This document shows positions 1 through 64,000 of a DNA stretch of 64,000 nucleotides, piece after piece. A program made the translations under genes and the position numbers. Position 1 is the stretch's first letter, and the number at the start of each line of letters is the position of its first letter. The notes beneath the pieces are model-generated. The model was not told where the DNA came from, searched no databases, and was given only the letters and a program-made list of their open reading frames with translations. The stretch is from Stieleria maiorica (GTDB taxonomy: Bacteria > Planctomycetota > Planctomycetia > Pirellulales > Pirellulaceae): contig NZ_CP036264.1 of assembly GCF_008035925.1 (NCBI RefSeq), positions 953,774 through 1,017,773 on the forward strand, read 5' to 3'.

Positions 1-540
1 CACCGGGACGATGCCGGGATGGTGCAAGCGGGCCGCCGCTTGGGCTTCGGTGTAAAACCGGCGCACATCGTTTTCACACGCCAGCATGCCGCCACGTATC
101 ATCTTGACGGCGACGGTTCGGTTGAGCATCCGCTGGGTCGCGCGATACACGACGCCCATCCCGCCGCGTCCGATCACCTCCAGCAATTCATAATCGCCCA
201 GGGTGTAGGGCAGCGTCGGACCGGGGTCGCCCTTGGCCCGATGCGCTTCGGGCAACGTCGCCGCCGGGTCATCGCCGGAGTCGTCGGGACCGGCCACCAA
301 CACATCGACGGTGTCGGCTGCGGCGCCGCCCTGGACCACATCAGCCGAATCGGCGGCGGCCGCCCCGGTGAATCGATTGATGGCGTCCGCGGCGTCCATC
401 AAACTCCTCAATTCCTCGGCCATCTCGGGGAATTGCGCCAAGAACTCGTCCCGCGATCCGACCGATCCTTCATCGCAAGAACGCAGGTAGGCTGCGAACG
501 CTTCGTCGATCGGGTCGTCGGCTTCGGACGGAACGGGCAT
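1..540 (-). CDS. Serine/threonine protein kinase, 5' part only (runs off the left edge)
   Basis: The first 180 residues of a cytoplasmic Hanks-type kinase are visible, starting at the ATG whose complement is at 538-540. After about 110 poorly conserved residues the kinase domain opens with the glycine-rich loop GRGGMGVVY. It continues through VAVKM, whose Lys should contact ATP, and reaches HHPGIVPV at the window edge. The catalytic loop and C-terminus lie outside, so activity cannot be judged. It lies 129 bp downstream of an ECF sigma factor on the same strand. That sigma-then-kinase order is common in planctomycetes and suggests a signalling pair. No clear Shine-Dalgarno was seen before the start. 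Confidence 0.9.
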   Translation of the reverse strand, partial: MPVPSEADDPIDEAFAAYLRSCDEGSVGSRDEFLAQFPEMAEELRSLMDAADAINRFTGAAAADSADVVQGGAAADTVDVLVAGPDDSGDDPAATLPEAHRAKGDPGPTLPYTLGDYELLEVIGRGGMGVVYRATQRMLNRTVAVKMIRGGMLACENDVRRFYTEAQAAARLHHPGIVPV

Positions 541-669
541 CGAAAAGATTGGTGAAAGGAGGAAGGCGTGATTCCCACCGGCCAGAGTCAAAGGCCAGAT
601 CCCCACGGTCCGGGGGCGCGCGGGCCGGTCGGCACGTGCCAAGTGTGGCGGCCTTACAGTGTCCTGGCC

Positions 670-1308
670 TTACATGTAGGGGTTGTTCTTGGGGTCAATG
701 ATGGTCCGCAATTTTTGCAGACCTCGTTTTAGCAAGCCCGCGACAGCCGTGTCGGATTTTCCCATCCGGTCGACGATTTTTGCCAACGGCAACCCTTCCA
801 TGTAGCGCAACCGAATCGCTTCGGCTTGCGTTTCGGGCAACTGGTGCAACGCTTCGAGCAACGCGATCGCCGTTTCCTCTTTGATCACGACGCCGGACGG
901 GCTGGTCGTGCTGCCGGGTAGTTGGGCGATCCAGGGAGCGCCGCCGGAATCATTGCCTTGCTTGGCGTCCGCGTTGACTTCGCGCCGGATACTCCGCTTC
1001 TGGGTCATCACGTGACGGGTGACGGCGGTGGCCACGTTGTTTTTCAACATCCCGCGCAACCACGCGGCGAATTCGCCGGGAGAATCACCGCGAAAGGAAT
1101 GCAAGTCGCGTTTTGCTTCCAAAAAAGTGATCTGCACGATGTCGAACGGATCGACGCGGCGGCGAAGTTGTTCGGACAGGTTGCGATGAGCCAACATCAA
1201 CAGGTAGCCGCGGTATTGCTCGAGCAGTTGGCCGAGCGCCGCATTGTCGCCCGCTTTGGATGCGACCACTAATTCGGTCGTCGACATATCTCCATCAGTT
1301 GCGGTCAT
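670..1308 (-). CDS. ECF-type RNA polymerase sigma factor
   Basis: A 212-residue sigma-70-family factor of the short planctomycete type. Region 2 is seen in the first half (GYLLMLAHRNL, then VDPFDIVQITFLEA and FRGDSPGEFAAWLRGML). Region 4, the -35-binding helix-turn-helix, is at about residues 155-205 (LPETQAEAIRLRYMEGLPLA, ending KRGLQKLR). A 30-residue polar linker separates them. It should recruit RNA polymerase to a specific promoter set. The downstream gene is a Ser/Thr kinase, so regulation by phosphorylation is a reasonable inference. An internal ATG at residue 8 is an alternative start; neither has a good ribosome binding site. Confidence 0.92.
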   Translation of the reverse strand: MTATDGDMSTTELVVASKAGDNAALGQLLEQYRGYLLMLAHRNLSEQLRRRVDPFDIVQITFLEAKRDLHSFRGDSPGEFAAWLRGMLKNNVATAVTRHVMTQKRSIRREVNADAKQGNDSGGAPWIAQLPGSTTSPSGVVIKEETAIALLEALHQLPETQAEAIRLRYMEGLPLAKIVDRMGKSDTAVAGLLKRGLQKLRTIIDPKNNPYM

Positions 1309-1453
1309 CTATCGAATTCTGGACAATGTTGGGACTCGGCGGATCGGACACAGTTTATCTGAAGAACGGTGACTCCAAACCCAGCGGATCGTGTCGCTCG
1401 CCGATTTTTTGTCGCTTCACCCGTTCCCCGTCAAACTTCGGCAGACTTCAACG

Positions 1454-2305
1454 ATGTCCACGTGTCCCTCGGATCAAAGGCCGCTTTACCACTTGGTGCG
1501 GACGTTGCCCCGCGTTCTTGTTATCCTCTCAGCCGTCTTGGTCGTCGGCTGCGGCGGCGGGAATTCGAGCGATGCCCCCACGCCAGAACCGGCCATCGGC
1601 GGCACGGCCGACTCGACGATGACGGAAAACGCCGACGAGCCGGCCGCCCCATCGGCGTCCTCCACCCCCTCGGCGGCCCCCACCGCGGATGCCGTCGGCG
1701 GCGGAATGCAGCTTCCCGATCAAGCAATCCCGGGGGCGGACTCGACGGCGCCGGGGGGACCGACCGGGCCGGGGGCCGGAGGCATTGAAATGCCCGACCT
1801 GGATGCGCTGCCGCCGTCAGAGGATTCGGCTTCCAGCAGCGGTGAAAATGAATCCGGCGTGCAGTTGCAATTCGCCAGCTGGCAGGAGATCGAATCGCAC
1901 GCCAAGTCGACCGGCAAGGTCACGGTCGTCGATCTCTGGTCGACCGTCTGCGAACCCTGCGTCAAAGAATTTCCCGGCCTGGTCCGGCTGAGCAAATCCA
2001 TGCCCCGAGACGTTTCCTGCATCGGCGTGGCGGTGGACTACGACGGGCGGAAATCGCGTCCGCCGGAATACTACCAGGAAAAGGTCACCGCGTTCCTGAA
2101 CGCCATGGGGGCGGGATTTGACAACTATTTGTGCAACACTCCCAGTGACGATGTGTTTGCGACCGTCGACATTCCGTCGATCCCCGCAGTCTTGATCTTT
2201 GATGCTGACGGAAAACTGGTCAAACAATTCGTCGACGCCGGTGACACGGTCGGGTTCTCCTACGAATCAGACATCATCCCATTCGTCGAAAAACTGGCGG
2301 GGTAG
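1454..2305 (+). CDS. Thioredoxin-like lipoprotein
   Basis: Start chosen at 1454, which gives a normal lipoprotein signal: basic N-terminus, hydrophobic stretch and lipobox LVVGC near residue 33. A longer reading from 1391 would bury the signal. About 110 residues of Ala/Pro/Ser/Asp-rich linker follow. Then comes a thioredoxin fold with the redox motif CEPC (VDLWSTVCEPCVKEFP) and the cis-proline segment IPAVLIF. It probably acts as a membrane-anchored thiol-disulfide protein of the TlpA/ResA kind; the partner is unknown. Its last 46 bases overlap the end of the convergent membrane-protein gene. Confidence 0.88.
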   Translation: MSTCPSDQRPLYHLVRTLPRVLVILSAVLVVGCGGGNSSDAPTPEPAIGGTADSTMTENADEPAAPSASSTPSAAPTADAVGGGMQLPDQAIPGADSTAPGGPTGPGAGGIEMPDLDALPPSEDSASSSGENESGVQLQFASWQEIESHAKSTGKVTVVDLWSTVCEPCVKEFPGLVRLSKSMPRDVSCIGVAVDYDGRKSRPPEYYQEKVTAFLNAMGAGFDNYLCNTPSDDVFATVDIPSIPAVLIFDADGKLVKQFVDAGDTVGFSYESDIIPFVEKLAG

Positions 2306-3111
2306 GGCGGCAACCGATAGACGATCACCCACGTGATCAAGATACACGCCACATGGGCGGTCAGCATCACGATCGTTAACCTGAGATCGGATCCGCCGCT
2401 CAATCCCGCACGGACCGCTCCGGCGTGCAGCAGATAGCCCATCACCGGCACCGACGCGATGACCGCTGCCATTCGTACGGCGATGACGTGAGTCCTTCGC
2501 GATAGGAAGCCGAACACCACCATCAGCGCCGCCGCTGCGAGGATCAATCCGACAACCGCCATCATCAGGTTCTCGTCGATGTCCATTGATTCGGGCGACC
2601 ACCAACCACTCCGCTGCCCATAACGGATCACGGCGAACCCGATCGCCGACATCGTCGTCAGTGCGATCAGCGAACGGATCGGAAACTGTAGCGGCGGCTC
2701 CCTCGTCCCGGCGGCGTCTGCAATCGCCGCGAAATGATGCCTGACTTTCTCTCGCATCACCTCCGCACCCGCCACGCAAACGATCGTTTGAATCGCGATC
2801 GCGATGGCCCACCACGTAGCCCCCGGGTCGCCGAATCCCCATTGGGCGATCTTTGCCAGACCGTACCAAGATCCCAGCGACGCGGACAACGGCAGGGCGA
2901 CACGGACGGGAATGGATCTGGCGAATAGCATCGCCATCATCGCGAGCAGCGAACCTTGACCGAGCACAATGCCCAACGCGATCACTCGCCAAATTTGATC
3001 GACGTATTGCCACTGGAACACCAATGCCCAATAGGCGACCGCATGGATCAACACGACCCCGCAAAGCAACCTTGGTTGCAGCCGTGGTCTGCGTGGCGTT
3101 GCTTCGGTCAT
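2260..3111 (-). CDS. Multi-pass membrane protein of unknown function
   Basis: A 283-residue protein with roughly seven hydrophobic segments, e.g. LLCGVVLIHAVAYWALVF near the N-terminus, VALPLSASLGSWYGLA, LILAAAALMVVFGFL, and TIVMLTAHVACILITWVIVY near the C-terminus. I recognise no family. The start at 3111 is chosen because its ATG overlaps the TGA of the upstream von Willebrand gene as ATGA, indicating translational coupling; an upstream start at 3177 would overlap that gene by 70 bases. The 3' end overlaps the thioredoxin lipoprotein gene tail-to-tail. Co-expression with the VWA protein suggests a shared envelope role, but that is inference. Confidence 0.75.
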   Translation of the reverse strand: MTEATPRRPRLQPRLLCGVVLIHAVAYWALVFQWQYVDQIWRVIALGIVLGQGSLLAMMAMLFARSIPVRVALPLSASLGSWYGLAKIAQWGFGDPGATWWAIAIAIQTIVCVAGAEVMREKVRHHFAAIADAAGTREPPLQFPIRSLIALTTMSAIGFAVIRYGQRSGWWSPESMDIDENLMMAVVGLILAAAALMVVFGFLSRRTHVIAVRMAAVIASVPVMGYLLHAGAVRAGLSGGSDLRLTIVMLTAHVACILITWVIVYRLPPYPASFSTNGMMSDS

Positions 3112-5279
3112 CGTCGTCGCGTGTCGTCCATCATTCGAATCAACTCCGATTCCTCTTGCTCGACCGCGGCTTCCCACCGTGGCAATTGATCCAGCTGGGC
3201 TTGCGCCTGTGTTGCCGCGATCGCCTCGGGATAACGATCGATGATCGCTTGAAGCTGCTGTCGTTTCTGTTTAATCCCCGCGTAACGATGATTGTTGCCG
3301 ACCTGCAACAACATCCGCCGCGCGTTGAGTTCTCGGCTGACGCGTTCTTTGCGCCACTGGTCAAGCAGCGGATCATTTTCGAATCCTTTCTGCAATTGCG
3401 CGTTGATCGAATCTTTGAGCTCCCGATTGTGGCTTAGCGATGCGTCGCGCGCCGCGGCCAACTGCTTCATCGTCAGATCACGCAGCGTTTGATAGGTCAA
3501 CGAGCGGACGGTCGGATCGAATTCGCCCGAACTGGTCGTGCGCAACATCCGGATCGCGGCCACCAGATCGCCGCGCTGGAGCAACTGATTGCTCTGTTGG
3601 ACGATCTGATCACGAATTCGATCGCATAGAGTTTGGCAGACGTCGACGGCTTTGGATTGCGGGTGCAATCGCTTGATCAACCGAAGTCTGGTAAACGCCT
3701 TTGACGGTTCGTCGTGATTCAATGTTGCCAGATGATCGGCAACACGGTCCAAGACGCTTGTCGCGGCGCGGGAACCACGCCATCGGATGATGGCGTCACA
3801 GGCGGATTCGACTTCAGCAGTGTCCGCCACCTCGTGCAAACGACGCGACAATTCCCCGGCAACCTTGTCTTGCAAAGGCGCGAGCGCGATGCGGCGGGGA
3901 TCGCTGCTGACCAGTGCTTCTAAGAGTTCTAGCAATTCGCTCAATGGCGGAACGGGAGCGGCCGCGTCAGGTTCGCCGATCTTGCCGTAGGCATCCTCGA
4001 AATCGTCGACCAACAGGTCCGCGTAGGTCTGCTTCGCTTTTTCGGACACCTGGATCGATCCGATTTGATGACTCAGTTGACCTTGCCGACGCATCCTCGA
4101 TTTGCTTTTCGGCTCGGCCATCAGGGCTCTCGCATCGGCGAGCAGTTCGCGCTGGGTTTTGCCGGACGAGTTGACGAAGCGATATTCGCCGCCGGTCAGT
4201 TCGGCCAATTCTTTCATGTTCTTGCAACTCCGCGGATCTTCAAACGCGATCGCATGAATCGGGATCGAGGTGCCCGACGCCTGAGCGATCGAGAGCGCGT
4301 CTCCGCCGGCTTTCAGCAATGTGCCACGCTTGCCGGATTTCGTCTCTGTAAACTCGCCGTCGGACAGCATGAACACCGCATTCGGATTCATTCGGAGCGC
4401 GGTTCGCAGGGACGAATTCGGGTTGGTTCCGCCGCCGGTGCCGATCGTCGCCAGCCAGTCTTCCAGCCGTTCCTTGTTCTCGGCGGTCGCCTGCATCATG
4501 TCCATCGACTGCACGCCGTTGAACATCGGTGTGCTGGAACTGCTGAACAGCAACACGAAGAAACGCTGGTCTTCTCGCAATTCGCGAATCGACCGCGTCA
4601 ATTCATCGATCGCACGACGATAACGCACTCCGTTCATGCTGCCGGAACGATCGACGATATAAACAAAGTCTTGTCCGACCGCTTCGATGCCGAAAAACGA
4701 ACCACGCGCCCCGCCGCTGACGTTGCCGACGGATTTACCGGACTTGGTTTTCATCCCGGCCAGTTTGATAACCGGGCGGGCGACGTCCAGTGATACCTCC
4801 ACCGGTTTAACGATCTCCGGATCTTCTTCGACCTCCGCCAACAGCGACGAGTCCTCCGACGCGACGTCGTCGACCAGCATCATCGGGATCGGAATCTCCG
4901 GCTGCTCTTCACTGAGTGTCATCACCAAAGTTTGCGTCGTGTAGCCGCTGAAGTCCGCCGGCGCGATCAGAAAGGCGATCAGCAACACGATCGCCGCGTG
5001 GACGATGATCGAACCGACCCACGCCGATTTCTCACGACTTTCGAACTCACGACGACGTGGCGAGAGATCCAGCGGAATTGGAAACGCACGCGGACGATCC
5101 GGATCATCCGACCGCGAATCACCATCGGCTACCGGCGGAGGACCACGGTAGACGACCGAATCGGCAGCCGAACGACACGCCCCGGGAATTTGCGGGGGAT
5201 AATCCAGCGGTAGCGGATCCCGCGAGTTCGAGTCCAGATCCAGTCCGTCGGTCAGCCAGCGTTTCCGAGCAGGAGCCAT
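3108..5279 (-). CDS. Membrane-anchored von Willebrand factor A (VWA) domain protein
   Basis: A 723-residue protein. A polar N-terminus (about 85 residues) precedes one transmembrane helix at about 86-107 (VGSIIVHAAIVLLIAFLIA), then an acidic linker. The VWA domain starts at about residue 203, with the MIDAS motif D210-R-S-G-S (VYIVDRSGSM) and the later MLSDGEFTE strand. The metal site therefore looks intact, and a divalent-ion-dependent protein-binding role is expected. The C-terminal 300 residues are helical and charged, without a motif I recognise. It is the first gene of a coupled pair with the membrane protein at 2260-3111. Planctomycetes carry many such VWA proteins of unknown role. Confidence 0.88.
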   Translation of the reverse strand: MAPARKRWLTDGLDLDSNSRDPLPLDYPPQIPGACRSAADSVVYRGPPPVADGDSRSDDPDRPRAFPIPLDLSPRRREFESREKSAWVGSIIVHAAIVLLIAFLIAPADFSGYTTQTLVMTLSEEQPEIPIPMMLVDDVASEDSSLLAEVEEDPEIVKPVEVSLDVARPVIKLAGMKTKSGKSVGNVSGGARGSFFGIEAVGQDFVYIVDRSGSMNGVRYRRAIDELTRSIRELREDQRFFVLLFSSSSTPMFNGVQSMDMMQATAENKERLEDWLATIGTGGGTNPNSSLRTALRMNPNAVFMLSDGEFTETKSGKRGTLLKAGGDALSIAQASGTSIPIHAIAFEDPRSCKNMKELAELTGGEYRFVNSSGKTQRELLADARALMAEPKSKSRMRRQGQLSHQIGSIQVSEKAKQTYADLLVDDFEDAYGKIGEPDAAAPVPPLSELLELLEALVSSDPRRIALAPLQDKVAGELSRRLHEVADTAEVESACDAIIRWRGSRAATSVLDRVADHLATLNHDEPSKAFTRLRLIKRLHPQSKAVDVCQTLCDRIRDQIVQQSNQLLQRGDLVAAIRMLRTTSSGEFDPTVRSLTYQTLRDLTMKQLAAARDASLSHNRELKDSINAQLQKGFENDPLLDQWRKERVSRELNARRMLLQVGNNHRYAGIKQKRQQLQAIIDRYPEAIAATQAQAQLDQLPRWEAAVEQEESELIRMMDDTRRR

Positions 5280-5654
5280 GTCGCGTGCCTCGATTCCGTC
5301 ACCAGAACAAACAGGTCACTCGGCAAACGAATTGATAAGATAAAAAGGACAACCCGACTCGCCCGCCTCGGCCCCCTAGCGTGGCGGATCAAAATGTCTT
5401 TGTCAAACTACGGATGCGGTTGGTCGAGCGGTCCCTAACTCGCGATGCTGAACATCCATCTCGCTGGCCGGCGATCCCTTGCTTCGAAGGATGGCTTCAG
5501 GGGAAGGAAATCTTTCACAAAAACCGCCCGTCTTGATGACAGATTTGGTTCCGTCGCGTGAGTAGGACTCTGTGAAGACGCCCGAGTTGTGCCTCAAAAC
5601 AGCGTCGGCCCTCAAAAACAGCGTCGGCCACCCCATTCCCACTCTATTTCCCGA
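5280..5654. other. Divergent intergenic region
   Basis: 375 bp between the leftward VWA gene and the rightward sigma factor, so it must hold both promoters. No convincing promoter boxes were found. The only structure noted is a near-perfect direct repeat of about 19 bp at 5592-5609 and 5610-5629 (core CAGCGTCGGCC), just upstream of the sigma-factor start. Confidence 0.5.
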
Positions 5655-6260
5655 ATGTCCGTTCCTGACACACGACCGAGCCTGTTGATGCGGATCCGCG
5701 ATCCGCGTGATCGTCAGGCCTGGACCGAGTTCTCGGCGTTGTACCGCCCCGTCGTGTGCCGAATGGCGAGGCAGCGGGGAATGCAGCCGGCCGACGCCGA
5801 GGATTTGGCTCAGCAAGTTTTGCTGGCAATCTCGCGAGCGATCGAAGGATTTGACGTCGACAACGGCCGAGCGAAGTTCCGAACCTGGCTGAAGACGATC
5901 GCCCGACGCGCGATCATCAACGCGCTGACCCGCGGTGTGCCCGACCGAGCCGTCGGCGGCAGCGACGTGATCGACTTGCTGAACCAACAGCCGGCCGACG
6001 ACGAGCAAACGCAAACGTTGATGATGCAGTACCGCCGCGAAATCTTTTTGGTCGCCGCGTCGCAGATCCGCGACGAATTCCAGCCCCAGACCTGGCAAGC
6101 GTTTTACAGCAGCGTGGTGCTCGGTCATGACGTTCGGCAGGTCGCCGAAACGCTGGGACGTTCCTGCGGCAGTGTCTACACGGCGCGCAGCCGCGTGATG
6201 AAGCGTCTGAAAGACAAAGTCCAAGAACTCGATCTCCGGGGAGACCGCGACGAGCGATGA
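5655..6260 (+). CDS. ECF RNA polymerase sigma factor
   Basis: A 201-residue factor. Region 2 is clear: WTEFSALYRPVVCRMARQRG, then PADAEDLAQQVLLAI and GRAKFRTWLKTIARRAIINA. Region 4 follows at about residues 140-190 (WQAFYSSVVLGHDVRQVAE, ending GSVYTARSRVMKRL). ATG 5655 is chosen because the protein aligns with the family from there; a start at 5589 would add 22 non-conserved residues. Its stop overlaps the start of the next gene (ATGA at 6257-6260), a kinase with an N-terminal zinc-finger segment. The two are surely co-translated, and the zinc-finger kinase may act as its anti-sigma-like partner. Confidence 0.92.
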   Translation: MSVPDTRPSLLMRIRDPRDRQAWTEFSALYRPVVCRMARQRGMQPADAEDLAQQVLLAISRAIEGFDVDNGRAKFRTWLKTIARRAIINALTRGVPDRAVGGSDVIDLLNQQPADDEQTQTLMMQYRREIFLVAASQIRDEFQPQTWQAFYSSVVLGHDVRQVAETLGRSCGSVYTARSRVMKRLKDKVQELDLRGDRDER

Positions 6261-7747
6261 AAACCAAACGCACTTCCTGTCGCGTCGACCAGATCGAAGC
6301 CTTTCTGGCCGGATCACTTCCCGACGCCGAGCTCGCCCAACTGGAACAACACCTCGAAACATGCACCCGCTGCGATGCCGAACTGACTCGCCGGACGGCC
6401 GACGAATCGTTTTGGGATGATGCCCGAGCCTTTCTTCATTGTGCCGGTGACATTCCCGGTGAGCATGATACCGAAGACGCGCCGCTGCCCACTCGTACCG
6501 ATGCAGACGATGGAGATCCGTCCGGCGACCGGCGCGACGCCCTCGGTGGTGCCGTCGGATTCCTGGATCCCACTGACGATCCGAACATGCTGGGGCGCTT
6601 CGGCGGCTATGAGATCTCCGGTATCATCGGCCAAGGTGGAATGGGCGTGGTGATGAAGGGCCGGGATGTTTCGCTGGATCGTTTCGTCGCCATCAAGGTG
6701 CTCAGCCCAGCCTATGCCGGTCACTCTGCGGCGCGAAAACGCTTTGCCCGCGAAGCACAAGCCGCCGCCGCCGTGCTGCACGATAACGTGATCGCCATCT
6801 ATGGCGTCGATCAATGGAATGACATGCCCTACCTGGTCATGCCTTACATCAAAGGCGAATCGCTGCAGCAGCGCATCGATCGTGCCGCGCCGATGTCGAT
6901 CGAGGACATTCTGGGGATTTCACTTCAAATCGCTCGCGGGTTGGCGGCGGCACATGACCAGGGACTGGTCCACCGGGACATCAAACCGGCCAACATCTTG
7001 ATGCCAGCCAGTGTTTCCCGAGTGATCATCACCGATTTCGGTTTGGCTCGAACGGCCGATGACGCCAGTTTGACACGCAGCGGTGTGCTGGCCGGGACGC
7101 CCCAGTACATGTCGCCCGAACAGGCCAAGGGGGAAGCGGTCGACGGCCGCACCGACTTGTTCAGCCTGGGCAGCGTGATGTACGCCATGGCGTGCGGTCG
7201 TCCACCCTTCCGTGCCGAAACGCCCTACGGCGTACTCCGCAAGATCACCGACCAGGCACATCGGCCTCTATCGCAACTGCGCGAAGATCTGCCCGGTTGG
7301 ATGGGGGAGACCATCGACCGATTGCTCGAAAAGGATCCTTCACGGCGGTTTAACGATGCCCACGCGTTGGCCGACTACCTGGAGGATTGTCTGGCCCATC
7401 TCCGCCAACCCACGACGACGCTGCTGCCTGCCCTGCAGCCGACAAGGAAGCATCGACCAGTCGCGTTGTTCAGGGGGCTGTTGGTCGCTGTCGTTCTGGT
7501 CGGCGGATGGTTCGCGATCGATCGACTCACAAATCAACAAGTCCCGCGCAATCAGACCGGTGAGCACGATACCAGTAATCCGTCAGCGTCGCCCCGAAGC
7601 AATCCACTTCTGCACGACGGTGACCAAACACATTTGCGGTGGGAGTTTGATACGACACCACTGGACGAATTGGAAACCGAACTTGATCTCTTACTTGAAC
7701 AATCCGCTACCGACCCATTTGCCGACCCATCATCAATCTCGGAGTGA
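6257..7747 (+). CDS. Zinc-finger anti-sigma-like domain fused to Ser/Thr kinase with C-terminal membrane helix
   Basis: A 496-residue protein. The N-terminus has a putative zinc-finger typical of anti-sigma factors (Cys8 and H32-x3-C36-x2-C39, in LEQHLETCTRCDAEL). A linker follows, then a complete Hanks kinase: glycine loop GQGGMGVV (about 125-132), Lys147 in VAIKV, catalytic HRDIKPAN, DFGLA, and the activation-segment end GTPQYMSPEQA. One transmembrane helix lies near residues 402-422 (GLLVAVVLVGGWFAIDRL), leaving about 70 residues outside. Known family behaviour suggests that ligand sensing outside and sigma sequestration inside are linked by phosphorylation; that is inference. It overlaps the sigma gene and is followed after 3 bp by a secreted TPR protein. 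Confidence 0.93.
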   Translation: MKTKRTSCRVDQIEAFLAGSLPDAELAQLEQHLETCTRCDAELTRRTADESFWDDARAFLHCAGDIPGEHDTEDAPLPTRTDADDGDPSGDRRDALGGAVGFLDPTDDPNMLGRFGGYEISGIIGQGGMGVVMKGRDVSLDRFVAIKVLSPAYAGHSAARKRFAREAQAAAAVLHDNVIAIYGVDQWNDMPYLVMPYIKGESLQQRIDRAAPMSIEDILGISLQIARGLAAAHDQGLVHRDIKPANILMPASVSRVIITDFGLARTADDASLTRSGVLAGTPQYMSPEQAKGEAVDGRTDLFSLGSVMYAMACGRPPFRAETPYGVLRKITDQAHRPLSQLREDLPGWMGETIDRLLEKDPSRRFNDAHALADYLEDCLAHLRQPTTTLLPALQPTRKHRPVALFRGLLVAVVLVGGWFAIDRLTNQQVPRNQTGEHDTSNPSASPRSNPLLHDGDQTHLRWEFDTTPLDELETELDLLLEQSATDPFADPSSISE

Positions 7748-7750
7748 ACA

Positions 7751-9304
7751 ATGAACACCAGAAAACTACAGTCCGTTGCTCTGGTTCTGCTCGGCGTCCT
7801 CGGCATGCATGTGGGCACGGCGTCCACCGCGGTCGCGGAACTGTTGCCGCCAGACAAACTTGCATCGTGCCAGATGCACGTCATCGGTATTTACTCGCCG
7901 GAGGACCATAGCACCGACGACCGAGTGTTCGTCACCGTGCAACCGACGGGGCAACCGATCGTGTTAGTCATGAGCGGCTATTTCGGCGCTCAATGGAATT
8001 TGGAGATCTCACCCGACGCCGACGTTCGCCAAGTCATCGTCGCCGGCTATTTCGAACACGGTGTGGTCGGGATTCCCGAGAGCATTCCTACCGAGGTGAT
8101 CACCTATTTTCCCGCGGCGGACAAAAGTCGCAAAGACTACTTCTGGGCTTACGCGTGGCATACCCAAAACGGCCGCGAACTACGGGCGCGGCTGAAGGAT
8201 ATCACGGGGCTGGACATCACCACCTTTCAGGGCCAGTACTCCGGCAAGCGGTTTGTCGTGGACGGAAAGAATGGCAGGGTCGCTGATTTTACCTCCGAGT
8301 CGGGCCCCGATTCGGATCACATCGCCAAGTCAGACAAGAACGCACACACGTTGGAAAACCAACTCCGCCGAGACGCAATGGAGGCCAAACGGCATCTGTC
8401 GCGGTTATCCGATCGGGTCGCGAAAAACCATCCTGCCCTCAAGCAACTCAAGGAAAACCTAGACCTGATCGACGACCAGCTCGAACGCATGGGCGCCGCA
8501 CCGCTGGCAACGGTGACCGATCAATCGACGGCACAGCCAAAAACAACTCCGTCGGCGGAGTCCGATCAGCGCAGTGTCATCGAATCCCTGGTCCGACAAT
8601 CATTCCGATTACAGATGCAACTGCAATTGGCCCGTATCGAAAAAGCCGAAGCCGATTTGCAACGGATCAAACACCAGTTGAAACAACGTCAAGAAGCGGC
8701 CGAAGAAATCATCGCCGCCCGCGTGGAAACATTGGTCAACCATGACGCGGCCGCCGCTGCTCGCGAGTCGAAAGTGGCGGATCACGAACCGAAAGTGCCG
8801 GCATCGGTCCACGCCAGCGAGGGTTGGAAGGCCTGGCGGACGCACAAGCCCGGGGATGCCTTAAAGAGCTTCCTGAAGGCGGTGGAGATGGAACCGGAAA
8901 ACGAAGTGGCGTTGAACGGACTGGGTTGGACCTACGTGCATCTGGGCGAGTACGAAAAAGCGATCGCACAATTCAAGAGGATCGACAGTGAATCGCCGGT
9001 TCAGGGCGCCGCGCTGAACGGGATCGGCCAAAGCCTGCTGGCGATGGGCAAGCTGGACGAAGCGGAAAAGGTCCTGCTCGATGCGACCGAGAAAACGATC
9101 GCAAAAGAAGGTGAAGCGAGCGCTGCCCGGATGGGATTGGCCGCCTGGTACGGGTTGGTTCGCGTCTACCTGCAAAAGCAGGACAACGATCAAGCCAAAC
9201 GGTGGAGTGAACGTTACCTCAAGCACAAGCCGGACGACCAAATGATGAAGGAGATGTTCGAGCAAGCCGAGGCGGCAACGGGCACGACGTCGGCGGAAGA
9301 ATGA
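7751..9304 (+). CDS. Exported TPR-repeat protein with coiled coil
   Basis: A 517-residue protein with an N-terminal signal peptide (basic start, then VALVLLGVLGMHVGTASTAVA, cleavage probably near residue 29). Residues 30-170 form an unassigned globular domain. Residues 185-350 are rich in Glu/Lys/Gln heptads (RLSDRVAKNHPALKQLKENL; RIEKAEADLQRIKHQLKQRQ) and probably coil. The last 160 residues hold tetratricopeptide repeats (ALNGLGWTYVHLGEYEKAIA; ALNGIGQSLLAMGKLDEAEK; YGLVRVYLQKQDNDQAKRW). It begins 3 bp after the kinase stop, so it is third in the sigma-kinase operon. It may be the external partner of the kinase's outer tail, though nothing proves this. Confidence 0.85.
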   Translation: MNTRKLQSVALVLLGVLGMHVGTASTAVAELLPPDKLASCQMHVIGIYSPEDHSTDDRVFVTVQPTGQPIVLVMSGYFGAQWNLEISPDADVRQVIVAGYFEHGVVGIPESIPTEVITYFPAADKSRKDYFWAYAWHTQNGRELRARLKDITGLDITTFQGQYSGKRFVVDGKNGRVADFTSESGPDSDHIAKSDKNAHTLENQLRRDAMEAKRHLSRLSDRVAKNHPALKQLKENLDLIDDQLERMGAAPLATVTDQSTAQPKTTPSAESDQRSVIESLVRQSFRLQMQLQLARIEKAEADLQRIKHQLKQRQEAAEEIIAARVETLVNHDAAAAARESKVADHEPKVPASVHASEGWKAWRTHKPGDALKSFLKAVEMEPENEVALNGLGWTYVHLGEYEKAIAQFKRIDSESPVQGAALNGIGQSLLAMGKLDEAEKVLLDATEKTIAKEGEASAARMGLAAWYGLVRVYLQKQDNDQAKRWSERYLKHKPDDQMMKEMFEQAEAATGTTSAEE

Positions 9305-9920
9305 GCCGGTAAGAATCCGTCCACGTGATCCTCGCCGGGAGGGCAAGTGACATCGGCGTTCAATTCTCTGCCTCGTTCCCGGGCTCTGCCCGGGAACGCA
9401 CTGCAAACGGCGGCTCCTGCCACACGCGCCGCGTGTAACGCGAGGCGGAGCCTGGGCTGCGCAGAATCATTCGATTTGTTCGCGTTTTCGTTCGTAGGAT
9501 TTTGGCGTTTTCGATTCCGCTACACCCGCTTGGGATCAGCCGTTTTGCGCCAGCCTACGGGCCTACACCGACGCTGGGGCCCGAACGCTTGCGCGAATCG
9601 GCTGATGCCACTCGTGTTTCGTCACCCGATGGCGGCTGTGAGTTGACCATCCATCGCGGAGTGATTTCGCTGGGATTCCGAACCACCGCAAACTCCAGAT
9701 TTTGCGCAGCCCAGGCGGAGCCTCTGGAAATGTTCGTTTCCAGGCGGAGCCCGGGAACGAGAGAAGGCGTAAGCCCCTCGCCAGGGAGTGCGAACCGCGT
9801 CAACGCTCGACCGGCACGCGCTGCGGGATTCCCCTCAAAGCGTCATCGATCCGTTGCCAGCCGACCGGCCGCGACCAACAGATAGTGATGGCGTCAGATA
9901 AACGAGAGGGGGACAGCAGG
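9305..9920. repeat. Gene-free repeat cluster with palindromic elements
   Basis: 616 bp with no plausible gene. It holds a GC-rich palindromic unit at about 9372-9460 (CTCGTTCCCGGGCTCTGCCC and its inverted counterpart) and a related unit at about 9730-9770. Between them lies a copy of a larger dispersed repeat at 9491-9704. The larger repeat recurs inverted at 50742-51000 and in part at 44690-44840. The open frames crossing the region merely translate the repeats. Confidence 0.8.
9491..9704 (+). repeat. Dispersed repeat, long subfamily, copy 1
   Basis: About 214 bp. It contains the arms ATCAGCCG...GCCTACGGGCC and GGCCCGAACGCTTGCGCGAA, which pair to form a large hairpin, followed by a conserved non-palindromic tail ending near CCAGATTTTG. 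The inverted copy at 50742-51000 matches along its whole length apart from an expanded spacer, and 44690-44840 matches the right two thirds. Confidence 0.85.
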
Positions 9921-10541
9921 ATGAATTCACGGCCGATTCTATTGATGACATTTGTCGCACTGTTTGCGATGTCGGCGATCGGCTTCGTTCAGCTGACGGA
10001 TTATTCCAGTCGTCCCGGAAAGTCAGGGCAGGCGCCCCGACGGGTGACGGACGTGGAACTGTGTGACACCTCCTTGGCGGGCACATTTCCTTCGGCCGAT
10101 GTGCCGACCCTGCTGGTCTTCTACCACCCGAAATGCCCCTGTACCGCGGCGACCGTACGGGTCTTGGAAAGGCTGCAGCCACGATTTCGGCCCTCACTGC
10201 GAATCACGGCCGTCGCCTATTGCCCCGGCGACCAGGATGACGCCTGGATCGAGACCCGAACGACAACGGCACTTTCAAAACTCACCACGTCGCAGGTCGT
10301 GGTTGACCACGGCGGCAGACTGTGCAAACGATTCGGTGTCTACGTTTCCGGTCAGGTCTTGCTTTACGACGGCGAAGGCCGATTGTCGTTCAGCGGCGGA
10401 ATCACGCCCTACCGCGGGCACGAGGGAGACAGCCCTTCGTCCCTGGATCTGTTGAAACGAATCAATGAGCCGCACGATGACCTCGGCTCGTGGCCCGTCT
10501 TCGGATGTTCGATGCTTTCGGATTCGGAGCGGCAATGGTGA
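9921..10541 (+). CDS. RedB-like thioredoxin-fold membrane-anchored protein
   Basis: A 206-residue protein. The start at 9921 has a purine-rich site (GAGAGGGGGA) about 8-17 bases upstream and opens directly with a hydrophobic anchor (ILLMTFVALFAMSAIGFVQL). The core has FYHPKCPCTAA, a redox C-x-C motif in the place typical of RedB-type thioredoxin-like proteins, followed by a thioredoxin-like VLLYDGEGRLSFSGGI segment. It therefore probably carries a thiol function facing the periplasm. Its stop overlaps the start of the following histidine kinase, so redox input to that kinase is an attractive inference. Confidence 0.75.
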   Translation: MNSRPILLMTFVALFAMSAIGFVQLTDYSSRPGKSGQAPRRVTDVELCDTSLAGTFPSADVPTLLVFYHPKCPCTAATVRVLERLQPRFRPSLRITAVAYCPGDQDDAWIETRTTTALSKLTTSQVVVDHGGRLCKRFGVYVSGQVLLYDGEGRLSFSGGITPYRGHEGDSPSSLDLLKRINEPHDDLGSWPVFGCSMLSDSERQW

Positions 10542-12541
10542 CCGACAGTGCCCGGGCGATCGAGAGTGCCGACACGCTGTTTCGCAAGCGTTACAAGAAG
10601 GAATGTTTGCGCGTCAGCGGATTCATCCAGTGGTTGATGGTTTGCCAGTGGTTGATGGGAATCGCGTTCGCCGCGTTTTACTCCCCGCTGACCTGGATCG
10701 GAAATCAATTCGAACCGCACGTTCATCTTTGGGCCTCGGTATTCATCGGCGGTTCGCTGTCGGCGTTCACGATTCTGTGGCTGCGAACCTACCCCACCGC
10801 CGCCCACACGCGTCACGTGGTCGCGACGACGCAGATGCTCTGGTCGGCGTTGCTGATCCATTTGTCAGGTGGTCGAATCGAGACGCACTTCCATGTCTTT
10901 GCCTCGTTGGCAATCCTCAGCATCTATCGTGACTGGACGATCTTGATCACGGCGACCGCGGTCATTGCGGTCGACCACTTTGTCCGCGGGGTGTTCTATC
11001 CGCTCTCGGCGTTCGGCATCGTGACCGAGAGTCCCTATCGCTGGATCGAACACGCCTTGTGGGTGCTGTTCGAGGTCGCTTTTTTGGCCCCCGGGTGTCG
11101 GCGATTGCGTAACGAATTCCGCGAACTTTGCGCGCGGCAAACGGAGATTGTCGAAGCGAAACGGTCGGTGGACATCAAGGTGGACGAACGCACCAAAGAT
11201 CTGGTCAAGGCCAACCTGTTGCTGGCGATCAAGACCGCCGAAGCGGAAAAACTGGCCTTGGTCGCCAAGTACACCGACAACGCGGTTGCGATCACCGACG
11301 GCGACGCCAACGTCGAATGGGTCAACGAAGGGTTTACCCGCATCACCGGATTTGAAGCCGACGAGATCATCGGCGCCCCGGAGTCCGGATTTCAATTCGG
11401 CGAACTGACGTGCCCGCAAACGTTGGCGGACATGCGTCGTGCCATCGACGCCAAACAGGCCTTCAATGCAGAAATGGTCAGCTATCGCAAGGACGGCACG
11501 CCCTATTGGATGGCGATCGAACTGCGACCGATTCCCGGCAACTACGGAACGACAGAACGATTCATCAGCATCCAAAGTGACATCACCGATCGCGTCGAAG
11601 CGGAACGACAAAACCGACTGCTGCAGCAAGAGATCGTCGACGCCTCGCGTCAAGCCGGTATGGCCGAGGTCGCCACGGGCGTCTTGCACAACGTCGGCAA
11701 CATCCTCAACAGCGTCAATGTTTCCGCCTCGGTCATTCGAAAACAATTCGAAAACAGCGCCCTGAAAAACTTGGAGAAGGCGACCGACCTGATTTCCCAA
11801 TACGAATCGTCACTGGCCGAATTCATCGAACACGACGACCGCGGCAAGAACCTTCCCAAGTACCTGGTGTTGGTCGCTCAGTCGTTGCGAAACGAGCGCG
11901 TGTCGGTCGACCGAGAAATCGGCGATCTGACCAAAAATATCGAACACATCAAAGAGATCATCGCCGTCCAGCAGACCATGGCCAAAACTTCGGGGCTGCA
12001 ACAGGAACTCCACGCCAGCGAAATCATTCGCGACGTCATGACGGCAAACAAAGAATCGTTGACCAACCACGCCATCGAGTTCATTGAACAGGTCGCTTCG
12101 CCCGAGCCGACCTTGGTTTCCGACAAACACCGGATCTTGCAAATCCTGATCAATTTGGTCTGCAATGCCAAAGATGCATTGCTGGAGGCGAACGTGCCCC
12201 AGCCGAGGATCCTGCTGCGAACCTGGACACAACAGGACCACGTTCTCTTCGAAGTCACCGACAATGGCATCGGTATCCGCAGCGAGGACATCAACAAAAT
12301 CTTCCAGCACGGCTTCACCACGAAAGCCCACGGTCACGGATTCGGGCTGCACAGCAGCGCCAATGCTGCCACCGAGATCGGCGGACGACTTTCGGCGACC
12401 AGCGCGGGGATCGGAAAAGGCGCTCGCTTTGTTCTGCGGCTGCCGGTCGACGCGCGTGACACCGTTGACAAACACGACCACCACACCGACAGCGTTGACG
12501 ACATGGACTTGTCTCCACTTGATTCCGGAGAAAACGCATGA
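10535..12541 (+). CDS. Membrane PAS-domain sensor histidine kinase
   Basis: 668 residues from ATG 10535, which overlaps the previous stop (ATGGTGA). About five hydrophobic segments span residues 25-190 (FIQWLMVCQWLMGIAFAAFY; HLWASVFIGGSLSAFTILWL; WVLFEVAFLAPG). A short coiled linker is followed by a PAS domain (AVAITDGDANVEWVNEGF, ITGFEADEIIG) and its PAC tail. The phosphoacceptor box is GVLHNVGNILNSVNV with His385, a variant of the usual HExRTP box. The ATPase domain has NLVCNAKDALLEA (N box), DNGIGI (G1) and HGHGFGLHSS (G2). It should autophosphorylate and serve the receivers encoded downstream. An alternative start at 10490 is less likely because it lies deeper in the preceding gene. Confidence 0.93.
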   Translation: MVTDSARAIESADTLFRKRYKKECLRVSGFIQWLMVCQWLMGIAFAAFYSPLTWIGNQFEPHVHLWASVFIGGSLSAFTILWLRTYPTAAHTRHVVATTQMLWSALLIHLSGGRIETHFHVFASLAILSIYRDWTILITATAVIAVDHFVRGVFYPLSAFGIVTESPYRWIEHALWVLFEVAFLAPGCRRLRNEFRELCARQTEIVEAKRSVDIKVDERTKDLVKANLLLAIKTAEAEKLALVAKYTDNAVAITDGDANVEWVNEGFTRITGFEADEIIGAPESGFQFGELTCPQTLADMRRAIDAKQAFNAEMVSYRKDGTPYWMAIELRPIPGNYGTTERFISIQSDITDRVEAERQNRLLQQEIVDASRQAGMAEVATGVLHNVGNILNSVNVSASVIRKQFENSALKNLEKATDLISQYESSLAEFIEHDDRGKNLPKYLVLVAQSLRNERVSVDREIGDLTKNIEHIKEIIAVQQTMAKTSGLQQELHASEIIRDVMTANKESLTNHAIEFIEQVASPEPTLVSDKHRILQILINLVCNAKDALLEANVPQPRILLRTWTQQDHVLFEVTDNGIGIRSEDINKIFQHGFTTKAHGHGFGLHSSANAATEIGGRLSATSAGIGKGARFVLRLPVDARDTVDKHDHHTDSVDDMDLSPLDSGENA

Positions 12542-14361
12542 GTGGCTCCAAGGCGACCGTCGAACATCTTCTGGTGATCGACGACAACGAAGCGATTCAC
12601 AATGATTTCCGAAAAATCTTTGCGACGCCCGATCCCCAGGACGAATTGCTGGCCTTGGACGCGGCGCTGTTCGGTTCGCCGCCGACGCCCCGTGAACCGG
12701 CCCCTCACTATCAGCTCAGTTGTGCCCGCCACGGCCTCGAGGGGCTTCAATTCGTCCAGCAAGCCAAACGACGCGGAATCACCTTTGGAGCGGCGTTCGT
12801 CGACATGCGGATGCCGCCGGGTTGGGACGGCGTGCAAACCATCGAGCGACTTTGGCAGGTCGACCCAGACCTTCAAGTCGTCGTTTGCACCGCCTACTCG
12901 GATCAAAGCTGGAGCGAAATCGCCGAAAGGATCGGACGCACCGACAGGTTGCTGGTGCTGAAGAAACCGTTTGATGAAATCGAGGCGGTTCAACTGGCGA
13001 CGTCACTGTGCGAAAAACGTCGTCTGCTCCGCTGTCACCGGCAGAACCTCGATGATCTAAAGCAGGTCGTCGCGTCACAACAGTCAAAACTCGATTCGGC
13101 TCACCACGACGCCGAGGTGCTGATCGCATCGATTCCCAGCGTTCTGGTCTGCTTGGACCGGAATGGTTGCATCACGCGTTGGAATCCCCACGCCGAAGCC
13201 ACGTTCGAAATTCGTCTTGATGACGCGATCGGCAAAGTGATGACCGAGTTGCCGATTGCGTGGACCGACCAAGCCGAATTGGAAGCCTTGCTACACTCCC
13301 AGCCGGCGAATGCCCCTTGCCACGACGAGATCGGCTTTACGGACCGCTGCGGACGTCGTCGCACGCTGGACATGCGCACCAGCCCGCTCACTCAGGCGGA
13401 CTCTGGTGTCACGTTGCTGGTCGCAACCGATGTGACACGGCAACGGTTCATCCAGGATCAGCTTGATCAGTCGCGACGACTGGAGTCGGTCGGGCAACTC
13501 GCCGCCGGGGTGGCGCACGAAATCAACACACCGATGCAGTACATCGGCGACAACGTCCGTTACGTCGCCAAAACAATCGATCGATTGTCGCAGTTGCTCG
13601 ACTTGCTGCCGGCGTTGGTCGATGAAACCACGTCCGATGCGCAATTGCTCTCTCTGCGTCATTCGATCGATCGGTGCGACAACGCGCCCAAAATCCGGTC
13701 ATCGCTGAAGCAGATTCCGGACGCGTTGGCGGACTCAATCCAAGGCGTCCAGGCCGTTTCGAAAATCGTTGCCGCGATGAAGGAATTCTCCCACCCCGGG
13801 ACGGGCAAGACGACCAGACTTTGCATCAATCACGTGTTGCGGTCGACCATCACCGTCGCCAGAAACGAATGGAAATACGTTGCCGAGGTTGAAACGCAAC
13901 TGGAAGACGACCTGCAACCGATCGACGGTTTGCCCAGCGAATTGAACCAAGCGTTTCTGAACATCATCGTCAACGCAGCGCACGCGATCGGCGACCGCAT
14001 CGACCGAGGGGAATTCTCTAAAGGCACGATCTCGATTACGACCCGCAACCTGGACGATGGTGTTGAAGTGACGATCACCGACAACGGCGGAGGCATCCCG
14101 GTCGAGGCCCGTAAACGCGTCTTCGAGCCGTTCTTTACGACCAAGTCGGTCGGCAAAGGCACCGGCCAAGGTCTGGCGGTCGCCCACTCGGTGATCGTCC
14201 ATAAACACCGGGGCAAACTCTGGTTCGACGTTCACGAGGGGATCGGGACGACCTTCACGATCCAGATCCCCCGCGTGGCCCGCACGGCCTGTGCGAATCA
14301 TCTCGACATCGAATCCGTGTTTCATGAGACGTGGCCCGAATCGATCGGAGCAATTTCATGA
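12538..14361 (+). CDS. Hybrid sensor kinase: receiver, PAS, histidine kinase (soluble)
   Basis: 607 residues with no membrane helix. An N-terminal receiver domain ([15 protein letters not shown]) has phosphoacceptor Asp89 in [12 protein letters not shown] and the conserved Lys in VLKKPF. A PAS domain follows ([20 protein letters not shown]), then a HisKA box with His327 ([14 protein letters not shown]) and an ATPase domain ([30 protein letters not shown]). The receiver-first arrangement suggests it receives phosphate from the upstream membrane kinase and reissues it. The start overlaps the upstream stop (ATGA at 12538-12541), and its own stop overlaps the next start in the same way. Confidence 0.93.
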
Positions 14362-15548
14362 AGATTCTGCTGGTTGACGACGAAGAACGCGTGCTCCGTG
14401 GCGTGTCGCGGTGGATCAAAGGTGAAATCGACCAATGGGAGGTTGTCACGGCGGCCTCCGGTGCCGAAGCGCTGCGATTGTTGGAATCGGGGAATTTCAA
14501 CGTCATTGTCAGTGAGATGCAGATGTCGGGGATGGACGGAGCCGAATTGTTAAGCAGGGTCGAACAACGTCACCCCGACGTGTTCCGTGTCGTCCTGTCC
14601 GGGCAAGCAGACCGCGACACCGCGCTCACTGCGGTTCAGCCGATGCACCAATACCTCTCCAAACCCTGTGATTTGAACGTTCTGGTCGATGCCATCAAGC
14701 GTGCCGAAACGTTTCAGGCGACGATCACGTCGCCGGCCGTCTTGGATGCGATCGGCCAGGCAAATGGTTTGTCGTCGGTCCCGGGAGTCATCAGCGAGAT
14801 CAACGCGGCACTGGCGGGCGAACGCTGGAATGCGCAGTTGATCGCGACCATTGTTGCGCGTGACCCGATGCTCAGCGCCAGAACGTTGCAGGTCGCAAAC
14901 TCGGCCATCTTTGCACTGCCTTACCCGGTATTGGACGTCAATCACGCGGTGTCGCTGGTCGGGGCTGATGTGATCCTGGGGCTGGCACTGTCACAAGCAG
15001 TCATGCTGCGCAGTGTCGACGAAACCGCCATCCGGTCATCTCACGCTTTGTTCAATCACTCATTCCAGGTCGCGGTGTTGGCCAGAGAATTCACCCGCCA
15101 CCTTCACCCCAGCGATGACACCTACGGGGCGGTGTTCAGCGGCGCGTTGTTGCATGACATCGGAAAACTGATCCTGATGGACACCTTTCCCGACCAGTAT
15201 TCCAAACTGCTGAGGGTCTCTGTCGCGGAGAACCGCCCGCTGTGGGAATTGGAACTCGACGGGATCGGTGCGACGCATCAGGGCGTCGGTGCTTACCTGC
15301 TCGCGCTGTGGGGACTACCCGCCGCGATTGTCGAAATCGTCGCATCGCACCACAACTTCGACGTCTGCTCACGCCGCAGTTTGGACTGCCAAGTGGTCTA
15401 CGCCGTGAATTGGCTCTATCACGGCGGTGATGAAGACATCATCGATCGCGGGCTAAAAAGTGCCAACCACACGGCCCAAGCGAGCACGCTGGCAAAACAG
15501 TTATTGAAATGGAAACACGACGCTCAAATCATGGCAGTCCAAGAGTAA
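14358..15548 (+). CDS. Receiver-HDOD protein with Glu at the phosphorylation site
   Basis: 396 residues. Residues 1-120 are a receiver (ILLVDDEERVLRG, YLSKPC), but the expected phosphoacceptor Asp is Glu53 (VIVSEMQMSGMDG; codon GAG at 14514-14516). Residues 130-330 are an HDOD domain: GLSSVPGVISEINAAL, SARTLQVANSAIFALPYPV, AVSLVGADVILGLAL. It keeps a full LLHDIGKLIL motif. HDOD proteins usually act in signalling without a demonstrated single reaction. Glu commonly mimics phospho-Asp, so this protein may be locked on. Start at 14358 overlaps the previous stop (ATGA). Confidence 0.92.
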   Translation: MKILLVDDEERVLRGVSRWIKGEIDQWEVVTAASGAEALRLLESGNFNVIVSEMQMSGMDGAELLSRVEQRHPDVFRVVLSGQADRDTALTAVQPMHQYLSKPCDLNVLVDAIKRAETFQATITSPAVLDAIGQANGLSSVPGVISEINAALAGERWNAQLIATIVARDPMLSARTLQVANSAIFALPYPVLDVNHAVSLVGADVILGLALSQAVMLRSVDETAIRSSHALFNHSFQVAVLAREFTRHLHPSDDTYGAVFSGALLHDIGKLILMDTFPDQYSKLLRVSVAENRPLWELELDGIGATHQGVGAYLLALWGLPAAIVEIVASHHNFDVCSRRSLDCQVVYAVNWLYHGGDEDIIDRGLKSANHTAQASTLAKQLLKWKHDAQIMAVQE

Positions 15549-15551
15549 TCG

Positions 15552-16790
15552 ATGAGTAACCAACGAATCCTGTTCGTCGACGATGACGCGAATCTGCTGG
15601 GCGGAATCGTGCGTCAGCAGGGCGATGACTTTGATCTAACCACCGCGCTCGGCGGCGAAGAAGCTTTGCAGTTGATCGACCGACAGGGACCGTTCGCCGT
15701 CGTCGTCTCCGACATGCGAATGCCCGCCATGAATGGCATTGAACTGCTCAAACGCATCCGAGAGGTCTCGCCCGACACCGTCCGGATCATGTTCACCGGA
15801 TTCGCGGAACTCGATTCGACCATCGAAGCGATCAACGAAGGCCACATCTTTCGCTTCTTGGCCAAACCCTGCAGCGGGAAAGATCTTGCGGCAGCGCTTC
15901 ACGCCGCGCTGCGGCAACACGCCCTGATCGCGGCGGAACGAGAATTGGTCGAAGGCACACTGCACGGCAGCGTCAAAGTGCTCAGCGAAGTGCTCGGTTT
16001 GGTCAGCCCGTTGGCGTTCGGCCAGTCGGCACGCGTCCGCGCGATCGTTGACGGCATTTTGAAACGCGTTCCGATCCGAGACCAATGGCAGTTGGAGATC
16101 GCTGCGATGCTTTCCTCCCTCGGTTGTGTCACCCTACCCACCGAGGTGCTTGAGAAAAAGCTTGACGGCGAAAGCATCGCCGTGGAGGAAGAACGGCAGT
16201 TTGCCAAACATCCCAAACTGGCCGCCGACCTGCTCAATGCGATCCCACGGATGGAACATGTTTCCCGAATCATCCAGTTTCAAAACGTCGACATCAACGT
16301 CGCCACGGTGGACGGCATCGCGGTTCCGATCGAATGTCGCGTGTTGAAGTTGGCCATCGACTTCGACCTGAAAGAACGGTTCTGCGAGAGCCCGCTGCAT
16401 GCACTGAACGAGTTGAAGGAAAACCGAGCGGCCTATGACCCGACGTTCTTCGCCGCGCTGGACGATTTTGTCAAACGCGAGCGGAACTTCCGACACGTCA
16501 AACTGAACTTCCACGAAGTCGTCCAAGGCATGGTGCTGGCCGAGGACATTCGCTGCCAAACGGGCACGTTGCTGATGAGCAAAGGCCAACGCTTGACCGG
16601 TTCGGCCATCCGTCTGTTGGAAAATTTCTACAAGAACAAAAGCCTGAGCGGACCGCTGAAAGTGATCGTCCGGAGTGATGCCGGCGATGTCGAACAAGAA
16701 TTCTGTCCCCTCGGAGGCCCTTCCGCAGAGATCCCACTGACACCGGAAATCCCGCTGCCGCCGTTTGATATGACACTTTCGGACATCTGA
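15552..16790 (+). CDS. Receiver protein with a degenerate HD-GYP domain
   Basis: 412 residues, 3 bp after the HDOD gene. The receiver (ILFVDDDANLLGG) has an intact Asp54 (VVVSDMRMPAMNG) and Lys in FLAKPC. The second half follows the HD-GYP layout but lacks its metal ligands. The usual His-Ser-x-Arg is GQSARVR, the HDIG motif is replaced by SSLG (188-191, AAMLSSLGCVTLP), and the GYP segment is absent although FAKHPKLAADLL remains. Cyclic-di-GMP hydrolysis is therefore unlikely, and a binding or scaffold role is more plausible. A C-terminal stretch (LNFHEVVQGMVLAEDIRCQT, LLMSKGQRLTGSAIRLLENF) matches the tail seen after many HD-GYP or HDOD outputs. Confidence 0.9.
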   Translation: MSNQRILFVDDDANLLGGIVRQQGDDFDLTTALGGEEALQLIDRQGPFAVVVSDMRMPAMNGIELLKRIREVSPDTVRIMFTGFAELDSTIEAINEGHIFRFLAKPCSGKDLAAALHAALRQHALIAAERELVEGTLHGSVKVLSEVLGLVSPLAFGQSARVRAIVDGILKRVPIRDQWQLEIAAMLSSLGCVTLPTEVLEKKLDGESIAVEEERQFAKHPKLAADLLNAIPRMEHVSRIIQFQNVDINVATVDGIAVPIECRVLKLAIDFDLKERFCESPLHALNELKENRAAYDPTFFAALDDFVKRERNFRHVKLNFHEVVQGMVLAEDIRCQTGTLLMSKGQRLTGSAIRLLENFYKNKSLSGPLKVIVRSDAGDVEQEFCPLGGPSAEIPLTPEIPLPPFDMTLSDI

Positions 16791-16830
16791 TCGATCCGGG
16801 GGAAGGGACGGTCGGCGGATCGCTGTTAGG

Positions 16831-16990
16831 ACGTCCTTTCCAGGTCCTCGCGCGGGGCGCGCTAGCGGACGACGGCCCGGAAGGGCCATCGTACATCGCA
16901 GCGGCGGCTGGCGGATTGAAGGTACGACGTCCTTTTCAGGTCCGCGCGCGGGGCGCGCTAGCGGACGACGGCCCGGAAGGGCCATCGTAC
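16831..16990. repeat. Two copies of a REP-like palindromic unit
   Basis: Two about 65-bp units, 16831-16895 and 16926-16990, spaced 95 bp. Each runs from ACGTCCTTT, through a GCGCGGGGCGCGCTAGC core, to GGCCCGGAAGGGCCATCGTA. A diverged inverted copy is at 30331-30396 and a fragment at about 51001-51030. They fill the gap between the signalling operon and the cytochrome gene. Confidence 0.75.
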
Positions 16991-17047
16991 GAAGAGCCAT
17001 CGTACATTGAGGGGGCGAGACGCCGACGCCTGTGGACGTGAGATTGG

Positions 17048-19351
17048 GTGCACGCACGGTTGGCTGATGCGGTACAATGTTCTTCCCGCCTCAGCCCTCC
17101 CCCTCCACACCACGGTGCCGCCGTCGTGCCTACCCCCAGCGTCCATCGAGCATCCGTCTTGACAAGCGCCTTGCTGGCCTTGGCCTGTTGCGGCAGTGGA
17201 ATCGTTCCCGCCGCGGAGCGAGACGCCGAATCGATCGATTTTTTCGAACGAAAGATCCGTCCGGTCCTGGTTTCCCGCTGTTACGAGTGCCACTCGTCCG
17301 ATGCCGATTTGATCCAGGGAGGCTTGCGTGTCGACGATGCCCAAGCGATGTTGCGCGGAGGCGACTCGGGGGCGGCGGTTTCACCCGGCCGACCGGCTGC
17401 CAGCTTGCTGCTGACCGCGTTGCGATACGATGGCATGGAAATGCCACCCGATGAACCGTTGCCAGAGCGTGTGATCCGCGATTTCGAAACATGGATTCGA
17501 TCCGGCGCCGCCATGCCGGATCTCGACGGCTCGAGTGATCCACATCGCGAACCGACCACAGAATCGGAAATCGATTGGGACCAAGCGAAACAGTTTTGGG
17601 CCTTCAGCCCGCCCACGTTGCATCAACCCGATGAGATCGAAGGTCACGACACCGACCGATCGTCGTGGGCCGCGACGAAAACCGACCGTTTTGTGCTGGC
17701 TCGGCTTTCCCAGAACGGGCTGGCTCCCAACCCGGCGGCGTCCAAGGCGACGTGGTTGCGACGCGTCACGTTTGATCTGACCGGATTGCCGCCGACGATC
17801 GATGATGTCGACGCCTTCAACGCCGACCACACTCCTGACGCCAAGCTGCGGGTGGTCGACCGGTTGTTGGCGTCACCCCAGCATGCCGAACGCTGGGCGC
17901 GCATTTGGCTGGATGTCGCGCGGTTCGCCGAAGACCAGGCGCACATCGTCGGCAACAATGATTCGCTGACCTACCCGAACGCGTACCTGTATCGCGATTG
18001 GGTGATCCACGCCTTGGCCGACGACATGCGCTACGACGAATTCGTCAGCGATCAAATGGCGGCGGACCTGAGACACCCCGACGACCCGGACCGACATGTC
18101 GCGCTCGGCTTCATCGGGCTGGGACCCAAGTATTACCGTCGCGGCGATCCGGAGGTGATGGCCGATGAATGGGAGGATCGCATCGACACCGTCTCACGTG
18201 GCTTGCTGGGGCTGACCGTCGCCTGCGCCCGCTGCCATGACCACAAATTCGATCCCGTGCCCACGACGGACTACTACGCAATCGCCGGCGTGTTCGCCAG
18301 CACCGAGATGTTCAATCGGCCGCTGGATGATTCGGTCAAAACAAAAGCAGGCCAAGCGGAAAAACCGCAAGACGCCATGCACATCGTTCGCGAAGGGAAT
18401 CCGCGCGATTTGAAGGTGATGATCCGCGGCGACGCCAAACGTCTGGGCGAATCGGTCCCGCGAGGTTTCTTGACCGTGCTGGAACGGCCTGTTGATTCAA
18501 CAGGCCGTGAAACCGTCGACAACGACGATCCACCAAGCGATGATTTCCAAAACGGCAGTGGCCGCGTGGCGCTGGCCGACGCGATCGCGGATCCCTCCAA
18601 TCCGCTGACCGCCCGCGTGATCGTCAATCGCGTTTGGCACCAATTGATGGGAACGCCGATCGTGGCAACCCCCAGCAACTTCGGCTCGCTCGGCGCCCCA
18701 CCGTCCCACCCGTTGCTGCTGGATGATCTGGCGGTTCGATTCATGAACGCGGGATGGTCGTTGAAGTGGCTGCAACGGGAAATCGTGTTGTCATCCGCCT
18801 ATGGACAAAGCAGCGACATCGATTCGGCCCAATCCGAGGTCGATCCGGACAACCGCTGGCGTTGGCGGATGCCCCGGCGACGATTGAGCTTGGAAGGCTA
18901 TCGGGATGCCATCCTGGCCGCTTCCGGCCGACTTGACACGACCATGGGTGGCCGGTCGATTGATCCCCAAGACACAGCAACGGGGCGGCGAACGGTTTAC
19001 AGCCACGTCAGCCGGTTGGATCTGAACCCGATGTTGGCACGGTTCGATTTCCCGGACCCGAACGCGCACAGTCCCGGCCGACACGAAACGACCACTCCGC
19101 TACAAAAACTGTTTTTGCTCAACAGCCCATTCCTGATTCACCATGCAGAAAAGCTCGCCGAACGGATCCGTCACGGCGGGCAGACCGATCGCGAGCGGAT
19201 CGAGTTTGCCTACCGGTTACTTTACGGCAGACCACCCGGCGACCAAGAACTCGGCCTTGCGGAGAACTTTGTCGCCGATGGAAGTGACGAGCGTTGGAAC
19301 GGCCTTGCGCAGACGCTGTTGATAAGCAACGAAATGTTTATGTTGGATTGA
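17048..19351 (+). CDS. Planctomycete cytochrome c / PSCyt2 / PSD1 protein
   Basis: 767 residues as read from ATG 17048; a GTG at 17126 just before the hydrophobic signal (ASVLTSALLALACCGSG) may be the true start. Domain order: PSCyt1 with a single heme motif (CYECHSSD, after FFERKIRPVLVSR), then PSCyt2 (DRFVLARLSQNGLAPNPAAS; RRVTFDLTGLPPT; CARCHDHKFDPVPTTDYYA with a second CxxCH), then PSD1 (RVIVNRVWHQLMGTPIV; SNFGSLGAPPSHPLLLDDLA). These proteins are exported and multiply represented in planctomycetes; their substrate is unknown. The DUF1501 gene starts 2 bp later, the usual partnership. A perfect palindrome inside the gene (18485-18507) is listed separately. Confidence 0.93.
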   Translation: MHARLADAVQCSSRLSPPPPHHGAAVVPTPSVHRASVLTSALLALACCGSGIVPAAERDAESIDFFERKIRPVLVSRCYECHSSDADLIQGGLRVDDAQAMLRGGDSGAAVSPGRPAASLLLTALRYDGMEMPPDEPLPERVIRDFETWIRSGAAMPDLDGSSDPHREPTTESEIDWDQAKQFWAFSPPTLHQPDEIEGHDTDRSSWAATKTDRFVLARLSQNGLAPNPAASKATWLRRVTFDLTGLPPTIDDVDAFNADHTPDAKLRVVDRLLASPQHAERWARIWLDVARFAEDQAHIVGNNDSLTYPNAYLYRDWVIHALADDMRYDEFVSDQMAADLRHPDDPDRHVALGFIGLGPKYYRRGDPEVMADEWEDRIDTVSRGLLGLTVACARCHDHKFDPVPTTDYYAIAGVFASTEMFNRPLDDSVKTKAGQAEKPQDAMHIVREGNPRDLKVMIRGDAKRLGESVPRGFLTVLERPVDSTGRETVDNDDPPSDDFQNGSGRVALADAIADPSNPLTARVIVNRVWHQLMGTPIVATPSNFGSLGAPPSHPLLLDDLAVRFMNAGWSLKWLQREIVLSSAYGQSSDIDSAQSEVDPDNRWRWRMPRRRLSLEGYRDAILAASGRLDTTMGGRSIDPQDTATGRRTVYSHVSRLDLNPMLARFDFPDPNAHSPGRHETTTPLQKLFLLNSPFLIHHAEKLAERIRHGGQTDRERIEFAYRLLYGRPPGDQELGLAENFVADGSDERWNGLAQTLLISNEMFMLD
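18485..18507. repeat. Perfect 11-bp-arm palindrome inside the PSD1 coding sequence
   Basis: Arms CGGCCTGTTGA and TCAACAGGCCG separated by a single T. The arms equal the terminal inverted repeats of the intergenic element seen at 23076-23305, 35820-35948 and 36055-36183. In frame it encodes RPVDSTGR within the variable stretch between PSCyt2 and PSD1, so the reading frame is kept. Confidence 0.8.
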
Positions 19352-19353
19352 TC

Positions 19354-20760
19354 ATGCACGATTCCTTTTCCCGCCGTCGCCTGTTCCTTCGCAGCGGAGC
19401 CGGATTCGGGTCCGTTGGATTGATGTCGGCGTTGGCATCCGACCGTGTGCTCTCCGGCGATCTTGCGATCGGCGACGGGTTGCACCACGCCGCACGCGCC
19501 AAACGTGTGATCTTTCTGTTCATGAATGGCGCGCCGTCACACGTCGACACGTTCGATCCCAAACCGATGCTGGCCAAGCACGCCGGTGAATCTCCCAACG
19601 ACCATTCGGTCGACAAAAAGAACCGCGCCGGCGGGTACATGCCGTCACCGTTCAAGTTTGCCGCTCACGGTGAAAGCGGCGTTGTGATGAGCGAGCTGTT
19701 CCCCAAGTTGGCCGACCATGCGGACGATTTGTGCGTCGTGCGATCGATGCACACCGACGTTCCCAATCACGAGCCCGGCTTGTTGTTGATGCAATCCGGG
19801 CACCAACAGCCGACGCGTCCCAGCATGGGATCGTGGTTGTCGTACGGTCTGGGCAGCGAAAACGCCAATCTGCCTTCGTTCATCGCACTCTCACCCGGAT
19901 TGCCCGTCGTCGGTCCGCAACTTTGGTCCAACGCGTTCTTGCCCGGACAGCACCAAGGGGTCGAGATCGACACGAATCACTCCGACGTGGAGAAGTTGAT
20001 TCACAACATCCGCCACCCGCACCTGTCACGATCCGACCAGCGCCAGCAGTTGGATTTGCTACAGCAACTGAATCAGATTCACCGGCAGCAACGTCCCGGC
20101 GAAACTTCCTTGGAAACGCACATTCGGTCGATGGAGATGGCGTTCCAGATGCAACGTGAAGCGTCCGAAGCGTTTGATCTGGAGCGTGAGAGCCAACGGA
20201 CGCGTCAGGCCTACGGGGATTCCGAATTCGGCCGCAGTTGTTTGTTGGGTCGCCGGTTGCTCGAACGCGGCGTCCGGGTCGTCCAAGTGTTCTATGTGAA
20301 AAAGAACAGCAAGCAGCCTTGGGACACCCACCGGAACAACAACTCCGGCCACGAAAAACTGTGTGCCGACGCCGATCAAGTCACCGCGGCTCTCTTGGCA
20401 GACCTGAAAAGCCGCGGGATGTTGGACGACACGTTGGTGATCTGGGGAGGTGAGTTCGGACGGACCCCTTATGCCCAGGTCGATAAAGACAAAGATCCCA
20501 AGAAAGCGGGTCGCGATCATCATCACACCGGTTTTTCGATGTGGCTGGCCGGCGGCGGCGTCCGGGGCGGGGTGATGCACGGGGCGACCGATGATTTTGG
20601 CATGCACGCGGTGGAAAAACGCGTTCACGTTCATGACCTGCACGCCACCGTGCTGCACCTGATGGGGATCGACCACACGCGACTGACCTACCGCTATTCC
20701 GGACGCGATTTTCGTCTGACCGATGTTCACGGCCGCATCGTCGACGACTGGTTCGCGTAA
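19354..20760 (+). CDS. DUF1501 family protein (sulfatase-like fold)
   Basis: 468 residues with a twin-arginine-like N-terminus (SRRRLFLRSGAGFGSVGLM), so probably exported folded. Family signatures include VIFLFMNGAPSHVDTFDPKP, DLCVVRSMHTDVPNHEPG, SFIALSPGLPVVGPQLW, LVIWGGEFGRTPYAQ and DHHHTGFSMWLAGGGVRGG. DUF1501 proteins belong to the alkaline-phosphatase/sulfatase superfamily, but their reaction is not established. The gene follows the PSD1 gene by 2 bp. Such pairs are typical of planctomycetes and presumably act together on an exported or periplasmic substrate. The start at 19354 is the only one giving the Tat-like signal. Confidence 0.93.
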   Translation: MHDSFSRRRLFLRSGAGFGSVGLMSALASDRVLSGDLAIGDGLHHAARAKRVIFLFMNGAPSHVDTFDPKPMLAKHAGESPNDHSVDKKNRAGGYMPSPFKFAAHGESGVVMSELFPKLADHADDLCVVRSMHTDVPNHEPGLLLMQSGHQQPTRPSMGSWLSYGLGSENANLPSFIALSPGLPVVGPQLWSNAFLPGQHQGVEIDTNHSDVEKLIHNIRHPHLSRSDQRQQLDLLQQLNQIHRQQRPGETSLETHIRSMEMAFQMQREASEAFDLERESQRTRQAYGDSEFGRSCLLGRRLLERGVRVVQVFYVKKNSKQPWDTHRNNNSGHEKLCADADQVTAALLADLKSRGMLDDTLVIWGGEFGRTPYAQVDKDKDPKKAGRDHHHTGFSMWLAGGGVRGGVMHGATDDFGMHAVEKRVHVHDLHATVLHLMGIDHTRLTYRYSGRDFRLTDVHGRIVDDWFA

Positions 20761-20880
20761 ACTATCCCGACGCGCGAGCGAGGAGCGTTACGCGGCCTTT
20801 CGCTCACGCGTCGCGCCTGGTAAACCCACAGGCCGCCGAGAGTCTGGAAGCCCTTCCCACTGACCCAACCACGACACCGC

Positions 20881-21927
20881 ATGACCACTACCGCCGGCCT
20901 GCCCGATCGGATCGAAGACGAATCGCAGTTGGAGACGTTGTTGGTGGCGCCGTCGGCGGAACTCGTTGAATTTGCCGCGTCGCTTTCCGGTCCGATCGTT
21001 GTCCTCGGGGCCGGCGGCAAGATGGGGCCGACCTTGGCCGCCCGGGCGCAGGCCGCGATCGACCAGGCCGGCGCCGATGCCCACGTCGTCGCGGTCAGCC
21101 GGTTCTCCGACCCGGCCGCGCGCGAATGGCTCAAGGGGTATGGAGTCCAAACGATCGCCGCGGATTTGCTGTGCCAGGATTCCCTGTCGCAATTACCCGA
21201 CGCAAACACGATCGTTTATTTGGTCGGGTCGAAATTCGGAACTCGGCAAAATCCGTCGCACACCTGGGCCGTCAACACAATCGCCCCGGCGCTTGCGATG
21301 CAACGCTATCCCACCTCCACCTTCGTCGCATTGTCCACCGGAAACGTCTATCCGTTCTCGCCGATCGACCGCGGTGGTTCACTCGAATCCGATCCGCTCG
21401 CTCCGGTCGGAGAATATGCCTATGCGGCTGTCGGACGCGAACGCATCTTCGATCACTTTTCGCGTCAGGATGGTACACCGGTTGCCATGATTCGTTTGAA
21501 CTATGCCACCGATCTGCGCTACGGCGTGCTGACCGACTTGGCCACCAAAGTCGCCCGCGGAGAAACGATCGACTTGGCGCAAGGCTATTTCAATTGCATT
21601 TGGCAAGGCGACGCAAACGACTTGATCCTCCGCGCGTTGCCGCTGGCCGAGTCGCCTCCCCGACCGATCAACTTGACCAGCGTGGAAACCTTTTCGGTTC
21701 GCGAGGTCGCCACCAGGTTTGCTGAACTGATGAATTGCAGCGTCCGATTCAGCGGCCAGGAATCCGAGACGGCGCTGCTGAGTAATGCCTCGCAGTGCAG
21801 CGAACTGCTCGGTGCCCCGGCGACACCGATGCAGCAGGTGATCCGCTGGACGGCGGATTGGGTGCAGCACGGCGGACGGCTGTTGGGCAAACCGACGCAC
21901 TTTGAGGTTCGTGATGGTGCCTTCTGA
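20881..21927 (+). CDS. NAD-dependent epimerase/dehydratase-like protein
   Basis: 348 residues. A Rossmann nucleotide site appears at about residues 40-52 (PIVVLGAGGKMGPTLA), followed by typical extended-SDR steps: NTIVYLVGSKFG, STFVALSTGNVYPFS with the catalytic Ser/Thr region, and a Tyr in EYAYAAVGRERIFDHF resembling the YxxxK site (here YAAVGRE, no clear Lys). The C-terminal part has IRLNYATDLRYGVLTDLA and PINLTSVETFSVREVA. The substrate is probably a nucleotide sugar or similar, but the missing Lys makes catalysis uncertain. It overlaps by 14 bp with the DHDPS-like gene, so the two likely form one pathway. Confidence 0.85.
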   Translation: MTTTAGLPDRIEDESQLETLLVAPSAELVEFAASLSGPIVVLGAGGKMGPTLAARAQAAIDQAGADAHVVAVSRFSDPAAREWLKGYGVQTIAADLLCQDSLSQLPDANTIVYLVGSKFGTRQNPSHTWAVNTIAPALAMQRYPTSTFVALSTGNVYPFSPIDRGGSLESDPLAPVGEYAYAAVGRERIFDHFSRQDGTPVAMIRLNYATDLRYGVLTDLATKVARGETIDLAQGYFNCIWQGDANDLILRALPLAESPPRPINLTSVETFSVREVATRFAELMNCSVRFSGQESETALLSNASQCSELLGAPATPMQQVIRWTADWVQHGGRLLGKPTHFEVRDGAF

Positions 21928-23008
21928 TGGAATCAACCCGGACGCTCCGATGCCTCCTTCCTGGGTGACCCAGGCGATTCGCGGCGGCATTGTGATTCCC
22001 GCGCATCCGCTGGCGCTCGATCCCGATGGGAACTTTGACCAGCGCAGCCAACGCGCCCTGACACGCTACTACCATGCCGCCGGCGCCGGCGGTTTGGCGG
22101 TCGGCGTTCATACCACGCAGTTTCACATTCGTGCCCCCCAGCACAACCTGCTCCGGCCGGTGCTCAGCCTGGCGGCGGAAACGGCACGGGAGCTGGACGC
22201 GGCCAGCGACCGGCAAACGGTCTTGATCGCCGGGATTTGCGGCCCGACCGACCAGGCGGTGCTTGAAGCCGAACTGGCCCGGGATCTCGGCTATCACATC
22301 GGATTGTTGTCGCTGGCGGCACTGCCCGACGCGAGCGATGATCAATTGATTCGGCACTGTCAGGCGGTCGCGAGGCGGATTCCGATCTTCGGGTTTTACT
22401 TGCAACCGGCCGTCGGCGGGCGAATCTTGTCGCTGGACTTTTGGAGACGGTTGGCGGGGTTGCCCAACCTGGTCGGTATCAAGATTTCGCCGTTCGATCG
22501 ATACAAGACACTGGATGTCGTTCGCGCGGTCGCCGAGGCACGTCGCGGGAACGATGTCGCACTCTATACCGGCAACGACGACACCATCGTGATTGATTTG
22601 TTGACCGACTATGAAATCCGAATGAACGGTTACGCGAAGCGTCTGCAGATCGTCGGCGGTTTGCTGGGGCACTGGGCCTGCTGGACTCAAAAGGCCGTCG
22701 AACTGCTGCAGACCTGTAAAAGTGCCCGTCAGTCGGATCAGATGCAACGCGGATTGCTGACGTTGGCGGCGCAGGTGACCGATTGCAACGCGGCATTATT
22801 CGATGCCGCGGGCGGGTTTGCCGGTTGCATCGCCGGCATTCAAGAGGTGCTGTTCCGTCAGGGCCTGTTGCGCAGTCCCCGGTGCCTGGATCCCGACGAA
22901 CGACTCTCGCCGGGCCAACGCGAAGAAATCGATCGCGTTTACAACGCCTACCCGCACTTGACCGACGACGAATTCGTCACCCGAAACCTGGACGCCTGGT
23001 TGCGCTGA
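21914..23008 (+). CDS. Dihydrodipicolinate synthase (DapA) family lyase/aldolase
   Basis: 364 residues. The TIM-barrel class I aldolase signature is visible: RGGIVIPAHPLALDPDGNFD near the N-terminus (the family normally has a T-P-F-x-x-D type start) and the Schiff-base Lys in NLVGIKISPFDRYK. The canonical partner Tyr is uncertain but may lie in IPIFGFYLQP. The length is above the usual 290-310, with an extra C-terminal stretch of about 60 residues. The start at 21914 has TGAGG about 8 bases upstream. It overlaps the epimerase-like gene. The family includes DHDPS, N-acetylneuraminate lyase and sugar-acid dehydratases; the substrate here is unknown. Confidence 0.85.
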   Translation: MVPSDGINPDAPMPPSWVTQAIRGGIVIPAHPLALDPDGNFDQRSQRALTRYYHAAGAGGLAVGVHTTQFHIRAPQHNLLRPVLSLAAETARELDAASDRQTVLIAGICGPTDQAVLEAELARDLGYHIGLLSLAALPDASDDQLIRHCQAVARRIPIFGFYLQPAVGGRILSLDFWRRLAGLPNLVGIKISPFDRYKTLDVVRAVAEARRGNDVALYTGNDDTIVIDLLTDYEIRMNGYAKRLQIVGGLLGHWACWTQKAVELLQTCKSARQSDQMQRGLLTLAAQVTDCNAALFDAAGGFAGCIAGIQEVLFRQGLLRSPRCLDPDERLSPGQREEIDRVYNAYPHLTDDEFVTRNLDAWLR

Positions 23009-23407
23009 AAGGGATCCCCGTGGGAGAGGCTTCCAGCCTGTCGTTATCGCATTTTTCAGTAGCGGAACTCGCCAACGGCCTGTTGATTTGATCAGCCGTA
23101 TGGCGCGAGCCTACGGGCAACGGTGCGTCTTCTTGGCGTTCGAAGGCCCGTACGCTTGCGCGAAGGCCCGTACGCTTGCGCGAAGGCCCGTACGCTTGCG
23201 CGAAGGCCCGTACGCTTGCGCGAAGGCCCGTACGCTTGCGCGAAGGCCCGTACGCTTGCGCGAAACGGCAGATCCCACCTGTGATCGGATTAAATCAACA
23301 GGCCGCCCAGCGTTTCGCTCGGCCTCGGCGAATCGCCGAAAGTCTTGGCGACTTCCGCTACGACTCTTCCCGATCATTCATCGGCGGCCCCCTCTTCCAC
23401 GCCACAA
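23009..23407. repeat. Nested palindromic repeats with a six-fold 20-bp tandem array
   Basis: 399 bp between two genes. An outer palindrome with ends GTAGCGGAA...TTCCGCTAC spans 23059-23361. Inside it lies an element bounded by CGGCCTGTTGATT and ATTAAATCAACAGGCCG (23076-23305). Within that, the 20-bp unit CGAAGGCCCGTACGCTTGCG is repeated six times perfectly (23141-23260). Every unit is a copy of the element's right hairpin arm. No gene was seen. Confidence 0.85.
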
Positions 23408-24382
23408 TCACCAGACTGCGACGACGTCGGCCGACGGTGCGATCGACGACCGAATCCACTTCAAACACAGGTCAAACGGCTGGCCGATGCCTTCGCGGAA
23501 ATCCGTCTCTTTGCCGCCGACTTGCAAGCACGCCGGTCGAGCCCCGATGCTCCAGGCGGAACCCGACGTGCCCTGGCGAAATGTGTCGATCTGGGAACGG
23601 CCGACGCGGACACAATCCTCCAGGATTCGCGATCCCAATTGAAATCCGTCCGGAAAGACCTCTTCGCCGACAAAGTCACGATCGCCGTCGGGCGGATAGG
23701 TGCGGCCGCGTCGATGCCCCATGACCGCGCGGTGCACTTGGCGAACACTCATCAACGAAATTGCCGGTGGATGGACGCTTTCGATCAGACCGCAACGCAG
23801 GAGTTTCGCTTCGGTCTCATTCTGGTCGCCGATGATCTCCAACACCGCCAGGTCTATGTGATTGCGTTTCGGCGGCGTCTTCAAGCGTCGGCACCGAAAG
23901 GTGACCGTCGGATTCACCCGAACCGAAACGATTCGCAATCGGGTCTGGTCAAACAGATGGCCGACCGTGGCCAGTCCCCATCGAATTTCGCCGTCGTCAT
24001 GTTTCCAGCGCAACAAGAACCCGGCCGTCGCGCTGTACCGGCCGACGTTCACGCGAGCGCCGGTGGGGACATAGTCGCCGAGTGATTCGACGTCCGACCG
24101 AATCCGCAGCCGATCGAATTTGCCGTCGCTGCGTTTCAGCCGGATTTTAAAGTGCGCGGGAACTTGTTTGGCCCTCGCCACGCGGCGGCGTTTTTTGGGC
24201 AGATAGACCCGAATCGCAAGTTGCCGCCCCGCGGGTTTACCGGCGGAGTACTTTCGGCCGATTCCGATTTCGCATGACTGTCCCGTGATCTGTTTGACAT
24301 GACGCTTGGCGGTCACTGCGACGCGTCGCCACTGGTCCGCGCTCAGCTGGTCGTATCGCTTGATCGTTACCGCCGACATCAT
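23408..24382 (-). CDS. Trypsin-like (chymotrypsin-fold) protease homologue
   Basis: 324 residues with no signal peptide. A possible catalytic triad is laid out in the right order: His in WGLATVGHLF, Asp in NHIDLAVLEI, and Ser in FRQGTSGSAWSI, matching the family's TAGH, D-x-A-L-L and GDSGG. Several positions deviate (VGH for AGH, GTSGS for GDSGG). The first 120 residues are very basic (RVYLPKKRRRVARAKQV). It may be a cytoplasmic or DNA-associated serine-protease relative, or an inactive one. It stands alone, ending in the repeat cluster and starting 122 bp from the divergent lipoprotein. Confidence 0.6.
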   Translation of the reverse strand: MMSAVTIKRYDQLSADQWRRVAVTAKRHVKQITGQSCEIGIGRKYSAGKPAGRQLAIRVYLPKKRRRVARAKQVPAHFKIRLKRSDGKFDRLRIRSDVESLGDYVPTGARVNVGRYSATAGFLLRWKHDDGEIRWGLATVGHLFDQTRLRIVSVRVNPTVTFRCRRLKTPPKRNHIDLAVLEIIGDQNETEAKLLRCGLIESVHPPAISLMSVRQVHRAVMGHRRGRTYPPDGDRDFVGEEVFPDGFQLGSRILEDCVRVGRSQIDTFRQGTSGSAWSIGARPACLQVGGKETDFREGIGQPFDLCLKWIRSSIAPSADVVAVW

Positions 24383-24504
24383 TCGTCCAATCCCACCAAC
24401 TGTTCTGACAGTCCGGTCACTCGCTGCGGGTGAACCAACACTCCCCCCGGGACCGATACCCCCCGTGGGAACCTACTTTGTCGAACCATGGATGGGAGAC
24501 AGAA

Positions 24505-25551
24505 ATGCGTCACAATTGCGCGGCCCGATCGGTCGTGACAGCAACCTTGCTGGCGGCAACCGTTATCTGCGGCGGATGCGCGCCACGGGTGCGAGTCCGC
24601 CAGGCGCCCGGTCCAGATGATACCGGCATCCGGTACTACCGCCCCAAGCCGTACTTGCGGGTCGAACCGGGCGGCAGCGTCGTGACCCAGGGCAAGGTTT
24701 CCACCACGACGCCGAGCGACGAGTTCGTTGCCATCTCCCTGGAATACCTGCCGGACTTTTCCGAGGAGTATTCGATCGACGTGCGTCCTGGATTGGGAAC
24801 GGCCAACGTGTCGGTCGGATTGACCGACGGATGGAACCTGACGTCGCTGAACCAGGAGCTGGATTCGCAGTTTGATGAAAACGTCAAAGCGATCGCCGAC
24901 TTGGCCAAGGCGGGCGCGGGCTTTATTCCGTCGGCCAAGCACTCCGGCGGCGCCGTCACGGGCAGCACACAGAAGTTTGTCGTCGCGGCGACCAACGTAC
25001 CGATCGGGTACTACGAATCGGTGATCAGCAAAGACGCTTGCGGCAAGAAGCGACTGTACGGCTGGCGGTACATCGGCTTTCTGCCCTTCAGCCCCTGTCC
25101 GACCGAGATGTGCGGCACGCAACAATTGCCCTGCGGCGCCGTGCCCTCGGATCTGTTCGGAATGGTGTTCGACAACGGCGTGATGACGTTCAAACGGCTC
25201 GATGCGATTCCCGAGATTGCCGACACCACGCGGCAAAGCGTCAGCACGGGCCAGTTCGTCGTCAGCGCTTCGCGACAAGAAAAGCTCGATGCCATGGCCG
25301 GCGCGATCCGAAAGGCGATTCTTCAAAACGACGGCGTCGAATCGATCGTGCAGGTCAACCAAGGCGACGACAGCATGTCCGTTCAGTGGGACATCGAACT
25401 ATTGGGCGCGACCGCCAAGAACACGACTCGGGAGCGATTCATTAAGTCGCTCGTCCAACACGAAGCCGTCGAACAGGCATTGCACGATTTGGGAGACCCG
25501 ATCCCCCAGATCCAGCCGATCGCCGGGCTGGCCGTGCCGACAAAGAAGTAG
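24505..25551 (+). CDS. Putative lipoprotein of unknown function
   Basis: 348 residues starting at 24505, with GGGAGA 9-14 bases upstream. A hydrophobic signal (SVVTATLLAATVICGGC) ends in a cysteine fitting a lipobox loosely. After it are strand-rich segments such as YYRPKPYLRVEPGGSVVTQ and YSIDVRPGLGTANVSVGLTD. Six further Cys are clustered in the middle (CGKKRLYGW, CPTEMCGTQQLPCGAVP), consistent with disulfides in an exported protein. The C-terminal 100 residues are helical. No family is recognised. It converges on the PEP-CTERM gene. Confidence 0.75.
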   Translation: MRHNCAARSVVTATLLAATVICGGCAPRVRVRQAPGPDDTGIRYYRPKPYLRVEPGGSVVTQGKVSTTTPSDEFVAISLEYLPDFSEEYSIDVRPGLGTANVSVGLTDGWNLTSLNQELDSQFDENVKAIADLAKAGAGFIPSAKHSGGAVTGSTQKFVVAATNVPIGYYESVISKDACGKKRLYGWRYIGFLPFSPCPTEMCGTQQLPCGAVPSDLFGMVFDNGVMTFKRLDAIPEIADTTRQSVSTGQFVVSASRQEKLDAMAGAIRKAILQNDGVESIVQVNQGDDSMSVQWDIELLGATAKNTTRERFIKSLVQHEAVEQALHDLGDPIPQIQPIAGLAVPTKK

Positions 25552-25612
25552 CGTTGCCCGCCCATCGGGCCAATCATGCTGGGAGTGCGGCGTGCAGCCA
25601 GGTGTTTTGTAT

Positions 25613-26254
25613 TCAGGCAGACGACCAACGCCGGCGTCGCGTCACCGCTGCCGTGCCGATTGCGGCCAAAACCAGCAGGGACGACGGTTCCGGGATCGCC
25701 GTGATCTGCTGGATCGAAAAGGCATCCACCGCGGGCGATCCGTTTTCGCCGCGGACGATCAGACGATAGGTGTCGGCACTGGATGTATTGAAATTCATCG
25801 TCTTGGTCACAAACCCGCTGCCGGTCGGCACGTCAAACACACTGCCTCCGCCGAGGATCGAGTTAACGCCGCGGACGATGTCGATCCGCACGCTCGCGTC
25901 GTCCGACAAATCGGCGGTCGCCAGTTGGAACGAGAGCTGATAAGAATCCGCGTCGAGCGTGAGGTCCTGCCAAATGGTAGCGACGTCGGGCGCCGTCCCC
26001 ATGATCAATGATTGGTCGCCATCGAGCGCCGTCGGTGGTGACGCTCTGGTGACCAGCACGGCCGACGCCGATGCCGAATCGACGACCCATCCCACGTCGA
26101 TGGTTTGCCCGGGTAAGAAAAAGTCGAAAGCACTGGTGTCCGGAATGTCTGGAATCTCAAACGATCCGTTGGTCACCACCGCAGCGCGCGCCGCCACCGG
26201 GTTGATCAACGCGAACACCAGCGACGCCAGCAACAAAGTGGAAGCGAGCTTCAT
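25613..26254 (-). CDS. PEP-CTERM sorting-domain protein
   Basis: 213 residues from the ATG at 26254; longer readings add a non-conserved leader. An N-terminal signal peptide (STLLLASLVFALINPVAARA) precedes a carbohydrate-binding-like beta-sandwich of about 155 residues opening with VVTNGSFEIPDIPD. The C-terminus is the classic tripartite PEP-CTERM signal: PEP (IPEPSSLL), hydrophobic VLAAIGTAAV, and basic TRRRRW. It should be exported and processed by exosortase/archaeosortase. The gene is divergent from the GH16 enzyme, 96 bp apart, and the two might share a polysaccharide context. Confidence 0.9.
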   Translation of the reverse strand: MKLASTLLLASLVFALINPVAARAAVVTNGSFEIPDIPDTSAFDFFLPGQTIDVGWVVDSASASAVLVTRASPPTALDGDQSLIMGTAPDVATIWQDLTLDADSYQLSFQLATADLSDDASVRIDIVRGVNSILGGGSVFDVPTGSGFVTKTMNFNTSSADTYRLIVRGENGSPAVDAFSIQQITAIPEPSSLLVLAAIGTAAVTRRRRWSSA

Positions 26255-26350
26255 CACGGCTTTACTCCAAGGTGCCCCTTGGTTATCGCGTAGATTATAG
26301 CGTACTTGATCGGTGGAGACGCATCTTTCTTTCCTCCCTGGAGCTTCCGC

Positions 26351-27244
26351 ATGAATCATCACTACGATCTGTCGGTTTGCCTGCTAACCTGCGTTCGCTG
26401 TTGCTTTGTTGTGTCCGCCGTCCTCGCGTTGTCGGTGCCTTCCCCTGGAGAGGGGCTTGAGGCGGGCAAGGTGCTCTGGTCGGACGAGTTTGATGGACCG
26501 GCGCTCGATCGCACGATCTGGACGCATGACGTGGGTGGGCACGGCTTCGGCAATGGGCAACTGGAGTACAACACCGATCGACCCGAGAACGCTTACGTCC
26601 GCGATGGCAACTTAGTCATCCAAGCTCGGCAGGAAGCCTATCAGGGAAACGCGTTTACTTCGGCGAGGATCCACACCCGAGGAGGATTTGCGTTCCAGTA
26701 CGGAGACCTGGAAGCGCGGATCAAGTTGCCCGACACGGCCGACGGAATTTGGCCGGCGTTCTGGATGCTCGGCAACAGCTTTCCCGAAACCGTGTGGCCC
26801 AAGTGTGGCGAAGCCGACATCCTGGAAATCGGGGGCAAGGATGGCATCGAGAGTGGACTTCAGCATCGTAAGATCAATTGCGCCTTGCATTTTGCCGGCG
26901 TCGGCGAACAAAAGACCAGTCTGGTCGAGTGGTACGACGCACCGGAGGACCTGCACCTGGATTACCACCTGTACAGGATCTCATGGACACCGACGCACAT
27001 GAAGTTTTTCTTAGACGGCAAAGAGTTCGGTTCCTGGGACATCACCGCCCCGGAGATGCAAGAGTATCACCAACCCTATTTTCCGATTCTGAACGTCGCG
27101 GTCGGCAGTTGGACGCATTCCTACACGGGACTCGACAAACCAGAAAAAATCACGGCGACGTTTCCGGCGCGGATGTACGTGGATTGGATCCGGCTGTATG
27201 GCCACCCGAACACCAAGGTCTATCTGGGGGGCGAGCTACAGTAG
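26351..27244 (+). CDS. Exported glycoside hydrolase family 16 (beta-glucanase-type)
   Basis: 297 residues from ATG 26351, with a signal peptide (CVRCCFVVSAVLALSVPSPG). GH16 hallmarks are FDGPALDRTIWTHDVGGHG near the N-terminus, the catalytic E-x-D-x-x-E motif as GEADILEIGG (nucleophile and acid/base Glu), and YRISWTPTHMKFFLDGKEF. The length fits a single catalytic domain without a binding module. It should cleave beta-1,3/1,4 glucan-like or related marine polysaccharides outside the cell. Its neighbour across the divergent promoter is a PEP-CTERM protein. Confidence 0.93.
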   Translation: MNHHYDLSVCLLTCVRCCFVVSAVLALSVPSPGEGLEAGKVLWSDEFDGPALDRTIWTHDVGGHGFGNGQLEYNTDRPENAYVRDGNLVIQARQEAYQGNAFTSARIHTRGGFAFQYGDLEARIKLPDTADGIWPAFWMLGNSFPETVWPKCGEADILEIGGKDGIESGLQHRKINCALHFAGVGEQKTSLVEWYDAPEDLHLDYHLYRISWTPTHMKFFLDGKEFGSWDITAPEMQEYHQPYFPILNVAVGSWTHSYTGLDKPEKITATFPARMYVDWIRLYGHPNTKVYLGGELQ

Positions 27245-27550
27245 GTTCGAGTTTAACAAACGTGGACACACTGACAGGCATTTGTTGAAACGCTTCACAT
27301 CGGTTCACGGACGTCGCGACGATCGATCGAGACGGAGCATCGAAACCGCGTATTTAAAGTCTCCCCGCCCAACCGTTTGACGCTAAACTGAGGTTGCTCG
27401 AAAGGTTTTCGATCACACGACGTTGGCGGTGATCGGTCCAGCCTTCGATGATGCGCAACGTGTGACGACCGGTTTGCCCGCCACGTATTAGGACAACGTC
27501 CGCCGACTTCTGCTCGGCGATTCCACGCTTCTAATCCAGGCAACAAACCG
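27245..27550. other. Gene-free stretch
   Basis: 306 bp between the GH16 and nitroreductase-like genes, both rightward. No coding potential, hairpin or repeat stood out. The promoter of the second gene is presumably here, but no boxes are convincing. Confidence 0.5.
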
Positions 27551-28549
27551 ATGAACACGATTGCGTATCCAAAACCACCCGCAACCCTCTCCGAGCGTCT
27601 GCTCGATGCTGTGGGGCATGCGGTGAAAGCTCCTTCGGGGCACAACACCCAGCCATGGCTGTTTCGCTTGAAGTCCGGTCAAGTGGAACTGTTGGCGGAT
27701 CCGCGACGGGCCTGCCCCGTGGTCGACCCCGATAACCGCGAACTGACGATCAGTTGCGGCGCGGCCCTGTTCCACTTGAGACTCGCGCTGAACTGTGATG
27801 GTTTGGCCACGATGATCCGTGTGCTGCCGATCGGGCGTGAGGAAAACTTGATCGCGCGGGTGATGGTCGCCGGCCCGCACGTCCCCAGCGACGACGAACA
27901 GATGCTGTTCGAGGCGATCCCCAAACGACGAACCAATCGGTTCCCCTTCAGCAAACAAACCGTTGATCCAGAGTTGCAAACCGAATGGATCAATGACGCA
28001 AAGTCCGAAGGCGTATGGATTCATTTGATCCACGCCGAGCGTGAAAAACACGCCGTCGCCGATCTGATCAGTGAAGGCGATCGCCAGCAGGCCGGCGACA
28101 AACACTTTCGACGTGAGCTTGCCAAATGGATCCATTCCAACACCAGCTCGCGACGCGATGGGATCCCCGGCTACTCGCAAGGGGTCAGTGATTTCGCGTC
28201 GCATTTCGGATGGCTGGCCGTCCGCACGTTCGACTGGGGCGACGGGCAAGCGGCCAAGGACCGACAGCTTGCCGAAGGCTCACCGCTGTTGGCGGTGATC
28301 GGTACCGACGGTGACACGCCTCGGGATTGGATCGCATGCGGCCAGGCGCTCTCCAAAATCTCGCTCCGCGCCGCGTCCTGGTCGGTCGACGCGTCGTACC
28401 TGAATCAACCGATCGAAGTCCCGCAATTGCGAACCAAATTGGCCGAACTGATCGGCCGAAAGACTTACCCGCAAATCTTGCTGCGCCTGGGGCATGGCAA
28501 CGAAGTCAAGCCGACGCCCAGGCGGAGTGTGGAGGATGTGATCCTCTAA
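27551..28549 (+). CDS. Acg-family nitroreductase-like flavoprotein
   Basis: 332 residues resembling the Acg subgroup of the nitroreductase family, which binds FMN. Signs: VKAPSGHNTQPWLFRL near the N-terminus (nitroreductase core APSxxNxQPW), DPDNRELTISCGAALFHLRL, FEAIPKRRTNRFPF, SDFASHFGWLAVRTF, and a C-terminal SLRAASWSVDASYLNQPIEV. Many Acg proteins lack reductase activity and are thought to sequester flavin, so no reaction is assigned. It is monocistronic; the next gene converges on it after 30 bp. Confidence 0.87.
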   Translation: MNTIAYPKPPATLSERLLDAVGHAVKAPSGHNTQPWLFRLKSGQVELLADPRRACPVVDPDNRELTISCGAALFHLRLALNCDGLATMIRVLPIGREENLIARVMVAGPHVPSDDEQMLFEAIPKRRTNRFPFSKQTVDPELQTEWINDAKSEGVWIHLIHAEREKHAVADLISEGDRQQAGDKHFRRELAKWIHSNTSSRRDGIPGYSQGVSDFASHFGWLAVRTFDWGDGQAAKDRQLAEGSPLLAVIGTDGDTPRDWIACGQALSKISLRAASWSVDASYLNQPIEVPQLRTKLAELIGRKTYPQILLRLGHGNEVKPTPRRSVEDVIL

Positions 28550-28579
28550 CAGGCGATAACGTGGTGCGAAGCGATCAGG

Positions 28580-29824
28580 TTATCCGCTGATGTCGTAGCA
28601 CCAAATGGTGCCGCCGTGGCGGATAACCAATTTGCCGTCGACGATGATGGGGTAGGTCCACGCTTTGCCCTTGACTTCCGTCGGCGCGCCGGGGGGCGTG
28701 AATCGGGTCAGTTCTTTGTAGCCTTCACCCGTGGCCTCGATCACGGCGACATCGTTGTTCTCGCCATGGGAGAAGATCTTTCCATCGGCGTAGCACAGCG
28801 AGGCGGCTCCGATCCCGCGATCTTGCCACTTGATGTCACCAGTTTCGAAGTCGATACAGATCTGGGTGGGGCCCGACGTTCCGAACAGCAGGCCGTCGAC
28901 CAGGATGTTTCCGCCCATTCCCGAGGGCATCGTCCGTTCGAAATAAACTTCCTCGGGTTCAGACTCGCCGGCCGAGACACGAACGAGACCGCCGCCGACA
29001 CGGCCTGCACCGGTGTAAACAAGGTTGCCACTGACGACCGGGGTCTGCACATTGGCGTCTTTGTCCGATGTGCCGGTGTATCGCCAAAGCAATTCGCCGG
29101 TTTCTGCCTTGAGTCCGACAACACCTTTGGAGAGAAACAAAACGTACTGCTTCGTTCCCGCGATCGTCGCGACAACCGGAGAAGAGCATCCCGCGTCATC
29201 GGCTTGCGCAAGCGGTGCCTTCCAAATCGGTTTGCCGTCGGATTTGTTCAACGCCACAACCGTCGCCTCCGATCCGCCGGGTGAACAGATCAATGCGTCC
29301 CCATCGATCAGCGGCGATTCGGCATAGGCCCATTTTCCCGGCTTGCCACCGAAATCGGAACGCAGGTTTTTGGACCATTTGATCGAACCCGACTTGGCAT
29401 CCAGGCAGGCCAGATCGCCATCGGAGCCCAGTGCATAAAGCTTGTCGCCATCAATGGTCGGAGTCGATCGGGTGCCGGGATACTGCGGCCCCTGGTTCTT
29501 TCCTACCGGACCGATCTTGGTCGCCCAAAGCTTTGATCCATCGGAAAGCGATAGGGCGACGACCTCCTCGGCTGCCAAGCTCTTGTTGCTAATCACGTAC
29601 GCGATTCCACCGGCCGCCGAAGGCGTCGAGTAACCGTCGCCAAGGTCGTCGGTTTGCCAAAGTAGTTTGGGCCCCGCTGCGGGCCAGGAATCCAGGAGTC
29701 CTGATTCCGAGGATTTTCCATCGCGTTCCGGGCCTCTCCATTGCGGCCAATCGTCAGCGGGGGCGAACGTGTACACGAGCGTCAGCAGAACTGGGAGTCC
29801 CGCAAGTCGGTTGATAATTCTCAT
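28580..29824 (-). CDS. Exported PQQ-type beta-propeller protein
   Basis: 414 residues from ATG at 29824, which begins directly with a signal peptide (INRLAGLPVLLTLVYTFA). The mature protein opens with DWPQWRGPERDGKS, the usual start of planctomycete PQQ-like propeller proteins. It continues with WD/PQQ-type blades: YALGSDGDLACLDAKSGSIK, VVALNKSDGKPIWKA, GVVGLKAETGELLWRYTG and FGTSGPTQICIDFETGDIKW. No catalytic residues for quinone-dependent dehydrogenase action are evident, so it is more likely a structural or binding propeller. It stands alone. Confidence 0.9.
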   Translation of the reverse strand: MRIINRLAGLPVLLTLVYTFAPADDWPQWRGPERDGKSSESGLLDSWPAAGPKLLWQTDDLGDGYSTPSAAGGIAYVISNKSLAAEEVVALSLSDGSKLWATKIGPVGKNQGPQYPGTRSTPTIDGDKLYALGSDGDLACLDAKSGSIKWSKNLRSDFGGKPGKWAYAESPLIDGDALICSPGGSEATVVALNKSDGKPIWKAPLAQADDAGCSSPVVATIAGTKQYVLFLSKGVVGLKAETGELLWRYTGTSDKDANVQTPVVSGNLVYTGAGRVGGGLVRVSAGESEPEEVYFERTMPSGMGGNILVDGLLFGTSGPTQICIDFETGDIKWQDRGIGAASLCYADGKIFSHGENNDVAVIEATGEGYKELTRFTPPGAPTEVKGKAWTYPIIVDGKLVIRHGGTIWCYDISG

Positions 29825-30028
29825 GGATCTACCTAGGTGATCGAATGAAGGGCCAAATGCGAGCATGATTCTAGCGTGATCTGCCCGCTGCGGTGTCGGT
29901 GATCATTCAGACCGAGGTGATCATTCAGACCGAACAGGGGGACTCAGCGACGTGTCATTCATCGCGATCTGAAAACAGCGAACGTGTTGCCGGATGCGAA
30001 TCCGATCAGCGATCACCACCACGGCCGG
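29825..30028. repeat. Short direct repeat
   Basis: An 18-bp unit (GTGATCATTCAGACCGAG, the second ending in A) is duplicated in tandem at 29899-29916 and 29917-29934, just upstream of the propeller gene. No gene lies in this gap. Confidence 0.7.
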
Positions 30029-30214
30029 CTAGTCTTCATCCTCGACGACCTCCAACTGATCGAGCGCGTCGTTGGCGTCTTCAAAGCTGTGGTAGGGGCC
30101 GGGGTCGACCAACGCACCGCCCTGGGCCGCCGCGGCGTCTTCGGCCGATTGGCCCGGTAGCAAGTCGATCACTTCGAATCCGGCTTCGATTTCGATGATT
30201 GCATAGTTAGCCAT
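30029..30214 (-). CDS. Small acidic protein of unknown function (61 residues)
   Basis: A genuine-looking small gene: a strong Shine-Dalgarno (GAGGGAGGAAACGTC before the ATG at 30214) and a balanced, strongly acidic product. The sequence opens ANYAIIEIEAGFEVIDLLPG and ends LEVVEDED. Its first half reads as two beta strands and its second as a helix (EDANDALDQL), fitting a small single-domain protein. No cysteines, signal or membrane segment. I do not recognise a family. It has no partner gene on its strand nearby. Confidence 0.7.
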   Translation of the reverse strand: MANYAIIEIEAGFEVIDLLPGQSAEDAAAAQGGALVDPGPYHSFEDANDALDQLEVVEDED

Positions 30215-30702
30215 GACGTTTCCTCCCTCTGAGTTTCGGATCGTTCTGACAAACTTCGCACCGGGGCGGCGCGCGTGTTGGTGTCTCGCCTTGAGGGACC
30301 GCCCAGCTTAGGGCGATGCTTTTCTCGCACGTACGATGGCCCTTCCGGGCCGTCGCCCGTGGGGCTAAACGCGACACCCCTGGAAAGGACATCGTAGGTC
30401 GTCCACCAACCGTTTCTCCATCCCGTTTTACCAATTTCTGTGCAGCCATCAAATCGAGCAATTGCTGTGCCAACCGGTCGGGATTTGACTTTGCGACGCG
30501 GGCGAAAGAAACTACCGCCTCCAGTGGTGGGTCACAGGGTCGATCCACACATCCTGCGCCGATGACAACGGTCAGCTAATTGTCAAGATTTCCTGTCCGC
30601 AAGGAGAAACACTCATCATGCTGGGTCGGTGAGCATCGAAGTCAGCAAGCTGCCGAGTCGCCCATTGCCGGATCTGTGCTGTGGCGGAGCCCGCAGAATG
30701 AT
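30215..30702. repeat. Gene-free stretch with a REP-like element
   Basis: 488 bp. A diverged inverted copy of the 16.8 kb REP-like unit lies at 30331-30396 (GTACGATGGCCCTTCCGGGC through GGAAAGGACATCGTA). The rest has no recognised feature. Confidence 0.65.
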
Positions 30703-32307
30703 TCATCGTCGTTGGATTCGATTGGTCACAAAGGGATACTCGGCGGAATTGTAATCTGGATTGGGTTCCATCCCATTTGCACCGACCTGCTTCCTCCACG
30801 CGTGCAGTTTGTTCCTGAGTTTCTTGGCTTTCGCCGGCTGTTGTTTGGCCAGATCGTGTTGCTCGCCGATGTCTTGCGCGAGATTGAATAACTGAACCGT
30901 GTTGTTCTCAAAGTATTCCAGCAGTTTAAAGTCACCCTGACGAATGGCTCCTCCGGGGCTTTGCATCCCATGATTGCTGTAATGTGGAAAGTGCCAGTAG
31001 AGTGCATCACGCTCGAGTGAACCTCCCTGCAGCGCCGGCACCAGACTGACGCCGTCCGTTGTCTGTTCGGATCGCGGAGGTAGATCGGCCATTTGCAGAA
31101 TGGTCGGATAGAAATCGTTGCTGATGATCGGCTCGCCACAGACAACACCCGCCTCGGCCTTTCCGGGCCACTTGATGATCGCGGGGACACGGATACCGCC
31201 TTCATAGAGCCACCCTTTCGCACCACGCAGCGGGAGATTGGCGGTGGAGTAAACGGTGTCCAGTTTGTCAGGACTGGCCTGTCTTAGAGGATTTCCGACA
31301 TTCATGCCCGCCATGCCTCCGTTGTCGGAGGTGAAGATGACGATTGTGTTTTCATCCAGACCGAGTTCTTCGAGCTTGTTGAGGACACGACCGAGACTTT
31401 CGTCCATCGCTTCCACCATCGCCGCGAACTCAACATTATCCTGCCGTTGCTTGATTTTCACGGTACGTTGCGGAAGTACGCGGAAAGGGCTGTGCGACGG
31501 TTGCTGGATCAATTCATCCAGTGCTTCGCGAGTCAGCGGTTCCGCGTCGTCAGGGTTCGCTTCGAGAATAAACTGTGTTTCGTCTGTCGCCTGCCGCTCC
31601 TCAAGTTTGCGGCGATACTTCTCGACCAGATCACCGCGGCCGTGAATCGGATCGTGGACGGCGAAATGAGACAGGTACAGGAAGAATGGTTGGTCCCGAT
31701 AATCCTCGATAAATCGGAGCGCTTCATCGGTCAGTCGATCCGTCAGGTAATCGCCCGGTTGGTCGGCGAGTGCGTCGAGTTTGAAAGGGGCGTGATATCC
31801 GGCTCGCGGCCAGCCTTTGTACCAGTTCTTCGGGACCTGAACGTCAAAGCCCTGATGCAGCGGCCCGAACTCGTCTTCGCCCAGGTGCCACTTTCCAAAA
31901 TGCCCGGTCGCATAACCGTGCGACTGCAACGCTTCGGGCAGCGTCACTTGTTCCAGCGGCAACTGCTGAAGATTCGGCGCGTTGGTTAGTTTTTGAAACG
32001 GAAAGTCGCGGCGCCCGGGAATCCAGTCCGTTAATCCGATTCGCGCAGGATAGCGACCGGTCATCACGCTGGCGCGCGTCGGCGAACAAACGTGACACGC
32101 AGCGTAGGCGTCAGTGAACCGAACGCCTTCGCTGGCCAGCCGATCCGCGCTGGGTGTCTCGTGGAACGAACTGCCGTAGCATCCCAGGTCCGCCCAGCCG
32201 AGATCGTCCACGAGAAAGAAAACGACGTTTGGACTGTCGGACACTGCCACTGCAGTCGGCGCGAACGTTGCGGCGACCAGCATTGTCAATTGAATGGTGT
32301 TGATCAT
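30703..32307 (-). CDS. Exported type I sulfatase (arylsulfatase family)
   Basis: 534 residues with a signal peptide (LTMLVAATFAPTAVA). The formylglycine motif is CSPTR (VCSPTRASVMTGRYPAR), with early metal ligands in VVFFLVDDLGWADLGCYG and the later HFGKWHLGE and TSDNGGM segments. The Cys-type motif requires activation by a formylglycine-generating enzyme. Substrates are likely sulfated algal polysaccharides, inferred from planctomycete biology. It is divergent from a second sulfatase (32676-34307), 368 bp away. Confidence 0.94.
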   Translation of the reverse strand: MINTIQLTMLVAATFAPTAVAVSDSPNVVFFLVDDLGWADLGCYGSSFHETPSADRLASEGVRFTDAYAACHVCSPTRASVMTGRYPARIGLTDWIPGRRDFPFQKLTNAPNLQQLPLEQVTLPEALQSHGYATGHFGKWHLGEDEFGPLHQGFDVQVPKNWYKGWPRAGYHAPFKLDALADQPGDYLTDRLTDEALRFIEDYRDQPFFLYLSHFAVHDPIHGRGDLVEKYRRKLEERQATDETQFILEANPDDAEPLTREALDELIQQPSHSPFRVLPQRTVKIKQRQDNVEFAAMVEAMDESLGRVLNKLEELGLDENTIVIFTSDNGGMAGMNVGNPLRQASPDKLDTVYSTANLPLRGAKGWLYEGGIRVPAIIKWPGKAEAGVVCGEPIISNDFYPTILQMADLPPRSEQTTDGVSLVPALQGGSLERDALYWHFPHYSNHGMQSPGGAIRQGDFKLLEYFENNTVQLFNLAQDIGEQHDLAKQQPAKAKKLRNKLHAWRKQVGANGMEPNPDYNSAEYPFVTNRIQRR

Positions 32308-32675
32308 TGGAAGTTGCTACCTGATTCCTTGCGCGTCCGTTGGCTCGTCGTTTCTACCGGTGTCGTGAATCCGAGACGGAAGGTCGCCACGATGACTTCG
32401 TGTCTTGGTTCAACGGAAAAAGGAATTCGCAGTCCAGCCTGGGGTTGGCCCAATTGCCGCTGGGATTTGACTTGGGGGTTGAGAAAGAAGAAACTATTGG
32501 CGGGAACCGAGTTCGGTTCCTTGCCGCCAGCGGATCACCATGCGGTTTGCCGACCGCGATCCTCTGGTTTTTTTGTGCGCGACGAACTCGTCTTACACGG
32601 CGGCGCGTGAAATCGGTACGAACGCCCAGTGACATAATAAAGTCAGCACCCACATTGCAACAAATCAAATTTAAG
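32308..32675. other. Divergent intergenic region between two sulfatases
   Basis: 368 bp. An open frame continues upstream of the right-hand sulfatase from 32340, but its product is arginine-rich with no resemblance to the family, so it is treated as noncoding. Both promoters are expected here; no boxes are convincing. Confidence 0.55.
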
Positions 32676-34307
32676 ATGGTCCAATTTCTCGCCTCGACGC
32701 CGGGCATTTGCCGCCCATCATTCCCGCTTCATTCGCTCCACAAAATAGCCACGCTCGCGTTTTCGGCAGTTGTCGGCGTGTTCGTGCATGTCCCGTTTTT
32801 TTCCGTCGCAAAGGCCGATTCGGCCACTCGTCCAAACATCATTTTCATCTTGGCCGATGATCAGGGTTTTGGCGATGTCGGGGCGCTGAATCCGGACTCC
32901 AAAATCCCTACGCCGAATATCGATCGGATCGCCAACGAAGGCATGATCTTTGGCGACGCCCACACGTCGTCTTCGGTTTGCACGCCGACGCGGTACAGTG
33001 TGCTGACCGGTCGCTACCACTGGCGGACCCACTTGCAGAAGGGGGTGCTGGGCGGATTCTCCAAGCCGCTGATTTCGCAGGGCCGATTGACGATCGCATC
33101 GCTGCTGAAACGCCAAGGCTACACCACCGCCGGGATCGGCAAATGGCACCTGGGTTGGGATTGGCCGCTTAAAGGCGGCGGCGCTGCGGACGACGGTGGC
33201 GATTTCTCCAAGCCGTATGCGAAGGGCTGGGATGTCGATTACGAAGGCGAGATTCAAAACGGGCCCAACGATCTGGGGTTTGATTATTTCTTCGGCATCA
33301 GCGCCTCGCTGGACATGCCCCCCTATGTCTTCGTTCGCAACCGCGTCCCCACGCAAAAGGCGACGGTCGAAAAGGCGTTTCAACGCAAAGGCCCCGCCGG
33401 GGCGGATTTCGAAGCCGTCGACGTGCTGCCGACGATCACCGAGGAAACCGTCCGCTTCATCAATGAGCATGCCGATGCCCCCGAACCCTTCTTCATCTAC
33501 TTTCCGCTCAACGCCCCGCACACGCCGATCGTTCCGACCGAACAGTGGCGGGGAAAGAGCGGCATCAATGTTTATGCCGACTTTACCATGCAAGTCGATG
33601 CGACCGTCGGCAAGGTCCTCGATGCACTCGATGCCAACGACATCGTCGACGAAACATTAATCGTCTTCACCACCGACAACGGGTGCTCTCCAGCGGCCAA
33701 GATCGGTGAACTCGAAGCCGCCGGGCACGACCAAAACTACATCTACCGTGGACACAAGGCCGACATCTACGAGGGCGGACACCGCGTCCCCTTCGTCGTC
33801 CGCTGGCCCGGCAAAGTCAAACCGGGATCACGGACCGAACACCTGGTCGGACAGATCGACTTTCTGGCCACCGCGGCGGAAATCACCGGCGCAACGATTC
33901 CCGCCGACGGGGCCGAAGACAGCGTGTCGTTCTTGCCGACGTTGCTGGGGAAAGCCGACCAGTCGGCCCGCAACTCGATCATCTCGCAATCGATCGGCGG
34001 GCAGTTCGCGATCCGCGACGGCCAGTGGAAGCTGTGCGTGTGTCCGGGCTCAGGTGGCTGGAGTCGTCCGCGGCCGGGCCGTGACGACATGACCGATCTG
34101 CCGCCGATGCAGTTGTACGATTTGGCTAGCGATCCGGGGGAAGAAAAGAATTTGATCGCCCTACATCCCGATCGAGTTGCAGCGATGATGGCGATGCTCC
34201 GCAAAGCGATCGACGACGGTCGCACGACGCCCGGCAAGCAACTGGCCAACGATGTCGACGTCGTGATGATCAAGCCACTACCGCCCAAGCCGCGGGCCAA
34301 GCGGTAG
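32676..34307 (+). CDS. Exported type I sulfatase (arylsulfatase A-like)
   Basis: 543 residues from ATG 32676, chosen because it gives a signal peptide (KIATLAFSAVVGVFVHVPF) just before the mature NIIFILADDQGFGDVG start; the upstream frame from 32340 is not family-like. The catalytic cysteine motif is CTPTR (SSSVCTPTRYSVLTGRYHW), with GIGKWHLGWD, FTTDNGC and YEGGHRVPFVVRWPG. Formylglycine modification is required. It ends in a strong hairpin terminator. It is divergent from and only moderately similar to the sulfatase at 30703-32307, so the two probably differ in substrate. Confidence 0.94.
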   Translation: MVQFLASTPGICRPSFPLHSLHKIATLAFSAVVGVFVHVPFFSVAKADSATRPNIIFILADDQGFGDVGALNPDSKIPTPNIDRIANEGMIFGDAHTSSSVCTPTRYSVLTGRYHWRTHLQKGVLGGFSKPLISQGRLTIASLLKRQGYTTAGIGKWHLGWDWPLKGGGAADDGGDFSKPYAKGWDVDYEGEIQNGPNDLGFDYFFGISASLDMPPYVFVRNRVPTQKATVEKAFQRKGPAGADFEAVDVLPTITEETVRFINEHADAPEPFFIYFPLNAPHTPIVPTEQWRGKSGINVYADFTMQVDATVGKVLDALDANDIVDETLIVFTTDNGCSPAAKIGELEAAGHDQNYIYRGHKADIYEGGHRVPFVVRWPGKVKPGSRTEHLVGQIDFLATAAEITGATIPADGAEDSVSFLPTLLGKADQSARNSIISQSIGGQFAIRDGQWKLCVCPGSGGWSRPRPGRDDMTDLPPMQLYDLASDPGEEKNLIALHPDRVAAMMAMLRKAIDDGRTTPGKQLANDVDVVMIKPLPPKPRAKR

Positions 34308-34336
34308 CGCGTGGTAGGTCGTTGGTGTTGAATTTG

Positions 34337-34415
34337 CCCACGGATGGCAGCGCGAACCCACGGATGTTAATCAGCCAGGGGTCCGTGGGTTCACGCTGCC
34401 ATCCGTGGGTTTTTT
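34337..34415 (+). terminator. Strong hairpin terminator after the sulfatase
   Basis: A 28-bp inverted repeat with one mismatch: the left arm from 34337 (CCCACGGATGGCAGCG...) pairs with the right arm ending at 34410 (...CATCCGTGGG), with a loop of about 18 bases, followed by TTTTTT. It would stop the rightward sulfatase transcript. Confidence 0.8.
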
Positions 34416-34556
34416 CTCATGCTGTGTTGAACAAATCGTTCGTTGATTTGGATCCATCGAAAGGCCTGAAGCCTGTTGACCTATGGCTCGCATGAATGGC
34501 AGAACGTGTTGATCGCACCTCTCGCTGGGCAACCGTGGGACGCGTCGGGCTTATTG

Positions 34557-35612
34557 TCACGGTCCGAACTTCACTCGCACGTTGCCGTCGTCTTCTTCGC
34601 TGACGTCGATCTGGATCGGCAGGAATCGCTTCAGCACCGCCAGGTGCGTCTGACTGTGCAACGAAAGTGGGCCGGTGCGGAAGACGCTGGTGTGACCTTG
34701 CGCGGCAGCCAGCCCCATCGGCATCATCAATTGATCGGCCAGGTATTCGCCGACGGGGACGCGTCGGGCCAGGTGCGCGCGGACCTGTTTGAGTAACGCT
34801 CGCGCGATCTGCTCCGCTTTGACGCCAGGCTTGCCGTGGCCGATGAACAGTTCGGTCAGCGACGGTCGCTCGATTTCGATCATCACCACGTTCCCGGGGC
34901 CGATCGGGGCGTCGACTTCGATCACATCATAGTCGGCGTTCTGCCAGTCTGATTTGCGACGAATGGTATCGCATTGCCGCTCGGCGATCGTTCGTGGCAA
35001 TTTGCTAACGATCGCCGTGACCTTGGGCGTGTAGCTCGGTTCACAATCGATCAACTCAAAACTGGTCAAGCAGGCTTGGGGCTGGACGTCCAGTCGGATC
35101 TCGCCACCGCCGGCCGGATAGAAGCCGTGTCGGACGAGCGAGGCATCGACCCGCGGCCCCGCTTTGGCCAGTTGTGGCAGGTAGCATCGCTGGAGGAAAT
35201 CCAATGGCGGAGCCCACGGGTTGTGCGTGCCGCCGGTCAGCGTGACGGTGGACGGTGTGGTGGCAAACGTCAGCGCGGGCAAGACGGTTTGCGCGACCAG
35301 CGATGTGCTTCCGGCGGTGCCGACGGCGAATCGATAATCGCCGCCGCAAAGTTCGCCGGGAGTGAACTCCAGCCAAGACGAGCGGAGTGTGTCACCGGTC
35401 GTTTCCGCGCCGCTGACTTCGGCGGCAGCGCGAACCGCGGTCAAGTGTTGGCGCATCAGCCCCGGTTGCTTGCGACCGGCGCGGATGTTCTCCAGACGGA
35501 TGGGCGTTCCGGTGACGGCAGCGAGCGCCAGCGACGAGCGGATGATTTGCCCGCCGCCCTCGCCCTGCGAGCCGTCGATCGTGATGCGTGGTTTGGTTTT
35601 TGGTTGAAGCAT
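34557..35612 (-). CDS. rtcA: RNA 3'-terminal phosphate cyclase
   Basis: 351 residues of the RtcA family, which converts RNA 3'-phosphate to 2',3'-cyclic phosphate using ATP and an adenylated His. Signatures: DGSQGEGGGQIIRSSLALAA at the N-terminus, GRKQPGLMRQHLTAVRAAA, LTGGTHNPWAPPLDFLQRCY, and GEYLADQLMMPMGLAA. The catalytic His appears kept in SLHSQTHLAVLKRF. It lies downstream of rtcB on the same strand but separated by 626 bp of palindromic repeats, so co-transcription is uncertain. With rtcB and rtcR it forms an RNA-repair locus. Confidence 0.95.
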   Translation of the reverse strand: MLQPKTKPRITIDGSQGEGGGQIIRSSLALAAVTGTPIRLENIRAGRKQPGLMRQHLTAVRAAAEVSGAETTGDTLRSSWLEFTPGELCGGDYRFAVGTAGSTSLVAQTVLPALTFATTPSTVTLTGGTHNPWAPPLDFLQRCYLPQLAKAGPRVDASLVRHGFYPAGGGEIRLDVQPQACLTSFELIDCEPSYTPKVTAIVSKLPRTIAERQCDTIRRKSDWQNADYDVIEVDAPIGPGNVVMIEIERPSLTELFIGHGKPGVKAEQIARALLKQVRAHLARRVPVGEYLADQLMMPMGLAAAQGHTSVFRTGPLSLHSQTHLAVLKRFLPIQIDVSEEDDGNVRVKFGP

Positions 35613-35819
35613 GGAGATGGGAAAGGGGGGTGGATGCCAGCACGACGCGTCAGCGAGTGGCGGGTTTTGGTGTTCGGTTCACGCCCGTGTGGTCGGGGCG
35701 TGTGGCCGCTCGCTGACGCTTCCCGCTGGCATGGGATGCCAGCACGAGGCGTAAGCGAGTGGCGGGTTTTGGTGTTCGGTCTACGCCCGTGTGTTCGGGG
35801 CGTGTGGCCGCTCGCTGAC

Positions 35820-35948
35820 CGACCTGTTGATCTAATCAGCCGTTTGGCGCGAGCGTACGGGCGATAGTGCATTTTCTTGGTATTGGAGGCCCGTACGCTT
35901 GCGCGAAACGGCTGATCCCACGTGTGATCGAATTAAATCAACAGGCCG
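35820..35948. repeat. Element with terminal inverted repeats, copy A
   Basis: 129 bp. Ends CGACCTGTTGATCTAAT and ATTAAATCAACAGGCCG form about 17-bp imperfect terminal inverted repeats. Inner arms (CAGCCGTTTGGCGCGAGCG / CGCTTGCGCGAAACGGCTG) form a long hairpin. It is flanked by TGAC on both sides, and the same neighbouring hairpin occurs without it at about 35708-35727. No coding capacity. Confidence 0.78.
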
Positions 35949-36054
35949 TGACGCTTCCCGCTGGCATGGAATGCCAGCACGAGGCGTAAGCGAGTGGCGG
36001 GTTTTGGTGTTCGGTCTACGCCCGTGTAGTCGGGGCATGTGGCCGCTCGCTGAC

Positions 36055-36183
36055 CGACCTGTTGATCTAATCAGCCGTTTGGCGCGAGCCTACGGGCGAT
36101 AGTGCATTTTCTTGGTATTGGAGGCCCGTACGCTTGCGCGAAACGGCTGATCCCACGTGTGATCGAATTAAATCAACAGGCCG
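36055..36183. repeat. Element with terminal inverted repeats, copy B
   Basis: The second tandem copy, 235 bp downstream of copy A, flanked by the same TGAC and differing at very few positions. It belongs to the duplicated block rather than to an independent insertion. Confidence 0.78.
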
Positions 36184-36238
36184 TGACGCTTCTCGCTGGC
36201 ATGGAATGCCAGCACGACGCGTTAGCGAGTGGCAGGCG

Positions 36239-37741
36239 TTAATCGTCTGCCTTGCTGGCGTCCTTGATCACGAACCGGGCTTTCAAACGTGCCACCTCGC
36301 TGGCCAAGCCTGCTTTCTTGACACTTGCAAGCACCTCGTTGAAATCCTTGTACGCCGCCGGCGCTTCATCCTTGGGGTAGAAGCGGCAGTTGCTCAGGAT
36401 ATCGTGATCCTCCAGCTCTGAATCGATCGTCGATTGATCCAGCGTTCGCTTGGCCTGCTTGCGTCCCAAAACCCGTCCGGCGCCGTGGTTGACGCTGAAG
36501 CACGATTGCTCGGCACCCTCGTCGGCCACCATCACCGCCGATCCGTCGCGAGGGTTGCCCGGCAACAGGATCGGATGCCCGGTGTGGGCAAACGGCGTTC
36601 CGACCAGTGCATGGTGACCGCCGGGAAACGCGCGTGTCGCTCCCTTGCGGTGCACCCACGACGGAACGTTGTTGACGATCTCCTTGCGGGCGATGTTGTG
36701 GCTGATGAAGTACACCAGATCTCCGGTCGTTCCGGGAATCACTTCCTGGAACGCTTCCAGTACGAGGGCATTGATCAACAAATGGTTCACGGTCGCGAAG
36801 TTTGCGCCCAGTGCCATGTCGTCCAAGTAGTGGTTGGCTTCCTCGGATCCCAGCGGTGCATAGACGAGTTGTCGGTCGCCGGCCGGCAAGGGGATGTTCC
36901 AGCGGCTGAACTTTTCCTGCAGCGCCTTGAACTGCCCCGAGGCAAGGTTGTGGCCAAACCCTCGGGATCCGCAATGGGACAGGAAGGCAACCTTGCCGTC
37001 GCGCAGCCCGAAGGTTTCGGCAACCGACTTGGATCGATCGTCATCGCCGATCTCGACGACTTCGCATTCCCCGAAGTGGTTGCCGCCTCCGTAAGAACCC
37101 AGTTGGGTCATCTTGTCGGAAAAGTTGGTCATGTGGCGTTGGTCGGTCAGCCAGTCCAGCCGTGATGCCAGGGCGTCTCGTGTGTCATCGTGACCGACGT
37201 GAAACGAGTCTTCGCAGCGATCGGCCCAGTTGCTGGGGATTCCCAGTTGTTCGCAGACCGATTCGCTGGCGCCTTCGATCACCGCTTGCATCCCCAACGT
37301 CCGGTTCACGCGTCGCCCGTTGGGCACGCTGCGCTGTCCTTTTCCGGCTCCGGTGGGCGTGCGTTTGCAAATCGCAGCGATCAGCGCGCGGCGGGTCTTT
37401 CGGTCCTCGATCACGTCCGCCGGCACGTCTAGTTGCAGCAAGCTCATCGAGCACTTGATGTCCACGCCCACCGGTCCGGGGTAGACGTGCGAGGGGGAAA
37501 CCATCACGCATCCGACCGGCGCGCCGTAACCGCAGTGGGCGTCGGGGTTGAGCACCACGTCGGTCACGCCCGGTGCGGTCCGCGAATTGATCGCCTGCTG
37601 GATGCACAGGTCGTCGAACGTTTCCCGGATCGCCTCGGTTCCGATCACTTTGATCGGCGCGGTCGTTTCGGTCGGCAGGATCGCCGTCGCTTCGCCGGTG
37701 GAGATCATCGGAGGGGTCGTTCGGGCGTGCGTCGTCGTCAT
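36239..37741 (-). CDS. rtcB: RtcB-family RNA ligase
   Basis: 500 residues starting at the ATG at 37741, with GGA about 8-10 bases upstream and a sigma-54-type promoter about 50 bp upstream; a start at 37789 would overlap that promoter. RtcB joins RNA 2',3'-cyclic phosphate or 3'-phosphate ends to 5'-OH using GTP and Mn2+. Metal and active-site landmarks are visible: NPDAHCGYGAPVGC, GPVGVDIKCSMS, GGGNHFGECEV, FLSHCGSRGFGHNLA, and FSVNHGAGRVLGRKQA with the likely guanylylated His in HGAGR. The length slightly exceeds E. coli RtcB. The divergent rtcR regulator makes this a classical inducible rtc locus. Confidence 0.95.
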   Translation of the reverse strand: MTTTHARTTPPMISTGEATAILPTETTAPIKVIGTEAIRETFDDLCIQQAINSRTAPGVTDVVLNPDAHCGYGAPVGCVMVSPSHVYPGPVGVDIKCSMSLLQLDVPADVIEDRKTRRALIAAICKRTPTGAGKGQRSVPNGRRVNRTLGMQAVIEGASESVCEQLGIPSNWADRCEDSFHVGHDDTRDALASRLDWLTDQRHMTNFSDKMTQLGSYGGGNHFGECEVVEIGDDDRSKSVAETFGLRDGKVAFLSHCGSRGFGHNLASGQFKALQEKFSRWNIPLPAGDRQLVYAPLGSEEANHYLDDMALGANFATVNHLLINALVLEAFQEVIPGTTGDLVYFISHNIARKEIVNNVPSWVHRKGATRAFPGGHHALVGTPFAHTGHPILLPGNPRDGSAVMVADEGAEQSCFSVNHGAGRVLGRKQAKRTLDQSTIDSELEDHDILSNCRFYPKDEAPAAYKDFNEVLASVKKAGLASEVARLKARFVIKDASKADD

Positions 37742-37792
37742 GAGATTTCCTTTGCGTCGGTGGAATCGTTTGGTCATTGCCCGATGCAACTA

Positions 37793-37808
37793 AGCGATTG
37801 GTGTGCCA
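37793..37808 (-). promoter_or_regulatory. Sigma-54-type (-24/-12) promoter of rtcB
   Basis: On the minus strand the bases read TGGCACACCAATCGCT, matching the sigma-54 consensus TGGCAC-N5-TTGC-A/T with one mismatch and the required 10-base spacing between GG and GC. A start near 37782 leaves a leader of about 40 bases before the rtcB ATG. The divergent gene is RtcR, a sigma-54-dependent activator, which supports the call. Confidence 0.75.
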
Positions 37809-37918
37809 ATCGTCCGGTCGTAATCGTAAGTCTAGCACTGGGGAAGGCTTAGGGTGGTTCTCTCGAGGTCGGCGGATGTCAAGAGGACAGGGAAGTGTGA
37901 TCATTTTATCGCGTGTTC

Positions 37919-37924
37919 TATAAT
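37919..37924 (+). promoter_or_regulatory. Putative -10 box of rtcR, implying a leaderless mRNA
   Basis: TATAAT at 37919-37924, only 7 bases before the rtcR ATG at 37932, so transcription would begin at or next to the start codon. No Shine-Dalgarno precedes that ATG. A weak -35 (TGTGAT at 37896-37901, 17-bp spacing) is possible. Confidence 0.45.
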
Positions 37925-37931
37925 TATTTCT

Positions 37932-39572
37932 ATGATTAAGAAACTTGTTGTGATCGGATTGCTGGGCACGAAGCTGGACCATGTTTCGCGGCGGAAGGAC
38001 CGTTGGCAGCAGTGGCGGCCGACCGTCGCCGCCTGCCAACAACCCGACCTGCTGGTCGATCGGCTGGAGTTGTTGTTCGATCGGAAAAGCACGTCGCTGG
38101 CCGATCGCGTGGCCGCCGACATCGAATCGGTGTCGCCCGAAACCGCCGTCAAGCTTCATTCGCTGGTGATGGAGGACCCCTGGGATTTCGAAGACGTCTA
38201 CGCGACCCTGTATTCGTTCGCCCGCGATTATCCGTTCGATACCGACCGAGAGGAGTACCTGATCCACATCACGACCGGCAGCCACGTCTCCCAGATCTGT
38301 CTGTTCTTGCTGACCGAATCGCGGCACTTCCCCGGCTGTTTGCTCCAGACGTCGCCGTCGGGTCGTCAGCGTGGGCACAGCGATCCGGCCGGGATGCACC
38401 GGATCATCGACCTGGATCTGTCCCGTTACGACCAGCTCGCCAAGCGGTTTCAACAGGAGCACCGGGAGAGCCAATCCTTTTTGAAGGCGGGGATCGAAAC
38501 CCGCGACGATGATTTTAACGCGCTGATCCAGCGCATCGAACAAGTCACGCTTGCCACCACGGCACCCATCTTGTTGACCGGCCCGACCGGCGCGGGAAAA
38601 ACACAGCTCGCCAAGCGGATTTTCCAGCTCAAGCGGAACCGCGGCTTGGTCGCCGGCGATCTGGTCGAAGTCAACTGCGCGACGATTCGCGGCGACCAAG
38701 CGATGTCGACATTGTTCGGGCACAAGAAAGGCGCCTTCACCGGAGCCACCAGCGATCGCCCGGGGTTGTTGAAAGCGGCCGACGGGGGCGTGTTGTTTCT
38801 GGATGAAATCGGCGAACTCGGTCTGGACGAACAAGCGATGCTGCTGCGGGCGATCGAAGAAAAACGATTTCTAAGCGTCGGTTCGGACGATGCGACGGCC
38901 AGCGACTTTCAATTGATCGCGGGCACGAACCGGGATCTGTTGGCGGAGGTCGCCGCCGGCACGTTCCGAGAGGATCTGCTGACGCGGATCAATCTTTGGA
39001 CCTTCACGCTTCCCGGACTCGCCGATCGCCGCGACGACATCGATCCCAACTTGGATTTCGAACTCGCCCGGTTTGCCGAATCGGCCGGCCGCAAGGTTTC
39101 GATGAATCGGGAGTCGCGAAAGCGGTTCTTGGCCTTCGCCGCCGACCCGTCCACGCCATGGCGGGGAAATTTTCGCGACCTGAATGCCGCTGTGACGCGA
39201 ATGGCAACGCTGGCAAGCGGCGGTCGAATCGGTATCGATCAGGTCGACGAAGAGATCGCTCGGCTGCGTCGCAATTGGGGCATCGGCCATGACGGTGCCG
39301 GCGCACGTGAGGTCGCCGACAGTCACGCCGTGTTGGCGGGAGTATTGCAGCCCGATCAGATCGATGCCATCGACCATTTTGATCGCGTCCAATTGGCCGA
39401 AGTGATTCGCGTTTGCCGCCGGTCCAAGTCGCTTTCGGCAGCCGGGCGGTCTCTGTTCCAGGTCTCGCGGTTGGCCAAGCAGCGCCCCAACGATGCCGAT
39501 CGTTTGAGGAAGTACCTGCAGAAGTTCGGGCTCAATTGGGATGCCGTGTCTGCAGCACGGGGCGCACGCTGA
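37932..39572 (+). CDS. rtcR: RtcR, CARF-domain sigma-54 activator of the rtc operon
   Basis: 546 residues from ATG 37932. The N-terminal region (VVIGLLGTKLDHVSRRKDRW onwards, about 180 residues) is the CARF-type sensor of RtcR, thought to respond to RNA ends. The central AAA+ domain has Walker A (GPTGAGKTQLAKR), the sigma-54-contacting loop GAFTGATSDRPG, and Walker B (GGVLFLDEIGEL). The C-terminus has a helix-turn-helix-like segment (VIRVCRRSKSLSAAGRSLFQ). It should open the sigma-54 promoter of the divergent rtcB. The gene ends at 39572 in a repeat whose left end begins right at the stop. Confidence 0.95.
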   Translation: MIKKLVVIGLLGTKLDHVSRRKDRWQQWRPTVAACQQPDLLVDRLELLFDRKSTSLADRVAADIESVSPETAVKLHSLVMEDPWDFEDVYATLYSFARDYPFDTDREEYLIHITTGSHVSQICLFLLTESRHFPGCLLQTSPSGRQRGHSDPAGMHRIIDLDLSRYDQLAKRFQQEHRESQSFLKAGIETRDDDFNALIQRIEQVTLATTAPILLTGPTGAGKTQLAKRIFQLKRNRGLVAGDLVEVNCATIRGDQAMSTLFGHKKGAFTGATSDRPGLLKAADGGVLFLDEIGELGLDEQAMLLRAIEEKRFLSVGSDDATASDFQLIAGTNRDLLAEVAAGTFREDLLTRINLWTFTLPGLADRRDDIDPNLDFELARFAESAGRKVSMNRESRKRFLAFAADPSTPWRGNFRDLNAAVTRMATLASGGRIGIDQVDEEIARLRRNWGIGHDGAGAREVADSHAVLAGVLQPDQIDAIDHFDRVQLAEVIRVCRRSKSLSAAGRSLFQVSRLAKQRPNDADRLRKYLQKFGLNWDAVSAARGAR

Positions 39573-39937
39573 CCGGCCTGTTAAATCACGAGCCCGCGGC
39601 GCGAGGTAGATTCACTCGCTTGCGTTTCGCGCCGAGTGTTGTCCTGTTGATTCATCGGGAATTATTAAATCAACGGGCCGTGACGTTTCCCGCTGGCGTG
39701 GGGACGGGGTCGCGGCGGAGCGCGTCACCAGATCTCATTCATCGGGAAAGCACACGTAATGTGCGTAGCCCAGCTTGCCGGGGGTTTCCGCTTGAAACGA
39801 CATTCAGGGATTCCAACGGGTTTGCGCTGTTGATCGGATGATCAACGATTTTACTACCGTCCAGTGACGCTCGCAAACCATCCGAAGACAGGTGCGAGCG
39901 TGGGAATGCCGTGACAGGCTGGAAGCCGATCACTCGG
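39573..39937. repeat. Repeat-containing gap between rtcR and the giant cytochrome gene
   Basis: 365 bp, both genes converging. A diverged copy of the TGAC-flanked element starts immediately after the rtcR stop (CGGCCTGTTAAATCA) and ends near ATTAAATCAACGGGCCG at about 39684. It is followed by the arm TGACGTTTCCCGCTGG, as in the 35.6-36.2 kb block. The remainder has no recognised feature. Confidence 0.65.
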
Positions 39938-42900
39938 TTAGTGTTTGGCGTCGGGGGATTCGACGGTGACGGCCATCACGATCGGCGCGGTGCTGTCGGG
40001 GCCTTTGACCAATTCGATCGTTTCGATCACGTCGTGCTTCTTGGGGACGACAGCCAGATAGCGAACTTGCTGATTCCCCAAGGCGAACGCGAACTCACTT
40101 TCAGGCACATCGACCCGTTGGATGTAGTCGGCAAAATGGACGCCGTTGACCAGTTCATGGTCTTCGGCTTCACCACCGGCGTAGTGCAACCGCACGATCA
40201 TCGACACCGTCTTGTTGCGGTCGTAGGGGAAACTCCAACCGCCCACACCGCTCAGCAAATGAATCGCCTTGGCGGGGCTGTTGCAGGGCAGCGAAACCGA
40301 CTTGGGCATCTTGGGCGGCAGTGGGCCGCGTGGGCCGTGCAGTAGGATGATGTTCGGCTTGCTCTTGCCTTGCGGATCGGTTAACAGGAACGGAATGCCA
40401 TTGTGCGTTTTCGGTTTCCAATCGGAAAACACCATCCGATCCGGACCGTTGTCGGAGTTGCTGAACAGGCCTTTTGTGCTGATGGCGGTGGCGTGGCGGT
40501 CCAGCGGCAGCGGGACGAATTGGCCGCGCTGGGTCAGGAACTCCAGCAAGTCAGCCATCGCATCGATCGAAATTGATTTTTCAAAGCCTTCGGGCATGAT
40601 CGACTTGGTCGACATCCGCAGTTGGTCGATGTCTTCCCGCAGGACGCTCTTCTTCTTGCCTTCGGTATCAACAAGCTCGACGGCCGTCCGTGATTCGGAC
40701 GCCAGCATCCCAGTCAGCACGATTCCATCGACACTCAGCAGGCTGTATGCCCGGAAGTTCCCTTCCACGTTTCGGCTGGGATCCAGGATATGGGTCAGCA
40801 GTTCTTTTTTGGGATGAACCGCCATGCCGGTCAGATTCGGGCCGATCGCGACACCGATGTTTCCGTGGACGTGGCACTTGGAACAGTGCTCTTTGTAGAT
40901 CGCCTGCCCCTTGTCGGCGTCTCCTTTGCGCTCGGTCGCTGCCAGATAAGTGTCCAACACCTTTTGACGGTCGGCGTCGGGCAACGAACCGCCTTGTTCA
41001 AACAGTTTTTGGGCGCGACGGCGGAGTTGTCGGTCGGGGTGGGCGGCCAGCGATTGTTTCTGATCGAGTGCCAGTTCGTCCAGCGAGACGTCGCCCGATT
41101 CGGCGGCGTCCAGCAAGGCGGCGGTCGACGCGGGACGTTTCAGCAATTGCGAGAACGTCGCCTTTTTCAACGCCGGTGTCATCGTGGCGAGCCGGTCGAC
41201 CAGTTCGATCCCGACCTCGTCCCAGCGACTCTTTTCCAATGCGGCGATGATCCCCATCGAGACCGCCGGCGGTGTTTGCGGCGTCACCTCGTCCAGCAAG
41301 TCCAACACAATATCCTCGTCCTCTTGCATGAACTCGACCAGTTGTGCCGCGGCGGCGATTCGATCCGCCTCGGCTGCGTCCGAATCACGAACCGTCTCCA
41401 TCATCCCGTCGGCGATTTCTTTGCCATAGCGTGAGAATCGTTTGCTGCCCCAGCGGCTTGCCATGCGGACCAACACACCTTTGGAACCCGGTGAAACCCG
41501 ATCGACCAGCTTTTCCAAGTCCGCTTCGGTTTCGTCGCCGAGCGCGACCTGCTGTCCGGGTTTCCAGCCATTGTTGAATCCTTGTAGCACCGCTTCGACA
41601 ACGGCCGGGTTGGCCGCGTTCAATCCGGCCAGCAATTCGGCCGCGTCGTTGTTCTCCGTGCCACGCGCATGGTGCTCGCTGACGACCGTGATCATTTCGA
41701 TGGCTTGATCGGACACGTCGCCGATGGTTGCCAGGGACTTCAGGAACGCTGCGCTGTGGTTGGCCGCGGCGCTGGTCAGGGCGTCACGTGTCCAGCGATC
41801 GGCCATCAACGCGGGCTTGGTCATCACGGACGACAGCGCCGCTGCGGCTTGGCCTTCGGCCGGCAAATCCGACAGCGCCAGCAATGCGGCGACACGCACA
41901 TGGGCGTCTCGGTCGGCCAGCAGATTGGCGTCCAAGATGGCCTGGACCGAATCGGCGGATTGGGGCAGCACGGCAACGGCGTTGCGTCGAACGCCGGCCG
42001 AGGGATGCTGAAGCGCAGCGACCGCGGACTGGGTGGCGGCTGTATTGCGACCGTCCAGCAAGCCCAGCCCGTGCATCGTCCACAGGGCATGGATCGCGCC
42101 GACGTTCAAGCCGATTTCATCGGTCTGCCGATCGGCGACAAGCTCCGTCAACGCTTCGGCGACGTCGGTTTGGCCCCGTTCGACCAGCAAACGCTGCGCG
42201 TGTTTTCGCACCAGCATGGTCGGGTGGTTGAGCGCGGCAACCAGTCCCGCGGCGTCGGCTTTGGACAAGTCCGGCACCGGGGCTCCCGAGGATCCGTCCG
42301 GGACAACCCGATAGATCCGGCCGTGCTTTTTGTCTCGCAATTCGGTTTCGTACGCCTTGCCTTTGCCGGTCTTAAAACCTTCCGGCGTCGGGTTGTGCTG
42401 GACGATGTAGTTGTACCAATCGATCACCCAGACCTGTCCGTCCGGACCGACTTCGGCCATGATCGGCGCGCTCCATTCGTCGTCACTTGCCAGCAGATTG
42501 AAGGGGCTGGTCGATTCAAACTCGCTGCCCTGGCTGCGGAGCACAAAGCTGCCGACCAGGTGCCCGGTCGGGCCGTTGACGAACGCGACGCGGTTCCAGT
42601 ATTCCTGCGGATACTCGCGGGCCGTGTACAGGGCGTGACCCGCACCGGCGGTGTACCCGCCGTGATGGTCGACTTGACGCACCTTGTCGGTGATCGGCTG
42701 GAAATCATTCGTGTCGGCGATCGATTGCAGCGTCAGCGACGGCGTCCAACCGCGGACCCGTTCGTAATAACGGTTGGCAATCGGCATGAACACACTGGGG
42801 CAACCGTTGGCCGTCGATCCGAAGATCAGGCCTTCTTCGCTGATCCCCAAACCCCAGGTGTTGTTGTTGGTCGATCGGATGAATTCGACCGCGCTGCCGT

Positions 42901-44305
42901 CGGGCCGCATGCGGAAGAACCCCATGCGGAATCGCTGGGTCTGGTCTCCGGCGACCGGCTGGGAATTGTTGTAACCCTGCATCGCCCAGATCCAGTTGTC
43001 CAGGCCGTATTGGAAGTTGCTGACACCGCCGTGAGTGTCGCCGAGCTCCCAACCGGAGATCAGCACCCGACGTTCATCCGCCCGGTCGTCGCCGTCGGTG
43101 TCTTTCAGGTACAGCGTTTCGACGGCGTTCTGGACGATCGCCCCGCCGCGATGAAACGCGATGCTGGTCGGAATACTCAAGTCCTCGGCGAACACCGTGA
43201 ACTTGTCGGCCTTGCCGTCGCCATCGGTGTCCTCGCAAATCCGAATGCGGTCGCGTCCGCTGCCGGGCGGTTGCAGTTCGTTGGGGTAGTCGAGGGTCTC
43301 GGCGACCCACAGTCGGCCGCGTTCATCCCAGGCCATGCAGATCGGTTTGCCGCCGAGTTGCGGCTCGGAAACAAACAGCTCGACGTGAAAGCCCTCGGGA
43401 ACGACCAGATGCTTCATCGCCGCTTCGGGATCGAGCGGTTTTTGCATCAGATTCAGCGGTTTGCCTTGGGTGCCCCACTGGGCCGACGGCGTGTAATTGG
43501 GGATCTGGCCGCCGACATCGACGTAATCAAAATCCGGTGCGTCGGCAGGAATCGTTGTCATCTCCGGAACCGGAAACGCTTGGTCGGCAAGGTACGTCCC
43601 GGCCGCGGTCGGGTCTTGCTTGGCCGCCCAACGAATCCCACGTTCGACCAGATTGTGAAAACCGGGATTGGTCCAGGTCCGCGAGTCGTGTCCCCATGCG
43701 GTATAGAAGACGCGGCCTTGTCCCTCGGTTCGGATCCAAGTCCAAGGCTGGCGGCCTTCCTCGTCGACGCGATACTCCAACACCGTGCGGTTCTTGTCGT
43801 TGTGCAAGTGATGCACGTAGGTCTCGTCCCAACTTTGGAATCCGCCGTATCCCTTCATCAGTTCGTGATCCGGCCGGGCAACCTCGGCTCGAAACACGCC
43901 GGTGCCGTGTCGCTGGAACTGGGCGCCCATCAAGGCGACGATTTCCGGCGCGTTGCGAAAGCAGTACGACGCGCAGTGCAGCGGAACAAATCCTCCGCCA
44001 TCACGGACATAATCTAAGATCGCGTCGGCATGTTCCGCAGCGATCTCGTCGATGTTGGCGTACACCGCCAACACGTCGTATTGGTTCAGCTTGGCCGGTG
44101 TCAGATCCGAGACCTGGTCGGTGTAGCTCAACTCGATCCCACGCGTTTGCAGCACCGGCTGGAGTTCGTGAAATCGGGCACCGGGTTGATGGGGCCCGTT
44201 GTCACCGAGGAACAGGACTTGGATGGGAGCGTCGCAGCGTGCGTTGCCAGCAAAGAGCATGGCACCGGCGGCAACGAGACAAACAAAAGACGTCAAGGTT
44301 TTCAT
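39938..44305 (-). CDS. Giant exported ThuA / PVC-dehydrogenase / HEAT / cytochrome c protein
   Basis: 1455 residues from ATG at 44305, with signal peptide (SFVCLVAAGAMLFAGNARC). Domains in order: ThuA-like (about 28-235: IQVLFLGDNGPHQPGARF, GGGFVPLHCASYCFRNAPE, VFYTAWGHDSRTWTNPGFHN); a beta-propeller of the PVC-type membrane-bound dehydrogenase family (about 290-680: CMAWDERGRLWVAETLDYPN, IRICEDTDGDGKADKFTVF); HEAT-like repeats (about 690-1110); one c-type heme motif (CSKCHVHG near 1145, in GQAIYKEHCSKCHVHGN); and a 150-residue C-terminal domain. Such multi-module proteins are typical of planctomycetes and probably handle an extracellular or periplasmic sugar-linked substrate with electron transfer. 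The exact substrate is unknown. Confidence 0.93.
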   Translation of the reverse strand: MKTLTSFVCLVAAGAMLFAGNARCDAPIQVLFLGDNGPHQPGARFHELQPVLQTRGIELSYTDQVSDLTPAKLNQYDVLAVYANIDEIAAEHADAILDYVRDGGGFVPLHCASYCFRNAPEIVALMGAQFQRHGTGVFRAEVARPDHELMKGYGGFQSWDETYVHHLHNDKNRTVLEYRVDEEGRQPWTWIRTEGQGRVFYTAWGHDSRTWTNPGFHNLVERGIRWAAKQDPTAAGTYLADQAFPVPEMTTIPADAPDFDYVDVGGQIPNYTPSAQWGTQGKPLNLMQKPLDPEAAMKHLVVPEGFHVELFVSEPQLGGKPICMAWDERGRLWVAETLDYPNELQPPGSGRDRIRICEDTDGDGKADKFTVFAEDLSIPTSIAFHRGGAIVQNAVETLYLKDTDGDDRADERRVLISGWELGDTHGGVSNFQYGLDNWIWAMQGYNNSQPVAGDQTQRFRMGFFRMRPDGSAVEFIRSTNNNTWGLGISEEGLIFGSTANGCPSVFMPIANRYYERVRGWTPSLTLQSIADTNDFQPITDKVRQVDHHGGYTAGAGHALYTAREYPQEYWNRVAFVNGPTGHLVGSFVLRSQGSEFESTSPFNLLASDDEWSAPIMAEVGPDGQVWVIDWYNYIVQHNPTPEGFKTGKGKAYETELRDKKHGRIYRVVPDGSSGAPVPDLSKADAAGLVAALNHPTMLVRKHAQRLLVERGQTDVAEALTELVADRQTDEIGLNVGAIHALWTMHGLGLLDGRNTAATQSAVAALQHPSAGVRRNAVAVLPQSADSVQAILDANLLADRDAHVRVAALLALSDLPAEGQAAAALSSVMTKPALMADRWTRDALTSAAANHSAAFLKSLATIGDVSDQAIEMITVVSEHHARGTENNDAAELLAGLNAANPAVVEAVLQGFNNGWKPGQQVALGDETEADLEKLVDRVSPGSKGVLVRMASRWGSKRFSRYGKEIADGMMETVRDSDAAEADRIAAAAQLVEFMQEDEDIVLDLLDEVTPQTPPAVSMGIIAALEKSRWDEVGIELVDRLATMTPALKKATFSQLLKRPASTAALLDAAESGDVSLDELALDQKQSLAAHPDRQLRRRAQKLFEQGGSLPDADRQKVLDTYLAATERKGDADKGQAIYKEHCSKCHVHGNIGVAIGPNLTGMAVHPKKELLTHILDPSRNVEGNFRAYSLLSVDGIVLTGMLASESRTAVELVDTEGKKKSVLREDIDQLRMSTKSIMPEGFEKSISIDAMADLLEFLTQRGQFVPLPLDRHATAISTKGLFSNSDNGPDRMVFSDWKPKTHNGIPFLLTDPQGKSKPNIILLHGPRGPLPPKMPKSVSLPCNSPAKAIHLLSGVGGWSFPYDRNKTVSMIVRLHYAGGEAEDHELVNGVHFADYIQRVDVPESEFAFALGNQQVRYLAVVPKKHDVIETIELVKGPDSTAPIVMAVTVESPDAKH

Positions 44306-44840
44306 GGGATTGCCGGTCAAGCTGCTTGGTCGATTCGCAGTGACGGTGTCGAGTAGCGGGGCGGGAGGGACCGTGGGAGTCCATCTAGTGTAGGCTTCGC
44401 CGCCGTCGAGGGTATGTGATATCGCGCAATGATTCTGCGATATTTCACGCCAGGTCGGGAGCGGGTCCCCAAGGCGGACATGAATCAGCCCATCGTCTCG
44501 TTCCTAGGCTGTCTCGTTCCAAGGCTCCGCCTTGGGACGCGCTGCAGGTGTGGCTCCTGCCACACACACTGCCTGCAACCTTTCGTTCACAAACTGAGCC
44601 GTAGGCGCTAGCCTCGGGCCTCACAAGTCTCGAAGGGCAATCCAAGGCCCGCGGCTAGCGCCGTCGGCTCATTAAGTCGATGGCATTGGGCGCCCGCCTA
44701 CGGGCCTTCAATGGATGTTGGGGCCCGAATGCTTGCGCGAATCGGCTGATGTCACGCGTGTTTCATCGCCCGACGGCTGTTATGAGTCGACTGTCCATCA
44801 CGGGACGATTTCGCTCGAATTCCGAACCACTGCAGACCGC
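44306..44840. repeat. Repeat-rich gap upstream of the giant gene
   Basis: 535 bp. Contents: a CTCGTTCC-type palindromic unit (about 44511-44575), a hairpin of arms GAGCCGTAGGCGCTAGCC / GGCTAGCGCCGTCGGCTC (44596-44670), and a partial copy of the large dispersed repeat (44690-44840). That copy runs right up to the rimK-like stop codon at 44841. No gene. Confidence 0.8.
44690..44840 (+). repeat. Dispersed repeat, long subfamily, copy 2 (partial)
   Basis: About 150 bp matching the right two thirds of the 9491-9704 copy: GCCTACGGGCC, then GGCCCGAATGCTTGCGCGAA, then the tail ATTCCGAACCACTGCAGAC. It ends next to the stop codon of the leftward RimK-like gene. Confidence 0.75.
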
Positions 44841-46070
44841 TCAGGACTCGGTCGCATCGGGATCGCTGGTCAGCGCTTCGTGGGCGACGGGCAGATCGGG
44901 CAGGTGCCGCACCTTGGGCTTGCGAATTCGGCGGGTCTTTTTGGGAATCAGGCCTCGCATCAGTTCCAGTTTTCCGAAGCACAGCAGCCGATCGCCAGCC
45001 ATCAGCACACGGTCGGCTCTGGGATTGGGGATGACGGATGCACCGCGGTAGAGCGTCAGTGCGTTGATGTCTTTTTCTCTCAGCCCGGATGCCTGGATGG
45101 TTTTGTCGATGAATTCGGATCCTTCGGGGACATGGATCTCGGCCACGCCGTAACCGCGACTGACGGTCAGGCGCTGCCGCAAATCGATTTCGGGGAAATC
45201 GACTTGGGCGGCGATGTAGTCGATGATGGAACCGGCGATGTCCAGTTGCAGGCAGTGTTCGATGCCCTCCAGTCCGGGCGACGAGTTGACTTCCATGATC
45301 TGGGGGCCGTCCTTGCCTTCCAGCATGTCGACGCCGGCGACGCGCAAGCCCATGATTTGAGTGGTTCGGATGGCGGCTTCGCGATAGTCGTCGGGCAGAT
45401 CGACCGGTTCGGTGACACCGCCGCGGTGCACGTTGCTGCGAAACTCTTGGCCTTGGGCGACCCGCCGCATGGCGCCGACGACTTGGTCTCCGACCACAAA
45501 GGCGCGGATGTCTTTGCCTTTGCTCTCGGCGACAAACTTTTGGATCAGCACGTTTTGTTTTTGGCTTTGCAGCAACTCGACGATCGCTTCGGCGGCCTTG
45601 ACCGATTCGGCCAGCAGCACGCCGATGCCCTGTGTCCCCTCCAACAGCTTGATGATGACCGGAGCCCCGCCGACCCGTTCGATCGCCGGCAACACGTCGC
45701 GTTTGTCGCGTACGAAGGTGGTTTCGGGGATGCCGATCTGGTGGCGGCTGAGGATTTGCAGGCTACGGAGTTTGTCGCGGGAGTTGGAAATCCCGGCCGA
45801 GGAGTTGGTGGTGAAGATGTCCATCTGTTCGAACTGCCGCACGACGGCGGTGCCGAACTGGGTGATGGAGGCACCGATGCGTGGCAGCACGGCGTCGTAA
45901 TGCGACAGGTGTTTGCCGCGAAAGAACAGATCGGGTTCGGCCGGCTTCAGGTCGATGGCGAATTTCAACGTGTCCAGGACCTTCACCTTGTGGCCGCGTT
46001 GGATGGCGGCTTCGCGCAACCGGCGGGTGCTGTAGCAGCGAATACTTCGCGAGAGGATTCCGAGTTTCAT
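44841..46070 (-). CDS. RimK-type ATP-grasp ligase with C-terminal RCK_C domain
   Basis: 409 residues. N-terminal RimK fold (KLGILSRSIRCYSTRRL, FFRGKHLSHYDAVLPRIGAS), then ATP-grasp: APVIIKLLEGTQGIGVLLAE, QKFVAESKGKDIRAFVVGD, MRRVAQGQEFRSNVHRGG and MEVNSSPGLEGIE. RimK-type enzymes add amino acids (often Glu) to a carboxylate using ATP. From about residue 312 a TrkA_C/RCK_C-like domain follows (YGVAEIHVPEGSEFIDKTIQ, GDRLLCFGKLELMRGLI), normally a ligand-sensing part of ion-transport regulators, which hints at allosteric control. It is the second gene after an AspA/AstE-like gene on the same strand (49 bp gap). Its 3' end abuts a dispersed repeat. Confidence 0.9.
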   Translation of the reverse strand: MKLGILSRSIRCYSTRRLREAAIQRGHKVKVLDTLKFAIDLKPAEPDLFFRGKHLSHYDAVLPRIGASITQFGTAVVRQFEQMDIFTTNSSAGISNSRDKLRSLQILSRHQIGIPETTFVRDKRDVLPAIERVGGAPVIIKLLEGTQGIGVLLAESVKAAEAIVELLQSQKQNVLIQKFVAESKGKDIRAFVVGDQVVGAMRRVAQGQEFRSNVHRGGVTEPVDLPDDYREAAIRTTQIMGLRVAGVDMLEGKDGPQIMEVNSSPGLEGIEHCLQLDIAGSIIDYIAAQVDFPEIDLRQRLTVSRGYGVAEIHVPEGSEFIDKTIQASGLREKDINALTLYRGASVIPNPRADRVLMAGDRLLCFGKLELMRGLIPKKTRRIRKPKVRHLPDLPVAHEALTSDPDATES

Positions 46071-46119
46071 GGCGACACCGTATTGGCGATTCGATCAAAG
46101 GGACAAGGTGAACGGTAAT

Positions 46120-47208
46120 TCAATTCGGGTCGACGATTTGGATGTTCGTCGACAGGTGTTCTTGGGCGGTTCGTTGAACGTCGTCGGCCTGGGAATGTTT
46201 TTCCACGCGGCGGGCGCTTTTTGCGCCGGCCAGCCGTCCCAGGTGGACGACGGGCTCGCCGGGTTGGACGGCCGGCAGGGTCGACATCCCGATCACGATC
46301 CCGTCAAACGGGGCCAGGAGTTGGTTTTGGTCTTGATGGACCAGCGTGCTGTTGGTGGCGATCGGCTGGCCGGCGGCGACGGTGCTGCCCGGCGAGACGT
46401 GCATGTCCATGAACCCGCCGCGTTCGGCGCGGACCCACTTGGTTTGCTTGATTTTGACTTGGCCGGCCGGGATTTCCGGGTCGCCGTCCATCATGTCCAA
46501 TTCTTTCAGCACATTCAGAACGCCGCGTTTCATGCAGTCGACGATCGACGGTTCGACCTTCCAGACTTCGCCGCCTTCGACCACGATCGTCGGGCAGCCC
46601 GACAGCGTGGCTTCGCGGCGAAACGATCCCTTGGGGCCTTTGCCGTCCAGGATCACGCCGGCGCCGAAGGCTTCGGCCAGCCGCATGCACTGGGCGTTGC
46701 GAAAGTCGGCTCGGACGTTCGGGTAATTGGTCCGCCGCACCGCCGCGGTGTGCAGGTCGATCCCAAAATCGCTGCGGCGGACGATGGCATCAAAGATCAC
46801 CTTAGCCATCCGCGTGGCCATGCTTCCGCTGGCGTTGCCGGGAAAGCATCGATTCAGGTCCCGGCGGTCGGGCAGGTAGCGCGAGTGACGCTCGAACCCC
46901 AGCACGTTCAGGACCGGGATCAAGACGACCGTGCCCGCGGTCAGTTGCAACTCGCCGTCGGCGATCAGCGACCGGATGGCGCCGGTCCCGTTGATCTCAT
47001 CCCCGTGCAAGGCCCCGGAAACGAACACGGTCGGCCCGTCGCGGTGTCCGCGGATCACCCGCACGGCGATGCCGATATCGCGGCTGCTGTAACTTTCGGT
47101 GATCAATAGTTCCGAGTTGACCGATTCACCGGGCGCGATGGACTTGCCGAACCAAGCTTGGCTTGCAGAATGGGATTGACTTGAAGAATGGGATGGATCT
47201 GAAACCAT
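46120..47208 (-). CDS. Succinylglutamate desuccinylase/aspartoacylase (AspA/AstE) family metallohydrolase
   Basis: 362 residues from the ATG at 47208. The first 40 residues are a Ser/Gln-rich tail translated from a short imperfect repeat (SSSQSHSASQAWFG). The catalytic core has HGDEINGTGAI (zinc His and Glu), GIDLHTAAVRRTNYPNVRAD (third His ligand), and IVVEGGEVWKVEPS with a Glu of the acid/base type. The family hydrolyses N-acyl amino acids or releases aldehydes from N-acyl Lys. The C-terminus has a biotinyl/lipoyl-like beta segment (FMDMHVSPGSTVAAGQPIAT). It is coupled to the RimK-type ligase, suggesting a make-and-break amide pair. Confidence 0.9.
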   Translation of the reverse strand: MVSDPSHSSSQSHSASQAWFGKSIAPGESVNSELLITESYSSRDIGIAVRVIRGHRDGPTVFVSGALHGDEINGTGAIRSLIADGELQLTAGTVVLIPVLNVLGFERHSRYLPDRRDLNRCFPGNASGSMATRMAKVIFDAIVRRSDFGIDLHTAAVRRTNYPNVRADFRNAQCMRLAEAFGAGVILDGKGPKGSFRREATLSGCPTIVVEGGEVWKVEPSIVDCMKRGVLNVLKELDMMDGDPEIPAGQVKIKQTKWVRAERGGFMDMHVSPGSTVAAGQPIATNSTLVHQDQNQLLAPFDGIVIGMSTLPAVQPGEPVVHLGRLAGAKSARRVEKHSQADDVQRTAQEHLSTNIQIVDPN

Positions 47209-47377
47209 GGGGTGAACGATCGCAAAGCGCGCGGCTTTTAGTGAGTGTCGGACAATTCCTCTTCTATTATATGGCAGACGATGCGCTCGTTGCAGCGGGC
47301 AAGCGTTCCGATTGGGGCGGCGGAACGCCGGCCGATCAGGTACGATCTGTTGATCATTGGGTGTTGACTGGTAACGC

Positions 47378-48241
47378 ATGGCAAAACAATCTGACTATCC
47401 GATCTCCCGCGATGCCCGACTTGCCCGCGATGCGCCACGGCTTCGCGTGGGCAGCCGTCTGGGAAAATACCGGCTCAACCGACGGATCGGACAAGGCGGT
47501 TTTGCCGACGTCTACGCCGCGACCGACACGTTGTTGTCGACCAAGGTGGCGCTGAAAATCCCCAATTCAAGGTGGGTCACGCCGGAGCTGATCGATGAAT
47601 TTCGACGGGAAGTCAAGCTGACGATCGAGCTGGATCATCCCAACATCCTGCCGATTCGCGACGCCCGGTTCATCGAAGGCCACTTTGTGATCGTGTCGCC
47701 GTTGGCCAAACGAACCCTCAATGACCGGTTGACCAAGCGAATCCGGTTCGAGCTCGGGTTTGAGTTGATGTCGCAGTTGCTCGAAGCGGTTTCGTACGCC
47801 CACGCGATGGGGGTGATTCACTGTGACATCAAGCCCGAGAACATTCTGCTGTTCGACGACGACTGGTTGCGGCTGGCGGACTTCGGCATTGCCAAGGTGG
47901 CCCAGCAAACGATCAACGGTTCGGGGACCGGGACGCTCGGTTACATGCCTCCGGAGCAGGCGATGGGCAAGCCGTCGGCCCGCAGCGACGTGTTTTCGCT
48001 CGGTTTGATCGCCTACCGATTGTTCTCGGGAAAGTGGCCGGAGTATCCCTTCGATTGGCCGTTTCCCGGTGCGGCGACGATCCGCAAACGGGTGCATCCG
48101 GAACTGATCGGCATCATACGAAAATCGGTCGCCGTTAAACCGCGCGAGCGCTATGCCGATGCCAGTAAGATGGCCGCGGAGTGGGAGAAGTCGCGGACCA
48201 AGGCGATTCGACACGTCCTTCGCAAACGAAAATCTAATTAA
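47378..48241 (+). CDS. Small serine/threonine kinase
   Basis: 287 residues, essentially only a kinase domain. Glycine loop GQGGFADVY (about 38-46), Lys60 in KVALK, catalytic loop HCDIKPEN (Cys in place of the usual Arg of HRD, i.e. a non-RD kinase), DFGIA, and GTLGYMPPEQAMGKPS. Non-RD kinases usually need less activation-loop phosphorylation. There is no membrane segment. The stop TAA (48239-48241) is directly followed by the ATG of a PP2C phosphatase, so the two are co-translated, a classic opposing pair. Confidence 0.92.
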   Translation: MAKQSDYPISRDARLARDAPRLRVGSRLGKYRLNRRIGQGGFADVYAATDTLLSTKVALKIPNSRWVTPELIDEFRREVKLTIELDHPNILPIRDARFIEGHFVIVSPLAKRTLNDRLTKRIRFELGFELMSQLLEAVSYAHAMGVIHCDIKPENILLFDDDWLRLADFGIAKVAQQTINGSGTGTLGYMPPEQAMGKPSARSDVFSLGLIAYRLFSGKWPEYPFDWPFPGAATIRKRVHPELIGIIRKSVAVKPRERYADASKMAAEWEKSRTKAIRHVLRKRKSN

Positions 48242-49057
48242 ATGTCGAGCGAGCATCGCGTTTCCACATCGACGCCCCAGTCGCAGCTCTATCTGGAATG
48301 TGAGATGGAGCAGCCGGAGGTTCTCGACCAGGTCCAGGGCCAGGTGTTGGTGCTGGCCCGCACCTGTCCGGGCAAGCAAGATCCCAACGATGACAGCGCC
48401 GCGGTGATCCGCACCTTTGACGACGCCCTGGTCTTGGCCGTCGCCGATGGCGTCGGCGGGTCTCCGTCGGGGCACCGGGCATCCGCCATCGCCATGCAAT
48501 GTCTGGCCGAAAGTTTGCAGTCACAGACCGAAAGCGGCGATCTGCGGCCGTTGATCTTGGACGGGATCGAGAAAGCCAACACCCGCGTGCTGGAGCTGGG
48601 GATCGGAGCCGGGACGACGATCTCGGTGGTCGAGGTGCAGAACCGGGTCGCGCGGGGGTACCAGGTCGGCGATTCGATGGCCTTGGTTGTCGGTCAACGC
48701 GGCGTGATCAAGTGGAAATCGACCTCGCATTCGCCGGTCGGCTACGCCGTCGAATCGGGGATGATGGGCGAGGAGGAAGCGATGTATCACGACGATCGGC
48801 ACTTCGTTTCGAATCTGGTGGGGTCCAAAAGCATGCACATCGAAATCGGTCCGGCGGTCACGTTGGCCAAGCGTGACACGATCGTCTTGGCCAGCGACGG
48901 GCTGTTCGACAACTTGCATCTGGACGAGGTCTGTTCCTTGGCCCGCGTCGGCCCGCCGATCAAACGCATGCGCCGGCTGGTCGATCAGGCGACCGAGCGG
49001 ATGCACACCGAATTGGGCAAGCCAGATGACTTAAGCATCGTGTTGCTCGCGCCTTGA
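48242..49057 (+). CDS. PP2C-type protein phosphatase
   Basis: 271 residues beginning one base after the kinase stop. PP2C landmarks: LARTCPGKQDPNDDSAAVIR with an N-terminal acidic metal site, LAVADGVGGSPSGHRAS with the DGxGG motif, AGTTISVVEVQN, ARGYQVGDSMALVV, and TIVLASDGLFDNLHLDE plus KPDDLSIVLL at the C-terminus. The metal Asp residues look present. It should dephosphorylate targets of the upstream kinase. The gap to MgtE is filled by a GTAGCGGAA palindrome. Confidence 0.9.
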   Translation: MSSEHRVSTSTPQSQLYLECEMEQPEVLDQVQGQVLVLARTCPGKQDPNDDSAAVIRTFDDALVLAVADGVGGSPSGHRASAIAMQCLAESLQSQTESGDLRPLILDGIEKANTRVLELGIGAGTTISVVEVQNRVARGYQVGDSMALVVGQRGVIKWKSTSHSPVGYAVESGMMGEEEAMYHDDRHFVSNLVGSKSMHIEIGPAVTLAKRDTIVLASDGLFDNLHLDEVCSLARVGPPIKRMRRLVDQATERMHTELGKPDDLSIVLLAP

Positions 49058-49070
49058 GGCTGGTTGCACC

Positions 49071-49148
49071 GTAGCGGAATTCGCCAAGAATTTCGCCTTG
49101 GCGGCGAAGCCGCCCCGGGGCTCCGAAAGCCTTGGCGGCTTCCGCTAC
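49071..49148. repeat. GTAGCGGAA palindromic unit, uninterrupted copy
   Basis: 78 bp beginning GTAGCGGAATTCGCCAAG and ending CTTGGCGGCTTCCGCTAC, with GGCGGCGAAGCCGCC inside. The same unit at 23059-23361 is split by a different element, so this copy shows the undisturbed form. Confidence 0.75.
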
Positions 49149-49167
49149 GGCTGTCCCAGCCGTCGGC

Positions 49168-50595
49168 TCAAACGACCAGTCTCGACAGCAGCAACGTCGC
49201 CAACCCCAAGACGAAGAAGAAACCGCACATGTCGGTCACCGTGGTCAACAGCGGGCCGCTGGCCACGGCGGGGTCAAACCCGAATCGTTTGAGCACCAAA
49301 GGGACGACGCCACCGATCGAAACAGCGACCAACGTGTTGGCGAACAAGGCGACGCCGACGACCAGTCCCAAGTAGCCGTTGCCGTCGAAAATCACCGCGC
49401 AGATGGCGACCAGAAACCCCAGGACCGCGCCGTTGATCAGCCCCACGGTGACTTCCTTCCACCAAACGCGGAAGACTTCCGAGGGCCGCACCAGCCCGAG
49501 CGAAAGTTCACGCATGCTGACCGCGACCGCCTGGTTGCCGCTACAGCCGCTCATGTCGCTGATGATCGGCAGAAACACGGCCAGCGCGATCACCGCCTGC
49601 AACGTTTCTTGAAAGTAGGCGATCACTGCCGCGGCACCGATGTTCAGCAGGATGTTGATACTCAACCAGCTCAACCGTCGGCGGGCACGAAGCCACAGCG
49701 GCATCGAACGCAATTCCTCCCCACCGACGATCCCCTGGCTTTTCAGGTAGTCGCTCTCGGCCGCACGCGTTTCTTCGTAATTGACCGCTTCGCGGTGCAG
49801 GATTCCCTTCAGTCGTCCGTCTCGGTCCACCACCGGGACGCCCAGGAAGTGGTGGGCATCGAACAATTCGATCAGATCATCCAGCGGCGTCGTGTCGAGT
49901 ACCGAGATCGGCTCGGTGATCATCAGCTCGGACAGCTTGGAACCGCGCCGGACGAACAGCAGGTTTTGCATCGGCAGCACGCCGACCAGGGCATCGTCAT
50001 GGTCGCACACGTAGGCGTAGCGGACGTCGAAATCGCTGTAGATGTCGGCGTTCTTGTTCAGCTCCGCGATCACATCGGCGACGGTCATGTCGGGTGTGAA
50101 GCGGAGCATTTCCAAGACCATCATCCCGCCGGCGACGTCGTCGTCGTAGGACGCCAGTTGGCGAGCGGCGTCGGCTTCGACGACCGGCAGCACGTTCAGA
50201 ATGGCCGCCGCCTGCTGGTCGCTCAAATCGCCCAGGACGTCGGCCTGTTCGTCGCTGGGCAATTCCTGGACGATCGCCGCGGCGGTGTCCGGTTCCAGTG
50301 ATGCGATCGCATCGGCCGCCTGGACTTCCGGCAGGGCCGCGATCAAATCCGCGGCGTCTTCGGCATCGAGTTTCTCCAGGACCTGGACGCGGTGGTTTTC
50401 GTCCAACCGACTCAGCGCCAACGCCTGATCGGTCGTCGTCAGTTCCGAAAGGAACTCTTCCAAACTCTCCGGATCGCCCAGTTCGGCCAGGCGGGTCAGT
50501 TCTTCCCAGGGACGATCGGAAACGGCTACATCGCCGGCTTGCGAATCGAATCCATCGTTCGCTTCGATCGTGTCCGGTTCGTTTGGTGTCTTCAC
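49168..50595 (-). CDS. mgtE: MgtE-type magnesium transporter
   Basis: 475 residues from GTG at 50595, which has AAAGG about 10-14 bases upstream. Longer readings into the upstream repeat are rejected. The N-terminal MgtE helical domain (ELTRLAELGDPESLEEFLSE; EDAADLIAALPEVQAADAIA) is followed by two CBS domains (RYAYVCDHDDALVGVLPM; ISVLDTTPLDDLIELFDAHH), then five membrane helices (LSINILLNIGAAAVIAYF; PLLTTVTDMCGFFFVLGLAT). MgtE imports Mg2+ and is gated by cytoplasmic Mg2+ through the N and CBS parts. It sits next to corA (same strand). Confidence 0.94.
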   Translation of the reverse strand: MKTPNEPDTIEANDGFDSQAGDVAVSDRPWEELTRLAELGDPESLEEFLSELTTTDQALALSRLDENHRVQVLEKLDAEDAADLIAALPEVQAADAIASLEPDTAAAIVQELPSDEQADVLGDLSDQQAAAILNVLPVVEADAARQLASYDDDVAGGMMVLEMLRFTPDMTVADVIAELNKNADIYSDFDVRYAYVCDHDDALVGVLPMQNLLFVRRGSKLSELMITEPISVLDTTPLDDLIELFDAHHFLGVPVVDRDGRLKGILHREAVNYEETRAAESDYLKSQGIVGGEELRSMPLWLRARRRLSWLSINILLNIGAAAVIAYFQETLQAVIALAVFLPIISDMSGCSGNQAVAVSMRELSLGLVRPSEVFRVWWKEVTVGLINGAVLGFLVAICAVIFDGNGYLGLVVGVALFANTLVAVSIGGVVPLVLKRFGFDPAVASGPLLTTVTDMCGFFFVLGLATLLLSRLVV

Positions 50596-51043
50596 GGTGC
50601 CAGCCTTTCGTTTGAATCGGTCGAGGGGGCTGTCAGTCTGACGCGGATTCGTGGGCTGGCAAGCCGCGTTGGCCGCCCAGAGGGAAGAATCCGAGCGGCG
50701 GTCCGGGAGGGCTGCCGTCGATCGCGACTCGTTCCCGGACCGCTCAAAATCTGGATTTCGCGGTGGTTCAGAATTCAAGCGGAATGATTCCGCGATGGTT
50801 GGTCGACTCACAGCCGCCTTCGGGCGACGAAACACGAGTGACATCAGCCGATTCGCGCAAGCGTTCGGGCCCCAGCGTCGATGGAGGCCCGTCGATGGAG
50901 GCCCGTCGACGGAGGCCCGTCGACGGAGGCCCGTAGGCTGGCGCCAAACGGCTGATCCCAAGAGGGTTTCGCGGAATCGAAAACGCCAAAACCCTACGAA
51001 CGGACGGCCGGGAAGGGCGGTCGTACATCGCGGGGATCCTGCG
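50596..51043. repeat. Repeat gap between corA and mgtE
   Basis: 448 bp. It holds the inverted third copy of the long dispersed repeat (50742-51000), a 14-bp spacer expansion (GGAGGCCCGTCGAT, four times, 50883-50938), and a REP-like fragment at about 51001-51030. No gene. Confidence 0.85.
50742..51000 (-). repeat. Dispersed repeat, long subfamily, copy 3
   Basis: About 259 bp. Reverse-complemented it follows the 9491-9704 copy throughout, and the spacer between hairpin arms is enlarged by four 14-bp units at 50883-50938. Confidence 0.85.
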
Positions 51044-52126
51044 TCAGCCGCGGCCGATCCAGCCCTTGCGCCAAAAGAAGATCAACATGCCGACGCAGGT
51101 GAGGGACATCACCAGCCACAGCAAGGGATAGGAGTATTGGTAGTGCAGTTCGGGCATGTGTTCGAAGTTCATCCCGTAGATGCCGGCCATGAACGTCAAC
51201 GGAATGAACAAGCTGGCCATGATGGTCAGCACCTTCATCACGTCGTTGGTTCGGTTGGCGACCGACGACAGGTAGGTGTTCATCAATCCGGTTGCCATCT
51301 CACGATACATTTCGGCGACCTCCGATGTTTGGATGCAGTGGTCGTGGGTGTCACGCAGGTACAAACGCACGTCTTCGCCGATCAGCGAATAATCACCACG
51401 GACGAGCGAGTTGACCGCTTCACGTTGCGGCCAGACGGCGCGGCGGAGATTGATCAGCTGGTTCTTGAGTGTGTTCAGCTCGGCCAGGACCTCCGGCGAC
51501 GGATTGCGAATCACCTCGTCCTCCATCGCTTCCAAATCGTTGCCGACCCCCTCCAGCACCGGATAGTACCCGTCCACGATGGTGTCGGCGATCGCGTAGG
51601 CCAGGTAGTCGGCCCCGCGTTTTCGAATGATGCCCTTGCCGCTTTTGATTCGTTTCCGGACCGGATCCAGGATGTCACCGTAGCGTTCTTGGAACGTGAT
51701 CACGTAGTTTTTCGCCAGGACGATGCTGACCTGTTCCATGTCGACGCGATAGCGGGACTGTTCCTCGGGGTCTTTCAAACGCACCATTCGAACGACGATC
51801 AACAGCTGGTCGTCATACAGTTCGGTCTTGGGACGCTGGGGGACATTGACGACATCTTCCAACAGCAGCGGGTGCAGCGAGAAGATCGATCCGATCTTGT
51901 TCATCACCGATCGATCGCCGAATCCTTGCACGTCGATCCAACCGACCGTCTCCGCTTTCAGGATTTCGGGCAATTGATCCAGGTCTTCGATCAGGTGGTC
52001 ATCCACGCTTTGGGGATTGTAGAAAATGCCTCTGACCACCGGTCGCGGCGATTGCTTGGAGATCACCAGGGTGCCGGGCCGGGCGCCGACGCGGGTGTAT
52101 TGTTTCTTGAAGATGCCGGGACTCAT
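51044..52126 (-). CDS. corA: CorA magnesium/cobalt channel
   Basis: 360 residues. The N-terminal cytoplasmic funnel (RPVVRGIFYNPQSVDDHLIE; IDVQGFGDRSVMNKIGSIFS; RVDMEQVSIVLAKNYVITFQ) leads to two C-terminal membrane helices joined by the signature GMN loop (MAGIYGMNFEHMPEL), followed by LLWLVMSLTCVGMLIFFW. GMN marks the selectivity filter for Mg2+/Co2+ in this family. It lies 56 bp downstream of the receptor channel gene on the same strand and may belong to that transcript. MgtE follows after a repeat-filled gap. Confidence 0.94.
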   Translation of the reverse strand: MSPGIFKKQYTRVGARPGTLVISKQSPRPVVRGIFYNPQSVDDHLIEDLDQLPEILKAETVGWIDVQGFGDRSVMNKIGSIFSLHPLLLEDVVNVPQRPKTELYDDQLLIVVRMVRLKDPEEQSRYRVDMEQVSIVLAKNYVITFQERYGDILDPVRKRIKSGKGIIRKRGADYLAYAIADTIVDGYYPVLEGVGNDLEAMEDEVIRNPSPEVLAELNTLKNQLINLRRAVWPQREAVNSLVRGDYSLIGEDVRLYLRDTHDHCIQTSEVAEMYREMATGLMNTYLSSVANRTNDVMKVLTIMASLFIPLTFMAGIYGMNFEHMPELHYQYSYPLLWLVMSLTCVGMLIFFWRKGWIGRG

Positions 52127-52182
52127 GGACCCCTTCCTGATGTTGAATGTCGATGACCACGAACAAGACCATCGTCGTCGCG

Positions 52183-53313
52183 TTACTGGTCGCTGCCCAG
52201 ATAGCTCTGCACGGTGTCTTCCCAGTCGGACGAGGATGTCTGGTGGAGTAGACTTCGATTGATCGGTTCACGCAATGGACTGTCGCTGGGAAGGGCAAAC
52301 GCGTAACTCTGACGCTCAAACGTGACCGGCAGCACGTAGAGATTGCTCGAATCGGCTTGGAAGACCAGGTGTCGAAGGATCGGTGCGTCGTAGACGACCG
52401 CATCGATGCGCCCCTGGTCCAAATTCTCGAGCGCCGCTTCGACGGTCTGGTACGACCGGAAACGGATATGGTGTGAACGCAAATAGTCCGCCGAGGTCGA
52501 CCCGGCGACCGTGGCGACTTTGACGCGCGACAGATCGCCCGGTCCGGCCACCCGCGAGCGGAGCTGATCGACCGTCAACACCGAAGTGACCGCCGCGGTG
52601 AAGCTGGCGATGATGAACAGACCGGCAAACATCCAGATCAATCCGATCAGCCGACCCGGTACGGTTCGCGGGACCTTGTCGCCATAGCCCACCGTCGTCA
52701 GCGTCACCGCCGCCCACCACAACCCGGCACCGATCCCCCGCACGACCCCGTACTGAAAGTCACCGCCGCGGTGTTTTCGTTCAAAGAAATAGACCGCGAC
52801 CGCACTGATCAACATCGCGAACATCAATCCGGCGAGGATCCGCAGGAACGTGGGCGAGAGGACCGCCTCGATGATCCCCGGCCATGCCGGTCTGCGTTGC
52901 GTGCTGCCGAGTGCGATGCCCAGCCCGGAATGGAAGAACGCGTGCGTGAAATCCATCCGTTTCTCGCGTTCGGCGTTGACGGTGATGGCGGCCACCGCGA
53001 TGTCCACCCGGCCGGCTTCCACCGCGTCGAGCATCTCGTCGAGTGATAGCGATTGGTAGCGAAGCTGGATCTGATGCCCGGACTCCACTTCCAAGTCCGA
53101 CTTGATCTTCTCGATCAGGTCGATGCTGATGCCCTGCCAGCGGCCGTCCGCCTGCTCCATCGCAAACGGTGGGACGCTGCGACTGGCCACCGTCAGCGTG
53201 TCGGGGATCTCGATCGCCGGTGGCGGATCGACCGGTTGTGAAAACGCCACCGGCATCGATGTCGGCAGACCGAACATCACCAAGAGCACCGCCGCGACTG
53301 GTCGAGCGATCAT
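52183..53313 (-). CDS. Ionotropic-glutamate-receptor-like K+-selective channel
   Basis: 376 residues from ATG at 53313 (signal peptide IARPVAAVLLVMFGLPTSM). Domain order matches prokaryotic GluR0-type receptors: periplasmic ligand lobe 1 (LTVASRSVPPFAME; ISIDLIEKIKSDLEVE; ITVNAEREKRMDFT with the ligand-carboxylate Arg), membrane helix M1 (about 156-178), pore helix and filter TTVGYGD (206-212), M2 (VPGRLIGLIWMFAGLFIIAS) ending in FTAAVTSVL, which recalls SYTANLAAF, then lobe 2 (ATVAGSTSADYLRS, AVVYDAP). An amino acid or similar small ligand should open a K+ channel. It overlaps its upstream paralogue (ATGA). Confidence 0.93.
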   Translation of the reverse strand: MIARPVAAVLLVMFGLPTSMPVAFSQPVDPPPAIEIPDTLTVASRSVPPFAMEQADGRWQGISIDLIEKIKSDLEVESGHQIQLRYQSLSLDEMLDAVEAGRVDIAVAAITVNAEREKRMDFTHAFFHSGLGIALGSTQRRPAWPGIIEAVLSPTFLRILAGLMFAMLISAVAVYFFERKHRGGDFQYGVVRGIGAGLWWAAVTLTTVGYGDKVPRTVPGRLIGLIWMFAGLFIIASFTAAVTSVLTVDQLRSRVAGPGDLSRVKVATVAGSTSADYLRSHHIRFRSYQTVEAALENLDQGRIDAVVYDAPILRHLVFQADSSNLYVLPVTFERQSYAFALPSDSPLREPINRSLLHQTSSSDWEDTVQSYLGSDQ

Positions 53314-54572
53314 TGCGATTCTCCCAAGTACCGGTACAACAGATCGCTCCAAGCATCCGTCGCACGATACCGCAACAGTTCCTCGTTGAGTGGTCGCCTC
53401 AGTTCGCTGTCGGGTTTCAACGCGATCGCGTATTCTTGTGAGTTGAACGAAACAGGCAGCACCTCAATGCGATCGTTGAATTCCAACAGCGCAAGGTAGT
53501 TCATCAACGCGCGGTCATACACCACGGCGTCGGCTTTCCCTTCATCGATCGCCCGCATGGCTTCGTCCGGTGTCGCGTACACTCGAAAAGGAATCCGCCG
53601 GCTGCGCAGGTAATCGGCGCTGGTGCTGCCCGACACGGTCACGACGCTGACATGCTGCAGGTCACTCGGGTGAGCGATGCCGATGTCCAATTGCCGAACC
53701 GTCAACGCCGACGCGACGACTCCGGTGATCAGGCTGATGACCGCGATACTGGCCAGCATCGCGATCGTCGCCAACACCCGGCCCCAAATGCTGACCGGTG
53801 CGATCCCCTTGTGCCCCAACAGCACGATGATCGACCACCACATCCCCGTCGAAACACCTTGGCGTCGGCCCTTGCCGAACAGCGTTTCGTTGCGATCGCG
53901 TTCAAACGTCCAGAACAGCCAGCCGCAAAACGCGACCACGCACGCCATGATGATGACGAACAGGATCAAACGGAAACTGAACACTTCACGGATCGACGCC
54001 AACACGCTGGCCCGGTGGTGCCGCGAAACGGCGATCCCCAATCCCGTCGCGTAATGGGGATGACAAAACTCCATCTGCCGGTGGCGTTCGGCCGTCACGC
54101 TGATCGCCGCCACCCCGGCATCGAGATCGCCACGCTGTAACCCCTGTAAGATCTGCTCAAGCGACAATTCACGGAATTCGTATTGCAGATCCAGTTCACC
54201 GCACAGGTTCTTCCACAGCTCGATGCTGATCCCGCTCCAGGTCCCGTCGTTGTTCTTGATCGCAAACGGAGGGCTGTGCTTGGTGCCGACGACGATCGGA
54301 GGTGCCGCGGTGTCTTGGAGGTCTGTGTCTTGTGCGGCATCCGGTTCGGCGGGCACTTGCAGCAGGTTGAGAGACATCGTCGACGTAGCTACGCTCGCCA
54401 GAGCGTGGAAATCGCCGTTAATCCACCTTCTGGCGAAGGTAGCTACGTTTGAACGGACGCACTCAAGCTCAGGACTTGCGTCAGATTCCCGTCCAGCCGC
54501 ACCGTGGGCGTTGCAACCAAGTCCGCTCAGTAGCAAGAGTAGAATCAACCCGATGCGTTGGAACGTCGACAT
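53310..54572 (-). CDS. Ionotropic-glutamate-receptor-like channel with altered pore
   Basis: 420 residues from ATG at 54572 (a GTG at 54575 is possible). Lipoprotein-like signal (LILLLLLSGLGC). Same layout as its downstream neighbour: lobe 1 (IVVGTKHSPPFAIKN, ISIELWKNLCGELD, AISVTAERHRQMEF), M1 (FVIIMACVVAFCGWLFW), M2 (VLATIAMLASIAVISLITGV), lobe 2 (GSTSADYLRSRRIP). The position equivalent to TTVGYGD reads VLLGHKGIAP, so the K+ filter is gone. About 25 residues after the signal (NVATFARRWINGDFHALASV...) come from a palindromic repeat in frame (54384-54447). It overlaps the phosphatase gene by one base and the next channel by four. Confidence 0.92.
   Translation of the reverse strand: MSTFQRIGLILLLLLSGLGCNAHGAAGRESDASPELECVRSNVATFARRWINGDFHALASVATSTMSLNLLQVPAEPDAAQDTDLQDTAAPPIVVGTKHSPPFAIKNNDGTWSGISIELWKNLCGELDLQYEFRELSLEQILQGLQRGDLDAGVAAISVTAERHRQMEFCHPHYATGLGIAVSRHHRASVLASIREVFSFRLILFVIIMACVVAFCGWLFWTFERDRNETLFGKGRRQGVSTGMWWSIIVLLGHKGIAPVSIWGRVLATIAMLASIAVISLITGVVASALTVRQLDIGIAHPSDLQHVSVVTVSGSTSADYLRSRRIPFRVYATPDEAMRAIDEGKADAVVYDRALMNYLALLEFNDRIEVLPVSFNSQEYAIALKPDSELRRPLNEELLRYRATDAWSDLLYRYLGESQ
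54384..54447. repeat. Palindromic repeat embedded in the receptor coding sequence
   Basis: 64 bp with imperfect inverted arms beginning CGTAGCTACGCTCGCCAGAG and ending TTCTGGCGAAGGTAGCTACG. The right arm recurs at 63875-63899 in an intergenic region. Inside the gene it keeps the frame and adds about 21 residues between signal and ligand lobe. Confidence 0.8.
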
Positions 54573-55801
54573 CACAATGGCCCCGTGTCATCCAGGTTGA
54601 TCGGACGGGTTTGCATCGCGGCGATTTGACGTGCGAGTTGTTTGGCGAGGTTTCGCAGCATCACGTTGCCCAGTCGGGGCAGTCGGCGGGTCAGCTTGCC
54701 GAAGTCCTTTCGACCGATCAGTAGTACCCGCGACGGCTCGATGGCGACGAGCGACGCGGTCGACTGCGTTTCCGTCAACAGGGATGCTTCGCCGAAGCAA
54801 TCGCCGGGGGTAAGCTCGCCTTCGACGACGTCCTCGTCGATCACGCGGAAACGTCCATCGAGAACGACGTACATGCCCGTCAATTCGGACTCCATCGCGA
54901 TGAGTTCTTTGCCCGCCGCACACTGGATGACATTGGTGATCGCGACCAGGTGCATCAGCCGTCGAACCGACAGCTTTTTGCACAAGAAGATGCGTTTGAG
55001 ACAATCGATCTTCTTGGGGATGTCCGCGGCCGGATGGTCGTTCGCATCACCCTGGACTTCGACCACGATCGCGGTGATGTTGTCGGCCCCGCCCGATTGC
55101 TTGGCAAATTCGACCAGCGTGTCCGGTTGCGCGATGATGTCCGGTTTGGACATGAAATCGGCGACACAGGAGCTGCTGCCGAAGTAATTGCTCAGTCCGT
55201 CGGAGCAGAGGAGCAGGCGATCGCCGGGGATCAAATCGAACAGCAGCGTGTCGACATCCACGAATTCATGGGGCCCGATGCTGCGGGTCAGCACATGGCG
55301 GTACCGACTGTCGTTGGCCTCTTCCCGCGTCATGTCTCCGGACAGAAACAGCTCGTTGGCCAACGTGTGGTCGCTGGTCAGTTGGTGGACCTCGGCTTGA
55401 CGCAACAGGTACAACCGCGAATCGCCGACGTGTGCCATGACGCCCTTGTTTTCGACCACAACCAACAGCGTTAACGTGGTTCCCATCCCGGCATAATCGG
55501 GAGTCGTTCGGGCGAGTTGATTGAGCCCCTGGCTGGCCTGCTGGACGGCTTCTTCGACCACCTTCAGCACTCGGAACACGCCGTCGGGCGACTCACCGGC
55601 CGACTGGATCAGGTCGCGGTTTTTGGCCAGGTGGTCGGACGCAAATTCGATCGCCCGTTCGGCCGCGACCTCACCGGCACAGTGTCCCCCCATCCCGTCG
55701 CAAACGACATACAATCCCAGGCTTTCGTCGATCAGATACTGATCTTCGTTCCCGTCGCGCTTCAATCCCTTGTCACTGATTGCGGTTGCGACGATCACCA
55801 T
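54572..55801 (-). CDS. PP2C protein phosphatase with cyclic-nucleotide-binding-like domain
   Basis: 409 residues from ATG at 55801. PP2C domain intact: AISDKGLKRDGNEDQYLID, VVCDGMGGHCAGEVAAE, GMGTTLTLLVV, AHVGDSRLYLLRQ, LLLCSDGLSNYFGSSS, GGADNITAIVVEV. The C-terminal 110 residues are a CRP-like cyclic-nucleotide domain (IAMESELTGMYVVLDGRFRV; GDCFGEASLLTETQSTASL; ARQIAAMQ). The phosphate-binding Arg usually found after FGE...LL is not present (TETQSTASL), so cAMP/cGMP binding is doubtful. It is first in a unit with two receptor channels (stops and starts overlap). Confidence 0.92.
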   Translation of the reverse strand: MVIVATAISDKGLKRDGNEDQYLIDESLGLYVVCDGMGGHCAGEVAAERAIEFASDHLAKNRDLIQSAGESPDGVFRVLKVVEEAVQQASQGLNQLARTTPDYAGMGTTLTLLVVVENKGVMAHVGDSRLYLLRQAEVHQLTSDHTLANELFLSGDMTREEANDSRYRHVLTRSIGPHEFVDVDTLLFDLIPGDRLLLCSDGLSNYFGSSSCVADFMSKPDIIAQPDTLVEFAKQSGGADNITAIVVEVQGDANDHPAADIPKKIDCLKRIFLCKKLSVRRLMHLVAITNVIQCAAGKELIAMESELTGMYVVLDGRFRVIDEDVVEGELTPGDCFGEASLLTETQSTASLVAIEPSRVLLIGRKDFGKLTRRLPRLGNVMLRNLAKQLARQIAAMQTRPINLDDTGPL

Positions 55802-56202
55802 CGGAACAGACTCGTAGCCGGAAACGGAGTGGAGGAGCCCTTCCACTATAGCGGGTCGGGAAACCCCGAGACAGCACGGGACGATGGCCCACGACGAAAC
55901 AGCCATCAAGGATTCACCAATGGCAACAGTGCACCAGTCGACTACCGCGACTCATTTCACGTCGTTGACGATGCCTTCAAAATGTCGCCGTGTTCTCCGA
56001 ACTCGGCGAGCACAAAATGTCGCCGTGTTCTCCGAACTCGGCGAGCACAAAATGTCGCCGTGTTCTCCGAACTCGGCGAGCACAAAATGTCGCCGTGTTC
56101 TCCGAACTCGGCGAGCGCGAATCAGCAAAGCTTTGTCCCGCGCCGACCTCGGAGAGGACGGCGACTGTCCAGCCCAACCGAAAACCAAGCTGCGGCGGAA
56201 CG
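55802..56202. repeat. Gap upstream of the phosphatase with a four-fold 35-bp array
   Basis: 401 bp, transcribed leftward genes on both sides. Four perfect 35-bp units lie at 55979-56118 (spacing exactly 35; each contains TCGCCGTGTTCTCCGAACTC and ends CGGCGAGCAC). Each unit contains the inverted pair TCGCCG / CGGCGA. The phosphatase promoter must lie between the array and 55801. Confidence 0.85.
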
Positions 56203-59200
56203 CTACGCCGCTTCGCTGATCGACTTGGACTGCGGACGCTCGCCATCGAGCCCCAACGCGGCCGCGGCCGGCATCGAGCGGATGTGCAGGTCGCGTTGTG
56301 GGAACGCGACTTCGATTCCCGCCCGGCGGAACGCCTGGTCGATTTCGGTGTGCAACTGGTGAATCACCTCCAACCGATTGTCCAGCGTCGGCAGATAGGT
56401 TCGCAGAGACAGATTCAGCGCGTTGTCGCCGAATCCTTCGAACGTGGCCACCGATGGCGGATCGTCCAAAATCAGCGGGTGATCGTTGGCCGCTTTCAGC
56501 AAGATCTCGCGGGCCTGTTCGGTGTCGCTGCCATAGGCCAGACCGACATTGATCACGATCCGATTGATCTTGTCCGAAAGGGTCCAGTTGAGCAATCGGC
56601 CGGTGATGAACTCCTTGTTCGGGACCACGTACTCTTTGCGGTCCCAGTTGGTGATCGACGTGGCCCGGATGCGGATTCTGGAAACCACGCCGGTCACGTC
56701 ATCGACCGTCACGACATCGCCGACGCGGATCGGACGTTCGAGCAAAATGATCAGCCCCGCCACGAAGTTGGCAAACATCTCCTGCAAACCGAACGCCAAA
56801 CCGAAGGTCAATGCCGTCGCCAGCCACTGGATCTGGGACCACTGCAACCCGATCGTTGAACAGGTGGCGATCGTTCCGGCCAGCACGATCGCATAACTGA
56901 CCAAGGTCGTGATCGCGTAACGGACCGACGCGTCGACCGGCAACTGCTGCAGCACCGAAATCTCCAGCAACCCCGGACCGTTCTTGGCCAACACGAAAGT
57001 GACGAACGCGATCAGGATCGCCAACGCCAGATCCGAGGCGGTGACGACATCCGAACGCCCGGCCGTCGATTCGATCGACCCGGTCGATTCCGCCGCTACA
57101 TCGGCACCGGGAATCATGCCGACCGCCGCCGTTGCGTCCGCCGGTGACGATGCGGCAACCGTTGGGGGCGTCGATCCGCCCCACAATTCGTACTTGTCCA
57201 ACATCCCCAGCGCCGGCAACACCTGCACCCAAATGCACCACAGACCGATCACCGACCCGGCCACCAATGCGGTGGTGACCAGACGCTTGGATTGCAGGCT
57301 GTGTGCGGTGATGTCATTTTCCGGGGTCGAGGTGACGATGCCCGCAACCGATTGTCGGCCGTCGTCCTCGCTGCCCGCCGTGCCCGCGGCCGCCGCCGCG
57401 GCGCGCTGCCGCGATTGTGCGATGCTGAGTGAGCGTCGACGCAGCAACAACAATCGCAACAACATCGAACGCAGCACGAACAGGCTGGAGACGAACAGGG
57501 CGGTGGCAAAGACACGCCAGAACAGGACTTCGGCCGTGTAGTAATACCCAAACGTCGCCAGCAAGCCCAAGGTCAGCGGAACGCTGGCCGCCGCAAGGCA
57601 CCAGCCGTATCGAAGTCGGCTGACCCATTCGGACTTGTGCGTCGTCAGGTAGTCGCGAAGCATTCCGGCGGGGCTGAACAATCGGTACAGGGACACCGCC
57701 AACACGATCATGCCGGCGATGTACGCCACACGCTCGACCGAATTGCGACCGTGGGACGAATCGGTCACCGATAGCATTCCCGTGATGAAGACGATCGGCA
57801 ACGCGATTCCGAACAGTTGTCGCATTTCGCGCCGCACCGTCGTCGTCACGCTGCGATTCCAGCGGAAGTGGTTTTCCGCCAACCCCTGCGGCCGGCAGAT
57901 CTGACGCAAACACTCCAGCGCCAACCAGATGACGGCGACGGAGGTCATGCCGCGCGAGACGCCCTTGATGAACAGGTCATCGGCGTGGGTGACGCCCAGC
58001 CGCCAGCCCAAGAACGCGAACAGCAGTGGACCGGTCGCGGAAACGATGATCGACAATGTCAGCGTCAGCACCGTGGGGACCATCGTTTGGCAGTTCGCCT
58101 TCATCGCCACCGCACCGGCTTCCTTGATCCGGTCCCGCATGCGTTTGCGCCGCAGCATCAACAGCCCGCACCCGGTGGCGGCCAGCAGGTAGACGGGAAA
58201 ACGGTTTCGGGCATCCTTGATCAGGTGCGCCCCCAGTCCGACCCAGGCTTCGGCATCCAGCAGCCGTTTGTCGCTCGTTTCGATCGAAAAATCGTCGCTC
58301 AGGAAGCGTGCGCTGCGGATCCATAACACCCGCTCGTCGATGTAGTTTTCGTACTCGGCGGTCAGCTTGATGATCTGGCGGTCTTCAAAGTCCAGTTCAA
58401 CGAGCGCATCGAAATACTGGTTGCTGGTGCGGATCAGCGCATCGAGATACTCCTGCTTTCGCGCCAGCAGTTCTTGTGCGGCCGACCGCAGCACCGCGGT
58501 ATCGCGACCGTTGGTCGATTGCTGGATCATCTCCGCGATGCAGGATTCGGTGTCCGCGATCGCTTGCCGTTCGTCGTCGTATTCAAACAGCTCGTACTGG
58601 GCATCGTTGATCAGTGTCTGGCGATCGGCGACGTCGATTTTTCGCTGCCGCATATCGGGCAGAGTGGAACGTTGCTTTCGAAGCAGGGCGCCCACCGAAC
58701 TGGTCAGCCCGACCAAGTCGACCTTCTTTTGGGTCGTCTTGAATTGCTTGGCCAGCTTCTCGTGAGCCTCGGTCGCGGCTTTGAGCTCCTGTTCGGCGGT
58801 CGCCAGTGAGTCGGCGACCCGTTTGGCACTTTCGGCCAGGGCCTGGTTCTGTTCGGCAAACGCCCGCAGTGACGGTGCCGTCTCGATCGCTTCCAGCTTT
58901 GCCTTGCGGACCGATTCGGCCGCGGCGATTTCCCGCGCCTCCTTGATCCGCAGCCCCAACGCCTCGAGACTCTTTTCGGTGAACATCACCTGCTTGGCCG
59001 CCAGGTCCGATCGCAGCTGGACAATGCCGAGTGCTTCTTCGGCGTCGTACTTGGCCAACTCCGCTTCGAGCGTCGGTCCTTCGTTTTCCAGCAGATGTTG
59101 GCTGGTCTCGGCACGCACCTGTCGGGCGGCGGTCAAGGCCGAGGTCTCGCCGGAGGTGTCGGCCACGCGATTGTGCCGGCTCTCTTCCAGCTTCTGTTGC

Positions 59201-59730
59201 AACGCCACCAGCTTCGATCGAATCTCCTTGCGACGCTGCGAACGCGTCTGGGATTCCGATTCGGCCGCCAAACGATTCTGTTTTTGTGTCGCCAACTGCA
59301 ATTCCAGTTGGGCCAACTGTTGTTCCAGTTCGACCAGCTTCAACTGCGGGTCGATGACCGGTTGTTTGGTTTTCAGTTCCTCCAGTTTGCCGCGGATGCG
59401 TTCGACCCGGGTGCCGGCGGATTCCGCTTCTGCGACCAACTCGTCACGCTGTCGGTTCAGCTCGCCGGCGGCCTTCAGATCCGCCAGCGCTGCTCGATAC
59501 AAATCCACCACGGAGGTGCGGACGTCGGCCGCCAGTGTCGCATCCTGCTCCGCCGCCTGCAGCCGTTGATTGATCTGTTCGGCCGTCAGTGAAGCGGTTT
59601 GCCGCGCCGGTTGGGCCGCCGCCTGGCCGATCATGTCGTCCTCCGTGCCGAACACACCCGGCGGTGTGGTCAGCCCCCAGGCGAGGACCAATGTGGCAAC
59701 GATCCGATGATTGATCGACTGGTTGAACAA
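56203..59730 (-). CDS. MscK-type (KefA-like) large mechanosensitive channel 1
   Basis: 1175 residues starting at a TTG at 59730 backed by a strong AGGAGG six bases upstream, giving signal peptide VATLVLAWGLTTPPGVFG. A long periplasmic coiled region (about 40-500, Lys/Glu/Gln-rich heptads such as LKLVELEQQLAQLELQLATQ) precedes about eleven membrane helices. The MscS core is at the C-terminus: FGLAFGLQEMFANFVAGLII, LERPIRVGDVVTVDDVTGVV, TNWDRKEYVVPNKEFITGRL, FPQRDLHI. It should release solutes under membrane tension; MscK-type channels also respond to K+. Divergent from a paralogue at 60380. Confidence 0.93.
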   Translation of the reverse strand: MFNQSINHRIVATLVLAWGLTTPPGVFGTEDDMIGQAAAQPARQTASLTAEQINQRLQAAEQDATLAADVRTSVVDLYRAALADLKAAGELNRQRDELVAEAESAGTRVERIRGKLEELKTKQPVIDPQLKLVELEQQLAQLELQLATQKQNRLAAESESQTRSQRRKEIRSKLVALQQKLEESRHNRVADTSGETSALTAARQVRAETSQHLLENEGPTLEAELAKYDAEEALGIVQLRSDLAAKQVMFTEKSLEALGLRIKEAREIAAAESVRKAKLEAIETAPSLRAFAEQNQALAESAKRVADSLATAEQELKAATEAHEKLAKQFKTTQKKVDLVGLTSSVGALLRKQRSTLPDMRQRKIDVADRQTLINDAQYELFEYDDERQAIADTESCIAEMIQQSTNGRDTAVLRSAAQELLARKQEYLDALIRTSNQYFDALVELDFEDRQIIKLTAEYENYIDERVLWIRSARFLSDDFSIETSDKRLLDAEAWVGLGAHLIKDARNRFPVYLLAATGCGLLMLRRKRMRDRIKEAGAVAMKANCQTMVPTVLTLTLSIIVSATGPLLFAFLGWRLGVTHADDLFIKGVSRGMTSVAVIWLALECLRQICRPQGLAENHFRWNRSVTTTVRREMRQLFGIALPIVFITGMLSVTDSSHGRNSVERVAYIAGMIVLAVSLYRLFSPAGMLRDYLTTHKSEWVSRLRYGWCLAAASVPLTLGLLATFGYYYTAEVLFWRVFATALFVSSLFVLRSMLLRLLLLRRRSLSIAQSRQRAAAAAAGTAGSEDDGRQSVAGIVTSTPENDITAHSLQSKRLVTTALVAGSVIGLWCIWVQVLPALGMLDKYELWGGSTPPTVAASSPADATAAVGMIPGADVAAESTGSIESTAGRSDVVTASDLALAILIAFVTFVLAKNGPGLLEISVLQQLPVDASVRYAITTLVSYAIVLAGTIATCSTIGLQWSQIQWLATALTFGLAFGLQEMFANFVAGLIILLERPIRVGDVVTVDDVTGVVSRIRIRATSITNWDRKEYVVPNKEFITGRLLNWTLSDKINRIVINVGLAYGSDTEQAREILLKAANDHPLILDDPPSVATFEGFGDNALNLSLRTYLPTLDNRLEVIHQLHTEIDQAFRRAGIEVAFPQRDLHIRSMPAAAALGLDGERPQSKSISEAA

Positions 59731-60379
59731 AGCAGGCCTCCTGCCTGAAACGTGACTCCGTACTCGTGCGGCGGTCGGTCAGACCCGCCAAGTCGACACT
59801 ACGAGACCGAGGCAAACGGCGGCAAGCCGATTCCGACGTGAAACTTCAAAAGTCATCGGCAGGTTTTGGATCAGACAAACGCCGGCTCGAAGGGCTTCAC
59901 TCTAAGCGAGGGGCAATTGGTGGTGCTGGCGTGAATCTGAGCCGCAGTAAATCCCCTCGCTCCAACGGCAACCTCTTCGGGGCTCTCAGTGGGCAGAGGT
60001 GTTTACACAATCTACCATGGCTCCCTTCTCCCCCGGCTTTGCGGGGGAGAAGGGCTGGGGATGAGGGGGCCAGCGGCCTGTCAAAAGCTACTGATCTAAC
60101 GCGCCGACGGCTCAGCTAGGCGGCCACTCACCCTCAGCCCCTCTCCCCAAAACAGATCGCGGCATCTGACACGCCGCGATCAAGGTTTTTCGCGCGATCT
60201 GCTTTAGGGAGAGAGGAGCCATGTCGTGGTTTAGGATACGACGTGTATCGACACCAAAGCCTGGCAGGTGGGTTTGCCACATCGAAGCGAAACACATAGA
60301 AAACCTCCAAGCCGGCAGATGATCAGATCCTGTGTGGCGTCTGAGCCGATCTCCCACGCAACAAAAACCGTTGACCGAT
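59731..60379. other. Divergent gap between two MscK-like genes
   Basis: 649 bp, promoters of both channels expected. Two palindromic features: a hairpin at 60023-60054 (CCCTTCTCCCCC / GGGGGAGAAGGG, 8-base loop) and a larger imperfect one at about 60137-60220 (CCTCTCCCC...CAGATCGCG against its complement). No coding potential. Confidence 0.7.
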
Positions 60380-63300
60380 ATGCCATTTTCGCTGTCCGCC
60401 GTTCGCTCGCTTTGCTTGCAATGCTTTGTCGTCCTCGCGGTGCCGCTGGCCTGCCTGACCTGTCACGGCCAGGAAACGCCGCCTGACGCCCCGCCAGCCA
60501 CTCTGCCGGCCACTCCGATCGTTGCCTCCAACGGCCCCACGACTGATTCGATCGATGCGGAACTGGCGGCGCTGGAACTGAAATCGGAGCTGGATGCGGC
60601 AACCAAGACGCGGCTGGTGTCGATGCTGCAGCAAGCCAAAAAGACGCTGCAGCAGGGGCAGACGTACGAGGAATTGGCGAATCAATACTCCCAGATGATC
60701 GGCAGCGTGGCGGCCCGCCAAGCGGAGCTCCAAGCCAAACTGGACGCCTTGTCGGGTGCGGAACCCACCCTCGCCGAGGGGCTGACGCTGGCCGACGCGA
60801 CCCAGAGTTTGGCCACGTTGAAAGCCGAATTGGCGACCGCTTCCAAACAGGTAACCGATCTGACGGCCGAGTCGACGCGGCGGCGGACCCGACTGGGCGA
60901 AATCCCGGGACTGCTGTCCGATGCGGAGAAAGAACGTGCCGACGTTGCCGGGCAACAGGCTCAGCCGGCACCGGTCAACGAATCGGCGATCGAGTCCCAG
61001 ACGCGCAAAACCTTGCTGGCGGCACGCGGCGAAGAATTGGCCGCTCGGATCGAGGCGCTCGAGAACGAGCAAGCGGCCTACACCGCGACCGTGGATTTGT
61101 TGCCGTTGGAACGGAAGCTGGCCGAAGCGAACGTGACACAACTGCGTCGCCAAACCGAGTTGCTGCAGGAAGCGATTTTGGAGATGCAGAAGGACCAGGT
61201 CAATGCGACCACGGCGGATCTGAAACAAACCGTCGCCTCGGTTCCCAAGAGTCTGCGAACGCTGGCCGAAAGCAACGTCGAACTTGCCGAGTTGCAGCGG
61301 CAACTGATCGAGCAGACTGCCACGACCCAACAGAACTTGTCGGGCGTCCAATCCGCGATGGATGATGTCAAAGCGGATGCAAAATCCTCCAAGGAGCGAA
61401 TCGATGCGATCGGGTTGACCGACGCCTTGGGCGTGATCCTTCGCCAACAGAGGGAAGAAGCGAAAGCACTGCGAAACAAATTCCGTCCCCGTGACGATCT
61501 GACCAAGAAGGTCGAAGAGTACCAGCTCAGCACCTTCAAGATGGAAGACGAGCTGGCCGACATCAACCAGTGGCTCGATCAGCGTGAAGCGGTGCAAGTG
61601 GACTGGGACAGCACGGAGATCGCATGGGGCGACTTGGGGCTTGACGAGGCCGAGTGGGTGCTCAAACGCAAACGCCGCAAACTGCTCGAAGACACGCTTC
61701 ATTCACAGAACTCCGTCTTGCAGTCCATGCTGACCAGCGACACGCAACGTCGCGAATTGATTTTGTTGATCGACGAATTCACCGCGGCCATCGATGCGAA
61801 TCTGTTTTGGACCAAAGACGCCCCGACCATCTCGATCGGCGAGTTGGCTGTTGCTCCGGAACTGATTCAATGGGTCAGTGCGCCGGCGTCTTGGGTAGGC
61901 GTGGTGCATCAGATGGTCTTGACGGTGACCTTGGAACCGCTGGCGTCGCTGGGATTGATCCTGCTGACCTTTGCCGTCTTGTTCGGGCGGGGGCGGGCGC
62001 GGGCCGCGATCAAGCACGAAGGCGAGGAGGCGACCAAGGTCAACGTCGGGTTTATGTCGACGGTCCGTGCCATGGTGGCCACCTTCGTCACCGCCATGGT
62101 TTGGCCGGCGTGTTTGGGAACCTTCGCGTTTCTGTTGGTCAAAACCTCGCCGGCCGATCCGTTCGTCCGCGGGCTGGGAAACGCGTTGGCCATGGTCGCG
62201 CTGTACGTGTCGTCGCGTGAACTGCTTTCGAAAGTCTGTCGCGACAAGGGGGTCGCCGAGTGCCATTTCGGATGGTCGGAAAAGCTGCGACGACATCTTC
62301 GTCGGCATCTGCGTTGGTACACCTGGGTGGGCGGGGGCATCGTCCTGACCATGGGCGTCTTCTATGAGCATCCGGATGCCGAAGTTCGGATCTTCGCGAT
62401 CCGGATCATGTCGACGGCACTGTTTCTGGTGACGGCCGCCTTTCATCATCTGATGCTACGTCAGAAGAGCCCGCTGCATGTCGAATTCGTTCTTTACAAT
62501 CCGAGTTCGTTGTTCTACCGCATGCGAAAACTGATCTGGGCGATCGCCGTGCTGGCGCCCATCGTGTTCGCCTTCATGGCGTTGGCCGGGTACCTGGAAA
62601 CCACCTTCCGATTGGGGCATTCGTTGCAGTCGACGTTCCTGCTGTTGGTGGTGATCGTCCTCGGCCACGGATTGCTTTCTCGCTGGCTGATGCTGCGGCG
62701 ACGCGATCTGGCACGCCGCCGAGCGATGGAGCAACGCGATCGAAAGCTGAAGGAATTGCAAGGCAGCGAAGACAAGGCGATCGCCGATCAGGTCGGCATC
62801 GTGCTCGAAGAAGAAAGCGCGGGCGATCTCGAAAAACTGGACGAACAGGGTCGGCAGACCGCGGTGGTGTTCGCTTCGACGCTGGGGCTGATCGGGTTCG
62901 GGCTGATCTGGCACGACCTCGTTCCCGCACTGGCGTTTTTCGACGACTTCTCGCTGGGGACCGTTGGGACGGGAGAGAATATCGAGTCGGTCAGCCTGTT
63001 GGATGTGATTTACAGTCTGCTGTGCATCGCGCTGATGGTCTACGCGACCGGTGTGGTCCCGCGTGTCTTTGAATTGCTGGTCCGCGGCAGGACGGAGCTC
63101 GATCCCGGGGCACGCTACGCGATCTCGACACTGTTGCGATACGTGATCATCATCGCCGGCAGTTTTATCGTCATGAACTTGCTGAGCGTCCCCTACAACC
63201 AACTCGGTTGGCTGCTGGCCGCCGCCTCGGTCGGTCTGGGATTCGGATTGCAAGAAATCGTCGCCAACTTCGTCTCGGGGATCATCCTGTTGCTGGAACG

Positions 63301-63814
63301 CCCGGTCCGCGTCGGCGATGTCGTCACCATCGGCGACACCACCGGAATCGTCTCGCGGATTCAGATGCGCGCCACCACCGTGACCAACTGGGATCGCAAA
63401 GAGTTGGTGATTCCCAACAAAGACCTGATCACCGAAAAACTGCTCAACTGGTCGCTCACCAACGTGATCAACCGACTGACCATCAACATCGGTGTGGCCT
63501 ATGGCAGTGACCCCGATCAGGTCCGCGAGCTACTTTATCAAGTCGTAAAAAACCATCCGCAAGTGCTGACCGATCCCGCGCCGTTGATCAATTTCGACAC
63601 CTTCGGCGACAGTTCGCTGAATTTCGTCGTCCGCTTTTTCCTCGAAAAATTGGACAACCGAATCGAGGTCACGCATCAGATCAATCGTGAGATCGCCGAG
63701 GCGCTGGCCAAGGCCGGGATCACGATTCCGTTCCCCCAGCGCGACGTGCACCTGGACATCAACGGCGACGACGCCGCGCTGCCGCTGTCCCTGCGACGCG
63801 GCCGCGATCATTAG
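60380..63814 (+). CDS. MscK-type (KefA-like) large mechanosensitive channel 2
   Basis: 1144 residues from ATG 60380, directly in front of a signal peptide (RSLCLQCFVVLAVPLACLTC); a start at 60332 would add an unrelated leader. A periplasmic coiled region (about 60-480: LEAKL, QTYEELANQYSQMIGSVAAR, ATASKQVTDLTAESTRRR) precedes membrane helices and a C-terminal MscS core: GLGFGLQEIVANFVSGIILL, LERPVRVGDVVTIGDTTGIV, TNWDRKELVIPNKDLITEKL, ITIPFPQRDVHLDI. The core is close to that of the divergent paralogue, while the periplasmic part differs. Two such channels side by side suggest different tension or ionic thresholds. Confidence 0.93.
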   Translation: MPFSLSAVRSLCLQCFVVLAVPLACLTCHGQETPPDAPPATLPATPIVASNGPTTDSIDAELAALELKSELDAATKTRLVSMLQQAKKTLQQGQTYEELANQYSQMIGSVAARQAELQAKLDALSGAEPTLAEGLTLADATQSLATLKAELATASKQVTDLTAESTRRRTRLGEIPGLLSDAEKERADVAGQQAQPAPVNESAIESQTRKTLLAARGEELAARIEALENEQAAYTATVDLLPLERKLAEANVTQLRRQTELLQEAILEMQKDQVNATTADLKQTVASVPKSLRTLAESNVELAELQRQLIEQTATTQQNLSGVQSAMDDVKADAKSSKERIDAIGLTDALGVILRQQREEAKALRNKFRPRDDLTKKVEEYQLSTFKMEDELADINQWLDQREAVQVDWDSTEIAWGDLGLDEAEWVLKRKRRKLLEDTLHSQNSVLQSMLTSDTQRRELILLIDEFTAAIDANLFWTKDAPTISIGELAVAPELIQWVSAPASWVGVVHQMVLTVTLEPLASLGLILLTFAVLFGRGRARAAIKHEGEEATKVNVGFMSTVRAMVATFVTAMVWPACLGTFAFLLVKTSPADPFVRGLGNALAMVALYVSSRELLSKVCRDKGVAECHFGWSEKLRRHLRRHLRWYTWVGGGIVLTMGVFYEHPDAEVRIFAIRIMSTALFLVTAAFHHLMLRQKSPLHVEFVLYNPSSLFYRMRKLIWAIAVLAPIVFAFMALAGYLETTFRLGHSLQSTFLLLVVIVLGHGLLSRWLMLRRRDLARRRAMEQRDRKLKELQGSEDKAIADQVGIVLEEESAGDLEKLDEQGRQTAVVFASTLGLIGFGLIWHDLVPALAFFDDFSLGTVGTGENIESVSLLDVIYSLLCIALMVYATGVVPRVFELLVRGRTELDPGARYAISTLLRYVIIIAGSFIVMNLLSVPYNQLGWLLAAASVGLGFGLQEIVANFVSGIILLLERPVRVGDVVTIGDTTGIVSRIQMRATTVTNWDRKELVIPNKDLITEKLLNWSLTNVINRLTINIGVAYGSDPDQVRELLYQVVKNHPQVLTDPAPLINFDTFGDSSLNFVVRFFLEKLDNRIEVTHQINREIAEALAKAGITIPFPQRDVHLDINGDDAALPLSLRRGRDH

Positions 63815-63948
63815 CCAAGACGCAACGACGTTGACATCGCGACGCTTGATGCGAGCGTGAAAAGCCCCGGAGATCCACCTTCTGGCGAAGGTAGCTACGT
63901 TTGACCGGTGATTCACGATGTCATTCGTCCCTGACCGCTTGTCGCGAA
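63815..63948. repeat. Short gap with a repeat arm
   Basis: Holds the intergenic counterpart (63875-63899, CCACCTTCTGGCGAAGGTAG...) of the repeat embedded in the receptor gene; its left arm is decayed. Confidence 0.65.
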
Positions 63949-64000
63949 TCACAAAATCCGCTTGGGCGAAATGATCACGTTGGACACGATCAGCCCGCCG
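63949..64000 (-). CDS. Possible C-terminal end of a gene beyond the right edge
   Basis: On the minus strand an open frame ends at the stop TGA (63949-63951), with GGLIVSNVIISPKRIL as its visible C-terminus. Only 16 residues are visible, so this is a weak call and no function can be given. Confidence 0.3.
   Translation of the reverse strand, partial: GGLIVSNVIISPKRIL

Follow-up and report, generated by a model that had tools for sequence, protein, structure and literature searches.

The window (the whole stretch of 64,000 nucleotides analysed) comes from the marine bacterium Stieleria maiorica and holds a run of leftward genes for ion channels, ion transporters and a protein phosphatase. From the upstream end, with the two receptor channels called ch1 and ch2, the features are:

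56203..59730, minus strand: MscK-like mechanosensitive channel upstream of the phosphatase gene, start uncertain (profile match; gene order in relatives)
54572..55801, minus strand: PP2C Ser/Thr phosphatase with a C-terminal CNB-type domain (Pfam; motifs in 13/13 orthologues)
54686..54922, minus strand: the CNB-type domain, with Ser at the position of the phosphate-binding-cassette Arg (Pfam and orthologue alignment)
53310..54572, minus strand: ch1, receptor subunit of GluR0 layout with a non-K+ filter (Pfam, AlphaFold2, Foldseek, alignment)
54383..54448, no strand assigned: 66-nt dispersed inverted repeat inside the ch1 gene (genome repeat scoring)
53805..53822, minus strand: altered ch1 filter LLGHKG with Lys255 (Lys in 18/18 loci)
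53320..53324, minus strand: GGAGA, a Shine-Dalgarno-like site for ch2 within the last ch1 codons (13/15 junctions)
52183..53313, minus strand: ch2, channel of GluR0 layout with a K+ filter (Pfam, AlphaFold2 model)
52678..52695, minus strand: ch2 K+ selectivity filter TVGYGD (kept in 26/26 ch2 loci)
51044..52126, minus strand: CorA Mg2+/Co2+ transporter, 56 bases downstream of ch2 (TIGR00383)
49168..50631, minus strand: MgtE Mg2+ transporter, start uncertain, ORF open to 50961 (TIGR00400)

The three central genes overlap, as the original prediction had stated. The phosphatase gene (55801..54572, product of 409 aa) shares one base with ch1 (54572..53310, 420 aa counted from ATG) in a TGATG junction, or four bases if ch1 starts at the alternative GTG at 54575, and the stop of ch1 shares four bases (ATGA) with the ATG of ch2 (53313..52183, 376 aa). 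Of the 15 ch1-ch2 junctions compared, 13 have a GGAGA within the final codons of ch1. The coupling of these two genes is not universal, since a gap of about 140 bases separates them in the Lacipirellulaceae genome G263 (L155). The three-gene order was sought in other genomes and recurs with tight junctions in other genera, so the arrangement is not due to chance. A promoter scan of the cluster found none, and the promoter and terminator scan was uninformative. The 66-nt inverted repeat, which lies in the part of ch1 that links the signal peptide with lobe 1, occurs at 40 or more places in the S. maiorica genome (best 40 candidates scored). The belief that no operon of this composition had been described agrees with a literature search limited to open-licence papers, in which no operon of a PP2C and two channels was found.

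Neither the changed ch1 filter nor the neighbouring genes were noticed in the original prediction; the neighbours extend the cluster to the order MscK-like, PP2C, ch1, ch2, CorA, MgtE. CorA scores 323.8 bits with its profile (cut-off 200.75) and MgtE 265.3 bits (cut-off 232.75). Of the 26 ch2 loci, 15 have CorA as the next gene downstream and 11 do not; CorA is linked to ch2 more often than is the phosphatase, which is in the same cluster in 11/26. MgtE is in the same place in L119, L120, L122 and L123. The MscK-like gene is upstream of the phosphatase in 9 of 13 PP2C loci, S. maiorica included; in S. tagensis (L042) it is upstream of ch1, and no such PP2C was found there. A strict three-gene module is ruled out by the gene content across loci. 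In these counts duplicate records of one genome (e.g. L059 and L123, whose contigs are equally long) are counted once, and six loci belong to genomes that are very closely related. The 18 ch1 loci leave out a broken ch1 relic in L044, and the ch2 count leaves out the single Pirellulales channels L046, L047, L055-L058, L117, L159 and L160 and the cut-off L051, these single channels being at most about 43% identical to ch2.

Both channels have the GluR0-type layout of lobe 1, M1, pore helix, M2 and lobe 2 that had been proposed for them. The AlphaFold2 models have a mean pLDDT of 83.8 for ch1 and 81.7 for ch2, and Pfam finds SBP_bac_3 in each (1.2e-22 and 1.4e-19); Lig_chan reaches 50.9 bits in ch2, above the cut-off of 30.8, and 28.4 bits in ch1, just under it. 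Foldseek with the ch1 model matched AMPA receptors (best E 2.3e-19) and also the Nostoc GluR0 ligand core (PDB 2pyy). Among solved structures this core gives both channels their best match in sequence, and its amino-acid-site Arg and Asp are kept in them (Arg163 and Asp353 in ch1, Arg116 and Asp309 in ch2; 17/17 ch1 and 22/22 ch2 rows), 2pyy being a ligand domain only. Judged by their sequences, the two proteins are not equivalent, as only ch2 has a K+ filter. TVGYG is found in ch2 at all 26 loci (22/22 tree rows plus four further loci), while ch1 has LLGHKG in place of TVGYGD, with the pattern G-[HN]-K-[GS] in 18/18 loci and an invariant Lys. Between WW and the filter Gly, all 17 ch1 rows of alignment A4 (made without L056-L058, L159, L160 and L051) are two residues shorter than its 37 other rows.

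In a tree made without the filter columns, ch1 (17 rows) and ch2 (22 rows) each form one clade with SH-aLRT 100. This tree, made by a quick method, raised warnings about long branches among the remaining homologues and about the odd composition of six of these, but both clades were starred. For the loci L155-L158, which were found later and are outside the tree, the best BLAST match decided between ch1 and ch2. A recent tandem duplication is ruled out by the separate clades, ch1 and ch2 being about 39% identical. The dN/dS values (six pairs each) are 0.07-0.19 for ch1, which by this measure is under purifying selection, and 0.10-0.20 for ch2. In ch1 a clade-specific stretch, R-H-x3-[ED]-F-C-H-P-H, follows the agonist Arg, with Cys170 and His173 in 17/17 rows, His171 in 16 and His164 in 14. 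GluK2 has E524 and K531 in its dimer interface (PMC3866869, PMC10705692), and the ch1 stretch would coincide with these residues when the register is counted from the agonist Arg.

The phosphatase is the looser member of the cluster. It has been proposed that the three genes form a single sensor module; the translational coupling and the linkage are borne out by the comparison of genomes, but by gene content the phosphatase is a facultative member of the cluster and not an obligate part of a sensor, since two of its 13 full-length orthologues (G138, G082) come from genomes in which no channel of this kind was found and it is absent upstream in 9 of 18 ch1 loci. Separation of phosphatase and channels in relatives, which the original prediction had named as evidence against itself, is thus seen in part. 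One reading is that the phosphatase has no functional tie to the channels beyond a shared transcript. These absences, and the G138 copy, which keeps the MscK-like gene as its only cluster neighbour, fit such a reading. Against it, 11 of the 13 orthologues, from five genus groups, are directly upstream of a channel gene, with a 4-base ATGA overlap in 8/11 and TGATG in 3/11, and in Roseiconus, where ch1 is on another contig, the phosphatase gene overlaps ch2. An unrelated phosphatase is quite conceivable, if short of an even chance. In G141 the gene precedes a broken ch1 relic and then ch2. A 42% homologue in G215, outside the 13 orthologues, has no channel beside it.

The two channels keep closer company. 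In 16 of 18 ch1 loci ch2 is directly behind ch1. With every candidate scored, eight genomes have ch2 without ch1, and in only one of 18 (G155) is ch1 present with no ch2 found; because of this asymmetry ch1 looks like a partner subunit. The distances within ch1 and within ch2 correlate (r 0.94 over 15 pairs), as shared ancestry alone could make them do. Alternatively, ch1 could be a separate homomeric receptor, weakly selective, non-conducting or differently selective, that is co-transcribed but not assembled with ch2, and the cluster would then be a set of co-regulated ion-homeostasis genes only. The separate clades, the identity of about 39% and the one genome with ch1 alone favour this, as do altered filters in other channels that are each the sole such channel found in their genome (TFVGDKHIS and TFLGDKNIS in Campylobacterota, TQAGAAANAP in Bradyrhizobium). 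Since the Campylobacterota L073 and L074, with small and perhaps incomplete genomes, have G-D-K in the only such channel found in each, a changed filter does not necessarily point to a partner. The regular position of ch2 behind ch1 and the eight genomes against one speak for a partnership, and we regard the homomeric receptor as less likely than not. The lone ch1 of G155 (L116) lacks both His164 and His171, a weak sign, as two paired copies (L111, L068) are also without His164.

The phosphatase was also said to carry a cyclic-nucleotide-type domain, and Pfam agrees with this in outline (cNMP_binding 1.2e-15, 57.7 bits; PP2C_2 1.3e-13); the canonical phosphate-binding Arg of such a domain is absent. 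The PP2C half has its metal-binding and catalytic motifs (GNED, DGMGGH, SDGLS, GG[AS]DNITA) intact in 13/13 orthologues. A cyclic nucleotide bound by the CNB domain could in principle switch the phosphatase, which would then tune the channels, and the Pfam match and a sequence similarity to PKG domains fit this. In the register that we take to be that of PKA and CRP, the cassette lacks its Glu and Arg pair: Ser is at the aligned Arg position in 13/13 orthologues and Glu is present in 8/13 only. In favour of the switch, an Arg adjoins the expected position in four of 13 (three before, one after), S. maiorica not among them. By homology, models and alignment, the cytoplasmic parts of both channels amount to short loops only, and there is therefore little physical target for a direct action of the phosphatase on them. 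We consider such a switch improbable, and it was rejected as a leading idea on the cassette residues. The lost filter of ch1, one broken relic (G141 C17), the dispersed repeat in the S. maiorica gene and the stops listed within several match rows might suggest that ch1 arose as a copy of ch2 and is now decaying. This is hardly credible: in all 18 loci the reading frame runs uninterrupted through both lobes and the pore, so that the listed stops fall at match ends, and the frameshifts or internal stops expected of a decaying gene in most relatives were not seen (18 loci). The duplication is not recent, and a pseudogene is ruled out by the dN/dS of at most 0.19 and the invariant Lys.

Several known systems resemble parts of the locus. 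The layout of ch1 and ch2 is that of GluR0 from Synechocystis and of Group 1 of Ger et al. 2010 (signal peptide, lobe 1, M1, pore loop, M2, lobe 2; PMC2950845), and ch2 shares TVGYGD with them. Unlike in those, two paralogous subunits occur here in one cluster, in a setting of PP2C, MscK-like and CorA genes, and the absence of a TVGYG filter keeps ch1 out of Group 1. With Group 2 of the same authors ch1 has in common a GluR0-like topology and a pore not recognisably of K+ type, but its membrane part finds its best PDB match in KcsA, with two residues missing. With the Stp1/IreP type the phosphatase shares all PP2C motifs, and it differs in its extra CNB-type domain and in its score with NF033484 of NCBIfam (217 bits, cut-off 230). 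Eukaryotic heteromeric ionotropic glutamate receptors (iGluRs) contain a pore-modifying subunit, as at the Q/R site of GluA2. Their fold is related to that of ch1, which by analogy may be a subunit with a positively charged pore loop; unlike them, ch1 and ch2 have neither M4 nor an N-terminal domain, and the heteromer is putative here.

We give a probability of about 0.5 to the reading that this is an ion-homeostasis cluster with a GluR0-type pair at its core, ch2 as the K+ channel subunit and ch1 as its modulatory partner in mixed tetramers. Within this cluster for K+, Mg2+ and turgor, the pair would form a K+ receptor gated by amino acids, probably a heteromeric one. Here, ch2 would be an ordinary channel subunit opened by a periplasmic amino acid, and ch1, with its retained ligand domain and its shorter pore loop, would most likely modulate it, lowering the K+ flux or altering the selectivity of the mixed tetramers. 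The K+ flux and the change in membrane potential may be tied to CorA-driven Mg2+ uptake and to turgor control. The metal-dependent PP2C made together with the channels would probably set the phosphorylation of a cytosolic partner and not of the channel itself; candidates are a transporter domain or the targets of a nearby PknB-type kinase. More tentatively, and at less than even odds, the Pirellulales may have a two-subunit ionotropic receptor, with a K+ filter subunit and a short Lys-loop subunit, as an independently evolved counterpart of the pore-modifying iGluR subunits. Such a receptor would link amino acids outside the cell to the balance of K+ and Mg2+ and to protein phosphorylation.

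The glutamate receptors of prokaryotes are regarded as simple forerunners of the neuronal ones, and their role for the bacteria is largely open. If the proposal is true, a conserved pair with divided pore roles would be a case of subunit specialisation in bacteria. The two linked genes hint that bacteria too may build receptors of mixed subunits. The recurring Mg2+ transporter, mechanosensitive channel and phosphatase give a concrete physiological setting in which the role of such a receptor can be tested.

Three tightly packed genes, a phosphatase and two channels, lie on the minus strand at 52183-55801, as the original prediction had it. The features of the region are:

47378-49057: PknB-type kinase and second PP2C
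52183-53313, minus strand: channel with K+ filter (ch2), 376 aa (Pfam)
53310-54572, minus strand: upstream channel with altered filter (ch1), 420 aa (Pfam)
54383-54448: 66-nt inverted repeat inside ch1, in the linker after the signal peptide
54572-55801, minus strand: PP2C phosphatase with C-terminal CNB-type domain, 409 aa (Pfam)
54575-54592, minus strand: DDTGPL, phosphatase C-terminal end
55978-56117: four 35-nt tandem repeats between an MscK-like gene and the phosphatase
60332-63814: second MscK-like gene, divergent from the first (56203-59730)

Pfam, a sequence search of solved structures, AlphaFold2 and Foldseek (run on ch1 only) agree on the GluR0 layout for both channels (lobe 1, M1, pore loop, M2, lobe 2), and the ligand core of a Nostoc GluR0 homologue (2pyy) is the best PDB sequence match for each. 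An Arg and an Asp that we take, from GluR0 and iGluR structures, to belong to the ligand site are conserved in both. In PMC3866869, GluK2 contacts its ligand through R523. No further channel of this kind was found in the 9.89-Mb genome. A third SBP_bac_3 match, the only other such protein found there, is a fusion with a dicarboxylate symporter (SDF) of 725 aa (L002). Of the 22 putative prokaryotic channels described by Ger et al. (2010), 12 have K+ filters and 10 a different pore region; in the main text of that paper (PMC2950845) planctomyc, Rhodopirellula, Blastopirellula and operon are all absent. The original prediction knew of no described operon of this composition, and in the open-licence literature, the part covered here, we found none either.

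The two channels differ at the filter, which reads TTVGYGDKVP in ch2 and VLLGHKGIAPVS in ch1. In an alignment of 17 ch1, 22 ch2 and 15 other homologues, every ch1 row counts six residues from WW to the filter Gly, against eight in all ch2 rows and all other homologues, and all 18 ch1 loci found carry G-[HN]-K-[GS]. KcsA is the top match for the ch1 membrane part in a sequence search, with HKG aligned to YGD and two residues left out. In a tree made by a quick method with the filter columns left out, ch1 (17 rows) and ch2 (22 rows) each form one clade (SH-aLRT 100); since ch1 is a single clade even then, its filter would most simply have arisen once and been retained. The dN/dS ratio is 0.07-0.19 for ch1 versus 0.10-0.20 for ch2 (six pairs each), and ch1 is under purifying selection, as is ch2. 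According to PMC6385376 the pore loop of iGluRs is inserted from the cytoplasmic side, and the ch1 filter Lys would therefore face the cytoplasmic mouth of the pore. Two Campylobacterota loci (L073, L074) encode GluR0-type channels with G-D-K replacing G-Y-G, apparently an independent Lys-containing filter; no second channel of the type was found in either genome.

ch2 and the phosphatase were each searched in 241 family genomes, and ch1 in 149 family genomes and 396 genomes of the order; GTDB genome contigs were also scanned with the ch1 alignment, giving Stieleria and Rhodopirellula strains as the closest named relatives. There are 18 distinct ch1 loci across 18 genomes, 16 with ch2 directly behind; in Roseiconus (G148) the two are on different contigs, and in G155 a search of the genome found no ch2. 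The 26 ch2 loci (two in G141) are followed directly 3' by CorA in 15 cases; CorA has an interrupted reading frame in the draft genome G063. Eight genomes have ch2 without ch1 (G080, G045, G091, G210, G213, G286, G344 and G350; absence checked with every candidate scored). Full-length PP2C/CNB orthologues of at least 58% identity number 13 among the 241 family genomes, and 9 have the MscK-like gene upstream. The predicted linkage of phosphatase and channels holds in part: a channel gene directly follows the phosphatase in 11 of the 13 (including G141, where a broken ch1 relic stands before ch2), but the other two are in genomes where no such channel was found (G082 and G138, the latter keeping the MscK-like gene only), and the phosphatase is upstream of ch1 at 9 of 18 loci and absent there at the other 9. 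Because the window and five very close relatives supply six of the loci, the counts are not independent events. The phosphatase-channel order recurs in five genus groups, and the ch1-ch2 and ch2-CorA orders in a second family.

Coupled translation, also predicted, has good comparative evidence from gene overlaps and from GGAGA inside the ch1 end. The 11 phosphatase-channel junctions overlap by ATGA (8) or TGATG (3, including the window's; here a GTG 3 bases earlier is a possible start), and in the Roseiconus cluster, which has no ch1, the phosphatase overlaps ch2 by ATGA. Of the 15 ch1-ch2 junctions shown, 13 have GGAGA within the last ch1 codons; in the sixteenth pair (L155) ~140 bases separate the two genes. 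A promoter scan found nothing.

The PP2C motifs are intact in all 13 orthologues. The CNB domain is unlikely to bind cyclic nucleotides in the usual mode, because, in what we presume to be the right register for the Glu and Arg positions, Ser aligns with the phosphate-binding Arg in 13/13 and the canonical Glu is present in only 8/13. An Arg sits beside this Ser in four of the 13 (three before, one after), not in the window's protein. The C-terminal tail, DDTGP[LM] in 12/13, could be a docking site for a phospho-Thr reader, with Leu at +3, the position at which FHA domains prefer Leu. By homology to GluR0 the channels expose only short cytoplasmic loops, and the phosphatase would therefore more likely target CorA, MgtE or the MscK-like protein at their cytosolic portions, or else proteins of the kinase/second PP2C pair, whose orthologues adjoin the cluster in S. 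sedimenti (L120) and Roseiconus (L041).

The 66-nt inverted repeat is a dispersed element, with 40 places in the genome when the best 40 of 290 scored candidates are counted; at this linker ch1 is ~50 residues shorter in L119-L122 and has a different-looking segment in JC639 (L059). Units similar to the 35-nt repeats are likewise scattered across the genome. The two MscK-like genes share ~30% identity in relatives, and a long ORF on the minus strand (60323-61702) is probably a mere shadow of the second. The stretch at 34557-39572 encodes an RNA 3'-phosphate cyclase and an RtcR-type sigma-54 regulator.

The case for ch1 being a partner rests mainly on occurrence, with ch2 alone in eight genomes and ch1 alone in one; against it, altered filters elsewhere occur in channels for which no partner was found, those of the two Campylobacterota and of Bradyrhizobium (L076). 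Most likely, a periplasmic amino acid would open a K+ channel that ch2 forms and that ch1, its partner, modulates. The K+ flux would alter the membrane potential that drives CorA, and the entire cluster would keep K+, Mg2+ and turgor in balance.
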